Source: Verrucomicrobiota bacterium (GTDB lineage Bacteria; Verrucomicrobiota; Verrucomicrobiia; Opitutales; Opitutaceae). From it: 64,000 nucleotides of DNA. The stretch covers positions 62,001 to 126,000 of the forward strand of contig JACRKC010000083.1 in NCBI GenBank assembly GCA_016235555.1. Direction: 5' to 3'. A model generated the notes under the pieces. The model saw nothing but the letters and a program-made list of their open reading frames with translations, did no database searches and had not been told where the DNA came from. Within the stretch, counting starts at the first letter, position 1; every line of letters starts with the position of its first letter. Position numbers and translations under genes: made by a program. Below are positions 1 to 64,000 of the stretch, piece by piece.

Positions 1-1454
1 GGCTGCCCGGCAACGTTGGCCACGGCGCGGCGGATGAGCATGGTGAGCTCCACTTCCATCTTGGGATCGAAGCGGCCCGGGAGCAGGTAGATCTTGTGCG
101 AGAGGTCGGACTCGTAACCGCCTTCCTGGATGAGGCGCGCCGTGGGGATGTAGGACGATACCTCGTTGGCGTAGCCGATCATCATGGAGTGCTTCGTTGC
201 CGGCAGGCTGCGGGCCATTGCGCCCCAGTCGGCACAGACCTCGCCCTCCATCGCGACGATCGTGAGTTCGCCGAGTTGCCACGACTGGACCGCGTAGTCG
301 AAGTCGCGACGCGCGTCGGGAAACGCGAGCATCTTGCGCGCCCACCACGTCGTGGAGGTGGTGATCCTTCCGTCGAGCGCCATCTTCCTGATTTCCTCCT
401 GACTCGGCCCCTCCTGTAGCGTCAGCTTGCCACGGACGAGGGCCGCGCTCAGGCGAGCGTCGAGCGGCTCCAGCGGCTGGCCCGTGCGGATACGTTCGAG
501 CACCGCTTGCGCGAGCGCGAGCCCCGCGGCGTGGCTGTTGTCGGGGCTCGCCGAAAATTCGTGCCGGCCGGTCGCGGGATCGCGGTGGACGACTTTGGCG
601 TCGGCGCCGGCGCCGTTGACGAACATCGCGCGGCAATCTTCCAAGTCGGTTTCGAGCTTGCGCCGCATCGCGCCGGGATAGTCGGCCGACCACTGGTTGA
701 GATTGCCCATGCTCGTGGGATGGCACGCATGACCGACCACGAGCACTTGGCGGGGCGACGCTTCCCGGCTCACCCGCAGGATCGGCGTGTGTTTGTCGTA
801 GCTGCCGAGCGGAAAGGGCGCCCACTGGATGCCCTGCTGCCCCGGCAAACGGCGGCTCATGCCGATCTGGGCCTCGCGCCAACCGTAGGCGAGCTCGGCC
901 GGCGCGAGATTCTTCAGGGCCCGGTCCGCCAGCTCGAGCAGCGTCGTCTCAAGAAAGGCGAGATACCAGACGTTCACGTCGCCCATGGCCGAGCCAGTGC
1001 GAAAATTGACCGTGGGAGCCCAGTGCGTGTGCGAGGCGGTGAAGCAGACGCTCTCCTCGGGTATGCCATGCGCCTTGTGGATCTTGTGTCGCACGGCGTC
1101 GACGGTGATCCTACCGAAGCCGAGCAGGTCCGCCGTGAACAAGATCGCGCGCTTGCCGTCGGCATCCTCGAGCACGAGCGCCTGGGCGAGCAGAGGCGAC
1201 TCCGAACCATCCATGATGCGCGAGTTGGCAAATCCCGCCGGCATGACGGGCATACCGGGCTTGGGCGTGATGTCGGCCTCCGCAAATCCGGCCTTCCAGG
1301 GGCGGGGCGAGCCGCCGGGGCCCGATGGAGTCGCCGCCACGGCGGCAGGTGCGGCGCCGGCGATCAGGCAAAAACAAACCGCCTGGAGGAAGAGGACCGG
1401 AACAGTGGCCTGCCACGCGGAGATCAATCGTGCTCGGTGAATACCGGATTTCAT
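1..1454 (-). CDS. Neutral/alkaline ceramidase-like secreted hydrolase (3' end beyond window)
   Basis: The frame is open from an ATG at 1454 to the left edge, so about 484 residues are visible and the C-terminus is missing. Residues 1-35 form a signal peptide (basic start, hydrophobic core, Ala-rich end). The mature part opens with the family hallmark of an AEADITPKPG-type segment, then LLAQALVLED, a DLLGFGR stretch and the zinc-binding signature SHTHWAPT. Further on come GHACHPTSMG and FVNGAGADAK. This matches the N-terminal domain of neutral/alkaline non-lysosomal ceramidases, zinc amidases of the periplasm or outside. In Verrucomicrobia and Planctomycetes the family is abundant and the real substrate is mostly unknown, so ceramide should not be assumed. 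It is the last gene seen in a minus-strand series after the apiosidase-like gene. Confidence 0.8.
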   Translation of the reverse strand, partial: MKSGIHRARLISAWQATVPVLFLQAVCFCLIAGAAPAAVAATPSGPGGSPRPWKAGFAEADITPKPGMPVMPAGFANSRIMDGSESPLLAQALVLEDADGKRAILFTADLLGFGRITVDAVRHKIHKAHGIPEESVCFTASHTHWAPTVNFRTGSAMGDVNVWYLAFLETTLLELADRALKNLAPAELAYGWREAQIGMSRRLPGQQGIQWAPFPLGSYDKHTPILRVSREASPRQVLVVGHACHPTSMGNLNQWSADYPGAMRRKLETDLEDCRAMFVNGAGADAKVVHRDPATGRHEFSASPDNSHAAGLALAQAVLERIRTGQPLEPLDARLSAALVRGKLTLQEGPSQEEIRKMALDGRITTSTTWWARKMLAFPDARRDFDYAVQSWQLGELTIVAMEGEVCADWGAMARSLPATKHSMMIGYANEVSSYIPTARLIQEGGYESDLSHKIYLLPGRFDPKMEVELTMLIRRAVANVAGQ

Positions 1455-1535
1455 CAGATGTGGGATTTGAGAGGGACCTGCCGGACGGGTGTGGTGTAGT
1501 CGGAACGTGTGGTTCTTGGTGCGCATTCGCCCTTG

Positions 1536-4178
1536 TTACCGCAGCTCGACCCGCCGGACTTCCACGGAGTCGATGAAGGCCTGGCGGTTGTCCGCGGGCA
1601 TCACGAAATAGAGATTCGCCGAGGTGGACTCCGGCCCCGTGGTGAAGCCGATCGTGCGCGGCACGAACGTCGGCGAGTTGATGCTGATGTGGTCGGTGCG
1701 GGAGCCATAGCCACTCGCGCCAAAACGGAACCACGCTCCACGCAGCCACGCGGTCGCGGCATAGGTGGTGTTCGGCTCCAGGCCCTTGAGGCCCAGAGAA
1801 AAATACCCCTTCTTCGTCAGCCGCAGGCAGGGTCCTCCTCCCGGGCCGCCGTCCGGGATTATCACGGGCTCGGTGGTGCCGGGCTTCCAACGCTCGAGTT
1901 GTCGCTGGTCGAACTGCACGATGCCGAGCAAATCGGGTCCGACGAGTTCACCGCGCCGAATGTCGATGTCGTCCATCAGGGCCTCGCCTTTGTCGTCCTC
2001 GGTGTAGAGCGAGAATTTGACATCGACCTGGCCACGCGACGACGCCGGGTCGAGTTCCGGCCGGAACAGGAGCGTGGTGAGTTCGTATTTCCCGGTCACG
2101 GCCGGGACACCGGCAAAGACGTATTTGCCGTTCGTTTGTTTGTGCGTCTCCGCGTAGGTCATCTCCGCCCTGCCTTGCAGCGACTGCAGCCAGCCGCGCA
2201 CCACGTAGAGCGCACCCGGCTCCAGCCCCCGGAGGGTCTGCGCCGCCCGAGTGCCCGGCACCAGATGCAACGCGCCGCGACCGGAGCGGGCTCCGTTCTC
2301 AGTCAAGCCGGCTCCGGTGCCGGTCAACTGCCACGGCTCTGGTTTGCCGAGTTCGAAGCCGAGATTGCCGGCGAGGTTGCGCACCGGCGGATTTTCCCGC
2401 GCTCGGGAGGGCGATTGCTCCTGCACTCCAACGGTGCGCGTGGTGCGAGCGACGGCGGCGGCAGGGATGGCTCGCGGTGCATCCACGCGCACCAATCGCG
2501 CGACGGCGTCGTGTCCGATCCAAGGAGCCGTCAACTCGATTCGCCGACCGCCCTCGACGGATGCTCCGCGGGCGCTCACGCCGTCATGGGGCCGCAGCCA
2601 CTCGACTTCAAACCGACCGCGCACTGCGCTCAAATCGAGCCAGAGCCGGGCGGCGCGTGTCGGGTCCGTCCGCGCGGCCCGGCCGGCGGAAGTGCTGTTG
2701 GGATGATAGGCGAGAAACTCGTCACTCCCGCGGCGCATGAGCTCCGGTGCGTCGGCGGCGACACGGCCATCGGCATCGCGCACCAGAGCGGGCGCCGGCA
2801 CAAAATCCGAAAGCTCGATCGGGGGCGTAGAAAAATAGTCGCGAATCACCCGCACGGAATCGAGCCCCGTGAGCGCCTTGCTGAAGGTGACTTCCTTTCG
2901 CCGATAAAACGCGGACGCCTTGCCCGCGGTCTCGCTGTAAGGATGAACGACCCACCAGCGGCCGCCGTAGTTGGCGGAGCCTCCGGAAAGCAACCACGAC
3001 CAGAACAAGCGCCGTTGCCAGTAGCGCATGTCCAGTGGGTCACGCTCGGTGTGATCCTGTTCGTAGCGGTCTTCGCCCAGGAACACGGGCTTCGCGAGCG
3101 CCTCGTATTGCGCGTATTGCTCCGCGCCGAGATCGTGCGCGTGCTCGATATGGATGTAGGTGGCCCAGTCCTCGGCCCCGAAGACAAACGGCAGCCGCCG
3201 CGCGTGGCCGGTGGAGCGTGGGTGCTGCCAGGGATCATCTTGCTGCAGATAGGCCCCGACTTCGCGGACCATCGCGTTGTTGTTCGGGAATTTCTCCCCG
3301 TAGTGGGCGTCGTTGACCAGCAGCCAGAACAGCTGCGGATAGGCGGCGAACCGGGCGACGAGGTTGCGCAGCAGGCGTTCGCGCTGCACCGGCTGCAGCG
3401 CGGCCCAGAAGGGATCATCACGGGCGTAGCCCGCTTGGGGAAACAGGATAAGCTGCACGGCAATTTCAGGATGCGTTTCGAGCAGCATCCTCAGGCGACG
3501 GTCCGCGACTTGGAGATTCTCCAGACGGAAACGGTCCAGGGTCGCATCGGCAAAAAACCAGGTCCTCCACTGCTCCTGTGACTCGCCGAAACCGGCGCTG
3601 CCGCTCGCGAGATAACAGCGCACCGAGTTGATGCCGCGCGCGACATCGTCGACGACGTAGCGTCGCGCATCGTCGTCGGAGACCGCGTTGCCGTTGCCAT
3701 CATAAGCGCAGAGCAGGAAGTAGGCGGTGTCGCTGAGATTGAGAAACCACCGCCCGTTCTCCGTCATCCAATGCCGGGAGTTTTTCGGGTGCGGCAGCAG
3801 CCGCCCGGGCAGGGACGATCCCGTGGCCGTGAACGCCCCGCGCCGGCTCGCCAAGGCACGATCGGTCGCGCACTGCGATGACCATTTCCACTCTCCCGGC
3901 TCGCTCACATACACGCGCGCCCGCCAGGTGTTGTCGCCGTCGAAAAACGCCGAGACGTTCCTCGCGTTTCCAGCGCCGGAGGGTGGCGTGAAGGTCACGC
4001 GCGCAACGGTGTCGAACGGATTCTCTACGTTACCATCTCCTTTGAGAATGATTTCGTGGACGCCGAACTTCGCCGCTGCGTCGCTGCCGCCGGTGAAATT
4101 CGCCGCGGCGGCTGCTGCGACCAGCGGCCAACCCAAGCAAAGAACAACAACACGACGAACGGATTTCATGGCGATCAT
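1536..4178 (-). CDS. Secreted apiosidase-like glycoside hydrolase (DUF5060 + DUF4038)
   Basis: The protein is about 880 residues. The ATG at 4178 overlaps the stop of the esterase gene as ATGA, with AAAGGG upstream; an ATG three codons later (4169) is equally possible. Order of parts: signal peptide (1-26), a DUF5060 beta domain (about 30-95), an apiosidase-like (DUF4038) TIM barrel (about 110-450) and two beta-sandwich modules at about 590-880 that resemble carbohydrate-binding modules. In the barrel, WLLVNDAHYGEK and KPVFLGEDRYE sit where the family carries its catalytic acids. The characterised DUF4038 relative is the GH140 apiosidase that releases D-apiose from rhamnogalacturonan II. That fits the apiose-type genes at 16.8-31.5 kb, but the exact glycosidic bond is inferred. 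Very long open frames on the plus strand here are shadows. Confidence 0.75.
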   Translation of the reverse strand: MIAMKSVRRVVVLCLGWPLVAAAAAANFTGGSDAAAKFGVHEIILKGDGNVENPFDTVARVTFTPPSGAGNARNVSAFFDGDNTWRARVYVSEPGEWKWSSQCATDRALASRRGAFTATGSSLPGRLLPHPKNSRHWMTENGRWFLNLSDTAYFLLCAYDGNGNAVSDDDARRYVVDDVARGINSVRCYLASGSAGFGESQEQWRTWFFADATLDRFRLENLQVADRRLRMLLETHPEIAVQLILFPQAGYARDDPFWAALQPVQRERLLRNLVARFAAYPQLFWLLVNDAHYGEKFPNNNAMVREVGAYLQQDDPWQHPRSTGHARRLPFVFGAEDWATYIHIEHAHDLGAEQYAQYEALAKPVFLGEDRYEQDHTERDPLDMRYWQRRLFWSWLLSGGSANYGGRWWVVHPYSETAGKASAFYRRKEVTFSKALTGLDSVRVIRDYFSTPPIELSDFVPAPALVRDADGRVAADAPELMRRGSDEFLAYHPNSTSAGRAARTDPTRAARLWLDLSAVRGRFEVEWLRPHDGVSARGASVEGGRRIELTAPWIGHDAVARLVRVDAPRAIPAAAVARTTRTVGVQEQSPSRARENPPVRNLAGNLGFELGKPEPWQLTGTGAGLTENGARSGRGALHLVPGTRAAQTLRGLEPGALYVVRGWLQSLQGRAEMTYAETHKQTNGKYVFAGVPAVTGKYELTTLLFRPELDPASSRGQVDVKFSLYTEDDKGEALMDDIDIRRGELVGPDLLGIVQFDQRQLERWKPGTTEPVIIPDGGPGGGPCLRLTKKGYFSLGLKGLEPNTTYAATAWLRGAWFRFGASGYGSRTDHISINSPTFVPRTIGFTTGPESTSANLYFVMPADNRQAFIDSVEVRRVELR

Positions 4179-5197
4179 AACAGCACCCTTTCGAGAAACG
4201 CGTAGGCGCGCTCGCGCACTTCCTTGGGGAAATCGTGCGGGCAGTCGGGATGCTCGACCGCGATCGCGCTCGGCGTGCCCAGCAGCGCATGCGCCTCGCG
4301 CGCGGTCGCAATCAAACGGTCGACGCTTTTCCATTGGAAATTCGCATCCTTCAGCGGCGCGTTAACGAAAATCGGGCGAGGCGACAGCGCGGCGAGCAGA
4401 TCGTCGAAATCAAACGGGATCTCGTCGAGTCGTCCCCGATACTTCGCCAGGCGCGGCATGTAGCGATCATGGCACCAGCCCTTGCCGTGCTCCCAGTTCT
4501 TCGGATCGCCGTTGTAGTAGTCGCGAAACGAATCAAACCCGCAGCTTGTGACGATCGCCTTGATCCGCGGGTCGAACAGCGCGGTGAAAATCGAATTGTG
4601 CCCGCCTAGCGAATGCCCGATGGCACCAAAGGCGCCGGGCCTGACCTCGCGCATTGAGTCGAGCAGATCGAGTGCGCGCAGGTTGTCCCAGATCGCCTTC
4701 ATCGTCCCGCTCGCGTAGCCGAGCTTGAAGACGTCCGGCTGATACTTTGCCAGCAACGGATAGTTCGGCGCAATGGTCACGAAGCCGCGCTCCGCCAGCT
4801 CGCTCGCGTATTGCCGGTTCGGCGTCTGGTTCCCGAGGCCCTCGATCACCACGGCGTGTCCGATCGTGTTGTTTGTCCCGTGCAGGCACAGCGCGGCCGG
4901 TGCGGGCTTCCCGGCAAGCGCGGATTTCGGGATCAGCAGATATGCGGGTGTGCGCGAGCCCGGCTCGCTTGCATATGTGATGAGCCGCCGCACATGACTG
5001 CCGCAGTCCACTTCCTCGCTCACCTGCACATCGAGGGCGCAACGTTTCTCCGCGCCGGGCAGCGGCCCCATCACGTCTTGCACCGCAGCGAGAATCTGCG
5101 CGCGTCGCTTTGGCCCGTCGGCGGGCTGCCTCAGCGTCTGCGCTTGGGCGGCGACAGCGGTGGCGGCGATGAGTTGCAGGAAGGCGCGGCGTTTCAT
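4175..5197 (-). CDS. Exported alpha/beta-hydrolase, acetyl xylan esterase / dienelactone hydrolase type
   Basis: A 340-residue protein with a short N-terminal export signal (MKRRAFLQLIAATAVAAQA), twin-arginine-like but without the full Tat consensus. The nucleophile elbow is GHSLGGHNS (G-x-S-x-G), preceded by the strand and loop around LCLHGTNN that form the oxyanion region. A late DCPHDFP segment supplies the likely catalytic His, and an upstream Asp lies near PIFVNAPLKDANF. This is the architecture of the acetyl xylan esterase-like alpha/beta hydrolases that deacylate plant polysaccharides. Its stop overlaps the start of the apiosidase-like gene by 4 bp (ATGA), so the two are probably made together and act on the same decorated glycan. 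The ester removed is not known. Confidence 0.75.
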   Translation of the reverse strand: MKRRAFLQLIAATAVAAQAQTLRQPADGPKRRAQILAAVQDVMGPLPGAEKRCALDVQVSEEVDCGSHVRRLITYASEPGSRTPAYLLIPKSALAGKPAPAALCLHGTNNTIGHAVVIEGLGNQTPNRQYASELAERGFVTIAPNYPLLAKYQPDVFKLGYASGTMKAIWDNLRALDLLDSMREVRPGAFGAIGHSLGGHNSIFTALFDPRIKAIVTSCGFDSFRDYYNGDPKNWEHGKGWCHDRYMPRLAKYRGRLDEIPFDFDDLLAALSPRPIFVNAPLKDANFQWKSVDRLIATAREAHALLGTPSAIAVEHPDCPHDFPKEVRERAYAFLERVLL

Positions 5198-5376
5198 GGG
5201 GTGCTGGGGTGTGCTGGATTTGCTGAAAGTCGCGGTTCGAAGTTAGGATCGGGCCGATCACCGGCTCCGTGCTAGCGGTTGAGCAGCGCGTCTACGGCTC
5301 GGATGACTGGACCGCCCGGGCCGCGCAGGTCCGCGAGTAGCTTCGCAACGTGGGGTTGGAAGGCACCAAGCATAAA

Positions 5377-6354
5377 TCATGGAGTGGCCGGTTTGATCCC
5401 GGCAGTTCGCTCACTGCCGGGCAGATCAAACAGCGGCGTGCTGAAGTAGCGTTCAGCTCGGTCGCACAGGAGCGTGACTACGTTCGATTTGGGTCCAAGC
5501 TCTGCGGCGAGACGTAGCGCAGCGACAACATTCGCGCCGGAGGAAGTTCCGACGCACAGTCCGAACTCGCGATGCAGACGGCGCGTCATCGCCATGGCGT
5601 CGGCGCTCGTGACGGCGATGGGCCCGTCCAGCGGGGCCTCGCGGAGGAGCGGCGGGATGAAGCCGTCGGCCACGCCCTCGATGAAGTGACAGCACGGGCA
5701 CTCGCCCGCGAGCAACGCCTGTTCGGCCGGCTCCATCGCGTGGATGCGCGCCTGCGGCCAGCGCTGCTTGATCGCCTTGCCGCAGCCCGCGAGCGTGCCG
5801 CCGGTGCCGAAGCCGTGCACAAACGCGTCGATGGGGCCGTTCACCTGCGCGAGGATTTCCCGGCCGGTGGTGTGTTCGTGGTCGGCGGCGTTGTGCGGGT
5901 TCTCGAACTGGCGCGGAAGAAAATAGCGCGCCTCCTGCGCGGCCATCTCTCGGGAAATCTCGATGCCCGTTTGATAGCGGCCTGCGCTGTCGAAGAGAAT
6001 CAACTCGGCGCCGAGTTGGCGGATCAACTTGCGCCGCTCGACGCTGGCGCCGGACGACATGACGATTGTCACGCGATAGCCCATCGCCGCACCGACCATC
6101 GAGAGCGCGATGCCGGTGTTGCCGCTGCTGCATTCGAGGATGATCGAGTCGGGCCGCAAAAAGCCGCGCTGTTCCGCGTCGAGCAACACGCCCTTCGCGA
6201 AGCGGTCCTTTACGCTGCCGCTGGCGTTGAGGAATTCGCACTTGGCGAGAATCGTCGCGCCTTCGGCGTCGAAGCGCAACGAAACCATCGGCGTGTTCCC
6301 GATCAGCGAGAGCACGGCCTTGGCGCGGGCGCGGTTTGGAGCGGACGGGTTCAT
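5377..6354 (-). CDS. cysK: PLP-dependent cysteine synthase family protein
   Basis: The true start is the ATG at 6354 (MNPSAPNRARAK), which overlaps the stop of the upstream gene as ATGA and gives 325 residues, the normal family length. The longer frame upstream is out-of-frame sequence of the neighbour. The PLP lysine is in NASGSVKDRFAK, the substrate loop is SSGNTGIALS, and the phosphate-binding loop is FGTGGTLAG. These are classic fold-type II beta-substitution motifs (O-acetylserine sulfhydrylase, cystathionine beta-synthase catalytic core). CPCCHFIEG in the C-terminal half is Cys-rich but occurs in relatives. The likely reaction is O-acetylserine plus sulfide to cysteine in the cytoplasm. 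Coupling to an exported haem protein is odd, so a specialised substrate is possible; the gene symbol names the family only. Confidence 0.75.
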   Translation of the reverse strand: MNPSAPNRARAKAVLSLIGNTPMVSLRFDAEGATILAKCEFLNASGSVKDRFAKGVLLDAEQRGFLRPDSIILECSSGNTGIALSMVGAAMGYRVTIVMSSGASVERRKLIRQLGAELILFDSAGRYQTGIEISREMAAQEARYFLPRQFENPHNAADHEHTTGREILAQVNGPIDAFVHGFGTGGTLAGCGKAIKQRWPQARIHAMEPAEQALLAGECPCCHFIEGVADGFIPPLLREAPLDGPIAVTSADAMAMTRRLHREFGLCVGTSSGANVVAALRLAAELGPKSNVVTLLCDRAERYFSTPLFDLPGSERTAGIKPATP

Positions 6355-9300
6355 TGAAGGCTGCGGAGGAATGCCACGAGATCGGCGAGGACTTTGGGCT
6401 CCACGGCGCGATCCAGGCCGGGCGGCATCAGCGACATCGCGATCGGTTCCTGTTTCGTGATCGTGGCGCGAGGCACGGGATTTTCGCGACCGTCGGCGGT
6501 CAAAAGGAAAACCGTGTCGGACGTCTCCCGCGGAATCGTGCCGAGCAGGGAATTGCCGTCCCGCGTGGTGACCTGAAAGGCCTCGTAGCCGCGCGCGATC
6601 GTGGCGCTCGGAAAACTGATCGCTTCGAGCAGATCGCGACTCGTTCGGATTCGGCCGATGTGCGAAAGGTCGGGCCCCAGCACGCCGCCGGTGTCGCCGA
6701 CGCGATGGCAGGTCAGGCACGCGCCCGTGCCCGCAAAGAACGCGGCGCGGCCGCGCGCCGGATCGCCACCGCCGGCGAGAGTCTCGAGTTCCGTCACGCG
6801 TGCGTCCTTGGCGGCATTCTGATTCATGATTTCAGCGATAAGGGGACCGGCGTTTTCGTGAGCGGGCGGGGGGAAGCGCAGAAAAACAGCTTGCAATGTC
6901 TGAGGTCGCACGCCCCAGCGGCCCGGCGACTTCGTGAGTTGCCCCAGCAGCCGGGCGGCCGTTTCGGCATCGGCCGGCCCGCGCTGAAATGCGTCGAGTA
7001 GTTGCTGCAATTCCACCGGGCCAGCCCCCGGCATCACGTCGGTTAGCTTCAGCAATTGGGCGCGGTTGAGCTTCGCCTCAGCCAGCACCGTGGCGGCTTG
7101 GAGGCGGGCGTCGGGCGTCCCGCCAACAACGAAGGGCCCGAGCAGCAGGTCGAATGAGCCGGCGTCCATTTCGGTGCCGACACCGGTGGCGAGCCGCAAC
7201 GCCGCCACGCGCATTGCGGCCGGCCGGCTCGTGTCACGACCGACATCCTGCAGCAACGCGGAGAAGCCGCGCTGGCGATGCGTCGCGATGGCGCGCAGCG
7301 CCGCCTGCGCCCGATGTGTGTCGGGCGAACGCAGCGACGATGCGAGCAATTCGCGCCAGCTCTCGTCCCACGCGTTCGGCGCACCCGCAATCGCGTCGAG
7401 CAACAGCACCGGGTCCAGCGCCGGCGCGGGTGAAGCGCGCAGCCAGTCGCGCACTTCCTGCGCGGAAAGAAACGCCGCGACCAGACGGGCGACGACCTCC
7501 TTCGCCGCAGGCTCGAGCGTGCCGGCGACAGCGGTGGCGAGATAGTCCGCCGCCGCGCGACCCCATTCCGGGTGGCGGACGGCGATTTTCAGCGCCGCCG
7601 AGCGCAGCGCCGGCTCCTGGTCCCGCAGCGCCGCGAACACGGGAGCGGCGCCGAGTTTTTCGCCCGCGCTTGCATCGAGCGCGATCATCGCCGCCCGGCG
7701 CGCCAGGGGCTCGCGATGATTCAGCAGCGCCTGGGTTTCGGCCGGCGAGTCGATCTCGATGAGCGCGTAGATCAACGCGTGGGTAAGGATCGGGTCGTGC
7801 GGGATCGCGGCGGCGGCTCCCAACGCGGGGATCGCCTTCGGATTCCGCAACCGGCCGAGCGCGCGGGCCGCCTCGCGCTGCACGCTCGGTGAGTCATCGC
7901 CCAATCGCGCTATCAGGGCCTCGGCGGCATGGCTGTCGCTCGTGATAAACGCGCTCTGGCACGCGACCTCGCGGATGCGCGCATCATGATCGGGCAGTGC
8001 GCGGCGCGCCGCGGACTGTGCGGCCGGCGACCCGATGCGGGTGAGCGCCCAAACGGCGTTGCTGCGGACGAGGTAGTGGGTGTTTTCGAGCGCCGTCGTC
8101 AGTGCGGGCACGGCGGCAGCGCCGCGCTTCACCAGCTCGGCGACGGCGCGGTCGCGGACGACGTATCGCGGATCGCCGAGCAGGGCGGTGAGCGCCTCGG
8201 GCGAACTCGCTGTCCAAGCGATGGCGTTTCCCCGCGGGTCGGCCGGCCCGCGCGCACCGATGCGGCGGATGCGGTAGATGCCGCCGGTGATATCCGGCCG
8301 CGACACCACCGAGGTCGGGCAACCGCGCCGGAACCACGCGCCGGTATCGATGACCAGAAGGCTGCCATCGGCGTCCTCGATCACATCAGTGAAGTGGACG
8401 CCGGAATCGGCGGCCGTGGCGAACACCTGCGCCGCGCCGCGATACGTGGCACCCGTGCGCTCGAGCGGCACGCGCATGATGCGATGGGTGTTGAATTCGG
8501 CGTAGAGGAGATTGTTTCGATAGTCCGCGCCCCACGCCTCGCTGCGTGGGAGCGCGATGCCCGCCGGTGCGACGTGGCCGATGAACGCAACGGGTGGCAG
8601 CAGGTCACCCGTGCGTTTGAATTCGGCGATGACCGGCTCCTGATCGGTGCGCGGATAGACGCCACCGTGAACCCAGTGCAGGATCGCATCGCTGCGCGGC
8701 GAGCCTTGGAAGATGTTCACCGTGCCGAACATCTCGCCTTCCTGATTGAAGGCCAACTCCACGGGATTGTCCATGCCGCCGCCGGCATACACCTGGATGT
8801 CGCTGCCATCGGGGCGGCACGACCAGATCCGTGCGCCGAGTCCTTTCGACACGAGCGCACCGCCGCCATTCTGGTAGACTTCGTGGCCCTTGCGACCGTG
8901 GCACCAGTAGAGCCGGCCGTTGGGATGGAGGAACGGGCCATGGACATCGGCGGCGTTGCCGTTGGACTTGAAGCCGGTCGCGACGAGCGCACGCGAATCG
9001 GCACGACCGTCGCCGTCCCGGTCCTCCAACCGCCAGAGCCCGGGCGCCGAGGTGACGAACAACGCTCCCTCGTGCCAGACCGCGCCCATGGGAAAGGCGA
9101 GCTGGTCGGCAAAGACCGTGGAACGGTCGAAGATTCCATCGCCGTCGGTGTCCTCCAGCATCGTGATGCAGCTGGGACGCTTTGCATCGAGTTCCTTCTC
9201 GTCGAGATTTACGCCGGCGTTTTCCGCGACGAAGAGGCGGCCGCGCTCGTCGAAGTTGCCGAGCATGGGAAAGGTTACCAGCGGCGGCAGCGCCACGGGG

Positions 9301-9440
9301 ATGACCTCGAACCCGGCGGGGACTTGAATCGCCACCGGACGCGGGTTTGCGGCTGGAGGCTGGGCCGTCGCGACGGCGGATGCGATCACCGCGAGGGCGA
9401 AGGCTGGCGCACGATGAGGGAGCTGAGGCAGAGTTCGCAT
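6351..9440 (-). CDS. PVC-type membrane-bound dehydrogenase / HEAT-repeat / cytochrome c protein
   Basis: The start is the ATG at 9440, which begins a signal peptide (MRTLPQLPHRAPAFALAVIA). The mature protein of about 1,000 residues has three parts: an N-terminal beta-propeller of the PVC membrane-bound dehydrogenase type (about 30-390, with DTDGDGIFDRS and DRDGDGRADS calcium-like loops), a long HEAT-repeat solenoid (about 410-850), and a C-terminal cytochrome c domain with one CLTCH haem site and a distal Met-containing PVC haem-domain signature. Such proteins are a hallmark of Planctomycetes and Verrucomicrobia and are thought to pass electrons from sugar or sugar-alcohol oxidation in the periplasm; the substrate is not known. 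Its stop overlaps the cysK-like start by 4 bp. Confidence 0.85.
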   Translation of the reverse strand: MRTLPQLPHRAPAFALAVIASAVATAQPPAANPRPVAIQVPAGFEVIPVALPPLVTFPMLGNFDERGRLFVAENAGVNLDEKELDAKRPSCITMLEDTDGDGIFDRSTVFADQLAFPMGAVWHEGALFVTSAPGLWRLEDRDGDGRADSRALVATGFKSNGNAADVHGPFLHPNGRLYWCHGRKGHEVYQNGGGALVSKGLGARIWSCRPDGSDIQVYAGGGMDNPVELAFNQEGEMFGTVNIFQGSPRSDAILHWVHGGVYPRTDQEPVIAEFKRTGDLLPPVAFIGHVAPAGIALPRSEAWGADYRNNLLYAEFNTHRIMRVPLERTGATYRGAAQVFATAADSGVHFTDVIEDADGSLLVIDTGAWFRRGCPTSVVSRPDITGGIYRIRRIGARGPADPRGNAIAWTASSPEALTALLGDPRYVVRDRAVAELVKRGAAAVPALTTALENTHYLVRSNAVWALTRIGSPAAQSAARRALPDHDARIREVACQSAFITSDSHAAEALIARLGDDSPSVQREAARALGRLRNPKAIPALGAAAAIPHDPILTHALIYALIEIDSPAETQALLNHREPLARRAAMIALDASAGEKLGAAPVFAALRDQEPALRSAALKIAVRHPEWGRAAADYLATAVAGTLEPAAKEVVARLVAAFLSAQEVRDWLRASPAPALDPVLLLDAIAGAPNAWDESWRELLASSLRSPDTHRAQAALRAIATHRQRGFSALLQDVGRDTSRPAAMRVAALRLATGVGTEMDAGSFDLLLGPFVVGGTPDARLQAATVLAEAKLNRAQLLKLTDVMPGAGPVELQQLLDAFQRGPADAETAARLLGQLTKSPGRWGVRPQTLQAVFLRFPPPAHENAGPLIAEIMNQNAAKDARVTELETLAGGGDPARGRAAFFAGTGACLTCHRVGDTGGVLGPDLSHIGRIRTSRDLLEAISFPSATIARGYEAFQVTTRDGNSLLGTIPRETSDTVFLLTADGRENPVPRATITKQEPIAMSLMPPGLDRAVEPKVLADLVAFLRSLQ

Positions 9441-9471
9441 GAGGAGCTGAATCGAAGTCGGCTTGCAGCCT

Positions 9472-10833
9472 TTAGGCTTTTCCCAATTTCTTGCGGTGCG
9501 CCCAGACCTTCTCAAAGGCCTTGGCGTATTGCTCCACCAGCTCAGGCTGCTCGGTGGTAAACATCGGCAGCGAGATGGAGGTGCGGTTGGCCTGCTCCGA
9601 GCCGGGCAACTCCGGGATCGTCGGCGCGTGGTGCCACCACTTTGCCTCGGCATACAGTGGCATCTTGTGCTGCAGCGGGTAGCCGGCGCCGCCAGCGCGG
9701 ACGCCTTCCGCCAGCAAGGCCTTCACGCACGCATCCCGAGACATCCCCGCTTTCGCTTCGTCGAGAAAGAGCATGTTCCACGCATAGTAGATGCGTTTCA
9801 TGTCGGGCCGTGCGGCTGGCTCGTGCAGACCGGGCAAGTGCAGGATGCGGTCGTTGAGCCGGCGAATTTGCGCGGCGATCTTGGCGTTGCGGTCTTCCAG
9901 ACCGCGCAACTGGCTGCGGGCGAGAATCGCGGCCATCGGATGCATACGAAGCTTCAAGCCCAGTCCCGTCCCTTGATATTTCCGATAGGGGCTGTTCTCG
10001 GGGAAACTTCGCGGCTTGTCGTAATGCCCCAAGGTCGAACCACGCTCGAAATCCGCGCGCTCCTGATACACGGCCATGCCGCCCTCAAGGGCCGGCAACG
10101 GTTTGGTGGCCTGAAAGCTGAACGCGCCCATCCGGCCCCACGAACCCACGGGCTTGCCCTGTAGCGAGGCGCCGTGCGCCTGGCAGGCATCCTCGATCAC
10201 GATCAGGCCCTTTTCCTTCGCGAATTCGCAGATGCGATCCATCTCGCAGGGGAGCCCGATCCAATGCACCGGCAGCATCGCCTTGGTGTTTTTCGTAAGG
10301 CGGCGCTTCGCGTCCTCGAGATCGAAGTTCAGCGTGCGCGGGTTCACATCGACGAACACCGGCACGAGCCCGAACATCCGCATCGGTGTGATCGTGGCGA
10401 AGAAGGTATAACTCGGCACCATGACCTCGCTGCCGGGCGGGAGGTCCATGGCGAAGAACATCGTTGTCAGTGCGCTCGTGCCGTTGCAATACGCGCGCAC
10501 ATGGGGGACTTGGAAGTGCTTCGTCCAGTCGGCCTCCAGCTGTTCGATCGGCCCGTAGCCGGGCTCGCGGAGCAGCTTCAGGATCTCGCGCTCCTCCTCC
10601 TCGCCGTAGAGCGGCCACTGCGTGGCGCGGCCGTGCGGGTGCGTGACGGCCTTGGGTCCGCCGTCTACCGCCAGCGTTTCCTTCGCGGCCGGAGATCCTT
10701 GCTCGGCACCCGCGACTGGCTGGTCAGCCAGCCAAAGGCCGGCGATGACCGTGCCCGTTGATTTGAGAAACGTGCGCCGCGTATCGCCACGGTGCTGCTG
10801 GTTCGAGGGTGGTGTCGTCGGGGGAGTTTTCAT
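9472..10833 (-). CDS. Tat-exported DegT/DnrJ/EryC1/StrS family aminotransferase
   Basis: A 453-residue protein of the sugar aminotransferase family (fold-type I PLP). The N-terminus carries a twin-arginine signal (TRRTFLKSTGTVIAGLWLA), unusual for a PLP enzyme. Family landmarks follow: HVRAYCNGTSALTTMFFA (cofactor phosphate site), an IEDACQAHGA segment with the PLP-ring Asp, and FSFQATKPLPALEGG, whose Lys is in the internal aldimine position. The usual reaction moves an amino group from Glu or Gln onto a keto-sugar. An exported copy would need PLP before transport, as Tat carries folded proteins, so a catalytic or regulatory role outside the cytoplasm is unclear. It lies between the N,N-dimethylformamidase-like gene (24 bp away) and the haem protein. 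Confidence 0.8.
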   Translation of the reverse strand: MKTPPTTPPSNQQHRGDTRRTFLKSTGTVIAGLWLADQPVAGAEQGSPAAKETLAVDGGPKAVTHPHGRATQWPLYGEEEEREILKLLREPGYGPIEQLEADWTKHFQVPHVRAYCNGTSALTTMFFAMDLPPGSEVMVPSYTFFATITPMRMFGLVPVFVDVNPRTLNFDLEDAKRRLTKNTKAMLPVHWIGLPCEMDRICEFAKEKGLIVIEDACQAHGASLQGKPVGSWGRMGAFSFQATKPLPALEGGMAVYQERADFERGSTLGHYDKPRSFPENSPYRKYQGTGLGLKLRMHPMAAILARSQLRGLEDRNAKIAAQIRRLNDRILHLPGLHEPAARPDMKRIYYAWNMLFLDEAKAGMSRDACVKALLAEGVRAGGAGYPLQHKMPLYAEAKWWHHAPTIPELPGSEQANRTSISLPMFTTEQPELVEQYAKAFEKVWAHRKKLGKA

Positions 10834-10857
10834 GGGTGTTCCAAAGTAGTCTTGAAA

Positions 10858-12432
10858 TCATGAGCCGATTGCGCGGCGCAGCATGTTCTGCATCATGCGC
10901 TGCACGCGCTCGTCGGGGCCGTGCGGACGATTCCAGTGCGACCACGGCAGCATATGTCCGGGTGGCGAGGACAGCGCCTGCGACCAAAAGATCGTGGCGG
11001 CGTTGAAAACGAAATTGCTCTTCGGGCCGGGATAGATGGTCGCGGTCCAGTGTTGCGCGACTTTGCCTCCCGACCAGGCAGTGCCTTCGGCCACGACTTC
11101 AAGGCCGGGGATCTTCGCCGGCTCGCCGTGATATTCCCAGCCGACCAAGCCCGGAATCCGGTCACCCTGCTTCATGCCGGTGCCCTCAAACATCCAGTGC
11201 TCCGGCTTCGCGACAATCCAGTCGCCGCCGCCATTGACCGGGATGACGTTGATCGACCCCATGAGCAGCCCCTCATCGGGCCCGGCACTCGTGTAGGAGC
11301 CGTTTCCTTTGCTGTGGAATTTCATCTGTTGCGCCAGCCCTCCGTAGGGCGCCGCGCGGTGAATGCGGCGGTTCGGCGTCCCAGCCGCGTTCGAACTGAA
11401 CGGACTCACCCAACATACCGCATTCCCCGTGAGGAACATCAGATTGACCCCAGCGTCGCGCATCGCAGCGACGCTGTGGTAGGCCCGCTCGTCCCAATAC
11501 TCATCATGTCCGACACTCAGAAACGCCTTGCTCTTCATCCCGCGCTGCGGGGTGAGCAGGTCGCTATTCGAGCAATAGCTCACGTCGTAGCCGTGTTGCT
11601 CCAGCCAGTAGGCGAGCGGGTATTCCCAGCACAGCCACTCCCCGCTGCCGGTGCTCTGCGGGTTGTCGTAGATCTGACGGTATTTGCCGTAAGGCCGATC
11701 AAAGCTCACGTCCACATCCGGCGTCGAGGTCATCCCCGGCTGGCCGTTGTCGTAGAGTGAAGTGGTGGCCGGCCACCGGTTGTAAGCCTGCCAGGTGTTG
11801 TCGCTGCACTGAAACAGGATGTCCGCCGGCCGGTCGTCACGCACAATGAAAACGACGTAGCTCTGCCAATACGGCTGTTCGCTGTTGTCCGGCAGGGTCG
11901 TCAGCCGGCCGAGATAGACCCCGCTCACCCAGTTCGACGGGATTTTGAGCGACGCGCCTGGCTGCCAGCGGCACTCGACCCGCCTGCGCTCTTCGACCGC
12001 CGGCTCGGGCTGCTGGCTGCCTTGAAGCGGCCCAAGTGTGGTCATGAGCCGCGCGCCGCGCCCGTCGTAATAGCCCGTGCGGAACACCTCGATGCTGTAG
12101 CGCGACGGCGGACTGGTGCTGATCAGGAACTCGATCGTCTCACCCGCTGCGACGCTCTGGCGCGAGCAGTAGCCCTCGATCGCTGGTGAACGATAGGCTT
12201 CGGTGGAGGTGCCGCCCTTGCCCGGCACGACGCGCACGCGAGTGAGTTGCCAGTCGAGCGCACCCGCGTGCGCGTTTTCACTCTGAATCAACGTTGGCTT
12301 ACGTGTGCCGGGGACGGAGGCAGCCGGCGACTCCGGAGCGCCCATGGCGGCGGTCACCGCGGTGCCAGCGACATTGGCGATGAACCGCCGGCGCCCAATG
12401 CGATTGGGATTTGAGGAGGCGGACGGTGTCAT
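10858..12432 (-). CDS. Tat-exported N,N-dimethylformamidase beta-subunit-like protein
   Basis: A 524-residue protein starting with a Tat signal (IGRRRFIANVAGTAVTAAMG). The body matches the large-subunit C-terminal domain of N,N-dimethylformamidase: a beta sandwich with a FIVRDDRPADILFQCSDNTW segment, then QAYNRWPATTSLY, SVGHDEYWDERAYHS and LTGNAVCWVSPF. In the true enzyme an iron site cleaves the amide of dimethylformamide. Exported relatives without the small subunit are frequent in soil bacteria and their substrates are not known, so I do not assign the reaction. The gene follows the STN-type TBDR and may belong to the same envelope unit. The start ATG at 12432 is clear from the Tat motif. 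Confidence 0.7.
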   Translation of the reverse strand: MTPSASSNPNRIGRRRFIANVAGTAVTAAMGAPESPAASVPGTRKPTLIQSENAHAGALDWQLTRVRVVPGKGGTSTEAYRSPAIEGYCSRQSVAAGETIEFLISTSPPSRYSIEVFRTGYYDGRGARLMTTLGPLQGSQQPEPAVEERRRVECRWQPGASLKIPSNWVSGVYLGRLTTLPDNSEQPYWQSYVVFIVRDDRPADILFQCSDNTWQAYNRWPATTSLYDNGQPGMTSTPDVDVSFDRPYGKYRQIYDNPQSTGSGEWLCWEYPLAYWLEQHGYDVSYCSNSDLLTPQRGMKSKAFLSVGHDEYWDERAYHSVAAMRDAGVNLMFLTGNAVCWVSPFSSNAAGTPNRRIHRAAPYGGLAQQMKFHSKGNGSYTSAGPDEGLLMGSINVIPVNGGGDWIVAKPEHWMFEGTGMKQGDRIPGLVGWEYHGEPAKIPGLEVVAEGTAWSGGKVAQHWTATIYPGPKSNFVFNAATIFWSQALSSPPGHMLPWSHWNRPHGPDERVQRMMQNMLRRAIGS

Positions 12433-12479
12433 GATTGATGGGCGTCGATCGGGGGATGCAACCGCGGGTGGCAGCGAAG

Positions 12480-12510
12480 CAGTGGCCCGGCGGATTACCG
12501 CGGGCCACTG
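12480..12510 (-). terminator. Terminator-like hairpin after the first TonB-dependent receptor gene
   Basis: An inverted repeat pairs CAGTGGCCCG with CGGGCCACTG; the inner CGG/CCG extends the stem to 13 pairs with one bulge around an ATTA loop. It starts 13 bp beyond the stop of the TBDR gene and lies before the dimethylformamidase-like gene. There is no T-run after it on the minus strand, so it is not a textbook intrinsic terminator. It may stabilise the mRNA 3' end or separate the two transcripts. Confidence 0.45.
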
Positions 12511-12522
12511 CCAGGCTGGCGT

Positions 12523-15500
12523 TCAAAACGAGAGACGGGTTGAAAGCGTCCACACGCGCGGGTCGCGCACGGCGATCCGCCTGATCTGGTTGGTATCGCC
12601 CGTGTTGGCGTAGCGGATTATCCTCGGATCCGTTTCGTCGAAAAGATTCGAGATGTTTAATTGCACATTGAGCCGCACCCGGTCTTTCAAGCGTCGTTCA
12701 TAGCCGAGAAGCAAGGAGGCCTGGCCAACCGGCGGGGCGAATTGCAGCCGTTTGGGGGCAGCAAGGGTCTGCCCTACCAGCGTCTTGCCAGTATACGTGT
12801 AGCCCCCGCCGGCAAATGCGCCCCTCAGGAAACCCTGCTTGAAGGAATAGCGCGCAAAGAAGTTGGCCTTGTATTTGGCGTTGCCGACGAGCCCGATTCC
12901 CTCGCCGGAAAGGGTTTCAGCCAGAAAGTCATCCTCCGTCGCAATTTCGTCAGCAATCGTATTGGCGCCGACGCCGGTCTGGATGTTTTGTGGGAATCGC
13001 GAGTAAAACGCCTTTTGCCCTGCCCACCACTCGACGACTTCGGGAATGATCTTAGAATACGTCCCGTCGGTGTAAGAGCCGTTGACACTCAGCCGCCAGT
13101 TGCCGGGATTGGCGGTCAACGAAAGTTCGTAACCCTCCGAACTTTTGTCCCGGGATGTGGCGTTGGCGTTCGACGCACGGTCGTCCGCCTCGGCAACCGT
13201 GATTCGGCCGGCGCTTAACAGCGCGGCGCGAATACGTTCATTCTGCGTATTATGAGTGCCGGCGCCACTGAAGAGTTCTCCGACGGACTCCGTGGTGTAG
13301 CGCACCAAGCTGGCATAAATCTTCCCGTTCAACAAAGTGAACGTCACCCCGTAATCTTTTCCGACGCCTGTTGACGCTGGACCGGAGAAGACGGGACCGG
13401 AGGGTTTCGAGGGAAAAACTCTCACCGATGAATTAACCGCGCTGCTGTTGGTAGCTTGGTTGTATTTGAACGAGACGTTCTTCAGCGCATGCCATACGAC
13501 GCTAAACGTGCGGGTCTGGGGCTCTGAAACCGGGCGCGTGGGGGCGTTATCCCGGATAAAGTCACCAGTCACCGGGTCTCGCACTTGGCCATAATCGTCG
13601 ACGGCAAGGCGGTCCATTCGGTAGCCGGCGCCGGCGATGAGCCGCCCGTTAAACCAATGGCCTTGTAGCGACGCGGTGCCACTCGCGGCTTCGGATGTGT
13701 CGTTGGATGAGGCATTATAAACAACCCACTTGGTGCTAAAACTCCGACCCGATACGGGATCCCTTACGTTGTTGAGCAGGCCGCTCTCCGAGGGGCCGCT
13801 GACATAATAGCTCCCCCAGGCGCCTTCGGTTACATAGGTGCGACGATACGCGAGGTTTTGGTCAGCAGCAGCGTTAAACGGATTCCCGTCGAACACCTCG
13901 AATTTCGGGTGAGACTGTCCGTCCTCTTTTTCTATTTCTCCGAAAACCCCGCCGCGATACCGGCCCCACTTTCCGGCATCGACCTCGTGTGAAAACGAGA
14001 GTCGAGCGGTGTCGGTTTTTAGCCCGGCATCCCACTTTCGCCAATAGGTCTCCATATACAGTTTACCCGCATAGGGGTTGACGCCCAAAGTTCCCGGCAG
14101 ATTTGTGTTAGGGTCAGCATAGAGTATGTGCGAAACCACCGGATCCAGGCTGTCAAAGTGCCGGCTCTGACGATTGACCCCCAACTCGACGAATGTCTTC
14201 CTACCCAGCTGGGCAGTGGCGATGGCGGAGAGGGAGTTGTAGGGGTTGGTGCGGACCTGTCCGGGACCACCGCTGTTGATCGTAAACGAGATGATCGACG
14301 GGTCCATGATCGGATAGCCGCCTGTGCCCGCGCCGCGAGAGCCGAGGGTGGCGATCTGTCCTCCCATGTGGATCAGTTGGTTCGAATTGGAAATAAAGCG
14401 CAGCGTCGACAGGCTGGTTGAGACGCGAGAGCCCAGTCCCGCAAAGGTGCTATTGGGGGCGGTTGCGGTGAAAAGCGGCCTTCCTGCATTTAGCCAGGGA
14501 ACGACGCTGTCGAAGACGCCGGTCAAACGGCCCGAATTGGCCTCCACTTCGCCCTTCTCGTATTCGACCCGGGCCGTCAACCACGGCGTGATCTCGTATT
14601 TGGCCGCCAGATGCGCCCGGCGGCTTTCGGAATACCGATACGGCTCGAGGTAGCGGGTGCGATTGGCCACGGCATTGAACCGCACGGCGACCCTGTCCCC
14701 AAGCGGCTGGTTGACGTCGAGCGTCGCGCGCCACGAGCTGAAGCTGCCGCCGGACAGCGAAATCTCCCGCATCGGACGCTTCAACACCGCCTGCTTCGTG
14801 GCGACGTTGATGATGCCGCCCGCGTTGCCGATGCCGAAGAGGACGGAATTCGGGCCACGGGCGTCCTCGACGCGTCCAATATTATAAGTGTCGGTCGAGT
14901 TTTGCCACTTGAAGTAGTTGCGGGCGATATCCACCGGGAGACCTCGCACCCGACTACTTCCGAGGGCCGAACCCATGACGCTATTGCCCGACGAGTTGTC
15001 ACCAAAACTACCGGCGTCGTCCAGATCGGGCTGAAAGTTGTTCGCGTAGGCCATCACTTCCTTCAGGTCGGTGGCGTTGATGTCCTTTATGAATTCCTCG
15101 GTGAACACCGATATCGATGCCGCGATGTCTTTCAACGGGGTGTTCATGCGACTGCCGGACAGAGTGTCAGTGGCTTGATAGCCGACATCGGAGTTACTGG
15201 TGACTTCAAACGGACTGAGCTGCACGACGGATTCACCTTTGCTGGAAGACGAAGCGGCGCCGGTGGCGGGTGGGTTTGCAGTCTGGGCGAACGTGGAGGT
15301 GACCACGGCGAACGCTGCGGATAGCGTGGCGAGGAGTTTGTTTGTTTTCATCGGCTCTTGGTTGGGGGGAGACGGGGTTTCTGTTTTTTGCAGTGCGTTG
15401 TCGCCGGTCGCTGGCGGCGGAAGTTGATCGGATGGAGGCTTAACGACGCGATGGACGACAAAGGCTCGGCTTCTCTCGTCCGGGGTAGCCATCAGGCCCG

Positions 15501-15792
15501 TGCCGAGGAGCAGGTATTGCAGCGCCTCCAGCGGCGTGAAGGTTCCGGCCAGCCGGTTCGTGCGGGCGCCGTCGACCGTGTTGGCGTCCATGATCACGCC
15601 GTAGCCGGACTGCTCGGAAAACACCATCAACGCAGACTCCGCACGTTGCGCAGGAATATTGAAAGAGCGTCTCAAACCGGTCTGTTGAGCGACCGCAGGC
15701 AGGCAAAGCAGCGCGGCGATTGCGCACAGAACTATCTGCTGGCAGGACCGGCGCCGCTCGCGCGGCAGTCCGAGGCTGGGGTGGGGTTGCAC
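12523..15792 (-). CDS. TonB-dependent receptor with N-terminal STN domain and an internal second signal peptide
   Basis: The frame is 1,089 codons from a GTG at 15792. Residues 1-36 are a signal peptide, and 41-118 are an STN (secretin/TonB short N-terminal) domain with NIPAQRAESALMVFSEQSG and TFTPLEALQYLLLGTGL. At residue 148 (ATG at 15351) a second complete signal peptide begins (MKTNKLLATLSAAFAVVTST), followed by a TonB-box-like VVQLSPFEVTS, a plug domain (about 205-330) and a 22-strand-type barrel ending in Phe (LSTRLSF). STN domains normally pair with sigma/anti-sigma transducers or TBDR plugs in one secreted protein. Here the second signal suggests that the receptor may be made from 15351 as well, or that two genes fused. 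The ligand is unknown; siderophore-type and glycan-type receptors both fit. Confidence 0.85.
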   Translation of the reverse strand: MQPHPSLGLPRERRRSCQQIVLCAIAALLCLPAVAQQTGLRRSFNIPAQRAESALMVFSEQSGYGVIMDANTVDGARTNRLAGTFTPLEALQYLLLGTGLMATPDERSRAFVVHRVVKPPSDQLPPPATGDNALQKTETPSPPNQEPMKTNKLLATLSAAFAVVTSTFAQTANPPATGAASSSSKGESVVQLSPFEVTSNSDVGYQATDTLSGSRMNTPLKDIAASISVFTEEFIKDINATDLKEVMAYANNFQPDLDDAGSFGDNSSGNSVMGSALGSSRVRGLPVDIARNYFKWQNSTDTYNIGRVEDARGPNSVLFGIGNAGGIINVATKQAVLKRPMREISLSGGSFSSWRATLDVNQPLGDRVAVRFNAVANRTRYLEPYRYSESRRAHLAAKYEITPWLTARVEYEKGEVEANSGRLTGVFDSVVPWLNAGRPLFTATAPNSTFAGLGSRVSTSLSTLRFISNSNQLIHMGGQIATLGSRGAGTGGYPIMDPSIISFTINSGGPGQVRTNPYNSLSAIATAQLGRKTFVELGVNRQSRHFDSLDPVVSHILYADPNTNLPGTLGVNPYAGKLYMETYWRKWDAGLKTDTARLSFSHEVDAGKWGRYRGGVFGEIEKEDGQSHPKFEVFDGNPFNAAADQNLAYRRTYVTEGAWGSYYVSGPSESGLLNNVRDPVSGRSFSTKWVVYNASSNDTSEAASGTASLQGHWFNGRLIAGAGYRMDRLAVDDYGQVRDPVTGDFIRDNAPTRPVSEPQTRTFSVVWHALKNVSFKYNQATNSSAVNSSVRVFPSKPSGPVFSGPASTGVGKDYGVTFTLLNGKIYASLVRYTTESVGELFSGAGTHNTQNERIRAALLSAGRITVAEADDRASNANATSRDKSSEGYELSLTANPGNWRLSVNGSYTDGTYSKIIPEVVEWWAGQKAFYSRFPQNIQTGVGANTIADEIATEDDFLAETLSGEGIGLVGNAKYKANFFARYSFKQGFLRGAFAGGGYTYTGKTLVGQTLAAPKRLQFAPPVGQASLLLGYERRLKDRVRLNVQLNISNLFDETDPRIIRYANTGDTNQIRRIAVRDPRVWTLSTRLSF

Positions 15793-15825
15793 GTGGGTGG
15801 GGTCGCACTCTTCAACTCAAACTAC

Positions 15826-15865
15826 CGGGTCAGGCGGAATCCCTAAACGGATCCGTCGATTCCCG
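15826..15865 (-). repeat. Intergenic core element, copy 1 (upstream of STN-type receptor)
   Basis: On the plus strand this reads GGCGGAATCCCTAA, then ACGGATCCGTCGATTC. It matches the cores at 38243, 48707 and 52841, and more weakly 55291 and 62741. On the minus strand the TTTAGGGATTC block sits 56 bases before the GTG of the receptor, exactly the spacing seen at the orphan STN gene. Here it overlaps the last codons of the AraC gene. Confidence 0.6.
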
Positions 15866-16772
15866 GATGTTCGCGCCAGTCCGTGGGCGATCGCCCGGTT
15901 ACGCGGTGAAACATCCGGGAGAATTCATGCTGACGGACATATCCGAGTTCGTCGGCAATCTGCTTTATGCTGAGCGGTGTCTCGATCAGGAGGCTTTTCG
16001 CGGTCTGCATGCGGGTGCGAAGCGCCATCTGGCCCGGAGACACGCCGAACACCGCCGTAAACTCGCCTCGCAGCGAGTTGTAGTTCGGCATCTCCTTTAT
16101 CCGCCTCGTAAACTCCGCGGGCCGGCCGGCTGTTTCCTGAATCATCTGCCAGAGCCGCAATATCTCGGGACGCCCTGTCGCTGGCGCGATCGACGTGGCG
16201 AACTCCCGCTGGGCCCACCGATGCACGTTTACGAGCAGCAAGTGCAGCCACGCGGCCTCCGCCAGGGCACAACTCGGAGCGCGTTGCGAATGCTCCACCG
16301 ACAGACGCATGAACAACCACTTGAAGGTTTCCACTTGCGGGACGGTGAGCTGGCAGGGGCGCAACATGGAATCGGCCCGGCCGAAGGCGGGCAGTCCCGC
16401 CAGCAGCTTCGGATCCAGCGTGAAGTGAACGACCCAGATGCGGGGCTGCTGGCGATTATCGTTCCAAAAGCCATGCTCCTCGCCCGGGCGGTAATGGAAC
16501 AACGTGTTCGCCGAAATGGGCAGCAACTGCCCAGCAAAACCATTTAGCGTTGTGCCCTCCGTGGTCAGGGCGATCTCGTGAAAGGGATGAGAGTGCCACT
16601 GACAGTAGTTCTGAGGCGCGGTGTGAACGCAACGCAGCGAGATTGCCCGCAACCTCGACCAATCGTCCGTGAACTCGGGCGCGACCAGCGGGCCGGGTGG
16701 GCTCTCCACCCCGGCTTTTGCCCGGGGCAACTTCGGATGAGGGGGTTTCGACACTTGAAGATCAGTTGCCAA
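15843..16772 (-). CDS. AraC family transcriptional regulator
   Basis: A 309-residue protein in its longest form, which uses a TTG at 16772; the first 30 residues are low in complexity and an internal start is possible. The N-terminal half is a cupin-like sensor domain (HSHPFHEIALTTEG, then FHYRPGEEHGFW). The C-terminal 100 residues are the double helix-turn-helix of the AraC/XylS family, including SIKQIADELGYVRQHEFSRMFHRVTGRSPTDWR. Such cupin-AraC proteins usually activate sugar catabolic genes. It sits between the STN-type receptor (50 bp downstream) and the ABC-importer operon, so either may be its target. A weak copy of the motif seen near 32.6 and 36.2 kb lies just upstream (16817-16845). 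Confidence 0.85.
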   Translation of the reverse strand: MATDLQVSKPPHPKLPRAKAGVESPPGPLVAPEFTDDWSRLRAISLRCVHTAPQNYCQWHSHPFHEIALTTEGTTLNGFAGQLLPISANTLFHYRPGEEHGFWNDNRQQPRIWVVHFTLDPKLLAGLPAFGRADSMLRPCQLTVPQVETFKWLFMRLSVEHSQRAPSCALAEAAWLHLLLVNVHRWAQREFATSIAPATGRPEILRLWQMIQETAGRPAEFTRRIKEMPNYNSLRGEFTAVFGVSPGQMALRTRMQTAKSLLIETPLSIKQIADELGYVRQHEFSRMFHRVTGRSPTDWREHPGIDGSV

Positions 16773-16856
16773 TCCGTGCTTGGCTTGCGAGCGGGAAGGC
16801 GGTCTCGCGGCGTTTCGGCGAAATGATCCTGCGCTGCGGCGAAAGAGGTGGACCCG

Positions 16857-17894
16857 TTAGCCGCCCAAGAAGAGATCCACCGTCTCGCGCGTGACCGTGT
16901 AGGTGCCGGTGTTGTAGTTCGATCCGATGGGGAGAATCCCGGCCGCCTTGTCGTTTTTTGTGAACTTGATCGGCGAGTGGTTCAGGTCGAAGAGCGCCTT
17001 CACGCCGAGGTAGGTGAAGAGTTCACGCTTCTGCCCCACGCAGGCCGTGAGCACGCCCTCCTTGAGGAACCGCAGGTGGGCTTCCTCCGCGTCGACACAG
17101 GTGGCGAGGATTTTTCCCGCCTTGCCGGCTTCCTTGATTGCCTGGGCGATCCCCGGTCCGCTCTCGCTGTCAAAGCCGGCCATGCCCGCGAGATCGGGCG
17201 TGCCTTGAATGAGACCGGCAGCCACGCGGGTGGCTTCAGCCGTGTTGCCCTTGTCCTGTTGCGGCTCCATGCAGGACAGGCCGTGCTTTTCGGCGACGCC
17301 GCGAAACCCGGCGAAGGCCTTTTGAGACGTTTCCTGCTCGATGAGACCGAGCAGCGCTACGCGGCCCTTGCGGCCGGCGAGAGCCTTGACCATCGCCTCG
17401 GCCTGGCGGACGCCGATCTCGAACCAATCGGTGCCGATGAACGAGAGACGCCGGCTGGCGGGCACATCGCTATCCACACACACCACGGGAATACCGGCGG
17501 CGATCGCGGCATCGATGGGAGGGACGAGCGCGCTCGGATCCCACCCCACCACCATCATGCCAGCCGGCTTGCTGGCGGTGGTCTGTTCGATGGCGGCGAC
17601 GAGGCCCGGAATGTCCACGGAACTCGGGCCGGCGATGCTGACTGTGACCCCGAGTTCCTGTCCGGCGAGCCGGAGCGCCGGGTGATCGTGCTGGGTGAAG
17701 AGCGGCAGGTTGGCGTTGGCCGAGAGCCACACGTATACTTCATTGGGATGCGCGCCGCGGGTGCGGCCGGCGGACGGTGCGACGGTTTCGCGCTTTTCGC
17801 AGCCGCCGAGGCCGGCCACAGCGGCCGCGCCGGCACCAAGGGAAGCGACTTTTAGCAGATGACGACGAGTGAGGACGGGGTTGGTGGAGTGCAT
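16857..17894 (-). CDS. Sugar ABC transporter substrate-binding lipoprotein (ribose type)
   Basis: A 345-residue periplasmic binding protein of the ribose/galactose family (peripla_BP_4). The N-terminus combines a twin-arginine motif (TRRHLLKVASLG) with a lipobox (GLGGC), so it is probably a Tat-dependent lipoprotein. Typical motifs are GPSSVDIPGLVAAIEQ, the PAGMMVVGWDPSAL strand-loop and VVCVDSDVPASRR, in the ligand cleft between the lobes. It is the last gene of the operon that carries the permease and ATPase upstream (22 bp and 3 bp gaps). The operon context points to a branched sugar or sugar acid such as D-apiose, which is inference. Confidence 0.88.
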   Translation of the reverse strand: MHSTNPVLTRRHLLKVASLGAGAAAVAGLGGCEKRETVAPSAGRTRGAHPNEVYVWLSANANLPLFTQHDHPALRLAGQELGVTVSIAGPSSVDIPGLVAAIEQTTASKPAGMMVVGWDPSALVPPIDAAIAAGIPVVCVDSDVPASRRLSFIGTDWFEIGVRQAEAMVKALAGRKGRVALLGLIEQETSQKAFAGFRGVAEKHGLSCMEPQQDKGNTAEATRVAAGLIQGTPDLAGMAGFDSESGPGIAQAIKEAGKAGKILATCVDAEEAHLRFLKEGVLTACVGQKRELFTYLGVKALFDLNHSPIKFTKNDKAAGILPIGSNYNTGTYTVTRETVDLFLGG

Positions 17895-17916
17895 GGGGAA
17901 TAAAATGGGCGCAACT

Positions 17917-18888
17917 TCAACGCTGTTGCTTCCGGTTCAGCACCGAATCGATGGCGACGGCGAAGACGAGGACCAGCCCGAGAATGATGCCCTGCCACTC
18001 CGGACGCACTTGTTTGATGAGAAGCATGTTTTGAATCACGGCCACGAAGAGCACGCCGAGCAGCGCGCCCCAGGCCGTGCCACGGCCGCCTTGCAGGCTG
18101 GCGCCACCGAGAATGCAAGCGGTGATCGCGCCCAGTTCCTTGCCCATTCCCACCGTGCTGCTCGCGGTTGCGACGCGCGAGGCGTAGACGATGCCAGCCA
18201 GACCGGCGAAGAGTCCGACCAACGTGAACGCAATAATCTGCAGGCGTTCGACGTTGATGCCGCTGAGGTGCGCCGCCTTCGCATTCGAACCGATGTAGTA
18301 GAATTGCCGAAAGAAGCGCGTATGGGCGAAGCCATAATGCCCCACCGCGCCGAGAAAGATGACCAGCCAGACCGGAGCTTGGAGGCCGAGGAACTGCGTC
18401 TGGCCGAGCTGGGTGAACGAGGGCGGCAGAAAGGTGATGCCAGGGCCGCCGACGAGGAGCGCGATGCCGGAGAATATTCCCATCGTGCCCAAGGTCGTGA
18501 TCAGGGCGTTCACACGCACCTTGGCGACGACGACTCCGTTGGCGAATCCACTGAGGGCGGCGAGCGCGAGACCGCCGGCAATTGCGGCCGGCACGGGCCA
18601 GCCCGCGTGTTTCATGAGCCAGCCCGTGACGACCCCGACCATCGAGGCGGTCGCGCCCACGCTCAGGTCGAAGGTGCCACCGATCAACATCAGCATCATG
18701 CCAAGCGCGAGGATGCACTCGAAAGCCATGTTGCGAACGACCGACGCAAAATTATCGAAGGTGGCGAAGCGCTCCCAGGAGACGGGAAACAACACCCGAA
18801 ACACGACGAGGATGAGAACCAGCAACAGGAAGACGCCGATTTCACGGGTCGGCACGAAGCGGCGGCGGAGTTGGGGTTCCATGGGCAT
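17917..18888 (-). CDS. Sugar ABC transporter permease (RbsC family)
   Basis: A 323-residue integral membrane protein with about nine or ten hydrophobic segments. The family motif GGTFDLSVGATASMVGVVTGW follows the third segment, and GINVERLQIIAFTLVGLFAGLAGI lies in the C-terminal half, as in RbsC, XylH and AraH. It forms the inner-membrane channel with the ATPase encoded 3 bp upstream. The start ATG at 18888 (MPMEPQLRRRFV) keeps a short basic cytoplasmic leader before the first segment; an ATG two codons later is also possible. Confidence 0.9.
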   Translation of the reverse strand: MPMEPQLRRRFVPTREIGVFLLLVLILVVFRVLFPVSWERFATFDNFASVVRNMAFECILALGMMLMLIGGTFDLSVGATASMVGVVTGWLMKHAGWPVPAAIAGGLALAALSGFANGVVVAKVRVNALITTLGTMGIFSGIALLVGGPGITFLPPSFTQLGQTQFLGLQAPVWLVIFLGAVGHYGFAHTRFFRQFYYIGSNAKAAHLSGINVERLQIIAFTLVGLFAGLAGIVYASRVATASSTVGMGKELGAITACILGGASLQGGRGTAWGALLGVLFVAVIQNMLLIKQVRPEWQGIILGLVLVFAVAIDSVLNRKQQR

Positions 18889-18891
18889 GGG

Positions 18892-20439
18892 TCAATTCTT
18901 TCCGTCCCGAGCGGCGAGCCGCATCACCGTCTCCTCGTTCGCTCCGTCGCCGCTCACTTCGCCGGCGATGCGACCGGCGCGCATGACATAAATGCGGTCG
19001 CTGATGCGGAGCACCTCGGGGAGGTCGCTGGAAATCACCACGACGGCGTGCCCCTGTCGCGCATAGGCGCGCAGGAGCTGATGCACTTCGGCCTTGGCGC
19101 CGACATCCACCCCGCGCGTCGGCTCGTCCACGATCAGGACGCGCGGGTTGGCGAGGAGCCAGCGCGCCAGCAGCACTTTTTGCTGGTTGCCGCCGCTGAG
19201 ATGCGCCGTGTCTTGCTCGACCCCGCGGCACGCGATCCGGAGCTTGGCCACAAAATCGCGCGCCGCGCCCGACTCTTCGGTGTCGCGAAAAAACCAGCCG
19301 CCGAATTTCGCGAGCCGCGCGGCGCTGATGTTGCGCCGCACGCTCATGTCGAGAAAAAGCCCGGACTCCTTGCGATCCTCGCTCACATAGCCGAGCCCGG
19401 CGTCGATCGCGTCCGCCGGTGAACGGATCGATACGCGGTTTCCGCCGAGCCGAATCTCCCCGGCCCCCTGCGGCCTCGCACCGAAGAGCGTGAGCGCCGT
19501 TTCCGTGCGCCCGGCGCCGGCCAGCCCGGCGAGACCCACGATTTCGCCCGCTCGCGCGTGAAACGAAATGTCCTGCAGCATGGGTTTTCCACCTCCAGTG
19601 TCCGTCGGGTCGCTCAAGCCGCGGACGTCGAGCAGCACCGGTTGGACGGCCTCGCTGGCGCCGTAGTGGAATTTTTCGACGTCACGGCCCACCATCAAGC
19701 GGATCAAATCGTCGGCGGTGGTTTCCGCGACGGGCATGGTGCCCTGCCATGCGCCGTCTTTCAGGACGGTGACGCGGTCGGCGATGCCGAAAACCTCCTC
19801 CAGTCGATGAGAGATATAAACGACGCCGGTGCCCTGACTCTGCAACTGGCGGATAACCGCGAAGAGTCTGCGGGTCTCGGCGTCGGTTAGCGCTGCCGTG
19901 GGCTCGTCGAAGATCATCACCTTTGCGTCGAGCGACAACGCCTTGGCAATCTCCACCATTTGCTGCTGTGCCGGCGAGAGGTCAGCCACCGTCGCCTCGG
20001 TGGAGATATCGGGTGCGACGCGGGCCAGCACGGCGGCCGCAGAGGCATGCAGCTGGCGACGGACGACCATGCCCCAGCGCGTGACCGGTTGTCTTCCGGC
20101 GAAAATATTCTCCGCGACAGTCAGCGGCCCAAACAAGCTGCGTTCCTGAAACACGATGCCCACCCCCGCGTGCTGGGCCGCGTGCGCGCTAGCGAACCCC
20201 GCATGCGTCCGGCCGCCCAGAACGATTTCGCCGGCATCCGGCCGATGCACGCCGGCCAGGATATTCATGAGCGTGCTCTTGCCCGCGCCATTTTCGCCGC
20301 ACAGCGCATGCACTTCGCCTGCGCGAACCGTGAAGTCCACGCCCTTCAACACCTCGATCCCGGCAAACGTCTTCCGGATCTCGCGCATGGCGAGAAGCGG
20401 ATCGGGTTCCGCTCGTTGAGTTGTTGGTCCGACCGTCAT
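18892..20439 (-). CDS. Sugar ABC transporter ATP-binding protein, two nucleotide-binding domains (RbsA family)
   Basis: A 515-residue tandem ATPase, the usual RbsA/XylG/MglA length. The first domain has Walker A GENGAGKST and the signature region DLSPAQQQMVEIAKAL with a Walker B MIFDEPTAAL. The second has a degenerate Walker A (GLAGAGRTET) and the signature LSGGNQQKVLLARWL with VLIVDEPTRGVDVG. The asymmetry is normal for this family. It overlaps the stop of the apnL-like gene by 4 bp (ATGA), so transporter and catabolic genes form one transcript. Confidence 0.92.
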   Translation of the reverse strand: MTVGPTTQRAEPDPLLAMREIRKTFAGIEVLKGVDFTVRAGEVHALCGENGAGKSTLMNILAGVHRPDAGEIVLGGRTHAGFASAHAAQHAGVGIVFQERSLFGPLTVAENIFAGRQPVTRWGMVVRRQLHASAAAVLARVAPDISTEATVADLSPAQQQMVEIAKALSLDAKVMIFDEPTAALTDAETRRLFAVIRQLQSQGTGVVYISHRLEEVFGIADRVTVLKDGAWQGTMPVAETTADDLIRLMVGRDVEKFHYGASEAVQPVLLDVRGLSDPTDTGGGKPMLQDISFHARAGEIVGLAGLAGAGRTETALTLFGARPQGAGEIRLGGNRVSIRSPADAIDAGLGYVSEDRKESGLFLDMSVRRNISAARLAKFGGWFFRDTEESGAARDFVAKLRIACRGVEQDTAHLSGGNQQKVLLARWLLANPRVLIVDEPTRGVDVGAKAEVHQLLRAYARQGHAVVVISSDLPEVLRISDRIYVMRAGRIAGEVSGDGANEETVMRLAARDGKN

Positions 20440-22382
20440 GGCTGCAACTCCAGCCGCACGAGACCAAAGGGGGCCAGCTCGATCGGTATCTCGTGCTCTG
20501 CGGCAGGGACGAGTTCGCAGCCTATGCTGCGCAGGAACGAATCGGGCTCAAACTGCCACCGGCTTCCCGGCGAGAAATCGAGATCGAGTCGATGAGTAAC
20601 CCGGGTGAAGCCCGCCACGACGGCAGATTGGCGGATCGCGGTCAGGTTCGCGAGCCACAGGCAAGTGGAGTCGGCGTTGGCCAGCGCGATCGCCTCGACG
20701 CGAAGCGAGTCGGTGGAATGAGTGAGTAGGACCTCGCTGCCCGCGAACGCACCGAGCGCGCCGAGCGCATAAAACACAGGAAACATCTGGCCGGGCAGCG
20801 ACGGGAATCGGCTCGGCAATGGAGAACCGGACTCGCGTTCCATGACGCCCCGCCAGCCCGTCGTTTCAAAGAACGTCACGCTCGCGGCGCCTTGCTCCGC
20901 GAGATGTTTGATCATCGCCAGCGTCCAAGCCGCCAGAAACGGCGACAACTGACGCGAATCCACCGGCGGCGGCAGTTCACCGGGTGCCGGAGGTTTTTCA
21001 CTGGCGGTCGCGACGGGATTAAGGCGAGGCTTGAGTGTCACCGGCGACACCACGAGCGGTTTGTTCGGGAAAAATTCTCGTGCGCTTTCGAGCTGAGCTG
21101 CGACGGCGGCGGGCGTTTCAGCGATCGAAGCCAGGTCGAACGCATGCACCTGCGGGTTCATCGACCAATGCACAAAGTCGGCTTGTTCGTGCGGCGGCCT
21201 GAACTGGTTGAGCTGGTAGAAATCCGCATCGGTGCCGGCGCCGATGGGCACGCCGAGCGGTGTCAGCCGCGGGCGCGCGAGGGCGAGGCTGGCGGCCGAG
21301 GCGGTTTTTTCCCCGGTGCGAAACAACAGGACGCGAACGACGGCGGCGGACCTCGCCCGGAGTTGGCGAACGAGTTCGTCGAGTTCCCGCTCTCCGCCCT
21401 GCGCGGGCAGATGCACCGCGAGTTCGAGCGGGATGCGAAGCTGCGCCGACTGATGCTGCGACAGCGTCAACCTCTCCAACCAGTCCGACTGACCAAGCCG
21501 AACCTCGGCGCGAAGGTGGGCGAGCCGCAGTGTGCCCACCCGCGCCGCCTCCCGGGCCGTGAGCGGCTGTCCGTGCGAGGCGCTGCCGATACCGATCGCC
21601 GGGAGCGGCCGGCGAACGCTCGTCAGAGCAATGCGGAGTGGCGGCCGAACTTCGGCGGCGATGGCGGGAAGCGGCCGGCGGGCATTGAGCTTCAGGAGAA
21701 TCTCCTGGCGGATGCGCGTGAGCGCCGGCACCTCGACCGGATAAGGGAGATGCAGCGGCGTGCAAAACGTCTTGAAGCTCGCGTCGATCCAGTTGCGCTG
21801 GTCCTCCATCTCGAACCGCTCGCCGGTGAAATGCAGCTCTGCCCACATGCCCGGGGTGACCTCATGGGCAAGCGCCGCCAAGTCGTGGATGCCCGGAACC
21901 GGTTGCGCGGCCTCGACCAGCCGGGGAAACATCACCTCGGCCCGCGGGCCGGCGCCCCGCTCGGCGAGGCAGCGCCTCCCGGCGCAATCGGCTGGATGCA
22001 GCACGCAGAAACCTATGCGATTGCGCAGAAAGGTCGTTCGCGCTTCTCCGTCGAATGTGAAGCGGATGGTCCCGTTGGCCTGGCCAGTGATCTCCGCCCG
22101 CCAGACGAAATGAATCTCGTCGCGCCGGTGCGTGCTCGCATAGGTCAGGCGAAAGCTGTCCGGTCCGGCATTCATCCGAAGATCCGAAATCTCTGCGGGC
22201 ACGGTGCCCCAGTTCCGGTCGCGCACGGCGGCGTAGATGCGGCGGATGATTTCGTGCTCACCGAGCTTGATATAGCGCAGGTCGCCGTCTGCGAAGATCA
22301 TCGTGAGAGGGCCGGCGCGCAGCGAAACGTGATCGGCAGGCGCAGACGTTGCGGCGGGCGAATGCGCCAGGGACTCACTCAT
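20436..22382 (-). CDS. apnL: Probable D-apionolactonase (apnL family, glycosidase-related fold)
   Basis: The start is the ATG at 22382 (MSESLAHSPAATSAPADH), which overlaps the end of the neighbouring dehydrogenase gene by 8 bp; the longer frame upstream is shadow. The protein is 648 residues. The opening LRAGPLTMIFADGDLRYIKLG, then RIYAAVRDRNWGTVPAEISDL and FLRNRIGFCVLHPADCAGR, is the pattern I know from the D-apionate lactonase family. The middle is a TIM-barrel-like region (about 300-560) and the end a beta domain. The enzyme opens D-apionolactone, the product of D-apiose dehydrogenase, to D-apionate in the cytoplasm. The neighbouring apiose-dehydrogenase-like gene supports the call. It rests on remembered family patterns, not on a search. 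Confidence 0.65.
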   Translation of the reverse strand: MSESLAHSPAATSAPADHVSLRAGPLTMIFADGDLRYIKLGEHEIIRRIYAAVRDRNWGTVPAEISDLRMNAGPDSFRLTYASTHRRDEIHFVWRAEITGQANGTIRFTFDGEARTTFLRNRIGFCVLHPADCAGRRCLAERGAGPRAEVMFPRLVEAAQPVPGIHDLAALAHEVTPGMWAELHFTGERFEMEDQRNWIDASFKTFCTPLHLPYPVEVPALTRIRQEILLKLNARRPLPAIAAEVRPPLRIALTSVRRPLPAIGIGSASHGQPLTAREAARVGTLRLAHLRAEVRLGQSDWLERLTLSQHQSAQLRIPLELAVHLPAQGGERELDELVRQLRARSAAVVRVLLFRTGEKTASAASLALARPRLTPLGVPIGAGTDADFYQLNQFRPPHEQADFVHWSMNPQVHAFDLASIAETPAAVAAQLESAREFFPNKPLVVSPVTLKPRLNPVATASEKPPAPGELPPPVDSRQLSPFLAAWTLAMIKHLAEQGAASVTFFETTGWRGVMERESGSPLPSRFPSLPGQMFPVFYALGALGAFAGSEVLLTHSTDSLRVEAIALANADSTCLWLANLTAIRQSAVVAGFTRVTHRLDLDFSPGSRWQFEPDSFLRSIGCELVPAAEHEIPIELAPFGLVRLELQP

Positions 22383-23412
22383 GGCTGAAGTGGACGACGA
22401 CATTGCGCGAAGCCGAGTCATAGGCGCCAAAGACGAGCTGCAACGTTTTGAGGTTGTCCACTCCCGTGGTTTCGGCGGCAACTTCGCCGCGCAGCGCGGC
22501 GAGCAGGTTCGCGTGGCAGGGCACGATGCTCGCGTGAGCGATATCGTAGGCCGGATCGGCCCACGCATAACGCATCGGCGGGTGCCGGGTGATTTGCGTG
22601 CCGCGCGCGGTGGTGACTCGGAGGCGATAGGCGGACCCCAGCTCGATCGAGCCGAGCGGGCCTTCGATGAAGGCGAGCGTTTCCGGGAAGCACTCGCGCT
22701 CAAGCGGCGTCTTCGCGAAGGCCATTTCGATCACGACGCTAGTCCGCGCTGCTCCCATCGTGAGCATGACCGTCGCCACGTTTTCACCTTTCACCGCGGG
22801 TGCGAGCGTGCGATGGGTCTGGCAATAAAGGGACGAGGCCTCGCCAAAGCAGGCGCGTGCCGTATCCAGCAAATGCGTGCCCAGATCGGTCAGGATGAAT
22901 TGCTCGAGGTCGGCCAGCGCCGGCTGGTTTACCCAGCAATCGAAACCGGAGACCATCGTGAAGCGCGCCCGAAAGGGCGTCCCGATGACGCCTTCGGCGA
23001 GCCGTTGGCGCAGGGCAAGCATCGGCGCCTGCGACCGCCAGTTTTCGTGCACCAGGAACGGCGTTTTCGCTTTTCGAAAGGCCGCCACCATCTCTTCCGC
23101 GTCGGCCAGCGACGCGGCCATGGGTTTCTGGCAGATGCACGGGATGCCATGCCGGGCGCAGAGGAGCGACAGTGGCTTGTGCCCGCCGACCTCGGTGATG
23201 TTGTCGACGAAGTCCGGCCGCACCTCGCGCAGGAGCTTTTCCGCGTCGTCATAGACGGCGGGGATGTGGAAATCACGCGCCAGCGCCTCGGCCTTGGCGC
23301 GCGTGCGATTGTAGATCGCCACGCACTCGACGCCGGGAATTTCTCGCCAGGCGGAGAGTTGATAGCGCGGCCAGAAGCCGGCCCCGAAGATGGCGAAACG
23401 CATGGATTTCAC
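22375..23412 (-). CDS. apsD: Gfo/Idh/MocA oxidoreductase, probable D-apiose dehydrogenase (copy 1)
   Basis: A 345-residue NAD(P)-dependent enzyme. The Rossmann start is FAIFGAGFWPRYQLSAW, followed by VAIYNRTRAKAEALA, and the conserved CQKPMA motif (the EKP-type loop with the catalytic Lys) is at about 100. HLLDTARACFGEA holds the usual His/Asp pair of the C-terminal beta-sheet domain. The GAGFW...ECVAIYNRTRAKAE pattern resembles the D-apiose dehydrogenase subgroup, which oxidises D-apiose to D-apionolactone. It lies directly upstream of the apnL-like lactonase, the enzyme for the next step. A paralogue is encoded at 29340-30365, roughly half identical by eye. Confidence 0.65.
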   Translation of the reverse strand: MKSMRFAIFGAGFWPRYQLSAWREIPGVECVAIYNRTRAKAEALARDFHIPAVYDDAEKLLREVRPDFVDNITEVGGHKPLSLLCARHGIPCICQKPMAASLADAEEMVAAFRKAKTPFLVHENWRSQAPMLALRQRLAEGVIGTPFRARFTMVSGFDCWVNQPALADLEQFILTDLGTHLLDTARACFGEASSLYCQTHRTLAPAVKGENVATVMLTMGAARTSVVIEMAFAKTPLERECFPETLAFIEGPLGSIELGSAYRLRVTTARGTQITRHPPMRYAWADPAYDIAHASIVPCHANLLAALRGEVAAETTGVDNLKTLQLVFGAYDSASRNVVVHFSHE

Positions 23413-23419
23413 GTCGCGT

Positions 23420-24352
23420 CTATGCGGCCAGAGCGAACGTGCGTTCGAGTCCCTTGATCAAACCGATCATGGCGCGGTTGCACGGAGTGGCGATGTTCAG
23501 CCGCGTGCCCGCTTCGACGATCGCCCCGCACATCACGTCGATTTCGGTCCGCCGACGGTTTTCCACGTCCTGATACATCGAGCCCTTGGTGCCCGGCGCG
23601 AGCTTGCGTAACAGTCCGGTGATGGCTTCCCAGCGTTCGTCGAAATCGAGCGGGATGCTTTGGGCGTTGGCCACCGCCACGACCTCGTGGAGCAAATCTT
23701 TCATCAGCTCCTGCATTTCCGGGGCGTCGAGGAGCCGGTCCGCCGTGATGCGGACCGTGGACGACGTGGGCAGCGTGGCGACGTTGAGCGCGAGTTTGGA
23801 CCAGATTTCCTTGAGCACCTGACCGCTGGGCTCCACCGCGATTCCAGCATCGTTGAACGTCTTCACGATCGACTGGAGCCGCGGGCGATCGAGTCCATCC
23901 AACTCGCCGACGAAGGTCTTCCCCTGCCCGGCGTGGAGCACATGGCCGGGGGCCAGGACGGTGGCACTGTGATAACAGACCCCCAGCACCACGCGTTCAG
24001 CGCCGACCAGTTGGGCGATCCGCGGGCCGTTGCCCCAGCCGTTTTGCAACGAAAGGACGGTGGTGTGGGGCCCGATGATGGGCAGCGCACTCCCCACCGC
24101 ATCGGCCGTCTGATAACATTTGACGAAGACGATCAGCAGATCGACGACGCCGATGGTGGCGGGTTGGTCAGTGATCTGCACCCTGACCGTGCGTTTGTTG
24201 CCCGCCTTGTCTTGGATGATGAGTCCGCGTGAACTCACCGCATCAATGGCGGGCCGCGAGACATCGATGAGGGTGACGGCATTGCCGGCTTCGTGGAGCA
24301 ATGCGCCGATGGCGCTGCCCATTGCTCCTGCTCCGAGGATTGCGATTTTCAT
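23420..24352 (-). CDS. Ketopantoate reductase family (PanE/ApbA) dehydrogenase
   Basis: The start is the ATG at 24352 (MKIAILGAGAMGSAIG), which overlaps the kinase stop by 4 bp and gives 310 residues, the normal family length. GAGAMG is the NAD(P)-binding loop, and KEIWSKLALNVATLPT carries the catalytic Lys. The C-terminal helical domain has the usual TEIDVMCGAIVEAG end. PanE reduces ketopantoate in coenzyme A synthesis, but a copy inside a catabolic operon more likely oxidises or reduces a 2- or 3-hydroxy acid. A role on D-apionate, in place of the known ApnO oxidoisomerase (which I recall as belonging to another family), is a hypothesis. Confidence 0.75.
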   Translation of the reverse strand: MKIAILGAGAMGSAIGALLHEAGNAVTLIDVSRPAIDAVSSRGLIIQDKAGNKRTVRVQITDQPATIGVVDLLIVFVKCYQTADAVGSALPIIGPHTTVLSLQNGWGNGPRIAQLVGAERVVLGVCYHSATVLAPGHVLHAGQGKTFVGELDGLDRPRLQSIVKTFNDAGIAVEPSGQVLKEIWSKLALNVATLPTSSTVRITADRLLDAPEMQELMKDLLHEVVAVANAQSIPLDFDERWEAITGLLRKLAPGTKGSMYQDVENRRRTEIDVMCGAIVEAGTRLNIATPCNRAMIGLIKGLERTFALAA

Positions 24353-25821
24353 GGATTTGTAAGGGAAAGTGAAGGCTGCGGCATGGTGGCACTGCGGCCC
24401 ATGCGGCCATAAACGTCCGCGAGTGCATGGAGGTCGCCGACGTTGCCCGGAAAAACGATGTAGGGCATCCCGGGAAACCGTGACTCCGGTCCCAGTCGCC
24501 AGACCGGCACGCCCGGCACGATCTGACCCAGCACCATCGCGCGGCGCACGCCGAGGGCGCGGGTGGCGAGGTCGCTGGATGTAATCCCGCCCTTGGCCAC
24601 GAGAAAAGCGGGGCGTTTCCGCAGGGAATGCACGAGTTCGACCAATGCGGTCGAAATCTTCGCGCCGACTTCCAGGCCCAGTGCGCCGTCGTCGCCTGTC
24701 ACCAGCGCCCTGCTGGTGAAGAGCACGACGTCGCGGCCGGCGGCGAGGGTATCCGACATCAAAGTGCGGACACGTCCGATCTCCGCTTCGCGCTGGGCCG
24801 GTGCCAGCACGCGCGGGACGCTGAGCTCCACCGGGAGGAGAGTGGCCTCTGTGCCGGTCGCTGCGACGCGCAAAAGCTCGGCGAGCTGGTGACTCGATTT
24901 CGGCACGTAGGAGCCGACGACCACGAGCCCGCCATTCGCCTGGGCCGGCGCAGTCCCGTCGAACGTCGGACGCCAGCGGGCCTGTTCCATGAGCCCGAGC
25001 CGGCTCGCGACGAACTGAGCGGCGGTTCGAAAGAGAAAACGCCGGCCGGCCGCCTCCGCCTGGAGCGCGGCGAACATGAAGACATCGAGATCGCCCGGAC
25101 ACGCGGCGTTGACGATCACCGTCGAGCCAGGCGGCAGCCGCTCAAGCCGGGCCGCAATCGCGCCCGGACCGCGCGATCGAATCTCGTCGATTGAGATGCT
25201 GACGACCGCTTTCGCCGGTATGGCGCCGCCCGTTTTCTCCGCAATCCAATCGCGGAGATTCGATGAGCGATACCCGAAGGCAGCATCGTGTGCGAATGCC
25301 GTGGCCGCCGCCGGGATCAGGGTGTCGCCGTCGGCGACGTAGTGGGTGTCGTGAATCGTGTAGCGTCCGCCCGCCTCGAAATAGGGCACGAGCACGGTTG
25401 CGTCGAACGGCCCAAGTTCCTCGGCCAAAACATCGGTTTCCAGCGGATAATGTCCGCGCAACGTCGAGTCACTCCGGCTCACGAGAACGAAGCGCCGGCC
25501 GCTGCGGACGGCGGCGGACCGTAGATTGCACGCGAGGTGGCGCGCCAGATCGCGCGCCCGCTCGGGCGGCAAGCTGCGCGAATTCGTGAGCACATAAAAA
25601 CAGGGTGCCGCGTCGGCGAGCTCCGTTGCCAGCTCCTCGACGCCCCACGATGTGAGCACCGGCACGTCGTAGACGGTCTGGGTGCCCGTAGGATCGTCGT
25701 CGAGCACGACGAGTTTTGCAGCGAGCGCTCCCGCAGCCTTGCGAATCGCCACCTGCAGGTCCGTGGGCCAGGGCGACGGGAGCGAGGCGAAAAGCTGCGC
25801 TTTGGAGATGGGCTCGTTCAT
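24349..25821 (-). CDS. Four-carbon acid sugar kinase family protein (DUF1537)
   Basis: A 490-residue two-domain kinase. The N-terminal domain opens with VVLDDDPTGTQTVYDVPVL and contains SRSDSTLRGHYPLETDVL, which binds the sugar acid. The C-terminal ATP-binding domain has AKGGITSSDLATRALG and the IVFPGNVGD end. Known members phosphorylate D-threonate, D-erythronate, L-threonate or, in apionate breakdown, 3-oxo-isoapionate (OiaK). The operon context makes the last plausible, with erythronate-type substrates as the alternative. It is translationally coupled to the PanE-like gene (ATGA) and starts 7 bp after the phosphotriesterase-VOC stop. Confidence 0.82.
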   Translation of the reverse strand: MNEPISKAQLFASLPSPWPTDLQVAIRKAAGALAAKLVVLDDDPTGTQTVYDVPVLTSWGVEELATELADAAPCFYVLTNSRSLPPERARDLARHLACNLRSAAVRSGRRFVLVSRSDSTLRGHYPLETDVLAEELGPFDATVLVPYFEAGGRYTIHDTHYVADGDTLIPAAATAFAHDAAFGYRSSNLRDWIAEKTGGAIPAKAVVSISIDEIRSRGPGAIAARLERLPPGSTVIVNAACPGDLDVFMFAALQAEAAGRRFLFRTAAQFVASRLGLMEQARWRPTFDGTAPAQANGGLVVVGSYVPKSSHQLAELLRVAATGTEATLLPVELSVPRVLAPAQREAEIGRVRTLMSDTLAAGRDVVLFTSRALVTGDDGALGLEVGAKISTALVELVHSLRKRPAFLVAKGGITSSDLATRALGVRRAMVLGQIVPGVPVWRLGPESRFPGMPYIVFPGNVGDLHALADVYGRMGRSATMPQPSLSLTNP

Positions 25822-25828
25822 GGGCGGT

Positions 25829-27295
25829 TCAAGCGCCGGTGACTTCCACCTGCACGTCCTGCGTCATGGTTTTATCGAGGAATAGCGCCCGTTTCCCTTG
25901 CACGCCCTGATGAATCGTTGGAGCGACCGGCAGGCCGGCAATGGGGAATTCAACGAAGGCCTGGGCGACATCATCGATCTTAAAACAGAAATGGTGCAAT
26001 CCGGGTCCATGTTGGGCCAGCCACGCCCGCAACGGGTGATCGGGCGTGAGCGGCTCCACCAATTGCAGTTGGGTATTGCCGAGATCCAGATGGGTCAACC
26101 GGGTGGCGCCGCCGGCGACCTTCTCGCTAAACAGGACCGAGAAGCCAAACCGGTCCCGCCAAATCTTTAGGGCCTCCTCCGTGCTGGCTACGGCGATGGC
26201 CAAGTGGTCCAGGCCCTTGAACATGTTCATCTCTCCGGCCGCCGCCGATTGTCTGGCGTAGTTCTTAAACGGGAACACCCGCTTGGGGTTTTCGACCATG
26301 ATCGTCCGGATCTGCTCATCCGTGATGCCGGCCTCCCGGAACATCGGCACAATCCTCTTGAGGAGGTTGTCGTAACCATAGCCGCCATTCTTTTTGTAGC
26401 ACACCTGAGCGCACAAATCCTGCGAGATCAGCAGTTGTTCTAGGCAGCCCCGGTCGATCAGGGATTTCGTCGCGGCGACGGGATCCTCGGTGCCCTTGAG
26501 CTGCCGCACAACGTCCGGGAATAGCTCCATGCCGAAGAGATCCAGTTCCACGTAGCAACCGCGCCCGGCCAGCGCCACGCAACGGTCAACCTCTTCGAGG
26601 CGGGGCGGAAGGTGACTGATGACCACGCGAGAAAGGTCGGCGCCCGCCTGCTCCAAGATGTCCAACGCATAATGATGCTCAACGGGAGTGGTCTGGATGT
26701 CGAAGTGCAGATTGACGGCGGCACCGGTTGCCTTCTGGGCTTTCGCCGTGGCCCGAAGCTGCCGCTCCTCGAAGGCGGTGATGGGACGGCTCACGCCGAT
26801 CTCGCCGATCACGCCCGCATGAACCCCGTCGACGCCCTCGACGACGTCGCGGACGATTTCCTGGGCGATGGTCTCCTCCGACTTTGCCCGCACGGCGTCC
26901 GACTGCTTCGTGTCCTTGTAGTAGCCGCATCCCATCACGACCTGAACGCCCGTTTGCTCCGCGATTCGCTTCATCGCCGCCGGGTCGCGGCCAATTCCAA
27001 AGTTGGTCAGCTCGACGAGCGTCTTGCCACCAGCGAGGGAGAACCATCGGAGTTCGGACGTTGCCAGCGCCTCGTCCGTCAAGTCCACGTCGGGGCCATG
27101 GTGAACGATCAGCAGATGCTCGTGGGGCAACGTGATTCCCATTTGGTCGGCCGAAATTAGGCCCGTGACCGTCATCACCTTGCCCTCCCACGCGGCCGTC
27201 ACGGCGGCCGCGGAGGCGAACAAGGAACCTCCGAAATTTTCCTGCCCGGGTTGATTCGACGGTGACGCTTCAGTTTCTTGCGCGGCGGGTTTCAT
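25829..27295 (-). CDS. Phosphotriesterase-family hydrolase fused to a VOC (glyoxalase-like) domain
   Basis: A 488-residue fusion. Residues about 40-350 are an amidohydrolase-superfamily phosphotriesterase barrel with a full metal set: HEHLL (HxH), GEIG (Glu in the place of the bridging Lys), NLHFD, ISHLPP and SQDLC. Residues about 358-487 are a vicinal oxygen chelate module like methylmalonyl-CoA epimerase: GLDHLAIAV, LQLVEPL, GPGLHHFCFKIDD and VQVEV provide the His/Glu ligands. Both halves look active. Phosphotriesterase relatives are often lactonases or phospho-sugar lactonases, and VOC modules epimerise, isomerise or cleave C-C bonds. A single polypeptide doing ring opening and isomerisation of a sugar-acid intermediate would fit the operon. 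No known step is assigned. The first 45 residues are low in complexity. Confidence 0.8.
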   Translation of the reverse strand: MKPAAQETEASPSNQPGQENFGGSLFASAAAVTAAWEGKVMTVTGLISADQMGITLPHEHLLIVHHGPDVDLTDEALATSELRWFSLAGGKTLVELTNFGIGRDPAAMKRIAEQTGVQVVMGCGYYKDTKQSDAVRAKSEETIAQEIVRDVVEGVDGVHAGVIGEIGVSRPITAFEERQLRATAKAQKATGAAVNLHFDIQTTPVEHHYALDILEQAGADLSRVVISHLPPRLEEVDRCVALAGRGCYVELDLFGMELFPDVVRQLKGTEDPVAATKSLIDRGCLEQLLISQDLCAQVCYKKNGGYGYDNLLKRIVPMFREAGITDEQIRTIMVENPKRVFPFKNYARQSAAAGEMNMFKGLDHLAIAVASTEEALKIWRDRFGFSVLFSEKVAGGATRLTHLDLGNTQLQLVEPLTPDHPLRAWLAQHGPGLHHFCFKIDDVAQAFVEFPIAGLPVAPTIHQGVQGKRALFLDKTMTQDVQVEVTGA

Positions 27296-27354
27296 GGCGG
27301 CTCTTTTTTGGCTGGGATGTTTTGACGGCGAACTCGTGATTGTGTGCGGCGCGG

Positions 27355-28290
27355 TCAGGAATTCGGTCGTGTGACGAACTTGTAGCGGTCCTCGACCACA
27401 GGATTCACGAGCTTGCCGATGCCGCTGATTTCGAGTTCGCAGCGGTCGGCGTGCTTCAGGAAGACCTGCGGATGGCGAAAGAAGCCGACTCCGGCGGGCG
27501 TGCCGGTGGTCATCACGTCACCGGGTTCGAGCGTTGTCCCCATCGACAGCCACTCGAGCATCCGCGGGAGGGGGAAACACCAATCCTCGTTGGTGCGATC
27601 CTGCATGACCTTGCCGTTCAGCTTCAGCGAGAGGCGCAACTTGGACGGGTCGGGAATCTCGTCGGCGGTCACGATGCACGGCCCCATGGGCGCGAACGTG
27701 TCGAAGTTTTTTCCCATGTCCTCGTTCTTGTCCTTGAACTGGACCCACCGGGCGGAGACGTCGTGCAGGATCGTGTAGCCGAAAATCGCGCCCATCGCTT
27801 GCGGCTGCGTGAGCCGGCGAGCAATCCGACCGATGACAACCGCGAGCTCGACTTCGTAGTCCACCTGAAACTTCTCGCCCGGAGACACAATGGGCGCGCC
27901 GGGGCCGACGACGGCGGACGATACCTTCACGAAGAAGCGCGGGTCGGCGAGCATCTTGCAGCCCGGCTCCTCTTCGATGTGACTGTTGTAGTTGAGCCCG
28001 GCGCAGAAGATCTTTCCGGGGCGCGGCAGAGGGGCGAGCAACTTCACCTTGGCGAAGTCGCGCGTGAATGCCTTGGCGGCGTTCGGGTTCTTTCTCGCGA
28101 AGACGAGCGCCTGCCGTGCAGCCTTGAGCGCTTTTGCGCCGCCGCGGATGAGATCGAGCATCGTCGGCGCGAGCACGGCGGACTTGCGACCGAGCCGTGC
28201 GGCGTGTGCGGCGTTGAGATCGACGAGCCGGCCGTCGAGCGCGGCACCGATGCGTTGCTGTTTCTTGGATTCGTAGGTGTATAGTTTCAT
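27355..28290 (-). CDS. Fumarylacetoacetate hydrolase (FAH) family protein
   Basis: A 311-residue protein with an N-terminal cap (MKLYTYESKKQQRIGAALDG) and the FAH catalytic core. Signatures are FCAGLNYNSHIEEE, FQVDYEVELAVVIG (two of the metal acids), GYTILHDVSAR and the late TTGTPAGVGFF. Members hydrolyse or decarboxylate beta-diketo and 2-keto acids, and several sugar-acid pathways end with such an enzyme acting on a 2-oxo-3-deoxy or 2,4-dioxo acid. It would be a sensible late step here. A decayed relative lies at 32270-32602. Spacing to neighbours is 39 and 59 bp. Confidence 0.85.
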   Translation of the reverse strand: MKLYTYESKKQQRIGAALDGRLVDLNAAHAARLGRKSAVLAPTMLDLIRGGAKALKAARQALVFARKNPNAAKAFTRDFAKVKLLAPLPRPGKIFCAGLNYNSHIEEEPGCKMLADPRFFVKVSSAVVGPGAPIVSPGEKFQVDYEVELAVVIGRIARRLTQPQAMGAIFGYTILHDVSARWVQFKDKNEDMGKNFDTFAPMGPCIVTADEIPDPSKLRLSLKLNGKVMQDRTNEDWCFPLPRMLEWLSMGTTLEPGDVMTTGTPAGVGFFRHPQVFLKHADRCELEISGIGKLVNPVVEDRYKFVTRPNS

Positions 28291-28329
28291 GGTCGTTTGA
28301 AGTGCGTTGAACGGGAGAGCGGCAAGCGG

Positions 28330-29343
28330 CTAAACGGGCTTGGCCACGAGCACGCTCATGAAAGATGCGGTGGGCACGACGCGCTCGAGTTGGAACCCGG
28401 CGTGAGCGAGCAGCACGCGGAACTCTTCCTCGGTGCGCTCCAGCCCGCCGGTGAGGACAAGCATATGGATGTCCATGAGCTTCGCGAGGCTCGGTCCATC
28501 ACCGGACGGGATGATTTTCTCGACGATGAGCAGCCGCGCGACAGGCGTCATGGCGCGGCGCAACGTGGCCAAAAGTCTGAGCGCGGATTCGTCATCCCAG
28601 TCGTGCAGGATATGCGACAGGACATACGCGTCGCCCCCGGCGGGAACGCTGACGAAGAAATCGCCGCCGATTGGCTCGCAGCGCGAAGCGACTCCCGCTT
28701 CGCGCAGCGGCCCGCCCGCACCGGCGATGACGTGGGGCGCGTCAAACAGGATGCCGCGGATCGCAGGATGCCGCGCGAGGATGAGCGCGAGCAACTGGCC
28801 ATGGCCGCCGCCGATGTCGGCCACACAGCGAAAGCCCCCGAAGTCGAACGCCTCCACGACTGCCCGGTAGTTTTGCGCGGCGAACTGCGTCATGGTCTCG
28901 TGGAATGCCGCGGCCATGCCCGGATGGCCCTGGAGCCAGGTGAAGTGATCCGCGCCGTGAACCCGATCGAACGCCGGCTGCCCGGTTTGCACCGAATGGA
29001 GCAGCGCGCCCCACGCCGCGTAGTCCTTGCCGCCGGAGACGATGGCCCGCGCGTGCAGCGAGCCGGGACGGTTTTTCTGGAGCAACTCACCAAGCGAAGT
29101 AACGGCAAACATGCGCGGCGCGACCTCGGTGAAGAGTCCCTCGGCGGCGAGCGCCCGCAGCACCCGGTGCAACTCCCGCGCACGCACGCCGCACTCCGCC
29201 GCAAGCGCCTCGCTGGTTCGCGAGCCGTCGGCCAGCCGATCAGCGATTTCCAACCGGGCGACGACGTGGATCAATTGCGTCACCCAGTAACCGGTGATCA
29301 AGCGCAGCAGATGCTGCGGCGGTGATTGTTCGGTCGCGTTCAC
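28330..29343 (-). CDS. SAM-dependent O-methyltransferase (AdoMet_MTases 2 family)
   Basis: The start is a GTG at 29343 (VNATEQSPPQHLL), which overlaps the stop of the upstream dehydrogenase as GTGA and gives 337 residues. The N-terminal part is a winged-helix dimerisation domain (SRTSEALAAECGVRARELHRVLRALAAEGL). The Rossmann part has VADIGGGHGQLLALIL for SAM, and SHILHDWDD holds the catalytic His-Asp, as in hydroxyindole and polyketide O-methyltransferases. Known relatives methylate phenolic or enol hydroxyls, so a methyltransferase inside a sugar-acid operon is unexpected. The substrate is not known. The 585-codon frame listed through the neighbour is not real before this point. Confidence 0.85.
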   Translation of the reverse strand: MNATEQSPPQHLLRLITGYWVTQLIHVVARLEIADRLADGSRTSEALAAECGVRARELHRVLRALAAEGLFTEVAPRMFAVTSLGELLQKNRPGSLHARAIVSGGKDYAAWGALLHSVQTGQPAFDRVHGADHFTWLQGHPGMAAAFHETMTQFAAQNYRAVVEAFDFGGFRCVADIGGGHGQLLALILARHPAIRGILFDAPHVIAGAGGPLREAGVASRCEPIGGDFFVSVPAGGDAYVLSHILHDWDDESALRLLATLRRAMTPVARLLIVEKIIPSGDGPSLAKLMDIHMLVLTGGLERTEEEFRVLLAHAGFQLERVVPTASFMSVLVAKPV

Positions 29344-30365
29344 TTGAGGTGGATCGCCCGGCCGCTGCGGGCGGAATCGTAGGCGGCGAAGGCGAGGCGC
29401 AGCGTCTTCAGGTTGTCGTCGGCGCTGGTTTCGGCGCGTCCGCGGCGCCGAATCGCTTGCAGGAGATTCTGGTGGCAGGGCACGATGGCGGCCTGGGATA
29501 GATCGTAGGCAGGATCGGCCCACGGGTAGCGCGGCGGCGGGTGACGCCGCGCGTGCGTGCCGTCCTTCGTCGTGACGCGCAGCCAGTGGCCGGGCGCAAG
29601 TTCGAGGGTGCCCTTGTCGCCCTCGACGAAGACCAGCGTTTCCGGGAAGCATTCCTTTTCGACAAAATTTTCGGCCAGTGCGAGATGGCACGAGACGGTC
29701 GCGCCGCTCTCCATGCCGAGGACAATCGTGGCGACATCCTCGCCCCTGATGTGGCGATGAATCCGCTGTGTCCGGCAATAAACGCTCGCCGCCTCCCCGA
29801 GGACGAAGCGTGCCATGTCGAGGATATGCACGCCCAGGTCGGCGATGATGTATTGCTCCAGTTCGGCGAGAAACGGCTGCATCGTGATGTCGGGAAAACC
29901 CGAGATGCTGTCGAACCGCGCGCGAAAGGGCGTGCCGATCGTGCCACGCGCGAGCTCGGCGCGGAGCGCGCGAATCGGCGTCTGCCAGCGATAGTTCTCG
30001 TGGATCAAGAACGGCACGCGAGCGCGACGGCACGCAGCGACCATGCGGTTGCACGCGGCGAGCGTGGGCGCCATCGGCTTCTGGCAAATCACGGGCAATC
30101 CGTGTTTCGCCGCCAGCAGGACAAACTCCTCGTGGGTGTCATTGCCCGTGGCGATGTCGACGAAATCGATCCGCTCGCGGCGGAGCATTTCGCGGGGATC
30201 GTCGTAAATGGCGGGAATGCCGAACTGCGCGGCGAGTTTTTCCGCCTTGGCACGGGTGCGGTTGTAGATGGCGACACACTCGACGCCCTTGAGTTCACGC
30301 CACGCCGCGAGCTGGCACGGCGCCCAAAAACCGGCGCCGAAAAAGGCAAAGCGAAGCGTTTTCAT
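29340..30365 (-). CDS. Gfo/Idh/MocA oxidoreductase, D-apiose-dehydrogenase-like (copy 2)
   Basis: A 341-residue paralogue of the protein at 22375-23412, with the same opening (FAFFGAGFWAPCQLAAW, then ECVAIYNRTRAKAEKLA), the CQKPMAPTL loop, HILDMARFVLGEA, and a matching C-terminus around HPPPRYPWADPAYDLS and DDNLKTLRLAFAAYDSA. The two clearly arose by duplication and then diverged. Having two in one operon may mean two stereoisomers or two oxidation steps. It is coupled to the methyltransferase by a GTGA overlap, and is 100 bp downstream of the alcohol dehydrogenase. The gene symbol is withheld because only one copy is likely to be the apiose enzyme. Confidence 0.78.
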   Translation of the reverse strand: MKTLRFAFFGAGFWAPCQLAAWRELKGVECVAIYNRTRAKAEKLAAQFGIPAIYDDPREMLRRERIDFVDIATGNDTHEEFVLLAAKHGLPVICQKPMAPTLAACNRMVAACRRARVPFLIHENYRWQTPIRALRAELARGTIGTPFRARFDSISGFPDITMQPFLAELEQYIIADLGVHILDMARFVLGEAASVYCRTQRIHRHIRGEDVATIVLGMESGATVSCHLALAENFVEKECFPETLVFVEGDKGTLELAPGHWLRVTTKDGTHARRHPPPRYPWADPAYDLSQAAIVPCHQNLLQAIRRRGRAETSADDNLKTLRLAFAAYDSARSGRAIHLK

Positions 30366-30465
30366 CTCGGTTGGAGCTTGGGCTTTCCGTGCGGCATTCG
30401 CGTTTTCGATGCGGCCTCGGGGTCGGGCACGGCGCCGGCAAGATGATCGGGCCGTGCAAACATAG

Positions 30466-31476
30466 TCAGGAGAGCAGCACGGCTTTGTGCATCGCCGCCG
30501 GATTCTGATGGAGCCGGGCGAAGACGGGCACGGCGTCCCAAAGCGGAATGTGGGTCGCCACCTTGGGATATTTCACCGCGCCGCTCGCGAGCAACGCGAG
30601 TGCCTCGGGAAAACAGTCTACGGAATTTCGCGAACCGAGCAGGTTCACTTCCTTGCGGGTGAAATCGAGTCCTGGCAGCGTGACACCGACGCCTCGCTTC
30701 ACCAATCCGACGATGACCACCCGCCCGCCCGGCGCGACGAGGTCGACGGCCTGCTCGATGGCCTTGGTGCTGCCGGTCGCCTCGACGACGATGTCGGCGC
30801 CATCGCCGGCGGTCTGCTCAAGGACCGTTGCGGCCAGCCGCTCGTCGGCCTTCAGGGTTTGCGCGCCAAGCTCGCGCGCAAAGGCGAGCCGATCCTCGTT
30901 GAGATCGGTGACGACCACTTGCGCGCCACGGAGCCTCGCGACTTCAAGGATCGCCAAGCCGATCGGACCCGCGCCCAGAATCAGACAGTATTCGCCCGCC
31001 ATGACACCGCCGCGCCGACAGGCGTGCAGACCGATCGTCAGGGGTTCGGCGAAACTCGCGATCACCGGATCGAGCCCCGGCGGCACCCGGTGAATGTTCC
31101 GCTCCGGCGCCACGCAGAATTCGGCAAATCCTCCGGGCCGGTGCAGGCCAATGAGATTGAAATTCGCGCAACAGTTCGGTTTGCCGTGGCGACACGGATG
31201 GCATCGCCCGCACCCGACGACGGGCTCGATGACGACGAGGTCGCCGCGTCGGCAGCGTTGCACGTCGGCGCCGGTCTCGACCACCTCGCCGCAGATCTCG
31301 TGTCCGCCAACCAGCGGAAATTTCGCATAGGGACTCCGGCCGGCATAGAGATGGAGATCTCCCGCACAGACGCCGGTGGCTCGGGGCCGGATGACCACGT
31401 CGTTCGGGCCGCAGCTCGGTGCGGGCCATTCGCCGATCGTCAATGCCTCGGGGCCGGATAGGATGAGTGCTTTCAT
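30466..31476 (-). CDS. Zinc-dependent medium-chain alcohol dehydrogenase
   Basis: A 336-residue MDR enzyme of the sorbitol/threonine dehydrogenase type. Catalytic zinc ligands are the Cys in CAGDLHLYAG and the GGHEICGEVVETG His-Glu. The structural zinc site is GCGRCHPCRHGKPNCC with four Cys. The cofactor site is LGAGPIGLAILEVARLRGA, followed by DLNEDR, whose Asp points to NAD. It oxidises a secondary alcohol of a polyol, sugar or sugar acid. It heads the run of catabolic genes and lies 16 bp after the lactonase-like gene. Confidence 0.88.
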   Translation of the reverse strand: MKALILSGPEALTIGEWPAPSCGPNDVVIRPRATGVCAGDLHLYAGRSPYAKFPLVGGHEICGEVVETGADVQRCRRGDLVVIEPVVGCGRCHPCRHGKPNCCANFNLIGLHRPGGFAEFCVAPERNIHRVPPGLDPVIASFAEPLTIGLHACRRGGVMAGEYCLILGAGPIGLAILEVARLRGAQVVVTDLNEDRLAFARELGAQTLKADERLAATVLEQTAGDGADIVVEATGSTKAIEQAVDLVAPGGRVVIVGLVKRGVGVTLPGLDFTRKEVNLLGSRNSVDCFPEALALLASGAVKYPKVATHIPLWDAVPVFARLHQNPAAMHKAVLLS

Positions 31477-31492
31477 GGCTGGTGGATTACGA

Positions 31493-32263
31493 TTACAGGT
31501 CGAGCCAGTCGCCCGGTCTTAAGACCACACTCTCTCCGATGAGGTCGCCACGAGCTTTTGCCGCGGCGTGCAGTTTTTGGAATTCGGCGAGATCGGCGTT
31601 TTCATCCGGGTTGATATAGTGGCACGGCAGGATGGTTTTCAGGCCGAGCCATTGCGCGGCGAGAATCCCTTCGCGCGGGCTAAGTTCGCTCGTGAGCATT
31701 TCGCCCGGCGCCGGGAAACGCCCGAGTATTTCCTGCGGGTTGGCGATCCCGATGGCGCCAATCGTGGGGCGATAGAGCTCCGCCTGCAGCTTCATGTCGC
31801 TGAAGAGCGCCGTGTCGCCGTAGTGATAAAATCGGTGCCCCCCACCGAGTTCGATGACGAAGGCCATCGGCACGCCGCTGGCGAACGCGCCATCGGGCAT
31901 CCGGATTTGCGACCAGTGGTGACACTCGACCGGTTGCACCTCCACGCCGGCCACGCGCACCTTGATCCCCCACGTCGTGGCGCGGATCTGTAGGGCGGGA
32001 ACGCCTTTGGCCATGAGATAGGCCTTCACCTCGCCGCCACAGATCACCGGGCACCCGTGCCGCTTCGCGATTTTCTCGGTATCGCCCAGATGATCGATCG
32101 CGGCGTGAGAAACAACGATGACATCCACTTTCTCCAGCTCGTCGGACTTCACTGGATTGCCGGGGCAGTCGTCGAGAAAGGGATCGACGAGGATCCGGCG
32201 ACCGGTGGTGTCGATCAGTTCGTAAGCGGCAACGCCGAAGAAACGGAGTTTGGCGGTAGGCAT
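31493..32263 (-). CDS. Metallo-beta-lactamase-fold hydrolase, UlaG / UPF0173 type
   Basis: A 256-residue protein with the metal motif SHAAIDHLGD (HxxxDH), a second site around PVECHHWSQ, YHYGDTALFSDM with the bridging Asp, and a final PCHYINPDEN His. The compact form without extra domains resembles L-ascorbate-6-phosphate lactonase (UlaG) and the UPF0173 hydrolases. In this operon a lactonase acting on a sugar-acid lactone or its phosphate is the best guess. It may be the first intact gene of the transcript, as only the FAH pseudogene lies between it and the intergenic region. Confidence 0.8.
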   Translation of the reverse strand: MPTAKLRFFGVAAYELIDTTGRRILVDPFLDDCPGNPVKSDELEKVDVIVVSHAAIDHLGDTEKIAKRHGCPVICGGEVKAYLMAKGVPALQIRATTWGIKVRVAGVEVQPVECHHWSQIRMPDGAFASGVPMAFVIELGGGHRFYHYGDTALFSDMKLQAELYRPTIGAIGIANPQEILGRFPAPGEMLTSELSPREGILAAQWLGLKTILPCHYINPDENADLAEFQKLHAAAKARGDLIGESVVLRPGDWLDL

Positions 32264-32269
32264 GATGGG

Positions 32270-32602
32270 TTAGGGTTTCTCAACGAAATCGTCGGTTAGG
32301 TTAGGTTTTCGCGGGGAATGTTTTTGAGGGAAGCGATATTCGTCCGGCACGAACCGATTGACCAGTCTGCCGATGCCGCCGGCCACCACGTCGCCGCGCT
32401 CCGGCGTGATGCCCACGGTGGACCACTCCAGTAGACGCGGCCGCGCGAAACACCTGTCTTCGTCGGTGCGATCCTGCATTGCCTCGCCATTGAGCTTGAG
32501 CGAGAGCCGCCCCGCGTCGGCCGCGTTCAAGTCGATCAGGCGGCCGGCCAGTTCGGCACCGAGTCTGATCTGGTTTTTCAGGGCAATGGAATAGAGACGC
32601 AT
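32270..32602 (-). pseudogene. FAH-family pseudogene with two internal in-frame deletions
   Basis: The 110-codon frame aligns in three blocks to the intact FAH protein at 27355-28290. Residues 1-31 match its N-terminus (MRLYSIALKNQIRLGAELAG). RLSLKLNGEAMQDRTDEDR and the following LLEWSTVG match positions near 210-250, and GIGRLVNRFVPDEYRF matches the C-terminus. The blocks are joined without frameshift, so two deletions removed roughly 180 and 25 residues, including the metal-binding acids and the active-site loop. A short unrelated tail follows. The product cannot be an active hydrolase. It lies directly before the UlaG-like gene and probably stays transcribed. Confidence 0.75.
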
Positions 32603-32643
32603 GCTGGAGTCACAGGGATTGTGGCAGGTTTTCGGTCCTGATG

Positions 32644-32678
32644 CTTTAGCCGCAGCGCACTAAATTGTCGCCACGATG
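32644..32678 (-). promoter_or_regulatory. Shared upstream motif, copy A
   Basis: The plus strand reads TTTAGCCGCAGCGCAC then TAAATTGTCGCC. The stretch at 36204-36238 matches at 25 of 29 positions with no gap (hand count). Copy A lies about 40-75 bp upstream of the FAH pseudogene start, copy B about 85-120 bp upstream of the second TBDR. A binding site or promoter shared by operon and receptor is likely. Confidence 0.4.
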
Positions 32679-32734
32679 GCTGAAAACCGGCCACAGGCGA
32701 GATTACGCCGCCGGTCCTGCTCGCAAGGATTTGA

Positions 32735-32863
32735 TCAGCAGCACCCAATCTTCCAGTCCAGTGTCGCAGGCCCTGTGATTTTCTCGATCCACTCGACACC
32801 AGGATCCACGAAGCATCGGTAGTATCGAGGCTGAATCCGGATGGTTTGAGTCTCGCCGAGCGG
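32735..32863 (-). pseudogene. Gene fragment, possibly the N-terminus of an isochorismatase-like protein
   Basis: A frame of about 42 codons ends at a TGA at 32737-32735. Its wording (ETQTIRIQPRYYRCFVDPG, then EWIEK and LDWKI) reads like real coding sequence, and I recall a similar segment before the catalytic domain in isochorismatase-family hydrolases of this phylum. That recollection is weak. A stop codon and a perfect palindrome lie at its upstream end, and nothing recognisable follows it. The rest of the 32603-33003 gap shows no gene. Confidence 0.3.
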
Positions 32864-32885
32864 CGGAGCTCATGCTCCGCCGCTC
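32858..32885. repeat. Perfect 12-bp inverted repeat with 4-base loop
   Basis: GAGCGGCGGAGC and its exact reverse complement flank TCAT. The stem is GC-rich and has no T-run on either side. It lies about 120 bp past the stop of the second TBDR. It could end that transcript with help from Rho, protect the 3' end, or be a REP-like palindrome. Confidence 0.6.
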
Positions 32886-33003
32886 CGATGGCGGCCCACA
32901 GCGTTGCAATGAATGTTAGATAAACGGGTCTTTTTTATTTGGACGATTTGCAATTCGGCGAGGCAACTGAACGAGCACGACCGGCGGTCAAATTCACCGA
33001 GCG

Positions 33004-36000
33004 TCAAAAGGTTCCCTTCATCCCAAACGTCCAGAGCGAGCCCCAGTCTTCACGCACTCGGAGTTCGGCGTGAGGCGGAGTGCTGGGGCCGGCCCGACTG
33101 ACGTCGGTCCCCCGGCCGCCGACGTTCCGCAGATTGGTAAATAGAGCCAAGTTCCTGGTCAGGGAATATTCGCCGCTCAGGTCGAGATAGAGTCGCTTGG
33201 AGTCCCAGTTAAAGGTGCCGGGCTCGATGCCTCGGCCGGTCACCACGCTATTCCGGTCACGGCCGCGATAGTTCCAATTCGCCCGCAGCTTGTATTTCTC
33301 GCGCGAGAGACTGACGCCCCAGCTGTAGGTGCGAGGCACGTAACCGTCGAAGTTGCTCGCTTGCTCGCCGGTCGCTCGCTGTGCGCTGGCATTCGCAAAG
33401 ACCTGCACGCCGCGGGCCCAGTTCGGCAGAAAAGTCAGAGCCTGCTTGTAGTTGAATTCGACGCCGCTCATGCGCACCCGCGAGGGTAGGTTATACTGCG
33501 TGGCCACGTCGTAGGCACCGTAAACTTCGGGATCGAGGCTGTAGAGCGAGAGGAACTCTGGAGTTGCCTGAAAGACGGTGGAGCCGAAGAAATTCTCGAA
33601 ATCGCGCCGGAACGCGCCCACAGAGATGAGACCAACCCGTTCGAAATAATATTCGAGCGTGACCTTGGTCGTCTTAGCGCTCCAAGCCTTGATACCCGCA
33701 TTGGCGACGGAAATCCGATTGCCGGTGCTCGGCAGGCGCTCGGTGTCGGGCAGGCTCAAGGCGCCGGCGTATTGGCTGAAATTTGGTCGGCCGACCGACC
33801 AATAGTGCCCGGCGCGCGCGATCAGATTGTCCCGCAGGTTGAAGCTGGCGTTGAGGCTCGGGAACCAGCGGAGATACTCTTTCTCCGCATGCAGGCCGCG
33901 ATCAATCGTGGTCAACTGCGCGGCAGCCAGCGTCCCGGCCGGCGCGATCAAAAGGGGCGTGCCGGTCGGGCCCGAAACGACCTGGCTGCGGGCGTCGCGC
34001 TGGTAATTCAGCGTCGGATCGAGGAGCCGGCCTTCGGCCTTGACGTTGGTCTGCTCGGCCCGAATGCCGCCCACCAGCTTTAGGCGGCGCTCGAAGAACT
34101 GCAGGTCTCCACGCAGGTAGGCGGACGAGATGACTTCCTCGGCGTATTTTGAGTTGGCCGTCCTGTTGTTGTGGGCGGTGACATCGTTGGTGGTAAAGTG
34201 GCTCGGGTTGGCCCGGTAGAGGTCGTAATACTCCACGTCGTCAATCCACTGCGTCCGCGGAAAGCCAAACGGTGGGATTCGCTGGGAGATGCTTTCATCG
34301 AGTATCACTTTTGCGTTGTCGTCGGCGGTGTTCGCGCGGCCATCGGCGCCGACGTGCGAATACGATCTGTTCTCGCGGCGAAAATCACGGACCGACTGAC
34401 GCACGTCCAAGCCGGCCTTGAGCGACACCGGCAAACGTCCGTAGAAATCCCGCCGCACGTTCGCGTAGGCACTGCGTTTCGTGTCCAATCCGTCCAACTC
34501 CTGGGTATTGGCGGTCGAGAGCGAAAAGTTGCTGAGATCGTAGGGACTAACGGGCACCCCCGTCGTGGTGTCGACGACCGAAATTGTGGCCGGCCGCAGG
34601 TAATTGATTTCCTCGAAGGAGATTTTCACGTTGTTCAGCGTGGCGATCGTGGAATTGAAAAAACCTTTGGAGACATCCCGAATGTGGCTGGTCGCATGCG
34701 AGAGGCCGGTGCCGGCTTCCGCCTTCCAGACCGGGCCGTTGTGCCGGTAGGTCAGACCGGGCATGTAGGTGGTGCCGTTGAAGGTGTAGTCTCCGCCCTG
34801 CACCGTCACGGACCCCGTTCCGCGGGTGGACGTGGGGGTGAAATCACCCGGTTCCACGCGCACGATCTGAAAATTCAGACGGCGCCCGTTGGTCATCGAG
34901 GTGTTGTTCGCATATTGAAACGAGAACGAGACGATGTCGCTGGGCGTGAGCTTGAAATCGACCGTGGTGCCGATCGAGGTGCGCGTGGTCACTTTCGTGT
35001 CCAGGTCGAACGAGAACCGCGAAAGGTAGGGCCGATCGGGAGTGGTATCGGGATACTGGGCGGCGGTGCCGGCCACCAGGCCGGTGGTCGGCAGTGCGGC
35101 GGCACGCCAGTCGCGCACGACAATGTCTTCGGTGGTAAAATTCGTGGATCGGCCGCCCGAGACGGTGAAGCCGAAGCGTTTGTTGACCGGCACGATGTAG
35201 GAGAAATCAAACCCCGGATGGATCTTGCGGGTCGGCGTCCGACCCGGGCCGGGCGTCTTCCGCAAGGTCTTCTCCGAGTCGCGCATCATGAGGAAGGCGC
35301 TGGTCGTAAAGACCGGCCGGGAGCGCTCAAAGGCGCTGCGCGGCACCATATTGACCGAACCGGCGAGGGCCGACCCGGTAACCTCCGGGGTTGGCGTATA
35401 AGCGACCTCGATGCGCGCGATGCTGTTGAGGGAAACTTGATCGAGGTTCACCTCGCGCCCCGTTCCGGTTCCGAAGAACTGGTTCGCGCTGGCCAGGTCG
35501 AAGCCGCCGACGGTGATCGGCACGTTGGCGGCAGGCACGCCGTTGATCGAGACCGAGTTTGCGTCGCCGCTTTCGCCGACATCCATGGTGACTCCGGGCA
35601 GGAACTTCATGAACTCCGCGACGTTGCCTTCGGCCATCGAACCGAACTCATCGGCGGCGACGACCGTCACGATGTTCGGGGCGAAGCGTTGTTCGTTGAT
35701 GGCGATGGCCGCGCCGTCCATCTCCTTTGACGCCGTGACGACGTATTGATCCAACTTGACCGTCGCTCCGGCCGCCGCGCCGGCTCTTCCCCGATAGACT
35801 TCGAGGCCGATGTCATGCTGCGCGGTCCCCCCGGCGGGGACGGTGATTTCGCCCGCATGGGCCACGAGCCCGGTGAAAAAAGCCTTCACCTTCGCAGTTC
35901 CCGCCGGGACTTGGGCCAGCCGGTAGTAGCCAGCCGCGTCGGTGAAGGTTTCAAGCGCGGTGCCCTCCACGGTAATCCGGGCTTTTTCGAGATACACGCC

Positions 36001-36120
36001 GGTGGACAGGTTGGAGACGCGGCCGGCGATCGTGCCGGCGCCCTCCGCCGCGCGAGCGGCGGGCGTGCCGAACAGGGCGAGCACGGCGGACAGACTGGCG
36101 AGGAGTGTGTTTGTTGTCAT
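33004..36120 (-). CDS. TonB-dependent receptor with carboxypeptidase-regulatory N-terminal domain
   Basis: A 1,038-residue outer-membrane protein. The signal peptide (MTTNTLLASLSAVLALFGTPAARA) is followed by a carboxypeptidase-regulatory-like beta sandwich (about 27-110: GTIAGRVSNLSTGVYLEKARI and FTDAAGYYRLAQVPAGTAKV), a TonB-box-like VKLDQYVVTASKE, a plug (about 150-260) and a barrel with the usual terminal Phe (WTFGMKGTF). This set resembles the receptors used for oligosaccharides in Bacteroidota and Verrucomicrobia. It stands alone between the catabolic operon and the redox genes, with a promoter-like region upstream. Uptake of the glycan that feeds the downstream operon is likely but inferred; no SusD-type partner is present. 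Confidence 0.9.
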   Translation of the reverse strand: MTTNTLLASLSAVLALFGTPAARAAEGAGTIAGRVSNLSTGVYLEKARITVEGTALETFTDAAGYYRLAQVPAGTAKVKAFFTGLVAHAGEITVPAGGTAQHDIGLEVYRGRAGAAAGATVKLDQYVVTASKEMDGAAIAINEQRFAPNIVTVVAADEFGSMAEGNVAEFMKFLPGVTMDVGESGDANSVSINGVPAANVPITVGGFDLASANQFFGTGTGREVNLDQVSLNSIARIEVAYTPTPEVTGSALAGSVNMVPRSAFERSRPVFTTSAFLMMRDSEKTLRKTPGPGRTPTRKIHPGFDFSYIVPVNKRFGFTVSGGRSTNFTTEDIVVRDWRAAALPTTGLVAGTAAQYPDTTPDRPYLSRFSFDLDTKVTTRTSIGTTVDFKLTPSDIVSFSFQYANNTSMTNGRRLNFQIVRVEPGDFTPTSTRGTGSVTVQGGDYTFNGTTYMPGLTYRHNGPVWKAEAGTGLSHATSHIRDVSKGFFNSTIATLNNVKISFEEINYLRPATISVVDTTTGVPVSPYDLSNFSLSTANTQELDGLDTKRSAYANVRRDFYGRLPVSLKAGLDVRQSVRDFRRENRSYSHVGADGRANTADDNAKVILDESISQRIPPFGFPRTQWIDDVEYYDLYRANPSHFTTNDVTAHNNRTANSKYAEEVISSAYLRGDLQFFERRLKLVGGIRAEQTNVKAEGRLLDPTLNYQRDARSQVVSGPTGTPLLIAPAGTLAAAQLTTIDRGLHAEKEYLRWFPSLNASFNLRDNLIARAGHYWSVGRPNFSQYAGALSLPDTERLPSTGNRISVANAGIKAWSAKTTKVTLEYYFERVGLISVGAFRRDFENFFGSTVFQATPEFLSLYSLDPEVYGAYDVATQYNLPSRVRMSGVEFNYKQALTFLPNWARGVQVFANASAQRATGEQASNFDGYVPRTYSWGVSLSREKYKLRANWNYRGRDRNSVVTGRGIEPGTFNWDSKRLYLDLSGEYSLTRNLALFTNLRNVGGRGTDVSRAGPSTPPHAELRVREDWGSLWTFGMKGTF

Positions 36121-36203
36121 CGCTTCTTGGTTTTGGTCGGGTCAGGGGTTATAGGGTTGGTTTCCGATAGAGCGCTTATTCTACGCGTCAACGCCCGCCC
36201 TTG

Positions 36204-36238
36204 ATTTAGCCGCCGCGCACGAAAATGTCGCCGCAACG
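36204..36238 (-). promoter_or_regulatory. Shared upstream motif, copy B
   Basis: The plus strand reads TTTAGCCGCCGCGCAC then GAAAATGTCGCC, the partner of the stretch at 32644-32678. It is inside the 277-bp gap before the TBDR start at 36120, which otherwise shows no gene. On the minus strand the AT-rich step sits about 100 bp before the start codon, a reasonable place for an operator or promoter. Confidence 0.4.
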
Positions 36239-36397
36239 ACGAAGGGAGTCGCGGGGCTGCCGGATGATCTCACCGGCCCGCCGGCCAGTCGGATTCTTTG
36301 GAGGGACGAAAACGAGCCGAGAGTTTCTGTGCGGCATGGAAAGTCTCGCGCACGCCGGACGCCTAGATTTTCACGCGCTGTTTGCCGCCTCGGCAAT

Positions 36398-36931
36398 TTA
36401 CGGGCTCAACTCGGCGGAGCCAATTCCGTTGCGCTCGGCCAGCAACTGACCGAGCTCTGCGCCGAGGAGAAGATCGGTGACCGCGCCAAAATGCTGCGCG
36501 CGAATCCGGCCGAGCGCGTCGATCAGCACCAGTGTCGGGGTGCCATGCATCGCATAGGCGCGCATGGTCCGCGGCAACGGGTGATCGTCGGAGGGCTGGT
36601 CCACTGCGATGGGGAGCGTGAGGCGGTATTCGTGCACGAACACCCGCAGTGCCGCCGGCGTCATCACGTCGTGGTGTTCGAAAACGCTGTGCAATCCAAT
36701 CACGGCGAGGGTGCGGGGGTCAAATGCGCGCTGAATCTCCACGGTCTGGGGCAGGCCGTGCGAGACGCAGCCGGGGCAGAGCATCTGAAACGCGTGGAGC
36801 ACGACGACGCGGCCGCGCAGTTGCTCGAGCGCGAGGGGGGCGGGCGTGTTGAGCCAGAGCGAGGCGGAGATGGGCGGCGCGAGGCGGGAGGAGGCGGGAG
36901 CGGCGGCGAGCGCAGAAGAGTTTGCGGACAT
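36398..36931 (-). CDS. Thioredoxin-fold redoxin (AhpC/TSA or TlpA-like)
   Basis: A 177-residue protein with a VVVLHAFQMLCPGCVSHGLP segment whose CPGC is the redox motif at the start of the first helix of the fold. IGLHSVFEHHDVMTP and the cis-Pro segment MHGTPTLVLID complete the thioredoxin pattern, and FGAVTDLLLGAELGQLL ends it. There is no signal peptide, so it acts in the cytoplasm. Redoxins of this type reduce disulfides or peroxides. It lies 94 bp downstream of a small CPVC protein on the same strand, so the two may form one redox unit controlled by the divergent HxlR regulator. Confidence 0.8.
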   Translation of the reverse strand: MSANSSALAAAPASSRLAPPISASLWLNTPAPLALEQLRGRVVVLHAFQMLCPGCVSHGLPQTVEIQRAFDPRTLAVIGLHSVFEHHDVMTPAALRVFVHEYRLTLPIAVDQPSDDHPLPRTMRAYAMHGTPTLVLIDALGRIRAQHFGAVTDLLLGAELGQLLAERNGIGSAELSP

Positions 36932-37025
36932 CGGAGAGAGAGCGTTTCAAAAACAAGAAAGGAGGAAGGTCTCCGCCCGGCGTGCGGCGGTGGCCTTCCT
37001 CCGAAACGCGGTGCAGGGTGTGAAA

Positions 37026-37265
37026 TTACTTCAACGCGCTCATCGGCGCGCCAAAGTTGAGGTGCAGCGTCTGCCCGCCGACGACGAGGGCCGGGACGGA
37101 TTTGACGCCGGCGGCCTCGGCTTCGGCGATGCGGTTCTTGGCGGTGCCGAGGTGGACGACCTCCAGGTTAACCTTGGCGGTGTCGAGGTAACGAGTGACG
37201 GCAATCTCGGCGTCGAGACAAACAGGGCAGCCGGCGTGATAGAAGGTGGCGATGGTTTTGCTCAT
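37026..37265 (-). CDS. Small glutaredoxin/thioredoxin-like protein
   Basis: A 79-residue protein with FYHAGCPVCLDAE near the N-terminus (redox CPVC), the cis-Pro region GVKSVPALVVGG and a short C-terminal tail. The length and motif spacing match small glutaredoxin-like proteins. It is probably a cytoplasmic disulfide reductase that partners the redoxin downstream. The ATG at 37265 has AGGAAAAATC before it, a good ribosome-binding site. It is divergent from the HxlR gene, with 166 bp between the starts. Confidence 0.82.
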   Translation of the reverse strand: MSKTIATFYHAGCPVCLDAEIAVTRYLDTAKVNLEVVHLGTAKNRIAEAEAAGVKSVPALVVGGQTLHLNFGAPMSALK

Positions 37266-37376
37266 GGGATTTTTCCTGCGATGGATGGTTTGGAACTGTG
37301 CGGAGCGGAATGCCTCGCACGGTGTTAATATAACGCATCCACGCGCACGCTCACAGAGGGCACGATTCGGAGTGTG

Positions 37377-37392
37377 GGCACCGTTTGGTGCC
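37377..37392. promoter_or_regulatory. Candidate HxlR operator between divergent genes
   Basis: A perfect inverted repeat GGCACC-GTTT-GGTGCC lies 39 bp upstream of the HxlR start. An AT-rich TTAATATAAC (37325-37334) sits between it and the glutaredoxin-like gene and could be a -10 region. HxlR proteins often bind such dyads in their own promoters. Placement and symmetry are seen; binding is inferred. Confidence 0.35.
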
Positions 37393-37431
37393 TACTGGAC
37401 GCAAGCCCGAGACGGCGCATACTCGCGTGTC

Positions 37432-37791
37432 ATGAAATCGAAGCACCTCACGCTCAGCGAACGCACCGCCTACCGAGGGCTCGAAGATGTGGTGGGGTGT
37501 AAGTGGTCGGCCGCCGTCGTGGGTGCGCTGCAGCGCGGAATCACGCGACCCGGTCAACTGGAGCGCTACATCCCCGGCATCTCGACGAAAATTCTAAACG
37601 AGCGATTGCGGAGACTCCTCGCCTACGGATTGGCCACACGCGCGGACCACTCAGCTACCTCGTTGCATGTTGAGTATCGGCTCACACCCACGGGGGAAAA
37701 ACTCGCGGGTGTGATCGAGCAACTGCACGCGTTGCAAGCGGAGCACTCGGTCGCGTTGACCGAAGCGATAGCAAAGCCGACGCAGCGTTGA
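37432..37791 (+). CDS. HxlR family winged-helix transcriptional regulator
   Basis: The only complete plus-strand gene in the window. The start is the ATG at 37432 (MKSKHLTLSERTAYRGLEDV), giving 119 residues, the usual HxlR length; the longer open frame upstream lacks family sequence. The domain reads VGCKWSAAVVGALQRGITRPGQL, then GISTKILNERLRRLLAYGL and VEYRLTPTGEKLA. The Cys in VGCKW sits where redox- or aldehyde-sensing HxlR members often carry one. It is divergent from the glutaredoxin-like and redoxin genes, so a thiol-stress switch for those two is the simplest reading. It converges on the orphan STN gene. Confidence 0.85.
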   Translation: MKSKHLTLSERTAYRGLEDVVGCKWSAAVVGALQRGITRPGQLERYIPGISTKILNERLRRLLAYGLATRADHSATSLHVEYRLTPTGEKLAGVIEQLHALQAEHSVALTEAIAKPTQR

Positions 37792-37847
37792 TGGCGATGT
37801 GGCCGCCGAGCGCCGCAGGTGACGCAGCCTTGCCTGCGTCCGCCGAA

Positions 37848-38207
37848 TTACCTGGGCTTATTCTTGCTGTGAACGACAAAGGCCCCGCTTTTCTCGTCTG
37901 GAGTCGCGATCAAGCCCGTGCCGGCGAGCAGGTGCTGCAGCGCCTCCAGCGGGGCGAATGCTCCGTTCAGTCGATTCGTGCGAATGCCGCCGACGGTGCT
38001 GGCATTCATGATCACGCTTTTGCCCGATTGCTCGGAAAACACCTTTAGCGCAGACTCCGCGCCTTGCGCAGGAATATTGAAAGGGCGTTTCGCCTCGGCC
38101 TTCTGCGCGACCGCAGCCTGATAATGCACCGCGGCGAATGCGCAGAGCACTATCTGCACACGAAGCCGTCGCCGCCAACGTGGAAGACCGAGGGTGGGTG
38201 GTCGCAT
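37848..38207 (-). CDS. Stand-alone STN-domain protein (orphan secretin/TonB short N-terminal domain)
   Basis: A 119-residue protein from the ATG at 38207 (MRPPTLGLPRWRRRLRVQIV). It has a signal peptide and then an STN domain with FNIPAQGAESALKVFSEQSG and AFAPLEALQHLLAGTGLIATPDE. The whole protein lines up with residues 1-118 of the receptor at 12523-15792, including the unusual PLGLPR-type start and the end of the domain (AFVVHSKNK against AFVVHRVVK). The 56-base leader also aligns with that gene's. Either it is a receptor that lost its plug and barrel or a real small periplasmic protein. Longer upstream frames have no family sequence. Confidence 0.65.
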   Translation of the reverse strand: MRPPTLGLPRWRRRLRVQIVLCAFAAVHYQAAVAQKAEAKRPFNIPAQGAESALKVFSEQSGKSVIMNASTVGGIRTNRLNGAFAPLEALQHLLAGTGLIATPDEKSGAFVVHSKNKPR

Positions 38208-38242
38208 GATAATCGGGGCGCAATCTCCTCGTGAAACTATCG

Positions 38243-38285
38243 GATCCGGGCGAATCCCTAAACCGCCCTGTCGATTTTCCGAAAA
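38243..38285 (-). repeat. Intergenic core element, copy 2 (upstream of orphan STN gene)
   Basis: The plus strand reads GGGCGAATCCCTAAACCGCC then CTGTCGATTTTCC. TTTAGGGATTC lies 56 bases before the ATG of the STN gene, the same spacing as in copy 1. Just upstream (in transcription sense) is a fragment of the alpha-solenoid gene family, the same order as copy 3 and the intact gene at 48805. Confidence 0.6.
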
Positions 38286-38362
38286 CAGTCCAAGGTCATC
38301 CGCCGCCGCCCTGGGTGGTTTTGCTGCGACCACGATCGGATCGTCTTTGGAGACAACTCTCT

Positions 38363-38455
38363 TTACGACCCCGGCAAGATCGGTCGCTTGAATGCGACCG
38401 GAAGATCGGGATGCTCAATCCATCTGCGGGCGGTTTTAAGATCGGTGGCGAGCAC
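38363..38455 (-). pseudogene. C-terminal remnant of the alpha-solenoid repeat protein family
   Basis: The minus-strand frame ending in a TAA at 38365-38363 reads LATDLKTARRWIEHPDLP, then VAFKRPILPGS and a stop. This aligns residue for residue with the C-terminus of the protein at 48805-50364 (LAVDPKAARAWIELSDLP, then VALKRQLLPRS and a stop). Further upstream the similarity fades and the 481-residue transporter gene begins. It is a leftover of a second, deleted copy of that gene. Confidence 0.6.
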
Positions 38456-38560
38456 GAGCAGCGTCTGCCCGAACGGCGCGCCGAGGATCGACGCGAGGAT
38501 AAATGGCTGCGTCGACGATGAGCGGGGCCTGCCGATTGCTCACGAGTCGGAATCGAAGAA

Positions 38561-40006
38561 TCAGGCTGCCGTGGTCGGCCGGCGGATCGCGAGCACGAGC
38601 AGGCTGCTCGCGGCCATGAGCGCGCCGTCGAGCAGCAGCGCGGCCCCCCAGCCACCGGTGTGGTCGCGCAAAGTGCCGGAGATGACCGGCGAAAGCAGGG
38701 CGCCGATCTCGGCAATGAGGTTCCACAGGCCAAAGGCCATGCCGCGGTGGCTGGCCGGGGCCAGCTCGGCGGTCAGCGCGTGTGAGACGGATTGCTGGGC
38801 GAAAAAGAACAGGCCGGAGACGAACAGCAGCGCCGAGACGATCACGGGATGGCGGATGCCGAAAATGACCAGCGCGGCGAACGCCAGAATCGACACCGCC
38901 TCGACCGCGGTGAGCCAGACGAGGACGTTCTTGCGACTGTGCCCAGCTCTCGCGGCGCGATCGGAGAGCCAGCCGCCGAGAGGAAAGCCGATCAGCCCCG
39001 CGATGGCGTTGAACGAAGCGGTGAGCGCCGCGGCCATGAAGGTGCTGCCGGAGTCCTTGACGATGTCCACGGCCCAGAATGAATACAGCCACAGGTGCCA
39101 AAGGATCGGCACGGCCGAAAGGTAGACGAGCAACAGGCTGCGATCGCGGAGCACCGGGCCGACCGCATCGCGCTTGGCGAAGTTGAGATAGAGCACGAAG
39201 GCCACGGCAAACGCGGCCAAAATCAGGCCGGTGGCACCGGGCGAGAAGCCCAGCTTCGTCGCCCCGAGATACACCGCCATGATCAGGACGAAGAAGACTG
39301 TGGAATATCCCGTGAGCCCGCGCAGCGCCGTGCCGGCGTTTTCATTGGGCCGTTTGACCACGCGCAGCGCCCGGATCATGTAGAGGCCCACGAGCGCCGT
39401 GGGCGCGCTCATCAGCAGAAAGGGCGCGCGCCAGGCCTCCAGTCCCAGCCACGGCTGCGCCCAAGCGGTGACCGCCGGCGTGGCGAGCAGCGCGATGGTG
39501 AGGCCCAGGGTCAAGCCGCTGATGACGAGCCCCAGGCCGAGGCCGATCTTCTCCGGGGGCGTCGTCTGCGCGATGATCGTGCGGTCATTGGAGTAGAACG
39601 CGCCTTCCCCAAGTCCGGTCAGCACGCGCAGGCCGACGAACCACACGAGGCCGCCGACGAGCCCCGTAAGCAGCGTGGTGAGCGCCGCCCAGAAGATGCT
39701 GATGAGCACGACGACCCGGTGGCCATATTTGTCGCCGAAGTATCCGCCGGGGAACTGGGTGAGCATGTAGCCGGCGAAGAACAGGCTCCCGATGAGTCCG
39801 CCAAACGCGTGCGGGCTCGCGACGTCGCCCATGAACGACACCTTGTGGGCGATCATCCACGAAATGACCGGGCCGGTGATCGAACGGTCGATGTAGGAAA
39901 CGACCCAGCCGAGGAAGAGGGCCGTCCAGATCGTGTGGTAGGATTGCCAGCCTGTGCCGGAAGGCGCCGCGGTTGGGGAGGTGGCAGATGCAGGCGTGGG
40001 GTGCAT
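38561..40006 (-). CDS. MFS transporter, probable aromatic acid importer
   Basis: The start is the ATG at 40006 (MHPTPASATSPTAAPSG), giving 481 residues and 12 predicted membrane segments. GYMLTQFPGGYFGDKYGHR is the MFS loop 2-3 motif (G-x-x-x-D-R/K-x-G-[HR]), and YIDRSITGPVISWMIAH lies in the first segment. The best fit is the anion:cation symporter branch. Its place at the end of the protocatechuate operon points to uptake of 4-hydroxybenzoate or protocatechuate. The gap to the OsmC gene is 43 bp. The longer frame to 40198 overlaps the OsmC gene and is not real. Confidence 0.82.
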   Translation of the reverse strand: MHPTPASATSPTAAPSGTGWQSYHTIWTALFLGWVVSYIDRSITGPVISWMIAHKVSFMGDVASPHAFGGLIGSLFFAGYMLTQFPGGYFGDKYGHRVVVLISIFWAALTTLLTGLVGGLVWFVGLRVLTGLGEGAFYSNDRTIIAQTTPPEKIGLGLGLVISGLTLGLTIALLATPAVTAWAQPWLGLEAWRAPFLLMSAPTALVGLYMIRALRVVKRPNENAGTALRGLTGYSTVFFVLIMAVYLGATKLGFSPGATGLILAAFAVAFVLYLNFAKRDAVGPVLRDRSLLLVYLSAVPILWHLWLYSFWAVDIVKDSGSTFMAAALTASFNAIAGLIGFPLGGWLSDRAARAGHSRKNVLVWLTAVEAVSILAFAALVIFGIRHPVIVSALLFVSGLFFFAQQSVSHALTAELAPASHRGMAFGLWNLIAEIGALLSPVISGTLRDHTGGWGAALLLDGALMAASSLLVLAIRRPTTAA

Positions 40007-40049
40007 GGGGTCGCGGGGGGAATTTGGGCCGCGCCAGACCGTGCGATGC

Positions 40050-41165
40050 TTATAATGGCAGCGGAGCGCCGTTGAGTTCGGCGCGCACGGCTGGCTCCAA
40101 GTTGGAGCGAAGGGCAGCGTGGAGGAAACAGGTGCGCTCGCCCGTCCGCACGAGGTCGGCCGCCGCCGCGTCGTCGGTGTCGGATTCGAGGAACACATGC
40201 GTGGAAATCGAGGGCGACGGCGTGAGCCGGCTGACTTGAACGAGGCGGTAGGAGTGGAGCGGGAGCTTCTTGATCTGCGCGTAGCGCCCGAGCTGCGTCA
40301 TGAAGCAAAAGGCGATGCCGGCCGCGAGGTAGTCCAAGGAATCCGGGGCGATGCCGGTGCCGTCCCGGGCAGCGCCGAGAAACCGGAAGCTGGAGCCGAT
40401 CGGCTGGGCGAGCCCGATGTCGGCCTGGAAGAGATGTTCATCCAGCGGGCGCGCTTCGCCTTGGATGAGGAGGGTGCGATTCTGGACGGCGTGCAGGCTG
40501 CTGCCGGCGCCACCGGGCACGCCGGACACGGCTGCCGCCGCCGTCTGCTTGGTGATGAGATCCGGCCGGGCCTGCTCCGGCGCCGGCGAGATCGATTTCA
40601 ATTCATCGGCCGGATCGTCCGCAGGCGAGCCGCTGTCCGGCGCCAGCGGGATGCGCCGGCCATTGTGCGCAAGGGTGAACACGCCCGTCATCGCTTCGCG
40701 CAACAGGCGCAACGCCGGGCACTCCGCCACGGCCGCGCGGAGAACGGCGGTGACATCCGCCGGGTTGGCGGACGTTTCCAAGGCGACGGTGAGTTCTGGC
40801 GGAAGCGCCCCGCCGACGGCGTCGCCGCGCAGGAAGGAACCTTGCATGGTGTAGCGGTCCGCCTGCCGCAGGGCCAGCGAGCGCAATGCGAGGCCACGGG
40901 GACGCGCGGCCTCCAGCACCGAGGAGCCGAGGGAAATAATCTGCCCGGCCGAAAAAAAACCCAGCGGGAACGGCGCAAGGTCGGTGCCATTGAGATACGG
41001 GCCTTCGTCGCACAACAGGCGCCAGTCGCCGCCGGCGCCGCCGGAAACGAGCGCCTCTTTCTGCATGCCGGCGAGGGCCTGCACGGCGACGCGCCGCAGG
41101 CCGGCACCTGCGGGGGCGGGCGAGCCGGGTTGGGGGACTTTGAACGCGATCGGGTGGGGATGCAT
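40050..41165 (-). CDS. Tandem OsmC-family protein in the lig operon
   Basis: A 371-residue protein that seems to hold two OsmC/Ohr-like lobes. The first (about 40-170) contains ADRYTMQGSFLRGD and VAECPALRLLREAMTGVF with one Cys. The second (about 225-350) contains PLDEHLFQADIG, DYLAAGIAFCFMTQLGRYA and GERTCFLHAALRS with the other. OsmC proteins reduce organic hydroperoxides with a pair of Cys, and several are found with aromatic-ring dioxygenases. Here it may remove peroxides formed by the extradiol enzyme, or act on an acyl intermediate; neither is shown. It lies 18 bp after pobA. Confidence 0.7.
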   Translation of the reverse strand: MHPHPIAFKVPQPGSPAPAGAGLRRVAVQALAGMQKEALVSGGAGGDWRLLCDEGPYLNGTDLAPFPLGFFSAGQIISLGSSVLEAARPRGLALRSLALRQADRYTMQGSFLRGDAVGGALPPELTVALETSANPADVTAVLRAAVAECPALRLLREAMTGVFTLAHNGRRIPLAPDSGSPADDPADELKSISPAPEQARPDLITKQTAAAAVSGVPGGAGSSLHAVQNRTLLIQGEARPLDEHLFQADIGLAQPIGSSFRFLGAARDGTGIAPDSLDYLAAGIAFCFMTQLGRYAQIKKLPLHSYRLVQVSRLTPSPSISTHVFLESDTDDAAAADLVRTGERTCFLHAALRSNLEPAVRAELNGAPLPL

Positions 41166-41183
41166 GGTTGCACGGGGTGTAAC

Positions 41184-43401
<2,218 letters not shown>

Positions 43402-43405
<4 letters not shown>

Positions 43406-44121
43406 GGCGTGGCCTGCTTCTGGAGCCGCTCGTAGTCGGCGAGCGTGTCGAGGTAGACGAGGCCGGCTTTTTCGAGCGCCGGGCGCATGTTGTAGAGGTC
43501 GAGGCCGAGTTCGCCGGCGGCGAGCCGGGCGCGCTTGGCGGCTTCGTTCGCCTCGCGCTTTTCGCCGGCGGCGAGGACGGTGGCCGCGGTGAGGCGGGGG
43601 ACGATGACAACCCCGTCGTCGTCGGCCACGACCACGTCGCCCGGCACGACATGCTGGCCGGCGCAGACGATGGGGATGTTCACGGCGCCGAGCGTGGCCT
43701 TGACGGTGCCCTTGGCGTTGACCGCTTTCGACCAGACGGGAAAACCGAGCTCGGTGAGTTCGCGCGTGTCACGCACGCCGCCGTCGATTACGAGCGCCGG
43801 CACGCCGCGGGCCTTGGCGGACTGGGCGAGCAGTTCGCCGAAGAATCCGTCGCTGCACTCGCTGGTGCAGCCGACGACGAGGATGTCGCCCTTCTGGCAG
43901 AGTTCGATGGCGACGTGGATCATCCAGTTGTCGCCCGGCTGCGCCATGACGGCGACGGCGCTGCCGGCGATTCGCGCACCGGGGTAGATGGGGCGCAGGC
44001 AGGGGCGGAGCAGGCCGCTGCGGCCCTGGGCCTCGTGGACGGTGGCGACGCCGAGCTTGGCGAGGCCGGCCACGGTCTCAGGGGCGGCGCGTTCGATGTG
44101 GCGGACGGCGACGGTTTTCAT
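43402..44121 (-). CDS. ligK: 4-carboxy-4-hydroxy-2-oxoadipate aldolase (RraA-like fold)
   Basis: The start is the ATG at 44121 ([20 protein letters not shown]), giving 239 residues; the longer frame is shadow of the neighbour. RraA/HMG-aldolase motifs are visible: [48 protein letters not shown] and [20 protein letters not shown] (metal-binding Asp and Arg). This class II enzyme splits 4-carboxy-4-hydroxy-2-oxoadipate to pyruvate and oxaloacetate, the end of the pathway, and often decarboxylates oxaloacetate too. It overlaps ligJ by 4 bp. Confidence 0.9.
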
Positions 44122-44131
44122 GGGGCGGGGC

Positions 44132-45022
44132 TCAGGCTTCGAAGCGGTAGAGGCGTTCGGGGTTGTCCACGACGATGCGGCGTAGCAGCGCATCGTCGCG
44201 GTCGGTGTATTCGGTCAACAGGTCGACGAGGTCGCCGTCGTTCGGCATCCAGCGCGTGATGTTCGGGTGCGGGAAATCGGTGCCCCAGAGGATGCGGTCG
44301 GGGGCGAGCGCAATCAGCTCGCGGGCGAACGGGATCGCGTCGTGAAACGGCGGACCGGCGCGGGAGATGCGCTCGGCGCCACAGACTTTGCACCACCAAT
44401 TTGGGCGCTGCATGAAACGCTTCAAAATCTGAAATGCCGGCTGGCTCGGGCCGAGGTCGCACGGGACACGGCCCATGTGGTCGACGAGGATGTCCATCTC
44501 GATCCTCGCGAAGAAGTCCTCGAATTTCACGAGGTCCTCCGCGTTGACATGGATGATGAGGTGCCAGCCGAGCGGCTTCACGCGCCGGAGGATGTCCGTC
44601 ATCGCCTCGAGATTGGGCGTGCCGCCGAGGTGCGTGACAAAGTTGAAGCGAACGCCGCGGACGCCGCCCTCGTGCAGCCGGTGGAAATCTTCGTCGGTAA
44701 ATGTGCTGCGGGCGATGCAGACGCCTTTGTAGCGTCCGCCGCTGGTGGCGATGGCGTCGAGCATGGCGCGGTTGTCGGGGCCGTGGCAGCTCGCCTGCAC
44801 GATGACGGCACGCTCGATGCCGAGCGTGCCGTGCAGTTGCTTCAGACGATCCCTGCCGGCGTCGGGCGGTTCGTAAGTGCTCGTCGGGTGATACGGGAAA
44901 AGATGCTTGGGCCCGAAGACGTGGCAGTGCGCATCACAGGCTTTCGGCGGGAGCTTCAGCTCGGGCGTCCGGGTGTTCGCGTCGGGCGGCGGACAGGATT
45001 TTTTCGGTTCGGCGGAAGTCAT
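44132..45022 (-). CDS. ligI: 2-pyrone-4,6-dicarboxylate lactonase
   Basis: A 296-residue amidohydrolase. The metal pattern is [10 protein letters not shown] (HxH), [24 protein letters not shown] and the late GTDFPHPN with the catalytic Asp. [22 protein letters not shown] is also family-typical. Known LigI (293 residues) opens the lactone ring of 2-pyrone-4,6-dicarboxylate to 4-oxalomesaconate. The operon order and tight gaps (6 bp upstream, 10 bp downstream) fit. The leading [17 protein letters not shown] is unstructured. Confidence 0.93.
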
Positions 45023-45028
45023 GGAGAA

Positions 45029-46129
45029 TCAGGCGCGCGGGCCGCCCCATATTCCGGCGGGAATGAACACCTCGCCGCGACTGAGCAGACGCGCGGTGCG
45101 GAGGAGGCCGGCGCGGCGCACGACCGGCCGCGGGCCGCTGCGATCGAGGTCGAGCGTGACGGTGAACTCGCCGCTCGGGTGCTCGATGGAGCAGGCACCG
45201 TCGGCGCGCGCGGCCGCCGCGATGCCGTCGGCGACGGTGCCGGGAATCACGCAAGCGGTGGCGACGGAGACGGCGCCGAGCACGCCGATGGCGGCGTGGC
45301 AAACGTGCGGGATGAAGGTGCGCGTGTGCACGACGCCGCCAGCGCGCGGCACGGCGATGAGCGCCATCTTCGGGACGATTTTTTTCGCGACATCGCCGAG
45401 CTGCATGAGCGGGCCGGCTTGCAAGCGGATGCGCTCGAGGCGGGCTTTCAATGCGGTGTTGGCGTTGAGCTCGGCGGGCGTTTCGTAGCCGGTGACGCCG
45501 AGATCGGCGGCGCGGAGGGCGACCACGGGCATGCCGTTGTCGAGGCAGGTGACTTCGGTGCCGTCGATGGTGTCGCGGAGATTGCCGGTGGGAAACAACT
45601 CGCCGCAGGCGGAGCCGGCGGTGTCGAGATAGTTGCAGACGACGGGTGCGGCGGTGCCGGGCGCGCCGTCGATGCGCGCGGAGCCGGAGTATGCGACGCG
45701 GCGGCCGGGGGTTTGCACGACGACTTCGCACAGTGACTCGCCGTTGAGCATGAAGACGCGCGCGCGCGTCTCGCCGTCGGTGGCGGGCAGGAAGCCGGCC
45801 TCGATGGCGAAGGGGACGACGCCGGCGAGGAGGTTGCCGCAGTTTTGCGTGCCGTCGGTCGCATCGCGGCCGACGACGACTTGGACGAACTCGTAGTCGA
45901 GATCGGCGCCGGGGCGAGACGAGCGCGCGACGATGGCGACCTTGCTGGTGAGCGGATCGGCGCCGCCGAGGCCGTCGATTTGGCGGGGGTCGTCGGGGCC
46001 GAGGCCGGTCATAGCGGCGAGCAGCACGCGCTGGCGGAGCGCCGGATCGGCCGGGAGATCGGCGGCGCGGAAGTAGAGGCCTTTGGAGCTGCCGCCGCGC
46101 AGCTGCATGCAGGGAATCGCGGTTTGCAT
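45029..46129 (-). CDS. ligU: 4-oxalomesaconate tautomerase / isomerase (PrpF family)
   Basis: A 366-residue protein of the PrpF/GalD/LigU fold. Its start is CMQLRGGSSKGLYFRAADLP, with TQNCGNLLAGVVPFAIEAG and SGSARIDGAPGTAAPV inside, and the late AAIGVLGAVSVATACVIPGT region carries the second half-site. Such enzymes move a double bond or convert keto and enol forms of 4-oxalomesaconate before the LigJ hydratase. GalD of gallate users and LigU of sphingomonads share the family, so the symbol is a choice between the two. It sits 6 bp before ligI. Confidence 0.88.
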   Translation of the reverse strand: MQTAIPCMQLRGGSSKGLYFRAADLPADPALRQRVLLAAMTGLGPDDPRQIDGLGGADPLTSKVAIVARSSRPGADLDYEFVQVVVGRDATDGTQNCGNLLAGVVPFAIEAGFLPATDGETRARVFMLNGESLCEVVVQTPGRRVAYSGSARIDGAPGTAAPVVCNYLDTAGSACGELFPTGNLRDTIDGTEVTCLDNGMPVVALRAADLGVTGYETPAELNANTALKARLERIRLQAGPLMQLGDVAKKIVPKMALIAVPRAGGVVHTRTFIPHVCHAAIGVLGAVSVATACVIPGTVADGIAAAARADGACSIEHPSGEFTVTLDLDRSGPRPVVRRAGLLRTARLLSRGEVFIPAGIWGGPRA

Positions 46130-46138
46130 GGCGGGAAA

Positions 46139-47089
46139 CTAACCGCCCGGCCGCAGGCATTTTTCCAAGCGGTCGAGCGTCTGCATGGCGGGGAGGACCT
46201 GCGCGACGCTGGCGTTGGGTTCGCGCCGCTCGCGGATGGCGGCGAAGAATTCGCGGTCCTGCAGCTCGATGCCGTTGAGCGCCACGTCGACCTTCGAGAC
46301 GTCGATCGCGTTGTTCTTCCCGTCGAACAGATCGTCATAGCGACAGACGTAGGTGCCTTGGTCGCAGATGTAGCGGAAGAAGGTGCCGAGCGGGCCGTCG
46401 TTGTTGAACGAGAGCGAGAGCGTGCAGAGCGCGCCCGACGGCGTCTTGAGCCCGATGCTCATGTCCATCGCGATGCCGAGCGTCGGGTGAACCGGCCCTT
46501 GCAGCGCTTGGACCTGCGAGGCCGTTTCACCGGTCTGGTATTGGAAGAGATCGACGGTGTGGCACGCGTGGTGCCAGAGGAGGTGGTCGGTCCAGCTGCG
46601 CGGCTGGCCGAGGGCGTTCATGTTCGTGCGACGAAAAAAATACGTCTGCACGTCCATCTGCTGCACCTTCAGTTCGCCCACCTTGATCTTCCGGTGGAGC
46701 CACTGGTGACTTGGGTTGAAGCGGCGGGTGTGGCCGGCCATCGCGACGAGGCCGGTGCGGCGCTGCGCCTCGACGATCCGCTGCGCGTCGGCGAGATTGT
46801 CGGCGATCGGGATCTCGATATGGACGTGCTTGCCGGCTTCAAGGCATTGCAAGCCTTGTGCCGTGTGCAGGGGTGTGGGCGAGGCGATGATGGCGGCCTC
46901 GACGCCGGGCTGGCGTAGACTCTCGGCGAGGTCGGTGGTCCAATGCGGGATGCCGCGGGCGCGGGCGACGTCGCGCGTGGAGTCGGCGCTGCCGCCGCAG
47001 AGGCTGACGACCTCGATGCCGGTGATCTTGGCGATCGCGTCGAGGTGTTTCTGACCAAAGGCCCCTTGGCCGACCATGACGATTTTCAT
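46139..47089 (-). CDS. ligC: 4-carboxy-2-hydroxymuconate-6-semialdehyde dehydrogenase
   Basis: A 316-residue Gfo/Idh/MocA enzyme, one residue from the known LigC length. The Rossmann start is MKIVMVGQGAFGQKHLDAI, then a His/Glu-rich HVHIEIPIADNLADA loop and GHTRRFNPSHQWLHRKI. HACHTVDLFQYQ carries the active-site His. The NADP-dependent reaction turns the hemiacetal form of the ring-cleavage product into 2-pyrone-4,6-dicarboxylate. The place between ligB and ligU is decisive, since sequence alone would give only a generic oxidoreductase. Confidence 0.9.
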   Translation of the reverse strand: MKIVMVGQGAFGQKHLDAIAKITGIEVVSLCGGSADSTRDVARARGIPHWTTDLAESLRQPGVEAAIIASPTPLHTAQGLQCLEAGKHVHIEIPIADNLADAQRIVEAQRRTGLVAMAGHTRRFNPSHQWLHRKIKVGELKVQQMDVQTYFFRRTNMNALGQPRSWTDHLLWHHACHTVDLFQYQTGETASQVQALQGPVHPTLGIAMDMSIGLKTPSGALCTLSLSFNNDGPLGTFFRYICDQGTYVCRYDDLFDGKNNAIDVSKVDVALNGIELQDREFFAAIRERREPNASVAQVLPAMQTLDRLEKCLRPGG

Positions 47090-47126
47090 AAGCAGGAAAT
47101 TCCGGTGAGCGGGACGGCGGGCCTGA

Positions 47127-48388
<1,262 letters not shown>

Positions 48389-48804
48389 GAGGCGGAGCGT
48401 GATGGACAGGCTGAATCTTGTTTGGGAGGAATCCCGGAAGGCGAGAGGTGCGGTAGCGAGGGTGGGAAAGGCATCGATCCGGCATGAATATATATCAAAA
48501 AACGGCGGACTGAGTCAGAGATGAGTAGTCCCTGCCCGTGGCTCACCGGATCGGACCAAAGACGAAGGTTTGAGGGAAGAAATCCGCCCAAATGCACCAG
48601 AATGTGCGGCTGTAGTGGAGTCCTGCCGCGAGTATTCTATTTCTCGGTGTTGTCATTTTCGTGGGGTTGGATTGCCGGGGCTACCCGAACTCATCCTTGA
48701 AACACGCGGGCCCGGGCGAATCCCTAAGCGGATGCGTCGATTCTTGCGGAATCCACCGCGTCCAGTGATGCTTCGGGCGCTGGCGGATGACTAGCCGACT
48801 TCCG
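48389..48804 (-). promoter_or_regulatory. Promoter region of the lig operon
   Basis: This 416-bp gap holds no real gene. Its upstream half is repeat copy 3. Between 48484 and 48503 an AT-rich TTTTGATATATATTCAT (minus strand) stands out in the GC-rich setting and could be a -10 region; a dyad CTGA-C-TCAG at 48511-48519 is just upstream. The start of ligA is about 95 bp away. Operator function is a guess. Confidence 0.4.
48619..48750 (-). repeat. Extended intergenic element, copy 3 (upstream of ligA)
   Basis: The core (48707-48750) reads GGGCGAATCCCTAAGCGGAT then GCGTCGATTCTTGCGG. About 90 bp more (48619-48706) align with 52750-52842, at roughly 70-75% identity. On the minus strand both carry a short frame MTT[P/S][K/R]N..LAAG (ATG here at 48656). 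The core sits about 55 bp past the stop of the alpha-solenoid gene, the same arrangement as copy 2. Confidence 0.6.
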
Positions 48805-50364
48805 CTACGACCTCGGCAAGAGCTGCCGCTTGAGTGCGACCGGCAGATCAGAAAGCTCGATCCATGCCCGGGCGGCTTTGGGATCCACGGCGAGCCAGGC
48901 CCGAGCGGCCCTTTCGGTTTGCCGGTTACGTAACGGTTCGTTGCCAACACCCGCGGCCCACTGCACGGCCAAGTCGGGAAAAGTATCGACCAAGCTTCCG
49001 GCGGTTGCGTAAAGAGCTGTATCACGCTCTCCACTGGAGGGCAGCCTGCCAAGCCGTGAGACCGCTGCCACTGAATCAACCAGCGCCCATTGGTAGAATA
49101 CGTTTTCGATTGCGTAGTCGCGCTGCGGGCCAGCTGGAAAGCTTGTCGCCCATTCTGCTGCGGCGGCAGGATCCTTCGCCGCCCAAGCCGTGACGACGGA
49201 AATGGCCGCGCTCTCACGCCCGCCGGCCCCGATCGCGAGTTTTTTGACGAAATTTGCCGCTGCTTCGGGATTTTCCTGCGCCCACCCGGCGAGCAAGCTG
49301 GCCAACACTTTTTCCTTTAAGTCGGAATCCTGTAATTGCTGTGCCCATCTGACCGCAGCCTCCGGCTCCAGTCTTCCCCACTGGCTCGTTACCGTTATCA
49401 AAAACTGATCGGTCCCCGTCGGGAGAGTGCGTGCATACTGCGCGGCCTCTTCAGGGGCGCTCCGAACCCAGTCGTAACTCAAATGAGTCAGTGCGGTATT
49501 TTGCAGCGCTCCTGCCGTCATTTCCTGCACCCACTGGAGCGCCCCGCGCCGGTCCTTTTCTCCCCAGTGCGGGATCAGCTGCGCCAGCAAATCCGCCTGC
49601 GCCGGTCCGCTTGTCATACTCAAAATCAAATCGGCCGCGCCCGCAGGATTGTTATCCTTCCAAGATTGGACGATCGCCGCACACAACTCAGTGCGCACGG
49701 GTTCTTCCATAACGGCCGGCATCAATTGCAGCAGCAGATCGGGCGATTGGGTGGCGAGCGCACCAGAGAGCGCGACTGTCATCTGCGCCTGCACCTGTTT
49801 TTGCGCTGCGTCGGCAAACCAGCGCACCGCCGCCGCCGGGTTTACCTTGGCCCATTCCGTGAGGCCGAACGCCATCAGGTCCGGCCCGCGCTCGGTTTCG
49901 ATTTGGTTCTGGACGTGGAACATTGCCGAGGCTCCGTCCGCGCGCGCCCAGCGCACGAACAGAACCTTGCGCAACTCGAACCGCAATTCGGAGGGGGCCA
50001 GTTGCTCAATCCACTCAAGGACGCCGGGTAGATCCGACAGATCGGCACGCTGGATGAGTTGGGAAAGTTCCCTGCGGAGCCTCTCGTCCTTCGTTTTTGT
50101 GAGCGCCGTGGCCCATAAGTCTTTCACCCCTCTTGGATCGGGCTGCGGGGTGGCACGGGAGCGACTCGGTAGTATTGCGTTTGCTGGCCGTGCAGCGGCC
50201 GCCTGGGTTTCCGATTCACTCTCGAACTGAGAAGGCGGCTCAGAACGGTGCGAAAGGAAGAAGAGAAGCAGCAAGATGGCTGCTCCAAGTAGAAAACCGC
50301 CTTTCAACGGCCTCAAATCAGATTTCAGTTCGGGGAATCGTCCAAACATGTTTATTCGCCCCAT
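48805..50364 (-). CDS. Membrane-anchored alpha-solenoid repeat protein (hypothetical)
   Basis: A 519-residue protein of unknown function. One N-terminal membrane segment (GGFLLGAAILLLLFFLS, about 25-41) anchors it with the bulk outside the cytoplasm. The rest is made of about eleven helical repeats of 35-40 residues with a W-x-x-x-[DN]-P-x-x-A-x-x-W consensus, e.g. VTAWAAKDPAAAAEWATSFP, AGWAQENPEAAANFVKKLA and LTEWAKVNPAAAVRWFADA. Such proteins are common and numerous in Verrucomicrobia; protein binding is likely. A C-terminal remnant of a second copy lies at 38363-38455. An alternative ATG at 50349 would shorten the start by five residues. Confidence 0.7.
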   Translation of the reverse strand: MGRINMFGRFPELKSDLRPLKGGFLLGAAILLLLFFLSHRSEPPSQFESESETQAAAARPANAILPSRSRATPQPDPRGVKDLWATALTKTKDERLRRELSQLIQRADLSDLPGVLEWIEQLAPSELRFELRKVLFVRWARADGASAMFHVQNQIETERGPDLMAFGLTEWAKVNPAAAVRWFADAAQKQVQAQMTVALSGALATQSPDLLLQLMPAVMEEPVRTELCAAIVQSWKDNNPAGAADLILSMTSGPAQADLLAQLIPHWGEKDRRGALQWVQEMTAGALQNTALTHLSYDWVRSAPEEAAQYARTLPTGTDQFLITVTSQWGRLEPEAAVRWAQQLQDSDLKEKVLASLLAGWAQENPEAAANFVKKLAIGAGGRESAAISVVTAWAAKDPAAAAEWATSFPAGPQRDYAIENVFYQWALVDSVAAVSRLGRLPSSGERDTALYATAGSLVDTFPDLAVQWAAGVGNEPLRNRQTERAARAWLAVDPKAARAWIELSDLPVALKRQLLPRS

Positions 50365-50461
50365 TGACGAAACAGGACGTTAGGCCGACGCGCATCTGTT
50401 GAATGCAAGACACGCCGCTGCCGGGAGCTTCGGCAGCGACGCGCTTGAAGCGAAGCGATGC

Positions 50462-52594
50462 TTACAAGCCCGCCCGATAGATGGCGGTGATTTCTGCTGT
50501 GCTCAGCACGCGATTGTAGGCGCGCACATCGTCCAGCACGCCGTCAAACGTCCGCACCGCCGTGCTGTCGGTGCCAATCGAGAAATTGGCCGTGCCGTCG
50601 TTCACGCGGGTGCCAGTGCCGTCGGTCCCCGTGCCGTAGCTGGCCTCGACGCCGTTGACGTAGAACTTGATGTTCGTCGCGGTGGCCGAACCGGTCCACG
50701 TCGCGACCACATGTATCCAAGTGCCCAGCGACACGGCGTTGGTCGCCGTGCTGCGCTTCAAATTCGCGGTCGTGTAGTCGACCGAAAACGAGAGTTGATT
50801 CGTGCCGTCGAGGAAGAAGAGCCAACCATTGTCGGGGTTGACGGTCGTGGTCTTGTCGACGATCCGGCCCTTGCCGCCCCCGCCGAGCGTGTCGGCCTTG
50901 ATCCAGGCGGTGAGAGTCATGGCGGCGAGATTGTCGAGCGAGGCGCCGCTGCCGGCGTTCACTCGATCATCGACGCCGTCGAAGTTCAGGCCGTTGCCGA
51001 TTTTCCCCGCCACCCAGGTCGGTCCGCCGGTGAGCGTGCCGGTATTGCTGTTGCCGGAGCTGTCGGTGGCGGTGGTGCCGCTGGAGGAGTCGAGTTTCCA
51101 GTGGCCCTGCCGTCCCGTGGTGATTTCGACCGTGGTGGCGTTGGCCTCGGCAGAGTAGCTGGAATTGCCGGTGCCATTGTAGGCTCTTGCCCGATAGTAG
51201 TAGGTTGTGCCAGAGCCACAGGTGCTGTCGCTATACGTGACGACGTTGGTCCCGGTCGTGGCGATTTCGGCGTAGGTGCCGCCAGAGCCCTTCTTCCGTT
51301 CGATTCTAAAGCCGGTTTCGTTGCTCGCATTGTCGGTCCACGAAAGATTGATCTGCCGGTAGTTGTTGGGTGATGGAGCGATGGTTGCGATCAGGCTTGA
51401 TGGGGCCGCGGGGAGGCTCGACGCAACCCGCTCATATGCTCCTCTATCATAGGCAGGGCCCTGCGGACGGGTGGTGCCGTCAAGATCTAATGTTACCTCT
51501 GTAACGGTTAATCCGTTATCAAGGGCCGGGGAGCTGGATTGAAGGTGAAAATCAGGCGATGCAGGTAGTGCATTGTTCCCTCCGTTAACAAACAACGGAT
51601 TGCTTACGTTCACGATGTTGCCGGATTGGGTGTATTCTACTCCTTCGGTTGCAGCCGTGCCAAACGCGAGGTCGCCGCCTGTTCCGCTAGCATACATCAG
51701 GTTGTTCCTAATCGTAACGCCTGTGGTGCCGGTTATAGTGGCAAATGAAACGCCGTTAACATTGACTCCAGCTGCGCCCGTAACTCTGTTCTCGTAGAAG
51801 ATATTATTCTCAATGCGCGTATTGTCGCAATTTGCTCCCCACACGACCATGCCCGCTCCATTGACATTGTAGGCAAACGTGTTGTTGGCGATGACCCAAT
51901 TCGCCGCCCCTGCGAATTCCGGACCAGGATGCCTAGCCGTAGTATAATCGGATGAGGATGATCCGTTCTGTTGAAGTCCGACGCAGAGGTTATCGTAAAC
52001 GAGGTTATTCGTAATGGTATATGAGTCGCCATGCAGATAAATCCCGTGGTTTAATGTAGAAGCTAGGTTTGTAGAAAAAGGCCCGTTGTGATTGATGATG
52101 TTTCGATCGAAGAGATTGTGATGTCCGCCAATGCCCAACATGCCTTGGTCGATATTGTCATGAATCCAATTCCGCCGAATGACGGAATTATGTAAATTGG
52201 AAAACTTTATCCCGCCATACCCATCCCGGATTTCAAACCCTTCGATCGTGATCCAGCCCATCGCAAAATTACTGCCAGACGAATGTTCTATCAAGATGCG
52301 ATGAAGTTGAGCCTTATCAATAAAGTCGATGACTGGTGCCTCACCGGGGTAGTTCAGGAGTTTGATCTGTGCCGACTGGGTGCCGGACTTTGCGAATTGA
52401 ATTATCGCCTCGTTATACGTGCCTCCCCGCACGTATGTTGTATCACCGGCGTTCATGGTGGCTACTGCGTGGGCCACCGTTAGCCAGGGTGAGACCAGCG
52501 TGCCCGAGTTGGTGTCAACTCCGTTGGTAGCCACGTAATACGTGGCTCCATACGCCTGCATGCCGCAGAAAACCGCAGCGGCAGTTAAGATCAC
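50462..52594 (-). CDS. Secreted right-handed beta-helix protein with Fn3 and LamG domains
   Basis: Only the GTG at 52594 gives a sensible start for the signal sequence (VILTAAAVFCGMQAYGATYY), about 710 residues. A longer form from a GTG at 52789, inside the repeat element, is possible, and the true start is uncertain. Residues about 20-390 are a parallel beta-helix (DNLCVGLQQNGSS, RIENNIFYENRVTG, VTIRNNLMYASGTGG), as in pectate lyase-like and NosD/CBM-type proteins. About 400-490 is an Fn3 domain (RQINLSWTDNASNETGFRIE), and about 505-700 a LamG/concanavalin domain (HWKLDSSSGTTATDSSGN, MTLTAWIKAD). It is probably an extracellular polysaccharide-binding or -cleaving protein. Base composition is clearly lower in GC than around it, hinting at transfer. 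Confidence 0.75.
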   Translation of the reverse strand: MILTAAAVFCGMQAYGATYYVATNGVDTNSGTLVSPWLTVAHAVATMNAGDTTYVRGGTYNEAIIQFAKSGTQSAQIKLLNYPGEAPVIDFIDKAQLHRILIEHSSGSNFAMGWITIEGFEIRDGYGGIKFSNLHNSVIRRNWIHDNIDQGMLGIGGHHNLFDRNIINHNGPFSTNLASTLNHGIYLHGDSYTITNNLVYDNLCVGLQQNGSSSSDYTTARHPGPEFAGAANWVIANNTFAYNVNGAGMVVWGANCDNTRIENNIFYENRVTGAAGVNVNGVSFATITGTTGVTIRNNLMYASGTGGDLAFGTAATEGVEYTQSGNIVNVSNPLFVNGGNNALPASPDFHLQSSSPALDNGLTVTEVTLDLDGTTRPQGPAYDRGAYERVASSLPAAPSSLIATIAPSPNNYRQINLSWTDNASNETGFRIERKKGSGGTYAEIATTGTNVVTYSDSTCGSGTTYYYRARAYNGTGNSSYSAEANATTVEITTGRQGHWKLDSSSGTTATDSSGNSNTGTLTGGPTWVAGKIGNGLNFDGVDDRVNAGSGASLDNLAAMTLTAWIKADTLGGGGKGRIVDKTTTVNPDNGWLFFLDGTNQLSFSVDYTTANLKRSTATNAVSLGTWIHVVATWTGSATATNIKFYVNGVEASYGTGTDGTGTRVNDGTANFSIGTDSTAVRTFDGVLDDVRAYNRVLSTAEITAIYRAGL

Positions 52595-52749
52595 GGCCCG
52601 TAGTTTATTTAGTGGCGAGTGTTTGTTTTCGCACTGTCTTGCCCGGAAGGAAACTGGATCTCGGGGCCGAACCGCGCCAAGTTTGCGGGCGAACCTGAAA
52701 GGAGTGGAAACAGAGCGTGCGCCAGAGGCGCCGCCCGAGGATTCGGCCG

Positions 52750-52885
52750 GAAGTCCGGCCGCGAGTGCATTGTTTTTCGATGTTGTCACTGTCGTGGGAT
52801 GGGTTGACGGGGGGCTGCTGGAACTAGTCCTTAAAACATGCGGACCCGTGCAAATCCCTAACCGGATGCGCCGGTTCTCGAAAAT
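52750..52885 (-). repeat. Extended intergenic element, copy 4 (upstream of beta-helix gene)
   Basis: The core (52841-52885) reads CGTGCAAATCCCTAACCGGA then TGCGCCGGTTCTCG. The extension 52750-52842 aligns with 48619-48706. The minus-strand GTG at 52789 opens MTTSKNNALAAG in the same frame as the beta-helix protein. The whole 460-bp gap 52595-53054 holds this element plus a 70-codon frame (53036-52827) that looks like coding sequence but has no known match. Confidence 0.6.
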
Positions 52886-53054
52886 AATCTGAAGCGTCCG
52901 GCCGATACTCTGGCGCCGGCGGGAGGAAGGCACCGTGAATACGCCAGTAACATCGCAAAAGCTCGTTACCGATCCAGAATGCCGCCAAATGGCCGTCGAG
53001 CGCGTCCGCCACCAAGAAGTGGCCCATGCTCGGCATCGCGTGCGCGTGTCTGGA

Positions 53055-54326
53055 TCACGTCGCGAACTTGCGCTCGTGTCCAAGTTGGCGGATGAACAGG
53101 CAAACGGAAGCGAACGCCACGGGATAGAGCACCATCATCCCGAGGAAGACCGGGGTGTAGGATTGGTTTTGCACCGTCCAGCCGATCCCCTGCTGGGAGA
53201 GCACGCCACACAAACCCCCGATCGCTCCGGCCATACCCGTAACCGAGCCGACCACATGGGGCGGGAAGACCTCGGCGGGCAGCGTGATGTTCTGCCAGGC
53301 CGCGTGGAAGAACATCGCCACGCTGATCAACGTGAGGGCCATGGCTGGCCCTGGCACACGGGTCACTGCGATGCAGCACACCGGGATCATGGCCGTCGCC
53401 ACCCCCATGACCGTCTTGCGGGCGCGGTTGTGGGACCAACCGCGCCGCATCAACGCGGTGGGGATCCAGCCGCCTGCGATATTGCCGATGGCGAGAACCG
53501 CAAAGGGGATCCAGCTATACTTGCCGATCGATGCGAGATCGAACCCCCGTGCTTCCTGCAGGTATTTTGGCGTCCAAAAAACGAAGAAAAACGAGATCGG
53601 ATCCGTGAACGCCCGCGCGAGCACGCAACCCCAAACTTCGCGCACGCCGAGCAGTTGACGGATGGGGATCGTCGGCGGCGGCGTGCCGGCGGCTTCGGGC
53701 GGCGCGCCGCTTTCGATCAGATTCAGTTCCTCGGCGCCCAGCCAACGGTGCTGGCGGGGCAGTTGGTAGATCACGGCCCAGACCGCCACCCAGAGCAGGC
53801 CGAGCACCCCGCCCGCCACGAATGCAGAGCGCCAGCCCCACGTGAGGGCGATCCACGACACCATCGGCGCGGCCAGCGCCGCACCGACTGCTGTCCCCGC
53901 ATTGAAGATGCCAACCGCCATCGCGCGGTCGCGCATGGGGAACCACTCCGTCACCGCGCGGATGCCCGCCGGGAAGTGAGCGGCCTCGGTGGCGCCGAGC
54001 AGAAACCGGAAGCCCATGAAGTGAGCCGCCGATTGCGCGAGGCCATGCAACATGTTCGCCACCGACCAGCCGGATACGAAGATCGTGAAAGAGCGTCGCG
54101 TCCCGAGCCGGTCCACCAGCCGCCCGCACACCGCATACATGATTGTGTAGCTCAGGAGGAACGCCGACGTGATGTCGGCATAATGGGCGGTGGTCAGCTT
54201 TAGTTCGTCCTGAATCGTATGGGCGAGGACCGAGAGCGTCTGCCGGTCGAAGTAGTTGAGCCCCGAGGCGAGGCACAGCAGCAGCGCAATATACCAGCGG
54301 AGGCCGGCAATTTTCCTGGAGTTCAT
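53055..54326 (-). CDS. MFS transporter of the hexuronate/anion:cation symporter type
   Basis: A 423-residue 12-segment permease of the ACS/ExuT branch. The opening is [22 protein letters not shown] with the N-Y-x-D-R motif, then [34 protein letters not shown] (MFS loop motif) and [20 protein letters not shown]. Members import hexuronates, glucarate or amino-sugar acids by proton symport. It overlaps the nagB start by 4 bp (ATGA), so uptake and deamination are coupled. A GlcNAc-like or amino-uronic compound is likely. Confidence 0.85.
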
Positions 54327-55081
54327 GACAACGTCTGCGCCGGAGCCTTGTTCGCCAACAGCGTGGCGGAGTGCCGGTCCAAATACACCGTGGCATCCGG
54401 GTGCGCGCGGAGAATCGAGGACGGCGCCTCCGGCGAGATCGGCCCCTCGAAGCAGCGTTTCACGGCACTGGCTTTGCGCGCATCGGGCACGGACACGATG
54501 ATCGTCTTCGCCTTGAGTAGTTGCCGGATGGAAATCGAAATCGCGTGTCTCGGCACGGTGCCGAGATTCGGAAACCAGCCTTCCCCGACCTGCTGCTGGC
54601 GACAGGCTGCGTCGAGATTGACGACCAGATAGGGTTGTTCGGTTTGAAAATCAGCGGGTGGATCGTTAAACGCCAGGTGCCCGTTTTCCCCGACGCCCGC
54701 AAATGCGATGTCGACTGGCTCCGCGGCGAGCAGCCGGCCCATTTCGCGGCAGGTGTTCTCGGGATCGCCGAGCCCGTCGATTAGGTGGTGGTTGTTCAGG
54801 CCGGTCTTGTTGATGAGCCGTTCGCGAAGGTATTTCCCGAACGAGGCCGGATGGTCGAAACCAATGCCGACATACTCGTCGAGGTGGAACATCTCGACCT
54901 TGTCCCATGCGATGCCGGGCGTGGCCGTCAGTGCGTCGAGAAACTCGAATTGCGAGCCGCCGGTGGCGGCGAGGATGCGGGCGCGGCCGCGCGTGGAGAG
55001 GGTGTGCTTCAGCAGGGCGGAAGCGTGGTCGGCGGCGGCGCGACCGAGGGCGACTTTGTCTTCGAGTATACGGAGGTTCAT
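54323..55081 (-). CDS. nagB: Glucosamine-6-phosphate deaminase
   Basis: A 252-residue NagB/6-phosphogluconolactonase-fold enzyme. [15 protein letters not shown] is the phosphate loop, [18 protein letters not shown] the LDEY catalytic segment, and [20 protein letters not shown] carries the catalytic His (G-x-G-x-x-G-H-x-A-F-N-x-P). Sequence and length fit deaminases that turn glucosamine-6-phosphate to fructose-6-phosphate and ammonia. A 238-bp conserved element lies just upstream. A second, divergent family member is at 59706-60638. Confidence 0.85.
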
Positions 55082-55120
55082 TTGAAATTATCCAGCGGTC
55101 GGTTGCTAACATTGCGGAAC

Positions 55121-55358
55121 AAGCAGACGACGGGCTCGGCTCCAATCCCAGCGGTCGGCCGCCGGGCGTGTTTCACCCAAAACACCGGCATGGCGAAAAA
55201 ATGCCAAATCCTGTGGCACACGAAGATTCCTCGGGGGATCGCCGTTCTGATCCTGTTCAAGCCAATCGAGCATACCAATGAAACCGCCAAGTCCGGGAAA
55301 ATCCTTATTTGGCCTCGTCGATTTCTCGCGGCACAATCGACAATTGTTCACCGACGTC
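55121..55358 (-). repeat. 238-bp conserved upstream element, copy A (before nagB)
   Basis: Aligns without gaps to 62573-62810, about 86% identical (33 mismatches by hand count). It holds the 3' core (55291-55335, ending TCGTCGATTTCTCGCGG) that relates it to the other core elements, and an invariant dyad TGCCA-N7-TGGCA (55202-55218). The longest unchanged block is 55249-55289. The rest of the 314-bp gap is unremarkable. Reading frames on both strands are open in both copies but change amino acids freely. Confidence 0.75.
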
Positions 55359-55395
55359 ACGGTCAGCATGGTTCACTTCCATCGGTTGCCGGGCG

Positions 55396-56409
55396 TCAAT
55401 CTGCCGGTTGCCCGCGCTCGTCGGCGAGTCGGAAACAGTCCGCCAGGGGACGGACGCCGTCGGAGCAGGTCGGATGGAACAGCGAGGTAGCGGCGGTCGC
55501 AACGGCCAGGCGCAGGCACCGGGAAACGCTCCACCGTTCATGCCAGCCGAGGAGGAATCCCGCTGCAAACGCATCGCCCGCGCCCGCCGCGCCGCGCATT
55601 TCGGACGCGTCGATCCGCAACGACGGCTGCCACGTTCCGGGTTCCTTCTCGCCGACGGAAAACGCCCCTTCGGGTGCGTGAAATACCACGAGTCGCGCAC
55701 CGGCCAGGTGCAGGAGGCGGGCCGCAGCCTCCACTGCGTCGTGGTTAAGATGGCCGCGCTCACGAACGGCGATACCCGTCGCGTGTGTCGCTTCGTAGTC
55801 GTTGATAAAGAGACAATCCACCTGCGGCAACACGGGCAGGACACCGTGCTTAAACCGCAGCGGCGGCGCGCTCACAATGTCAACCGAGGTCGTGAGCCCG
55901 GCCGCGCGCGCCGCGCCCAATACTCCGGCCGCGCGCGGCACGCCGGTTGCATCGCGGGCATCGAGGGTGTCGAGCAGGAGCAGATAACCGAGGTGAAAGT
56001 GACGGGCACGGGTCGCGCCGAAATCGAAATGCTCTGGCGAGAGCTTCGCGTTGGCACCCGGTTGATGGAAAAAGGTGCGCCGCCCCGTGGCGCGCACCGT
56101 CATTACATCGGTGTAGCTCGTGGCCGCGCCCGGCTCGACGCGCAACTGCCGCGCGTCGATGCGATGGCTGGCGCAATCCGCCGCGATCCAACGGCCGCGG
56201 TCGTCGTCGCCCACAAGGCCGATGCCTTCGAGTGGAAACCGCGTGCCCAGTTTCGCGAGATCCTTCAGCACGTTGTAGGCGGAACCGCCGTTGCCGAGCG
56301 ACTCGGCCACAATCGTCGCGAGCGCGTCCTGCTCCGGCCACGTGTCGAGCAGCTTCACCTGGTCCACGATCCAATTTCCACCGGCGATCACGCCGGAGCG
56401 GGCGCTCAT
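55396..56409 (-). CDS. PfkB-family carbohydrate kinase
   Basis: The start is the ATG at 56409 (MSARSGVIAGGNWIVDQVKL), overlapping the Gfo/Idh gene stop by 4 bp, giving 337 residues. GGSAYNVLKDLAKLG is the substrate-side glycine pair, GLVGDDDRGR a phosphate-contact loop, and MRGAAGAGDAFAAGFLLG the GAGD catalytic anion-hole motif. The kinase probably phosphorylates the keto-sugar or sugar acid of the cluster ahead of the aldolase, in the ribokinase manner. The exact sugar is not known. Confidence 0.82.
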   Translation of the reverse strand: MSARSGVIAGGNWIVDQVKLLDTWPEQDALATIVAESLGNGGSAYNVLKDLAKLGTRFPLEGIGLVGDDDRGRWIAADCASHRIDARQLRVEPGAATSYTDVMTVRATGRRTFFHQPGANAKLSPEHFDFGATRARHFHLGYLLLLDTLDARDATGVPRAAGVLGAARAAGLTTSVDIVSAPPLRFKHGVLPVLPQVDCLFINDYEATHATGIAVRERGHLNHDAVEAAARLLHLAGARLVVFHAPEGAFSVGEKEPGTWQPSLRIDASEMRGAAGAGDAFAAGFLLGWHERWSVSRCLRLAVATAATSLFHPTCSDGVRPLADCFRLADERGQPAD

Positions 56410-57557
56410 GGGGCGGGAGGTAGCGTGACGACGCCTTGGTTGAGCTGCGATTCGAGCGCCGCCGCCCACCACTCGTGGTGCGCCACGGCCTCTTTCGGTG
56501 TCGCGCAGCCGAAGCGGTCACCGAGCTGGCCGGCACGCTCGGCGAGAAAGGCCGCCCACATCTGCATGAGAATATCGGGGAACCCCGGTTCGAAAATCCC
56601 GCCCGTGATCGTCTTGAACGGCACGCCGAAACCGAGGTCGGTTTTCTCCCACCACTGCTCCTTCTCGCGGTGAAACTGCCACAGGGTCTTCGGCTCCTTG
56701 GTGGAAAACCGCACGCCACGCTCCGTCCCGAGCAGTTCAAAAATCCATGTGTTGGTCTCACCGGGCGCGAGACGCTTCATCTCCAGCGTCAGCGGCGCGC
56801 ATTGGCCCGCGATCTCGGCGGTGCAGAGCAGCGTGGCGTTGTCCCACGTGTCACACGCGGCGACGCCGCCTTTGCCATCGGGGCGCTCCGGATAAATTTT
56901 CTGCAACTGGGCGTGGATCGAACGCAGCTTCCAACCGAGGCGCAGCGGCACGTGGGCGACGTGCAACCCGAGGTCGTTCATCACGCCACCAAGGCCACAG
57001 AACCGATTTTGCCGTTTCCAGTTGATCGGTTTCGTCGGGTCGAGATCGCTCGAATGGAGAAACGCGCAACGCGCCTCCAAGACCTTGCCCAGTGCGCCGG
57101 AACGGGCGACCGCCATCGCCCGCTGCGCGCCCGGCAGAAAAGGAAACTCCGACGACACGCGCACAAAGCGGCCGAGGCGAGCGGCCTCGTCGCGCACGCG
57201 CCGCGCCACCGCGAGGTCGATGCCGAAGGGCTTTTCAGCGAGCAGGTCTTTGCCGGCGCGCAGCACGTCCAGGTAAATTTCTTCGTGGAGATGGTGCGGC
57301 ACGGCGACGTAAACGACATCGATGTCGGGCAGCGCGAGGAGCGCGCGGTGATCGGTGCAGAAATGCCGCACGCCGGGCACGCGCCGAAACCAGTCGAGCA
57401 GGGCCGGCTGCACGTCACAGACGGCGATCAACTCCGCGCGCACCGGGAAATTCTCCAGCACAAACCAACGACCGAGCGCGGAAGCGACTTCGCGGCCCAT
57501 GAGGCCACCGCCAATCACGGCGACGCGGACTGGAGCGGATGCGGAAAGCGTGCTCAT
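56406..57557 (-). CDS. Gfo/Idh/MocA-family oxidoreductase
   Basis: A 383-residue NAD(P)-dependent oxidoreductase. VRVAVIGGGLMGREVASALG begins the Rossmann fold, LLAEKPFGIDLAVARR is the EKP loop with catalytic Lys, and LGLHVAHVPLRLGWKL and GGIFEPGFPDILMQM occur in the C-terminal domain. Members oxidise or reduce hydroxyls of sugars, inositols and amino sugars. Overlaps of 4 bp join it to both the kinase and the aldolase gene. A step that makes a keto-sugar for the aldolase is plausible. Confidence 0.82.
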   Translation of the reverse strand: MSTLSASAPVRVAVIGGGLMGREVASALGRWFVLENFPVRAELIAVCDVQPALLDWFRRVPGVRHFCTDHRALLALPDIDVVYVAVPHHLHEEIYLDVLRAGKDLLAEKPFGIDLAVARRVRDEAARLGRFVRVSSEFPFLPGAQRAMAVARSGALGKVLEARCAFLHSSDLDPTKPINWKRQNRFCGLGGVMNDLGLHVAHVPLRLGWKLRSIHAQLQKIYPERPDGKGGVAACDTWDNATLLCTAEIAGQCAPLTLEMKRLAPGETNTWIFELLGTERGVRFSTKEPKTLWQFHREKEQWWEKTDLGFGVPFKTITGGIFEPGFPDILMQMWAAFLAERAGQLGDRFGCATPKEAVAHHEWWAAALESQLNQGVVTLPPAP

Positions 57558-58384
57558 GCGAGGAAACGCGCGGCCTCGCTTGCGGTGGCTCCATCATGCA
57601 CGACCGCCAGCAGCGCCCGCGTGATCGCGGCCGGGTTCGGGTGCTGGATGATATTCCGACCGTAAACGATTCCGGCGGCGCCGAGCCGGATGAGCGACTC
57701 GGTGCGCTCGAGGATTTCCTGTTCGCTGGCCTTGCCGCCGCCGCGCACGAGCACCGGCACGTCGCCCGCGATCTGGATCACGGCGGCATAGCCCGCCACC
57801 GGGGACGAAGGGTCGGCCTTGATGATATCGGCGCCTAGCTCCACGGCTTGGCGGACGAGCGGCAGAATTTTCTCCACGTCGCCATCGACCATGTAACCGC
57901 CGGCCTCCGCGTTGCGCTGAAACACCAGCGGCTCGATCATCAGCGGCACCCCGTAGCGGTCGGATGCGGGTTTCAGCGCCAGAATATTCTGAATGCACTG
58001 ATCGGTTACTTCCGGCGCGCCGGGGATCTGAAATAGATTTACCACAATGCATGCCGCATCGAGCTGCACCGCTTGCAGCACTGGCTCGGCGATAATCCGG
58101 CTGAAGGGCGCGCGTGGGAGTTCGGAGCCGTAAACGTTGGCGACATCGGAACGCAGGACGAGCGCCGGCTTGGCCTTGCCAGGCCGGCTCTGCAGGTGCC
58201 GGGCCTGGCCGATGGTGAGCTGAATCGCATCCGGGTTCGCCTCGATCAGCACGTCGATGGTGCGGCGGATGTCCTCGATGCCGCGCAAGAACGAGCGCTC
58301 GTTGAAGAACCCGTGATCGATGGCGACGTCGAAACAACGTCGCGATTTAGGATGAAAGAGGCGGTTGAGTCGGGCGGATTTCAT
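57554..58384 (-). CDS. Class I aldolase of the DhnA / LsrF type
   Basis: A 276-residue TIM-barrel aldolase. FDVAIDHGFFNERSFLRG begins the barrel, AIQLTIGQARHL is strand 2, and GADIIKADPSSPVAGY holds the Schiff-base Lys. PVLVRGGGKASEQEIL and AAGIVYGRNIIQHPNP are the phosphate-binding loops. Relatives cleave fructose-1,6-bisphosphate or phospho-AI-2. It would split the phosphorylated sugar of the cluster into two small phosphates. The ATG at 58384 starts right after a clear GGA-rich site. Confidence 0.83.
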   Translation of the reverse strand: MKSARLNRLFHPKSRRCFDVAIDHGFFNERSFLRGIEDIRRTIDVLIEANPDAIQLTIGQARHLQSRPGKAKPALVLRSDVANVYGSELPRAPFSRIIAEPVLQAVQLDAACIVVNLFQIPGAPEVTDQCIQNILALKPASDRYGVPLMIEPLVFQRNAEAGGYMVDGDVEKILPLVRQAVELGADIIKADPSSPVAGYAAVIQIAGDVPVLVRGGGKASEQEILERTESLIRLGAAGIVYGRNIIQHPNPAAITRALLAVVHDGATASEAARFLA

Positions 58385-58403
58385 GGACTGGAAAAGTGCT
58401 GCG

Positions 58404-59666
58404 CTATCGGGTGACGGTTTCGTTGGCGGCGGCTTTTCCCGGTTCGCGGAAGAAGATCAGAAACACGACGAGCACGGCGACGGCGCCGAGGGCGGGCAGC
58501 ATCCAGATGGCGGACCAGTCGTGCGCGATCGTGCCGCGTGGCGCCGCCAAGGTGTGGGCCGCGAGAACTTTGCCGGCGAGCAAGGTGCCGACAAACGCGC
58601 CCAAGCCCCAGAGGATGAACGCCATCAGGCCCTGCACGGCGCCGCGGATGCGCTCGTTGGCCTCGGCGTCGGCGTAGAGCTGTCCCGCGATGAACAGAAA
58701 ATCATAGCACACGCCGTGCAGCAAAATCGCCGCGAAGATGAGCGCGGTCGCCGCCGCGCCGCCACCGGCGCTCTGCGCGAGCAGAAAATAGCGCGCAGCC
58801 CACGCGAGGATGCCGATGAAAATCGTCTTCTTGTAGCCCCAGCGCCCGAGCATGACCGGCAGCAGGAAGAGGAAGATCACGTCGGACACCTGCGCGAGCG
58901 ACATCTTGCCGGCGAGGCCCGTCCAGCCGATTTCCGTGAGATAAATGCCCGTCATCACGAAATAGAAATAGAGCGGGATGCAGATGAGAAACATGCACGC
59001 GACGAAGATCGCGAACGACGGGCGCTTCAGCAGCGCGAGGGCGTCGAGCCCGAGGAGTTCGCCGACGCTGACGTTGGCCCCGACTTTGCGCGGGGGCGTG
59101 GACGGCAGGAAAAACGAGAAGAGGCCGAACGCGACCGACACGCCGCCGGCGAGGTAGAACTGCAGCGCGGACTGCTCGCCTTGCAGCAGGCTCAGCGTGA
59201 CGCCGCCGGCGATCCACCCGATGGCGGAGAAAATCTTGATGCGCGGAAAATCGCGTTTCGCATCGGCGAGATGGTGCAGCGAGAGGGAGTTGCCGAGGGC
59301 GAGCGTCGGCGCATAGAGCGCGCAGTAGGCGATGAGCAGCGGATAAAAGCCGCCGAAGCTGCCGGCCTGCGCGAGCGCGAACATGGCGAGCCCGCCGAGG
59401 AGGCCGAGCACGCCGAGAATTTTTTGGGAGGCGAAGAATCGGTCGGCGATCAGGCCGACGAAGAACGGCGAGATCATGGAGCCGATGGCAAACGCGCCGT
59501 AGGCGGCACCGATTTGTTCGCCGCCGAACTTGAGGACGTTGGCGAGGTAGGCGCCCATGCTCACATACCACGCGCCCCAGATGAAATACTGGAGGAACAT
59601 GAAAATCGAGAGCTTGAACGCGAGGCCGGGGGGCTGCGGGCGAGGAGTGGCGGCGGGGGTGATCAT
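58404..59666 (-). CDS. MFS transporter of the nucleoside/sugar:H+ symporter type
   Basis: A 420-residue MFS protein with 12 segments. FMFLQYFIWGAWYVSMGAYLA is typical of the NupG and AI-2-linked branch, and GSMISPFFVGLIADRFF is loop 2-3. It is 19 bp upstream of the aldolase gene. The substrate is probably the amino sugar or related polyol taken up for the cluster. Having two MFS genes here suggests two substrates, or uptake and efflux. Confidence 0.83.
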   Translation of the reverse strand: MITPAATPRPQPPGLAFKLSIFMFLQYFIWGAWYVSMGAYLANVLKFGGEQIGAAYGAFAIGSMISPFFVGLIADRFFASQKILGVLGLLGGLAMFALAQAGSFGGFYPLLIAYCALYAPTLALGNSLSLHHLADAKRDFPRIKIFSAIGWIAGGVTLSLLQGEQSALQFYLAGGVSVAFGLFSFFLPSTPPRKVGANVSVGELLGLDALALLKRPSFAIFVACMFLICIPLYFYFVMTGIYLTEIGWTGLAGKMSLAQVSDVIFLFLLPVMLGRWGYKKTIFIGILAWAARYFLLAQSAGGGAAATALIFAAILLHGVCYDFLFIAGQLYADAEANERIRGAVQGLMAFILWGLGAFVGTLLAGKVLAAHTLAAPRGTIAHDWSAIWMLPALGAVAVLVVFLIFFREPGKAAANETVTR

Positions 59667-59705
59667 GGGGTGGCGGGGATGAATGGGCGGCGACAGAACG
59701 GTGAC

Positions 59706-60638
59706 TCAGTGCATTTCGATCGCGCAGGAGCCGATGCCGCCGCGATAGAAATTGAACTGCACGTTGGGATGATCGCCGAGGAGCGACATCGGCACAGCCG
59801 TGTCGATGATGCGTTGCGCGATCATCAGCGTGGTGAGGCGCTGGCCGAAGGGATTGTCGTGATGGCCGGCGTGCCAGATGGAAACTTTCTCAGCCTGCCA
59901 CGTTTCCACCGGACCGACCGTCACGGCTTGCGTGGGCACGAGCGAGACATTGCCGCCGCCGGAGGTGCGGGCGTTTTGCGCGATGGTGACGGGGTGGAGG
60001 TTCACGACGCGGGTGGCGAGCTGGCGGTAGTCGGCGGCGGACGGCGGGGTGTCCTTATGTTTACCGCGGCGCGGGAGCGGATCGTTGAAGGCCCAGTGCT
60101 TGATGTCGCCCTGGCCGCCTTGCATCACGACGCAGCGTGCGCCGGCGTTCCAGGAGGCTTGAAAAGCGCCGGTGTCGGCGGTCGGAAAATGGAGGTTGAC
60201 GTCGGGCATCACGAGCTTGCGCTCGATACGGTTGAAACACATCTCCCGGTCGGCGCGCTCGAACGAGAGCGGGTGCGTGACCGGCACGGAATCGCCGTCG
60301 ATCACCCACTCGTCCATGCCCCAGAAGTGGGCGTCGCGGAGTTTGAGGCCGATCTCGTTGGCGATACGGGCGACGAGCGGAAGTTGCTCCGTGGGGCCGA
60401 TGGGGCCGCAGATGCCGGCGGGATTGTCGGGCGTGGCCTGTTTCCAAGCGTGGATGTATTCGAGCGCCTCGGCGCAGTAGAAATCTTCGAGCGTGTCGTA
60501 GAAGACGACCTTGAAACCGGGCCGTGAGAGACGGCGCATCGCCTCGGGCGTGAGCTTGGCGGCGTCGGCGATGAGGCCGGAGTCGAGCGTGGTGTAGTCC
60601 CACCAATCGGGGGCGAGGGAAGAGAGCTTGCGCGGCAT
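59706..60638 (-). CDS. NagB-superfamily deaminase/isomerase-like protein with altered active site
   Basis: A 310-residue protein with [20 protein letters not shown] (phosphate loop region), [18 protein letters not shown] (in place of the LDEY segment) and [20 protein letters not shown] in place of G-x-G-x-x-G-H-x-A-F-N-x-P, with one extra residue before the His. So the fold and His remain but the catalytic loop is different from nagB at 54323. It is longer than a normal NagB by about 50 residues. It may act on a different amino sugar or be an isomerase. It follows the PIG-L gene in transcription. Confidence 0.72.
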
Positions 60639-60674
60639 GAGAGGAGTTTTTTCCTGAGGGGTGGGCGGAAAATA

Positions 60675-61472
60675 TCAGCGGACGGTGAGTCGTTCGAAGG
60701 CCGGGTTGACGCGGTAACGATGACCGAGGGCATCGCGCAGCGGGTCGGCGTCGGGAGTGGAAAAGCCCATGGGCGAATGTCGCCACCAACCTTCGGCGTG
60801 GCGGAAGCGATGCGAGCGGCGGCCGACGGCGAGCGACATGCGCTCCATCGTGCGCAGGTAGGAGTTCATGCCCTGCGAGGCCTGGAGCCAACCTTGCTGG
60901 CTCTTGTGGCAAGTGAGCGCGGCGAGTTTATTTGCCTGGACCGACGTGGTGTCCACGAACGCGCCCGGAGCGACGGCGCGGCGCAGTGGGTCGCAGAGCC
61001 CCATCGGCATCGCGTGATAGACGACGCAGTCGCCGGACGCAGGCGGGGCCTTTTTCCCGGTGGAGACATTCGGGACGCCACGCGCAAACGCCGCCGTGAC
61101 CGCCAGCCGGCAGGTGGTCATGTGGTCCTCCATGTAGTCCTCGGGCGGGTGAGTCAGCACGACGTCGGGTTGGACCTTGCGGATCACGCCCGTGAGCCAG
61201 CGCAGGAGCGGGAGCGTGTAGAGAATCTCTAGGTCGTCGGCCCTGCTCTCGTGATATTCTGCTCCGAGCAACGCGGCGGCGGCCCGAGCTTCCCGGCGCC
61301 GGATGCGACGCAATGCGATAGGACCGTGGACGAGGCTGCCGCCCGATCCGGATGAAACGTTGAGATAGTGCGTGCGCCACCCGGCCTCGCCCAGAAGCAG
61401 CAGTGTGCCGGCCATCGTGAACTCGATGTCGTCGGGATGCGCGGCGATGGCGATGGCGGTGCGTTCAGACAT
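60675..61472 (-). CDS. PIG-L/LmbE-family N-deacetylase
   Basis: A 265-residue zinc deacetylase. IAIAAHPDDIEFTMAGTLLL is the AHPDD zinc motif at the start, and LTHPPEDYMEDHMTTCRLAV supplies the third His. This family removes acetyl groups from GlcNAc-containing glycans and small metabolites. No NagA-type deacetylase is seen, so this one could replace it. It overlaps the dehydrogenase stop by 8 bp and precedes the divergent NagB-like gene. Confidence 0.87.
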   Translation of the reverse strand: MSERTAIAIAAHPDDIEFTMAGTLLLLGEAGWRTHYLNVSSGSGGSLVHGPIALRRIRRREARAAAALLGAEYHESRADDLEILYTLPLLRWLTGVIRKVQPDVVLTHPPEDYMEDHMTTCRLAVTAAFARGVPNVSTGKKAPPASGDCVVYHAMPMGLCDPLRRAVAPGAFVDTTSVQANKLAALTCHKSQQGWLQASQGMNSYLRTMERMSLAVGRRSHRFRHAEGWWRHSPMGFSTPDADPLRDALGHRYRVNPAFERLTVR

Positions 61473-62502
61473 CGAGCTCAGCGAGTTTGACCGGGCGGTT
61501 TTCGCGGACGGAGAGATCGGCGGCGAGGACGGCGAGGTGCGACTTCATCGCCTCGTCGAGCGAGGTGAGCGGCATCGCCTCGCCTCGGTCGAGCGCGGCG
61601 AAGAAGGCCTCGAACTGCGCTTGATAGGGGTGATCGGAGACGTCTCCGGAATCGAGGAGCTTCATGGAAAGCTCGCTCCACTTCGTCTTGTCCACCCCGA
61701 GGCGCGTCGAGTGGAATTTGTTATCGAGCAGCGAGCCCTCGCTGCCGACGAGATGCGTGTGAAAATAGTAGGGCTGCAGGCAGTCGATCACGGAGGCGAC
61801 CTTGCCGAGGCGGCCATCGCGGAATCTCACGAGCGTGACGGAAGTCGTCGGGTATTCGTATTGGGCGAAGATCGCGTTCTGCGAGCACGTCGCGTGGCTC
61901 ACGACCGACTCGACCTCGCCGCCCATGCAGAGGAGCAACGCGTCCATCGCATGGCAGCCGGCGGAGAGCAGGCTGCTGCCGCCGTCGCGTGCGGCGGTGT
62001 TCCAGCGGAACTGGCCATACCACGGGCCGATGCCGTGATAGTAATCCACTTCGCCGTAGTGGATCGTGCCGAGCAGGCCGGCATCGATGACGGATTTGGT
62101 GGCCACGAATTGATGGGAGAAGCGGCACTCGAAACACACGCAGGTCTTCACGCCGGCCGCCTTGACGGCCGCGTTCACGGCGCGGGCGTCGGCCAGCGTG
62201 AGGGTGAGCGGTTTTTCGAGGATGAGATGTTTGCCTGCCCGCGCCGCCGCGATCGCGTGGGCCGCGTGCTGATGGGGATAGCTGCAAATCGAAACCGCGT
62301 GGATGTCCTCGCTCCGCAGCATCGCATCGAGGTCCGAATAGGCGATGATCGTGCCGCCGTGTTTCGCGCTCAGGGCCGCGGAATCCTGCGGACGCGACGA
62401 GCAAATCGCCGTTACCTGGGCAAAGGCAGTAGCGTTGATCGCTTGGATATGGGCCGTGCTGACCCAGCCGTAGCCGATGATACCGATGTTATGTTTCTTC
62501 AT
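61465..62502 (-). CDS. Gfo/Idh/MocA-family oxidoreductase
   Basis: The ATG at 62502 (MKKHNIGIIGYGWVSTAHIQ) is preferred, giving 345 residues; an upstream ATG at 62523 adds seven. GIIGYGWV is the Rossmann loop, LILEKPLTLTLADARA the EKP loop with catalytic Lys, GCHAMDALLLCMGGE carries the active-site His, and DYYHGIGPWYGQFRW lies in the substrate domain. It is the first gene of the cluster transcript and is preceded by copy B of the 238-bp element. Oxidation of the incoming amino sugar is plausible. Confidence 0.83.
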   Translation of the reverse strand: MKKHNIGIIGYGWVSTAHIQAINATAFAQVTAICSSRPQDSAALSAKHGGTIIAYSDLDAMLRSEDIHAVSICSYPHQHAAHAIAAARAGKHLILEKPLTLTLADARAVNAAVKAAGVKTCVCFECRFSHQFVATKSVIDAGLLGTIHYGEVDYYHGIGPWYGQFRWNTAARDGGSSLLSAGCHAMDALLLCMGGEVESVVSHATCSQNAIFAQYEYPTTSVTLVRFRDGRLGKVASVIDCLQPYYFHTHLVGSEGSLLDNKFHSTRLGVDKTKWSELSMKLLDSGDVSDHPYQAQFEAFFAALDRGEAMPLTSLDEAMKSHLAVLAADLSVRENRPVKLAELDV

Positions 62503-62572
62503 GGGGGAGCAGGTGTCGGCCATGGTCGGGGACGATTTTTCAGGACAACAAGCTGCCGCTGACGATCTGGAC

Positions 62573-62810
62573 GAGCAGCCGAAGGGCCCCGCTCCAATCC
62601 CAGCGGTCGGCTGCCGGGCGTGTTTCACCCAAACCACCAGCATGGCGCAGCAATGCCAAATCCAGTGGCACACGAAGATTCTTCGTAGAATAGCCGTTCC
62701 GATCCTGTTCAAGCCAATCGAGCATACCAATGAAACCGCCAGGCCCGGAAAAAACCCTATGTGGCCCCGTCGATTTCTCGCGGCATCGCCGCAAATTGTT
62801 CGCCGACATC
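62573..62810 (-). repeat. 238-bp conserved upstream element, copy B (before the first dehydrogenase gene)
   Basis: Pairs with copy A at 55121-55358. The dyad TGCCA-N7-TGGCA is at 62654-62670, about 155 bp before the start codon, and the related core at 62741-62785. The gap 62503-63109 (607 bp) otherwise shows only the promoter side of the divergent epimerase gene and no other gene. Confidence 0.75.
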
Positions 62811-63109
62811 TCGGCCGCCAATGCGACAATCTGGCGACCGAACCGCAGGAACGAATGGGGCGCACACGTCTGGTCACTACCCCGTCCTTCCCGCTCCCCA
62901 TGCACCAAGCCGTCGCCGGCGGCTGTGGGTTTTTCGGTGACCCGCTTAAGGATTCGGTTCGGTCAGATAGTCTTAGTTGAGGATTGTGCCCGAGTCATTC
63001 TGCAACCGCCCCGCAGCTCGCCCTTCGCGAGCTGCCGATACTTATTCGCTAAAGCAGGCTGATACCCGCGATCACCTACGCCGCCACCACCGCTGATCCG
63101 TTTCCTCCC

Positions 63110-64000
63110 ATGCAACAAGATGCCGCCTGCGTCCAGTCCCGCCTGATGACCGACTACGAAATCGAGTTCACGCTTTCCGAGCCCACGCCGGGCGCAATCT
63201 CGGCCGTCGCGCGCCTCGACGGCGATCACCTCGTGCTCGGCGCTTCGGGCAAGATGGGAGTCACGCTCGCAGCCATGACGCGCCGCGCGCTCGATGCCGC
63301 CGGCAAGCAGACCACTCGCGTCTTCGGCGCCGCCCGCTTTCGCGATTCCGCCGCCCGCGCCTTGCTCGAGCGCTTCGGGGTCGAGGCGGTTGCCTGCGAC
63401 CTCGGTGACTTCGACGCCATGACGCGACTGCCGGCGGCGCCCAACGTGCAATACCTCGCGGGCCAGAAGTTCGGGACTTCCGACGCGCCCGAGGAAACGT
63501 GGTTCGAAAACACCGTGGTGCCCTCACAGGTCGCGCAGCGCTTCAGCGCCTCGCGCATCGTGGTGTTTTCCACCGGTTGCGTCTATCCACTCGCTCCCAC
63601 CGCGGGCCCAGGGTCGAGCGAGGACACCGGTCCGGGATTCCTCGGCGAATACGCCGCCACCTGCATCGGGCGGGAGCGCGTGTTCACCTACTATTCCAAG
63701 CGCCGCGGCCCGCCCGCGCTGCTGTTCCGGCTCAACTACTCCGTCGAGTTCCGCTACGGCGTGCTCGTGGACATCGGCTCGGCCGTGCTCGCCGGCCGTC
63801 CGCTCGATCTCGCCGTGGGCGCGATCAACGTCATCTGGCAGCGCGACGCCTGCGCGCGCGCGATTCAGTGCCTGCTGCACACGGACTCGCCGCCGAAAAA
63901 ACTCAACGTCACCGGCGACAAGATCAGCATGCGCCCCGTGGCCGAGAAGTTTGGGGCGATTTTCGGCCGCGCGCCCGTTTTCACCGGCGCGCCGCAGGCG
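63110..64000 (+). CDS. NAD-dependent epimerase/dehydratase-family protein (3' end beyond window)
   Basis: The frame is open from the ATG at 63110 (MQQDAACVQSRLMTDYEI) to the right edge, 297 codons. LVLGASGKMGVTLAAMTRRAL is the GxxGxxG Rossmann start, FSTGCVYPLAP the catalytic Ser/Thr strand, and the following TGPGFLGEYAATCIGRERVF holds a Tyr close to the YxxxK position. The C-terminal part continues INVIWQRDACARAIQC. The family acts on nucleotide sugars or free sugars. The gene is divergent from the amino-sugar cluster and starts the next unit. Open frames on the minus strand here are shadows. Confidence 0.85.
   Translation, partial: MQQDAACVQSRLMTDYEIEFTLSEPTPGAISAVARLDGDHLVLGASGKMGVTLAAMTRRALDAAGKQTTRVFGAARFRDSAARALLERFGVEAVACDLGDFDAMTRLPAAPNVQYLAGQKFGTSDAPEETWFENTVVPSQVAQRFSASRIVVFSTGCVYPLAPTAGPGSSEDTGPGFLGEYAATCIGRERVFTYYSKRRGPPALLFRLNYSVEFRYGVLVDIGSAVLAGRPLDLAVGAINVIWQRDACARAIQCLLHTDSPPKKLNVTGDKISMRPVAEKFGAIFGRAPVFTGAPQA

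Follow-up and report, generated by a model that had tools for sequence, protein, structure and literature searches.

Fused gene and operon

The window, by which we mean the whole stretch of 64,000 bases analysed here, carries on its reverse strand a gene in which a phosphotriesterase (PTE)-like hydrolase is followed by a VOC domain (Table 1). Both domains are recognized by Pfam within one reading frame, which bears out the proposal of an earlier note that two metal enzymes of unrelated families are joined here in one chain. The PTE match scores 232.4 bits (gathering cut-off 22.4) and covers positions 1-297 of the 298 in its profile, and the VOC half, which is methylmalonyl-CoA epimerase (MMCE)-like, scores 57.8 bits with PF13669 (cut-off 27) and 44.9 bits with PF00903 (cut-off 20.6). 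Residues 1-36 have no Pfam match, and translation may start downstream of the annotated ATG. An AlphaFold prediction run without an alignment (mean pLDDT 43.0, pTM 0.41) was too low in confidence to use.

Table 1. Positions of the fused gene, its parts and the surrounding operon in the window
Feature	Position	Strand	Basis or remark
AraC-type regulator, sugar-type periplasmic binding protein, permease and ABC ATPase, same operon	15843..20439	-	
Gfo/Idh/MocA oxidoreductase 1 (GFO1)	22375..23412	-	Pfam
ApbA/PanE-like reductase	23420..24352	-	domain match
DUF1537-type sugar-acid kinase (SBD_N + NBD_C)	24349..25821	-	Pfam; begins 7 bases past the fusion stop
Fused ORF, PTE-like hydrolase + VOC domain, 488 aa	25829..27295	-	single open frame, ATG start
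VOC domain, residues 363-472	25880..26209	-	Pfam Glyoxalase_4 PF13669, E 1.6e-15
Extra stretch GFO2-OMT-FAH-PTE between ADH and working VOC	26216..30410	-	not at this place in L069
Linker, residues 344-357 (~14 residues)	26225..26266	-	between usual PTE end and usual VOC start
PTE domain, residues 47-341	26273..27157	-	Pfam PF02126, E 1e-68
FAH-family hydrolase, working copy	27355..28290	-	domain match
O-methyltransferase-like gene (OMT)	28330..29295	-	Pfam; start approximate
Gfo/Idh/MocA oxidoreductase 2 (GFO2)	29340..30365	-	Pfam
Decayed 5' stub of older VOC gene, 54 bases	30411..30464	-	directly after ADH gene; aligns with L069 VOC start
Zinc-type alcohol dehydrogenase (ADH)	30466..31476	-	Pfam
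Metallo-beta-lactamase-fold (MBL) hydrolase	31493..32263	-	domain match
Decayed FAH copy, two internal deletions	32270..32602	-	at ancestral FAH place; tblastn E 1.4e-17

To place the two halves among known proteins, we compared them with named families and solved structures. The PTE half scores below the cut-offs of the named NCBI equivalogs (PRK09875, 156.9 of 486 bits; OPH, 79.9 of 500; phospho-furanose lactonase, 74.8 of 630). It shares its Pfam family, over the whole domain, with the resiniferatoxin-binding protein 3k2g, with 9efa, with PTER and with E. coli PHP (1bf6/4lef), and its nearest solved relatives are the PTE-related proteins 3k2g and 9efa. Like the fusion, 3k2g, 9efa, 4lef and 1bf6 have Glu in the bridging position; unlike it, they are single-domain chains of 291-364 residues, whereas here a VOC domain follows. 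The VOC half belongs by profile to the fold family of the VOC protein 3oa4 (E 1.1e-25) and human MMCE (3rmu, E 6.3e-24) and has the same ligand pattern. It differs from MMCE in its score with TIGR03081 (73.5 bits, under the curated cut-off of 114.95) and in the genes beside its relatives, which form a sugar-acid kinase cluster.

The residues expected to bind metal are strongly conserved in both halves. We take the identity of these ligands from knowledge of the families rather than from a structure model of the fusion. The PTE-family pattern (HxH, a bridging Lys or Glu, two further His and an Asp) corresponds to H58, H60, E165, H197, H228 and D293: in an alignment of the fusion with 18 relatives, E165 is found in 18 of the 19 rows, the remaining one having Lys, and the other five are identical throughout (19/19). 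When the VOC half was aligned with 23 relatives, H364, Q411 and E484 were present in all 24 rows, H435 in 23 and the adjacent H434 in 22; E484 lies just past the end of the Pfam match (472). The alignment columns thus agree with the earlier note, which had seen the His, Asp and Glu ligands of both folds and a Glu in the PTE bridging position, and both halves presumably bind metal. We also considered using the second catalytic Glu of MMCE, which we place in the GVREAML stretch, as a test of MMCE identity. This column is Leu in 24/24 VOC rows but varies among solved MMCEs as well (6xbv has Glu, 6xbr Leu and human 3rmu Val); since human MMCE itself lacks the Glu in this column, the Leu speaks neither for nor against MMCE identity.

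Read along the reverse strand, the gene order is MBL, ADH, the VOC stub, GFO2, OMT, FAH, PTE-VOC, DUF1537, ApbA and GFO1, followed by an unmatched ORF, the ABC ATPase, the permease, the binding protein and the AraC-type regulator. By its gene content the operon serves sugar uptake and catabolism, and probably the breakdown of a sugar acid. The substrate of the kinase cannot be read from its family since its NCBIfam matches fall far below their cut-offs (3-oxo-tetronate kinase, 32.5 versus 350 bits); DUF1537 members include four-carbon sugar-acid kinases, as far as the available text of PMC10971088 goes. A GGAG lying 8 bases upstream of an ATG inside the VOC half was tried as the remnant of a Shine-Dalgarno motif and rejected: among 32 chosen gene starts in the window, taken as predicted, such motifs precede two, no more often than at random positions (7.5%), and the GGAG is therefore uninformative as to whether VOC is also made separately. 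The organism behaves as if it rarely used Shine-Dalgarno motifs.

Authenticity and distribution of the fusion

The fused gene is base-for-base identical in a second assembly, CANJIU010000001.1, which by its coordinates corresponds to contig C1 of genome G530. Over the 64,000 bases the two differ by 13 mismatches and no indel, with none inside the fused gene; a comparison of the first 17,464 bases accounts for five of these differences, again all outside it. The alternative that a sequencing or assembly error created the joint, and that the living cell has two separate genes, draws on two observations: the homologues are split everywhere else searched, and a one-base change would put a stop in frame near the usual end of PTE proteins. 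As the two assemblies agree in each base of the gene, and as no indel occurs across 64 kb, a single-base artefact is disfavoured and we regard this alternative as very unlikely. The joint therefore looks genuine, with the reservation that the reads of the two assemblies may not be independent. The earlier note had said that always-split homologues together with a single-base artefact at the joint would count against a true fusion; the homologues are indeed split in all other genomes with a listed match, while the single-base artefact found no support.

We also asked if G530 represents a second genome with the fusion. The window contig occurs nearly unchanged in this public MAG bin, which belongs to another genus and has 8% contamination. 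The bin of the window genome (G000) and G530 are different genomes, since a piece of G000 contig C72 reaches no more than 74% identity in G530. In composition, pieces of contig C49 correlate at 0.981 with other G000 pieces (11) and at 0.847 with other G530 pieces (7), which assigns the window contig to G000 and not to G530. On these two grounds G530 was rejected as a second carrier; its copy of the contig is probably mis-binned, and the fusion thus represents one species, a member of the Opitutae, seen in two assemblies.

To see how widespread the architecture is, five overlapping genome sets within the phylum were searched (141, 387, 252, 372 and 384 genomes, 1,536 genome searches, with cut-offs of 1e-10, 1e-25, 1e-25, 1e-45 and 1e-45, respectively); in the four larger sets, scoring covered part of the first-look candidates of each genome. 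Among the matches listed, no other open frame held both halves, and only G000 and G530, with the same contig, carry the architecture. A few VOC or PTE matches extend partly across the joint, and those reaching far contain stop codons. The closest VOC relatives in these sets have 74% identity and the closest PTE relatives 42%. The search outside the phylum covered plasmids and phages: none of 165 matching plasmid records (best 38.8% identity) and none of 10 matching phage records covers 80% of the query, the phage records with PTE matches being mainly short unannotated pieces. Two scans of viral contigs gave no relative, and a scan of genome contigs returned solely the CANJIU010000001.1 copy. 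The same architecture, sought across Verrucomicrobia as the earlier note had proposed, was thus seen in one species only, and the best reading is that the fusion is recent and restricted to one lineage.

Taken alone, the event concerns a single lineage and is of a common kind. The earlier note knew of no fusion like it, and we likewise found no described PTE-VOC case in the literature, as far as the accessible portions of the sources extend; the part of a fusion survey that is available names DUF1537 and neither glyoxalase nor lactonase (PMC4921024). Fusions of sugar-acid enzymes are already known. Plant LTD joins LtnD, OtnK and OtnC in one chain (PMC12540250, excerpted text) and so, like the fusion, holds consecutive sugar-acid enzymes in one polypeptide; by the same excerpt its enzymes are others and it is kept through land plants, whereas the PTE-VOC fusion is known from one species. 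Within the gene cluster of the VOC relatives there is another fusion, in genome G217, where a PF04199 cyclase-type hydrolase and a DUF1537 kinase share one open frame of 862 aa (L081:6539-9124, reverse strand).

Neighborhood of the VOC relatives and origin of the fusion

We then examined 34 places with a VOC relative, including the window genome's own copy on contig C85; the count does not extend to the VOC-type places in G591, G592, G601, G622 and G539 or to a short piece in G036. In 21 of the 34, the VOC gene has a DUF1537 kinase gene on its own strand no more than 200 bases away. Anywhere in the stretch, DUF1537 is found at 25/34 places, Gfo/Idh at 23/34, a PF04199 cyclase at 19/34 and Iso_dh at 18/34. 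No PTE was found near a VOC relative (0/34); 10 of the 34 stretches do not exceed about 3.4 kb, and for these the absence of more distant neighbors means little. The PF04199 hydrolase and Iso_dh are absent from the annotated window stretch, which has PTE, MBL, FAH, ADH and ApbA instead. VOC, DUF1537 kinase, Gfo/Idh, PF04199 cyclase and Iso_dh form a conserved cluster in many Opitutae relatives (L069-L082, L094-L105 and others), accompanied in some genomes by an MFS transporter and a XylR-like regulator. We found no name in the literature for the pathway of this cluster.

The origin of the fusion can be followed by comparison with a homologous operon on contig C85 of the window genome (locus L069), which has the order ADH-VOC-DUF1537-ApbA-GFO and no PTE. 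The collinearity of this operon with the window extends over both flanks (14238-24597, as three gap-broken stretches, and 30411-32253), and its VOC gene starts immediately after the ADH stop, where the window has the VOC stub. The stub aligns with a score of 57, compared with at most 32 in 2,000 shuffles. From this comparison and the two stubs it follows that the working VOC and FAH genes stand at new places and that the old copies have decayed. We propose that the extra stretch was placed between ADH and a working VOC gene, that the PTE gene became continuous with this VOC gene as consecutive operon genes fused, and that the original copies of VOC and FAH decayed to stubs. The stubs leave a readable record of an operon taking in a replacement stretch.

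Among 252 genomes of the family neither PTE nor OMT has a close relative (best 42% for PTE; for OMT, 36% in a single genome once the two bins with this contig are set aside), and this suggests that both came from an outside source. The DUF1537 kinase shares 52% identity with its L069 counterpart, against 68-88% for ten other operon proteins, and for this reason the kinase was considered as a possible part of the replacement stretch. The tree is not decisive on this point: in it the window, L069 and L096 form one group that is not strongly supported (91/90). Neither the DUF1537 nor the VOC tree resolves the source of the working copies.

Proposed function

Our preferred reading is that this is a genuine, recent and lineage-specific fusion within a catabolic operon, probably encoding a two-domain hydrolase and epimerase/isomerase of sugar-acid catabolism. 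Sugar-acid chemistry is plausible because the VOC family adjoins DUF1537 kinases and the operon has a sugar-type ABC transporter. The N-terminal, dinuclear-metal barrel would hydrolyse a sugar-acid derivative at a lactone or amide bond, making or freeing the acid; the C-terminal, mononuclear-metal VOC domain would move a proton next to a carbonyl; and the acid could then be phosphorylated by the kinase encoded just downstream. Proton transfer is the expected chemistry of the VOC half by analogy with MMCE, a metal-assisted epimerase that uses a Glu/Glu pair according to the text available of PMC8142540. We infer both activities, the order of the steps, the substrate and the joined form as the working form in the cell. 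A more elaborate version is decidedly tentative and on the doubtful side: in an undescribed Opitutae sugar-acid pathway, PTE would open the lactone or amide, VOC, as a proton-transfer enzyme of a type so far unlinked to DUF1537 kinases, would set stereochemistry or carbonyl position for phosphorylation, and an unstable intermediate would be handed over within the chain.

Other readings concern the coupling and the chemistry of the halves. The fusion could be an accident of a lost stop codon, neutral in effect, with halves doing unrelated jobs and no catalytic coupling. Its occurrence in one species would fit this, as would the shortness of the linker, with a neighboring-frame stop just past the PTE end, and the lack of PTE beside VOC relatives, which leaves the pair no history of working together. 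However, the older VOC gene is a stub, so that the fused domain replaces the operon's only other VOC and the joined form would have to supply the step, and every VOC ligand residue is kept; we therefore hold a neutral accident to be somewhat unlikely. A further MMCE-like VOC is encoded elsewhere in the genome (L002). A PTER-like amidase, or some hydrolase other than a lactonase, is a real possibility for the PTE half. Mammalian PTER is an amidase that hydrolyses N-acetyltaurine, its model best matches 3k2g, and its metal residues include H26, H28 and E169 (PMC11374699, as far as its available text goes). Since PTER is an amidase and the nearest solved chains, 3k2g and 9efa, are PTE-related, an amide substrate is no less possible than a lactone; E165, standing where others have Lys, recalls E169, and PTE need not be the lactonase because the operon keeps a separate MBL hydrolase. 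The sugar-catabolic setting, here and at two rhizobial plasmid relatives of PTE (38.8% and 36.8% identity) that adjoin sugar transporters and ribokinase, nevertheless favors a sugar derivative, possibly an N-acyl sugar. Finally, the best-named relatives of the VOC half are MMCEs, but an MMCE fused to a hydrolase is scarcely credible given the shortfall against TIGR03081 and the sugar-acid kinase genes beside the relatives.

Like the acid-sugar pathways of OtnK, DtnK and DenK, the operon has a DUF1537 kinase, here next to the fusion, together with dehydrogenases and a sugar transporter. The available descriptions of those pathways mention no VOC or PTE step, whereas the operon has both. The fusion ties together two protein families that are otherwise not neighbors and so offers a clue to the role of the VOC protein found alongside DUF1537 kinases across many genomes of the Opitutae; for this step the literature searched has so far yielded no name. 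In genome G031 a DUF5060/apiosidase-like glycosidase gene (L071:5925-7958, reverse strand) adjoins the VOC-kinase cluster, a hint that may point to the natural substrate.
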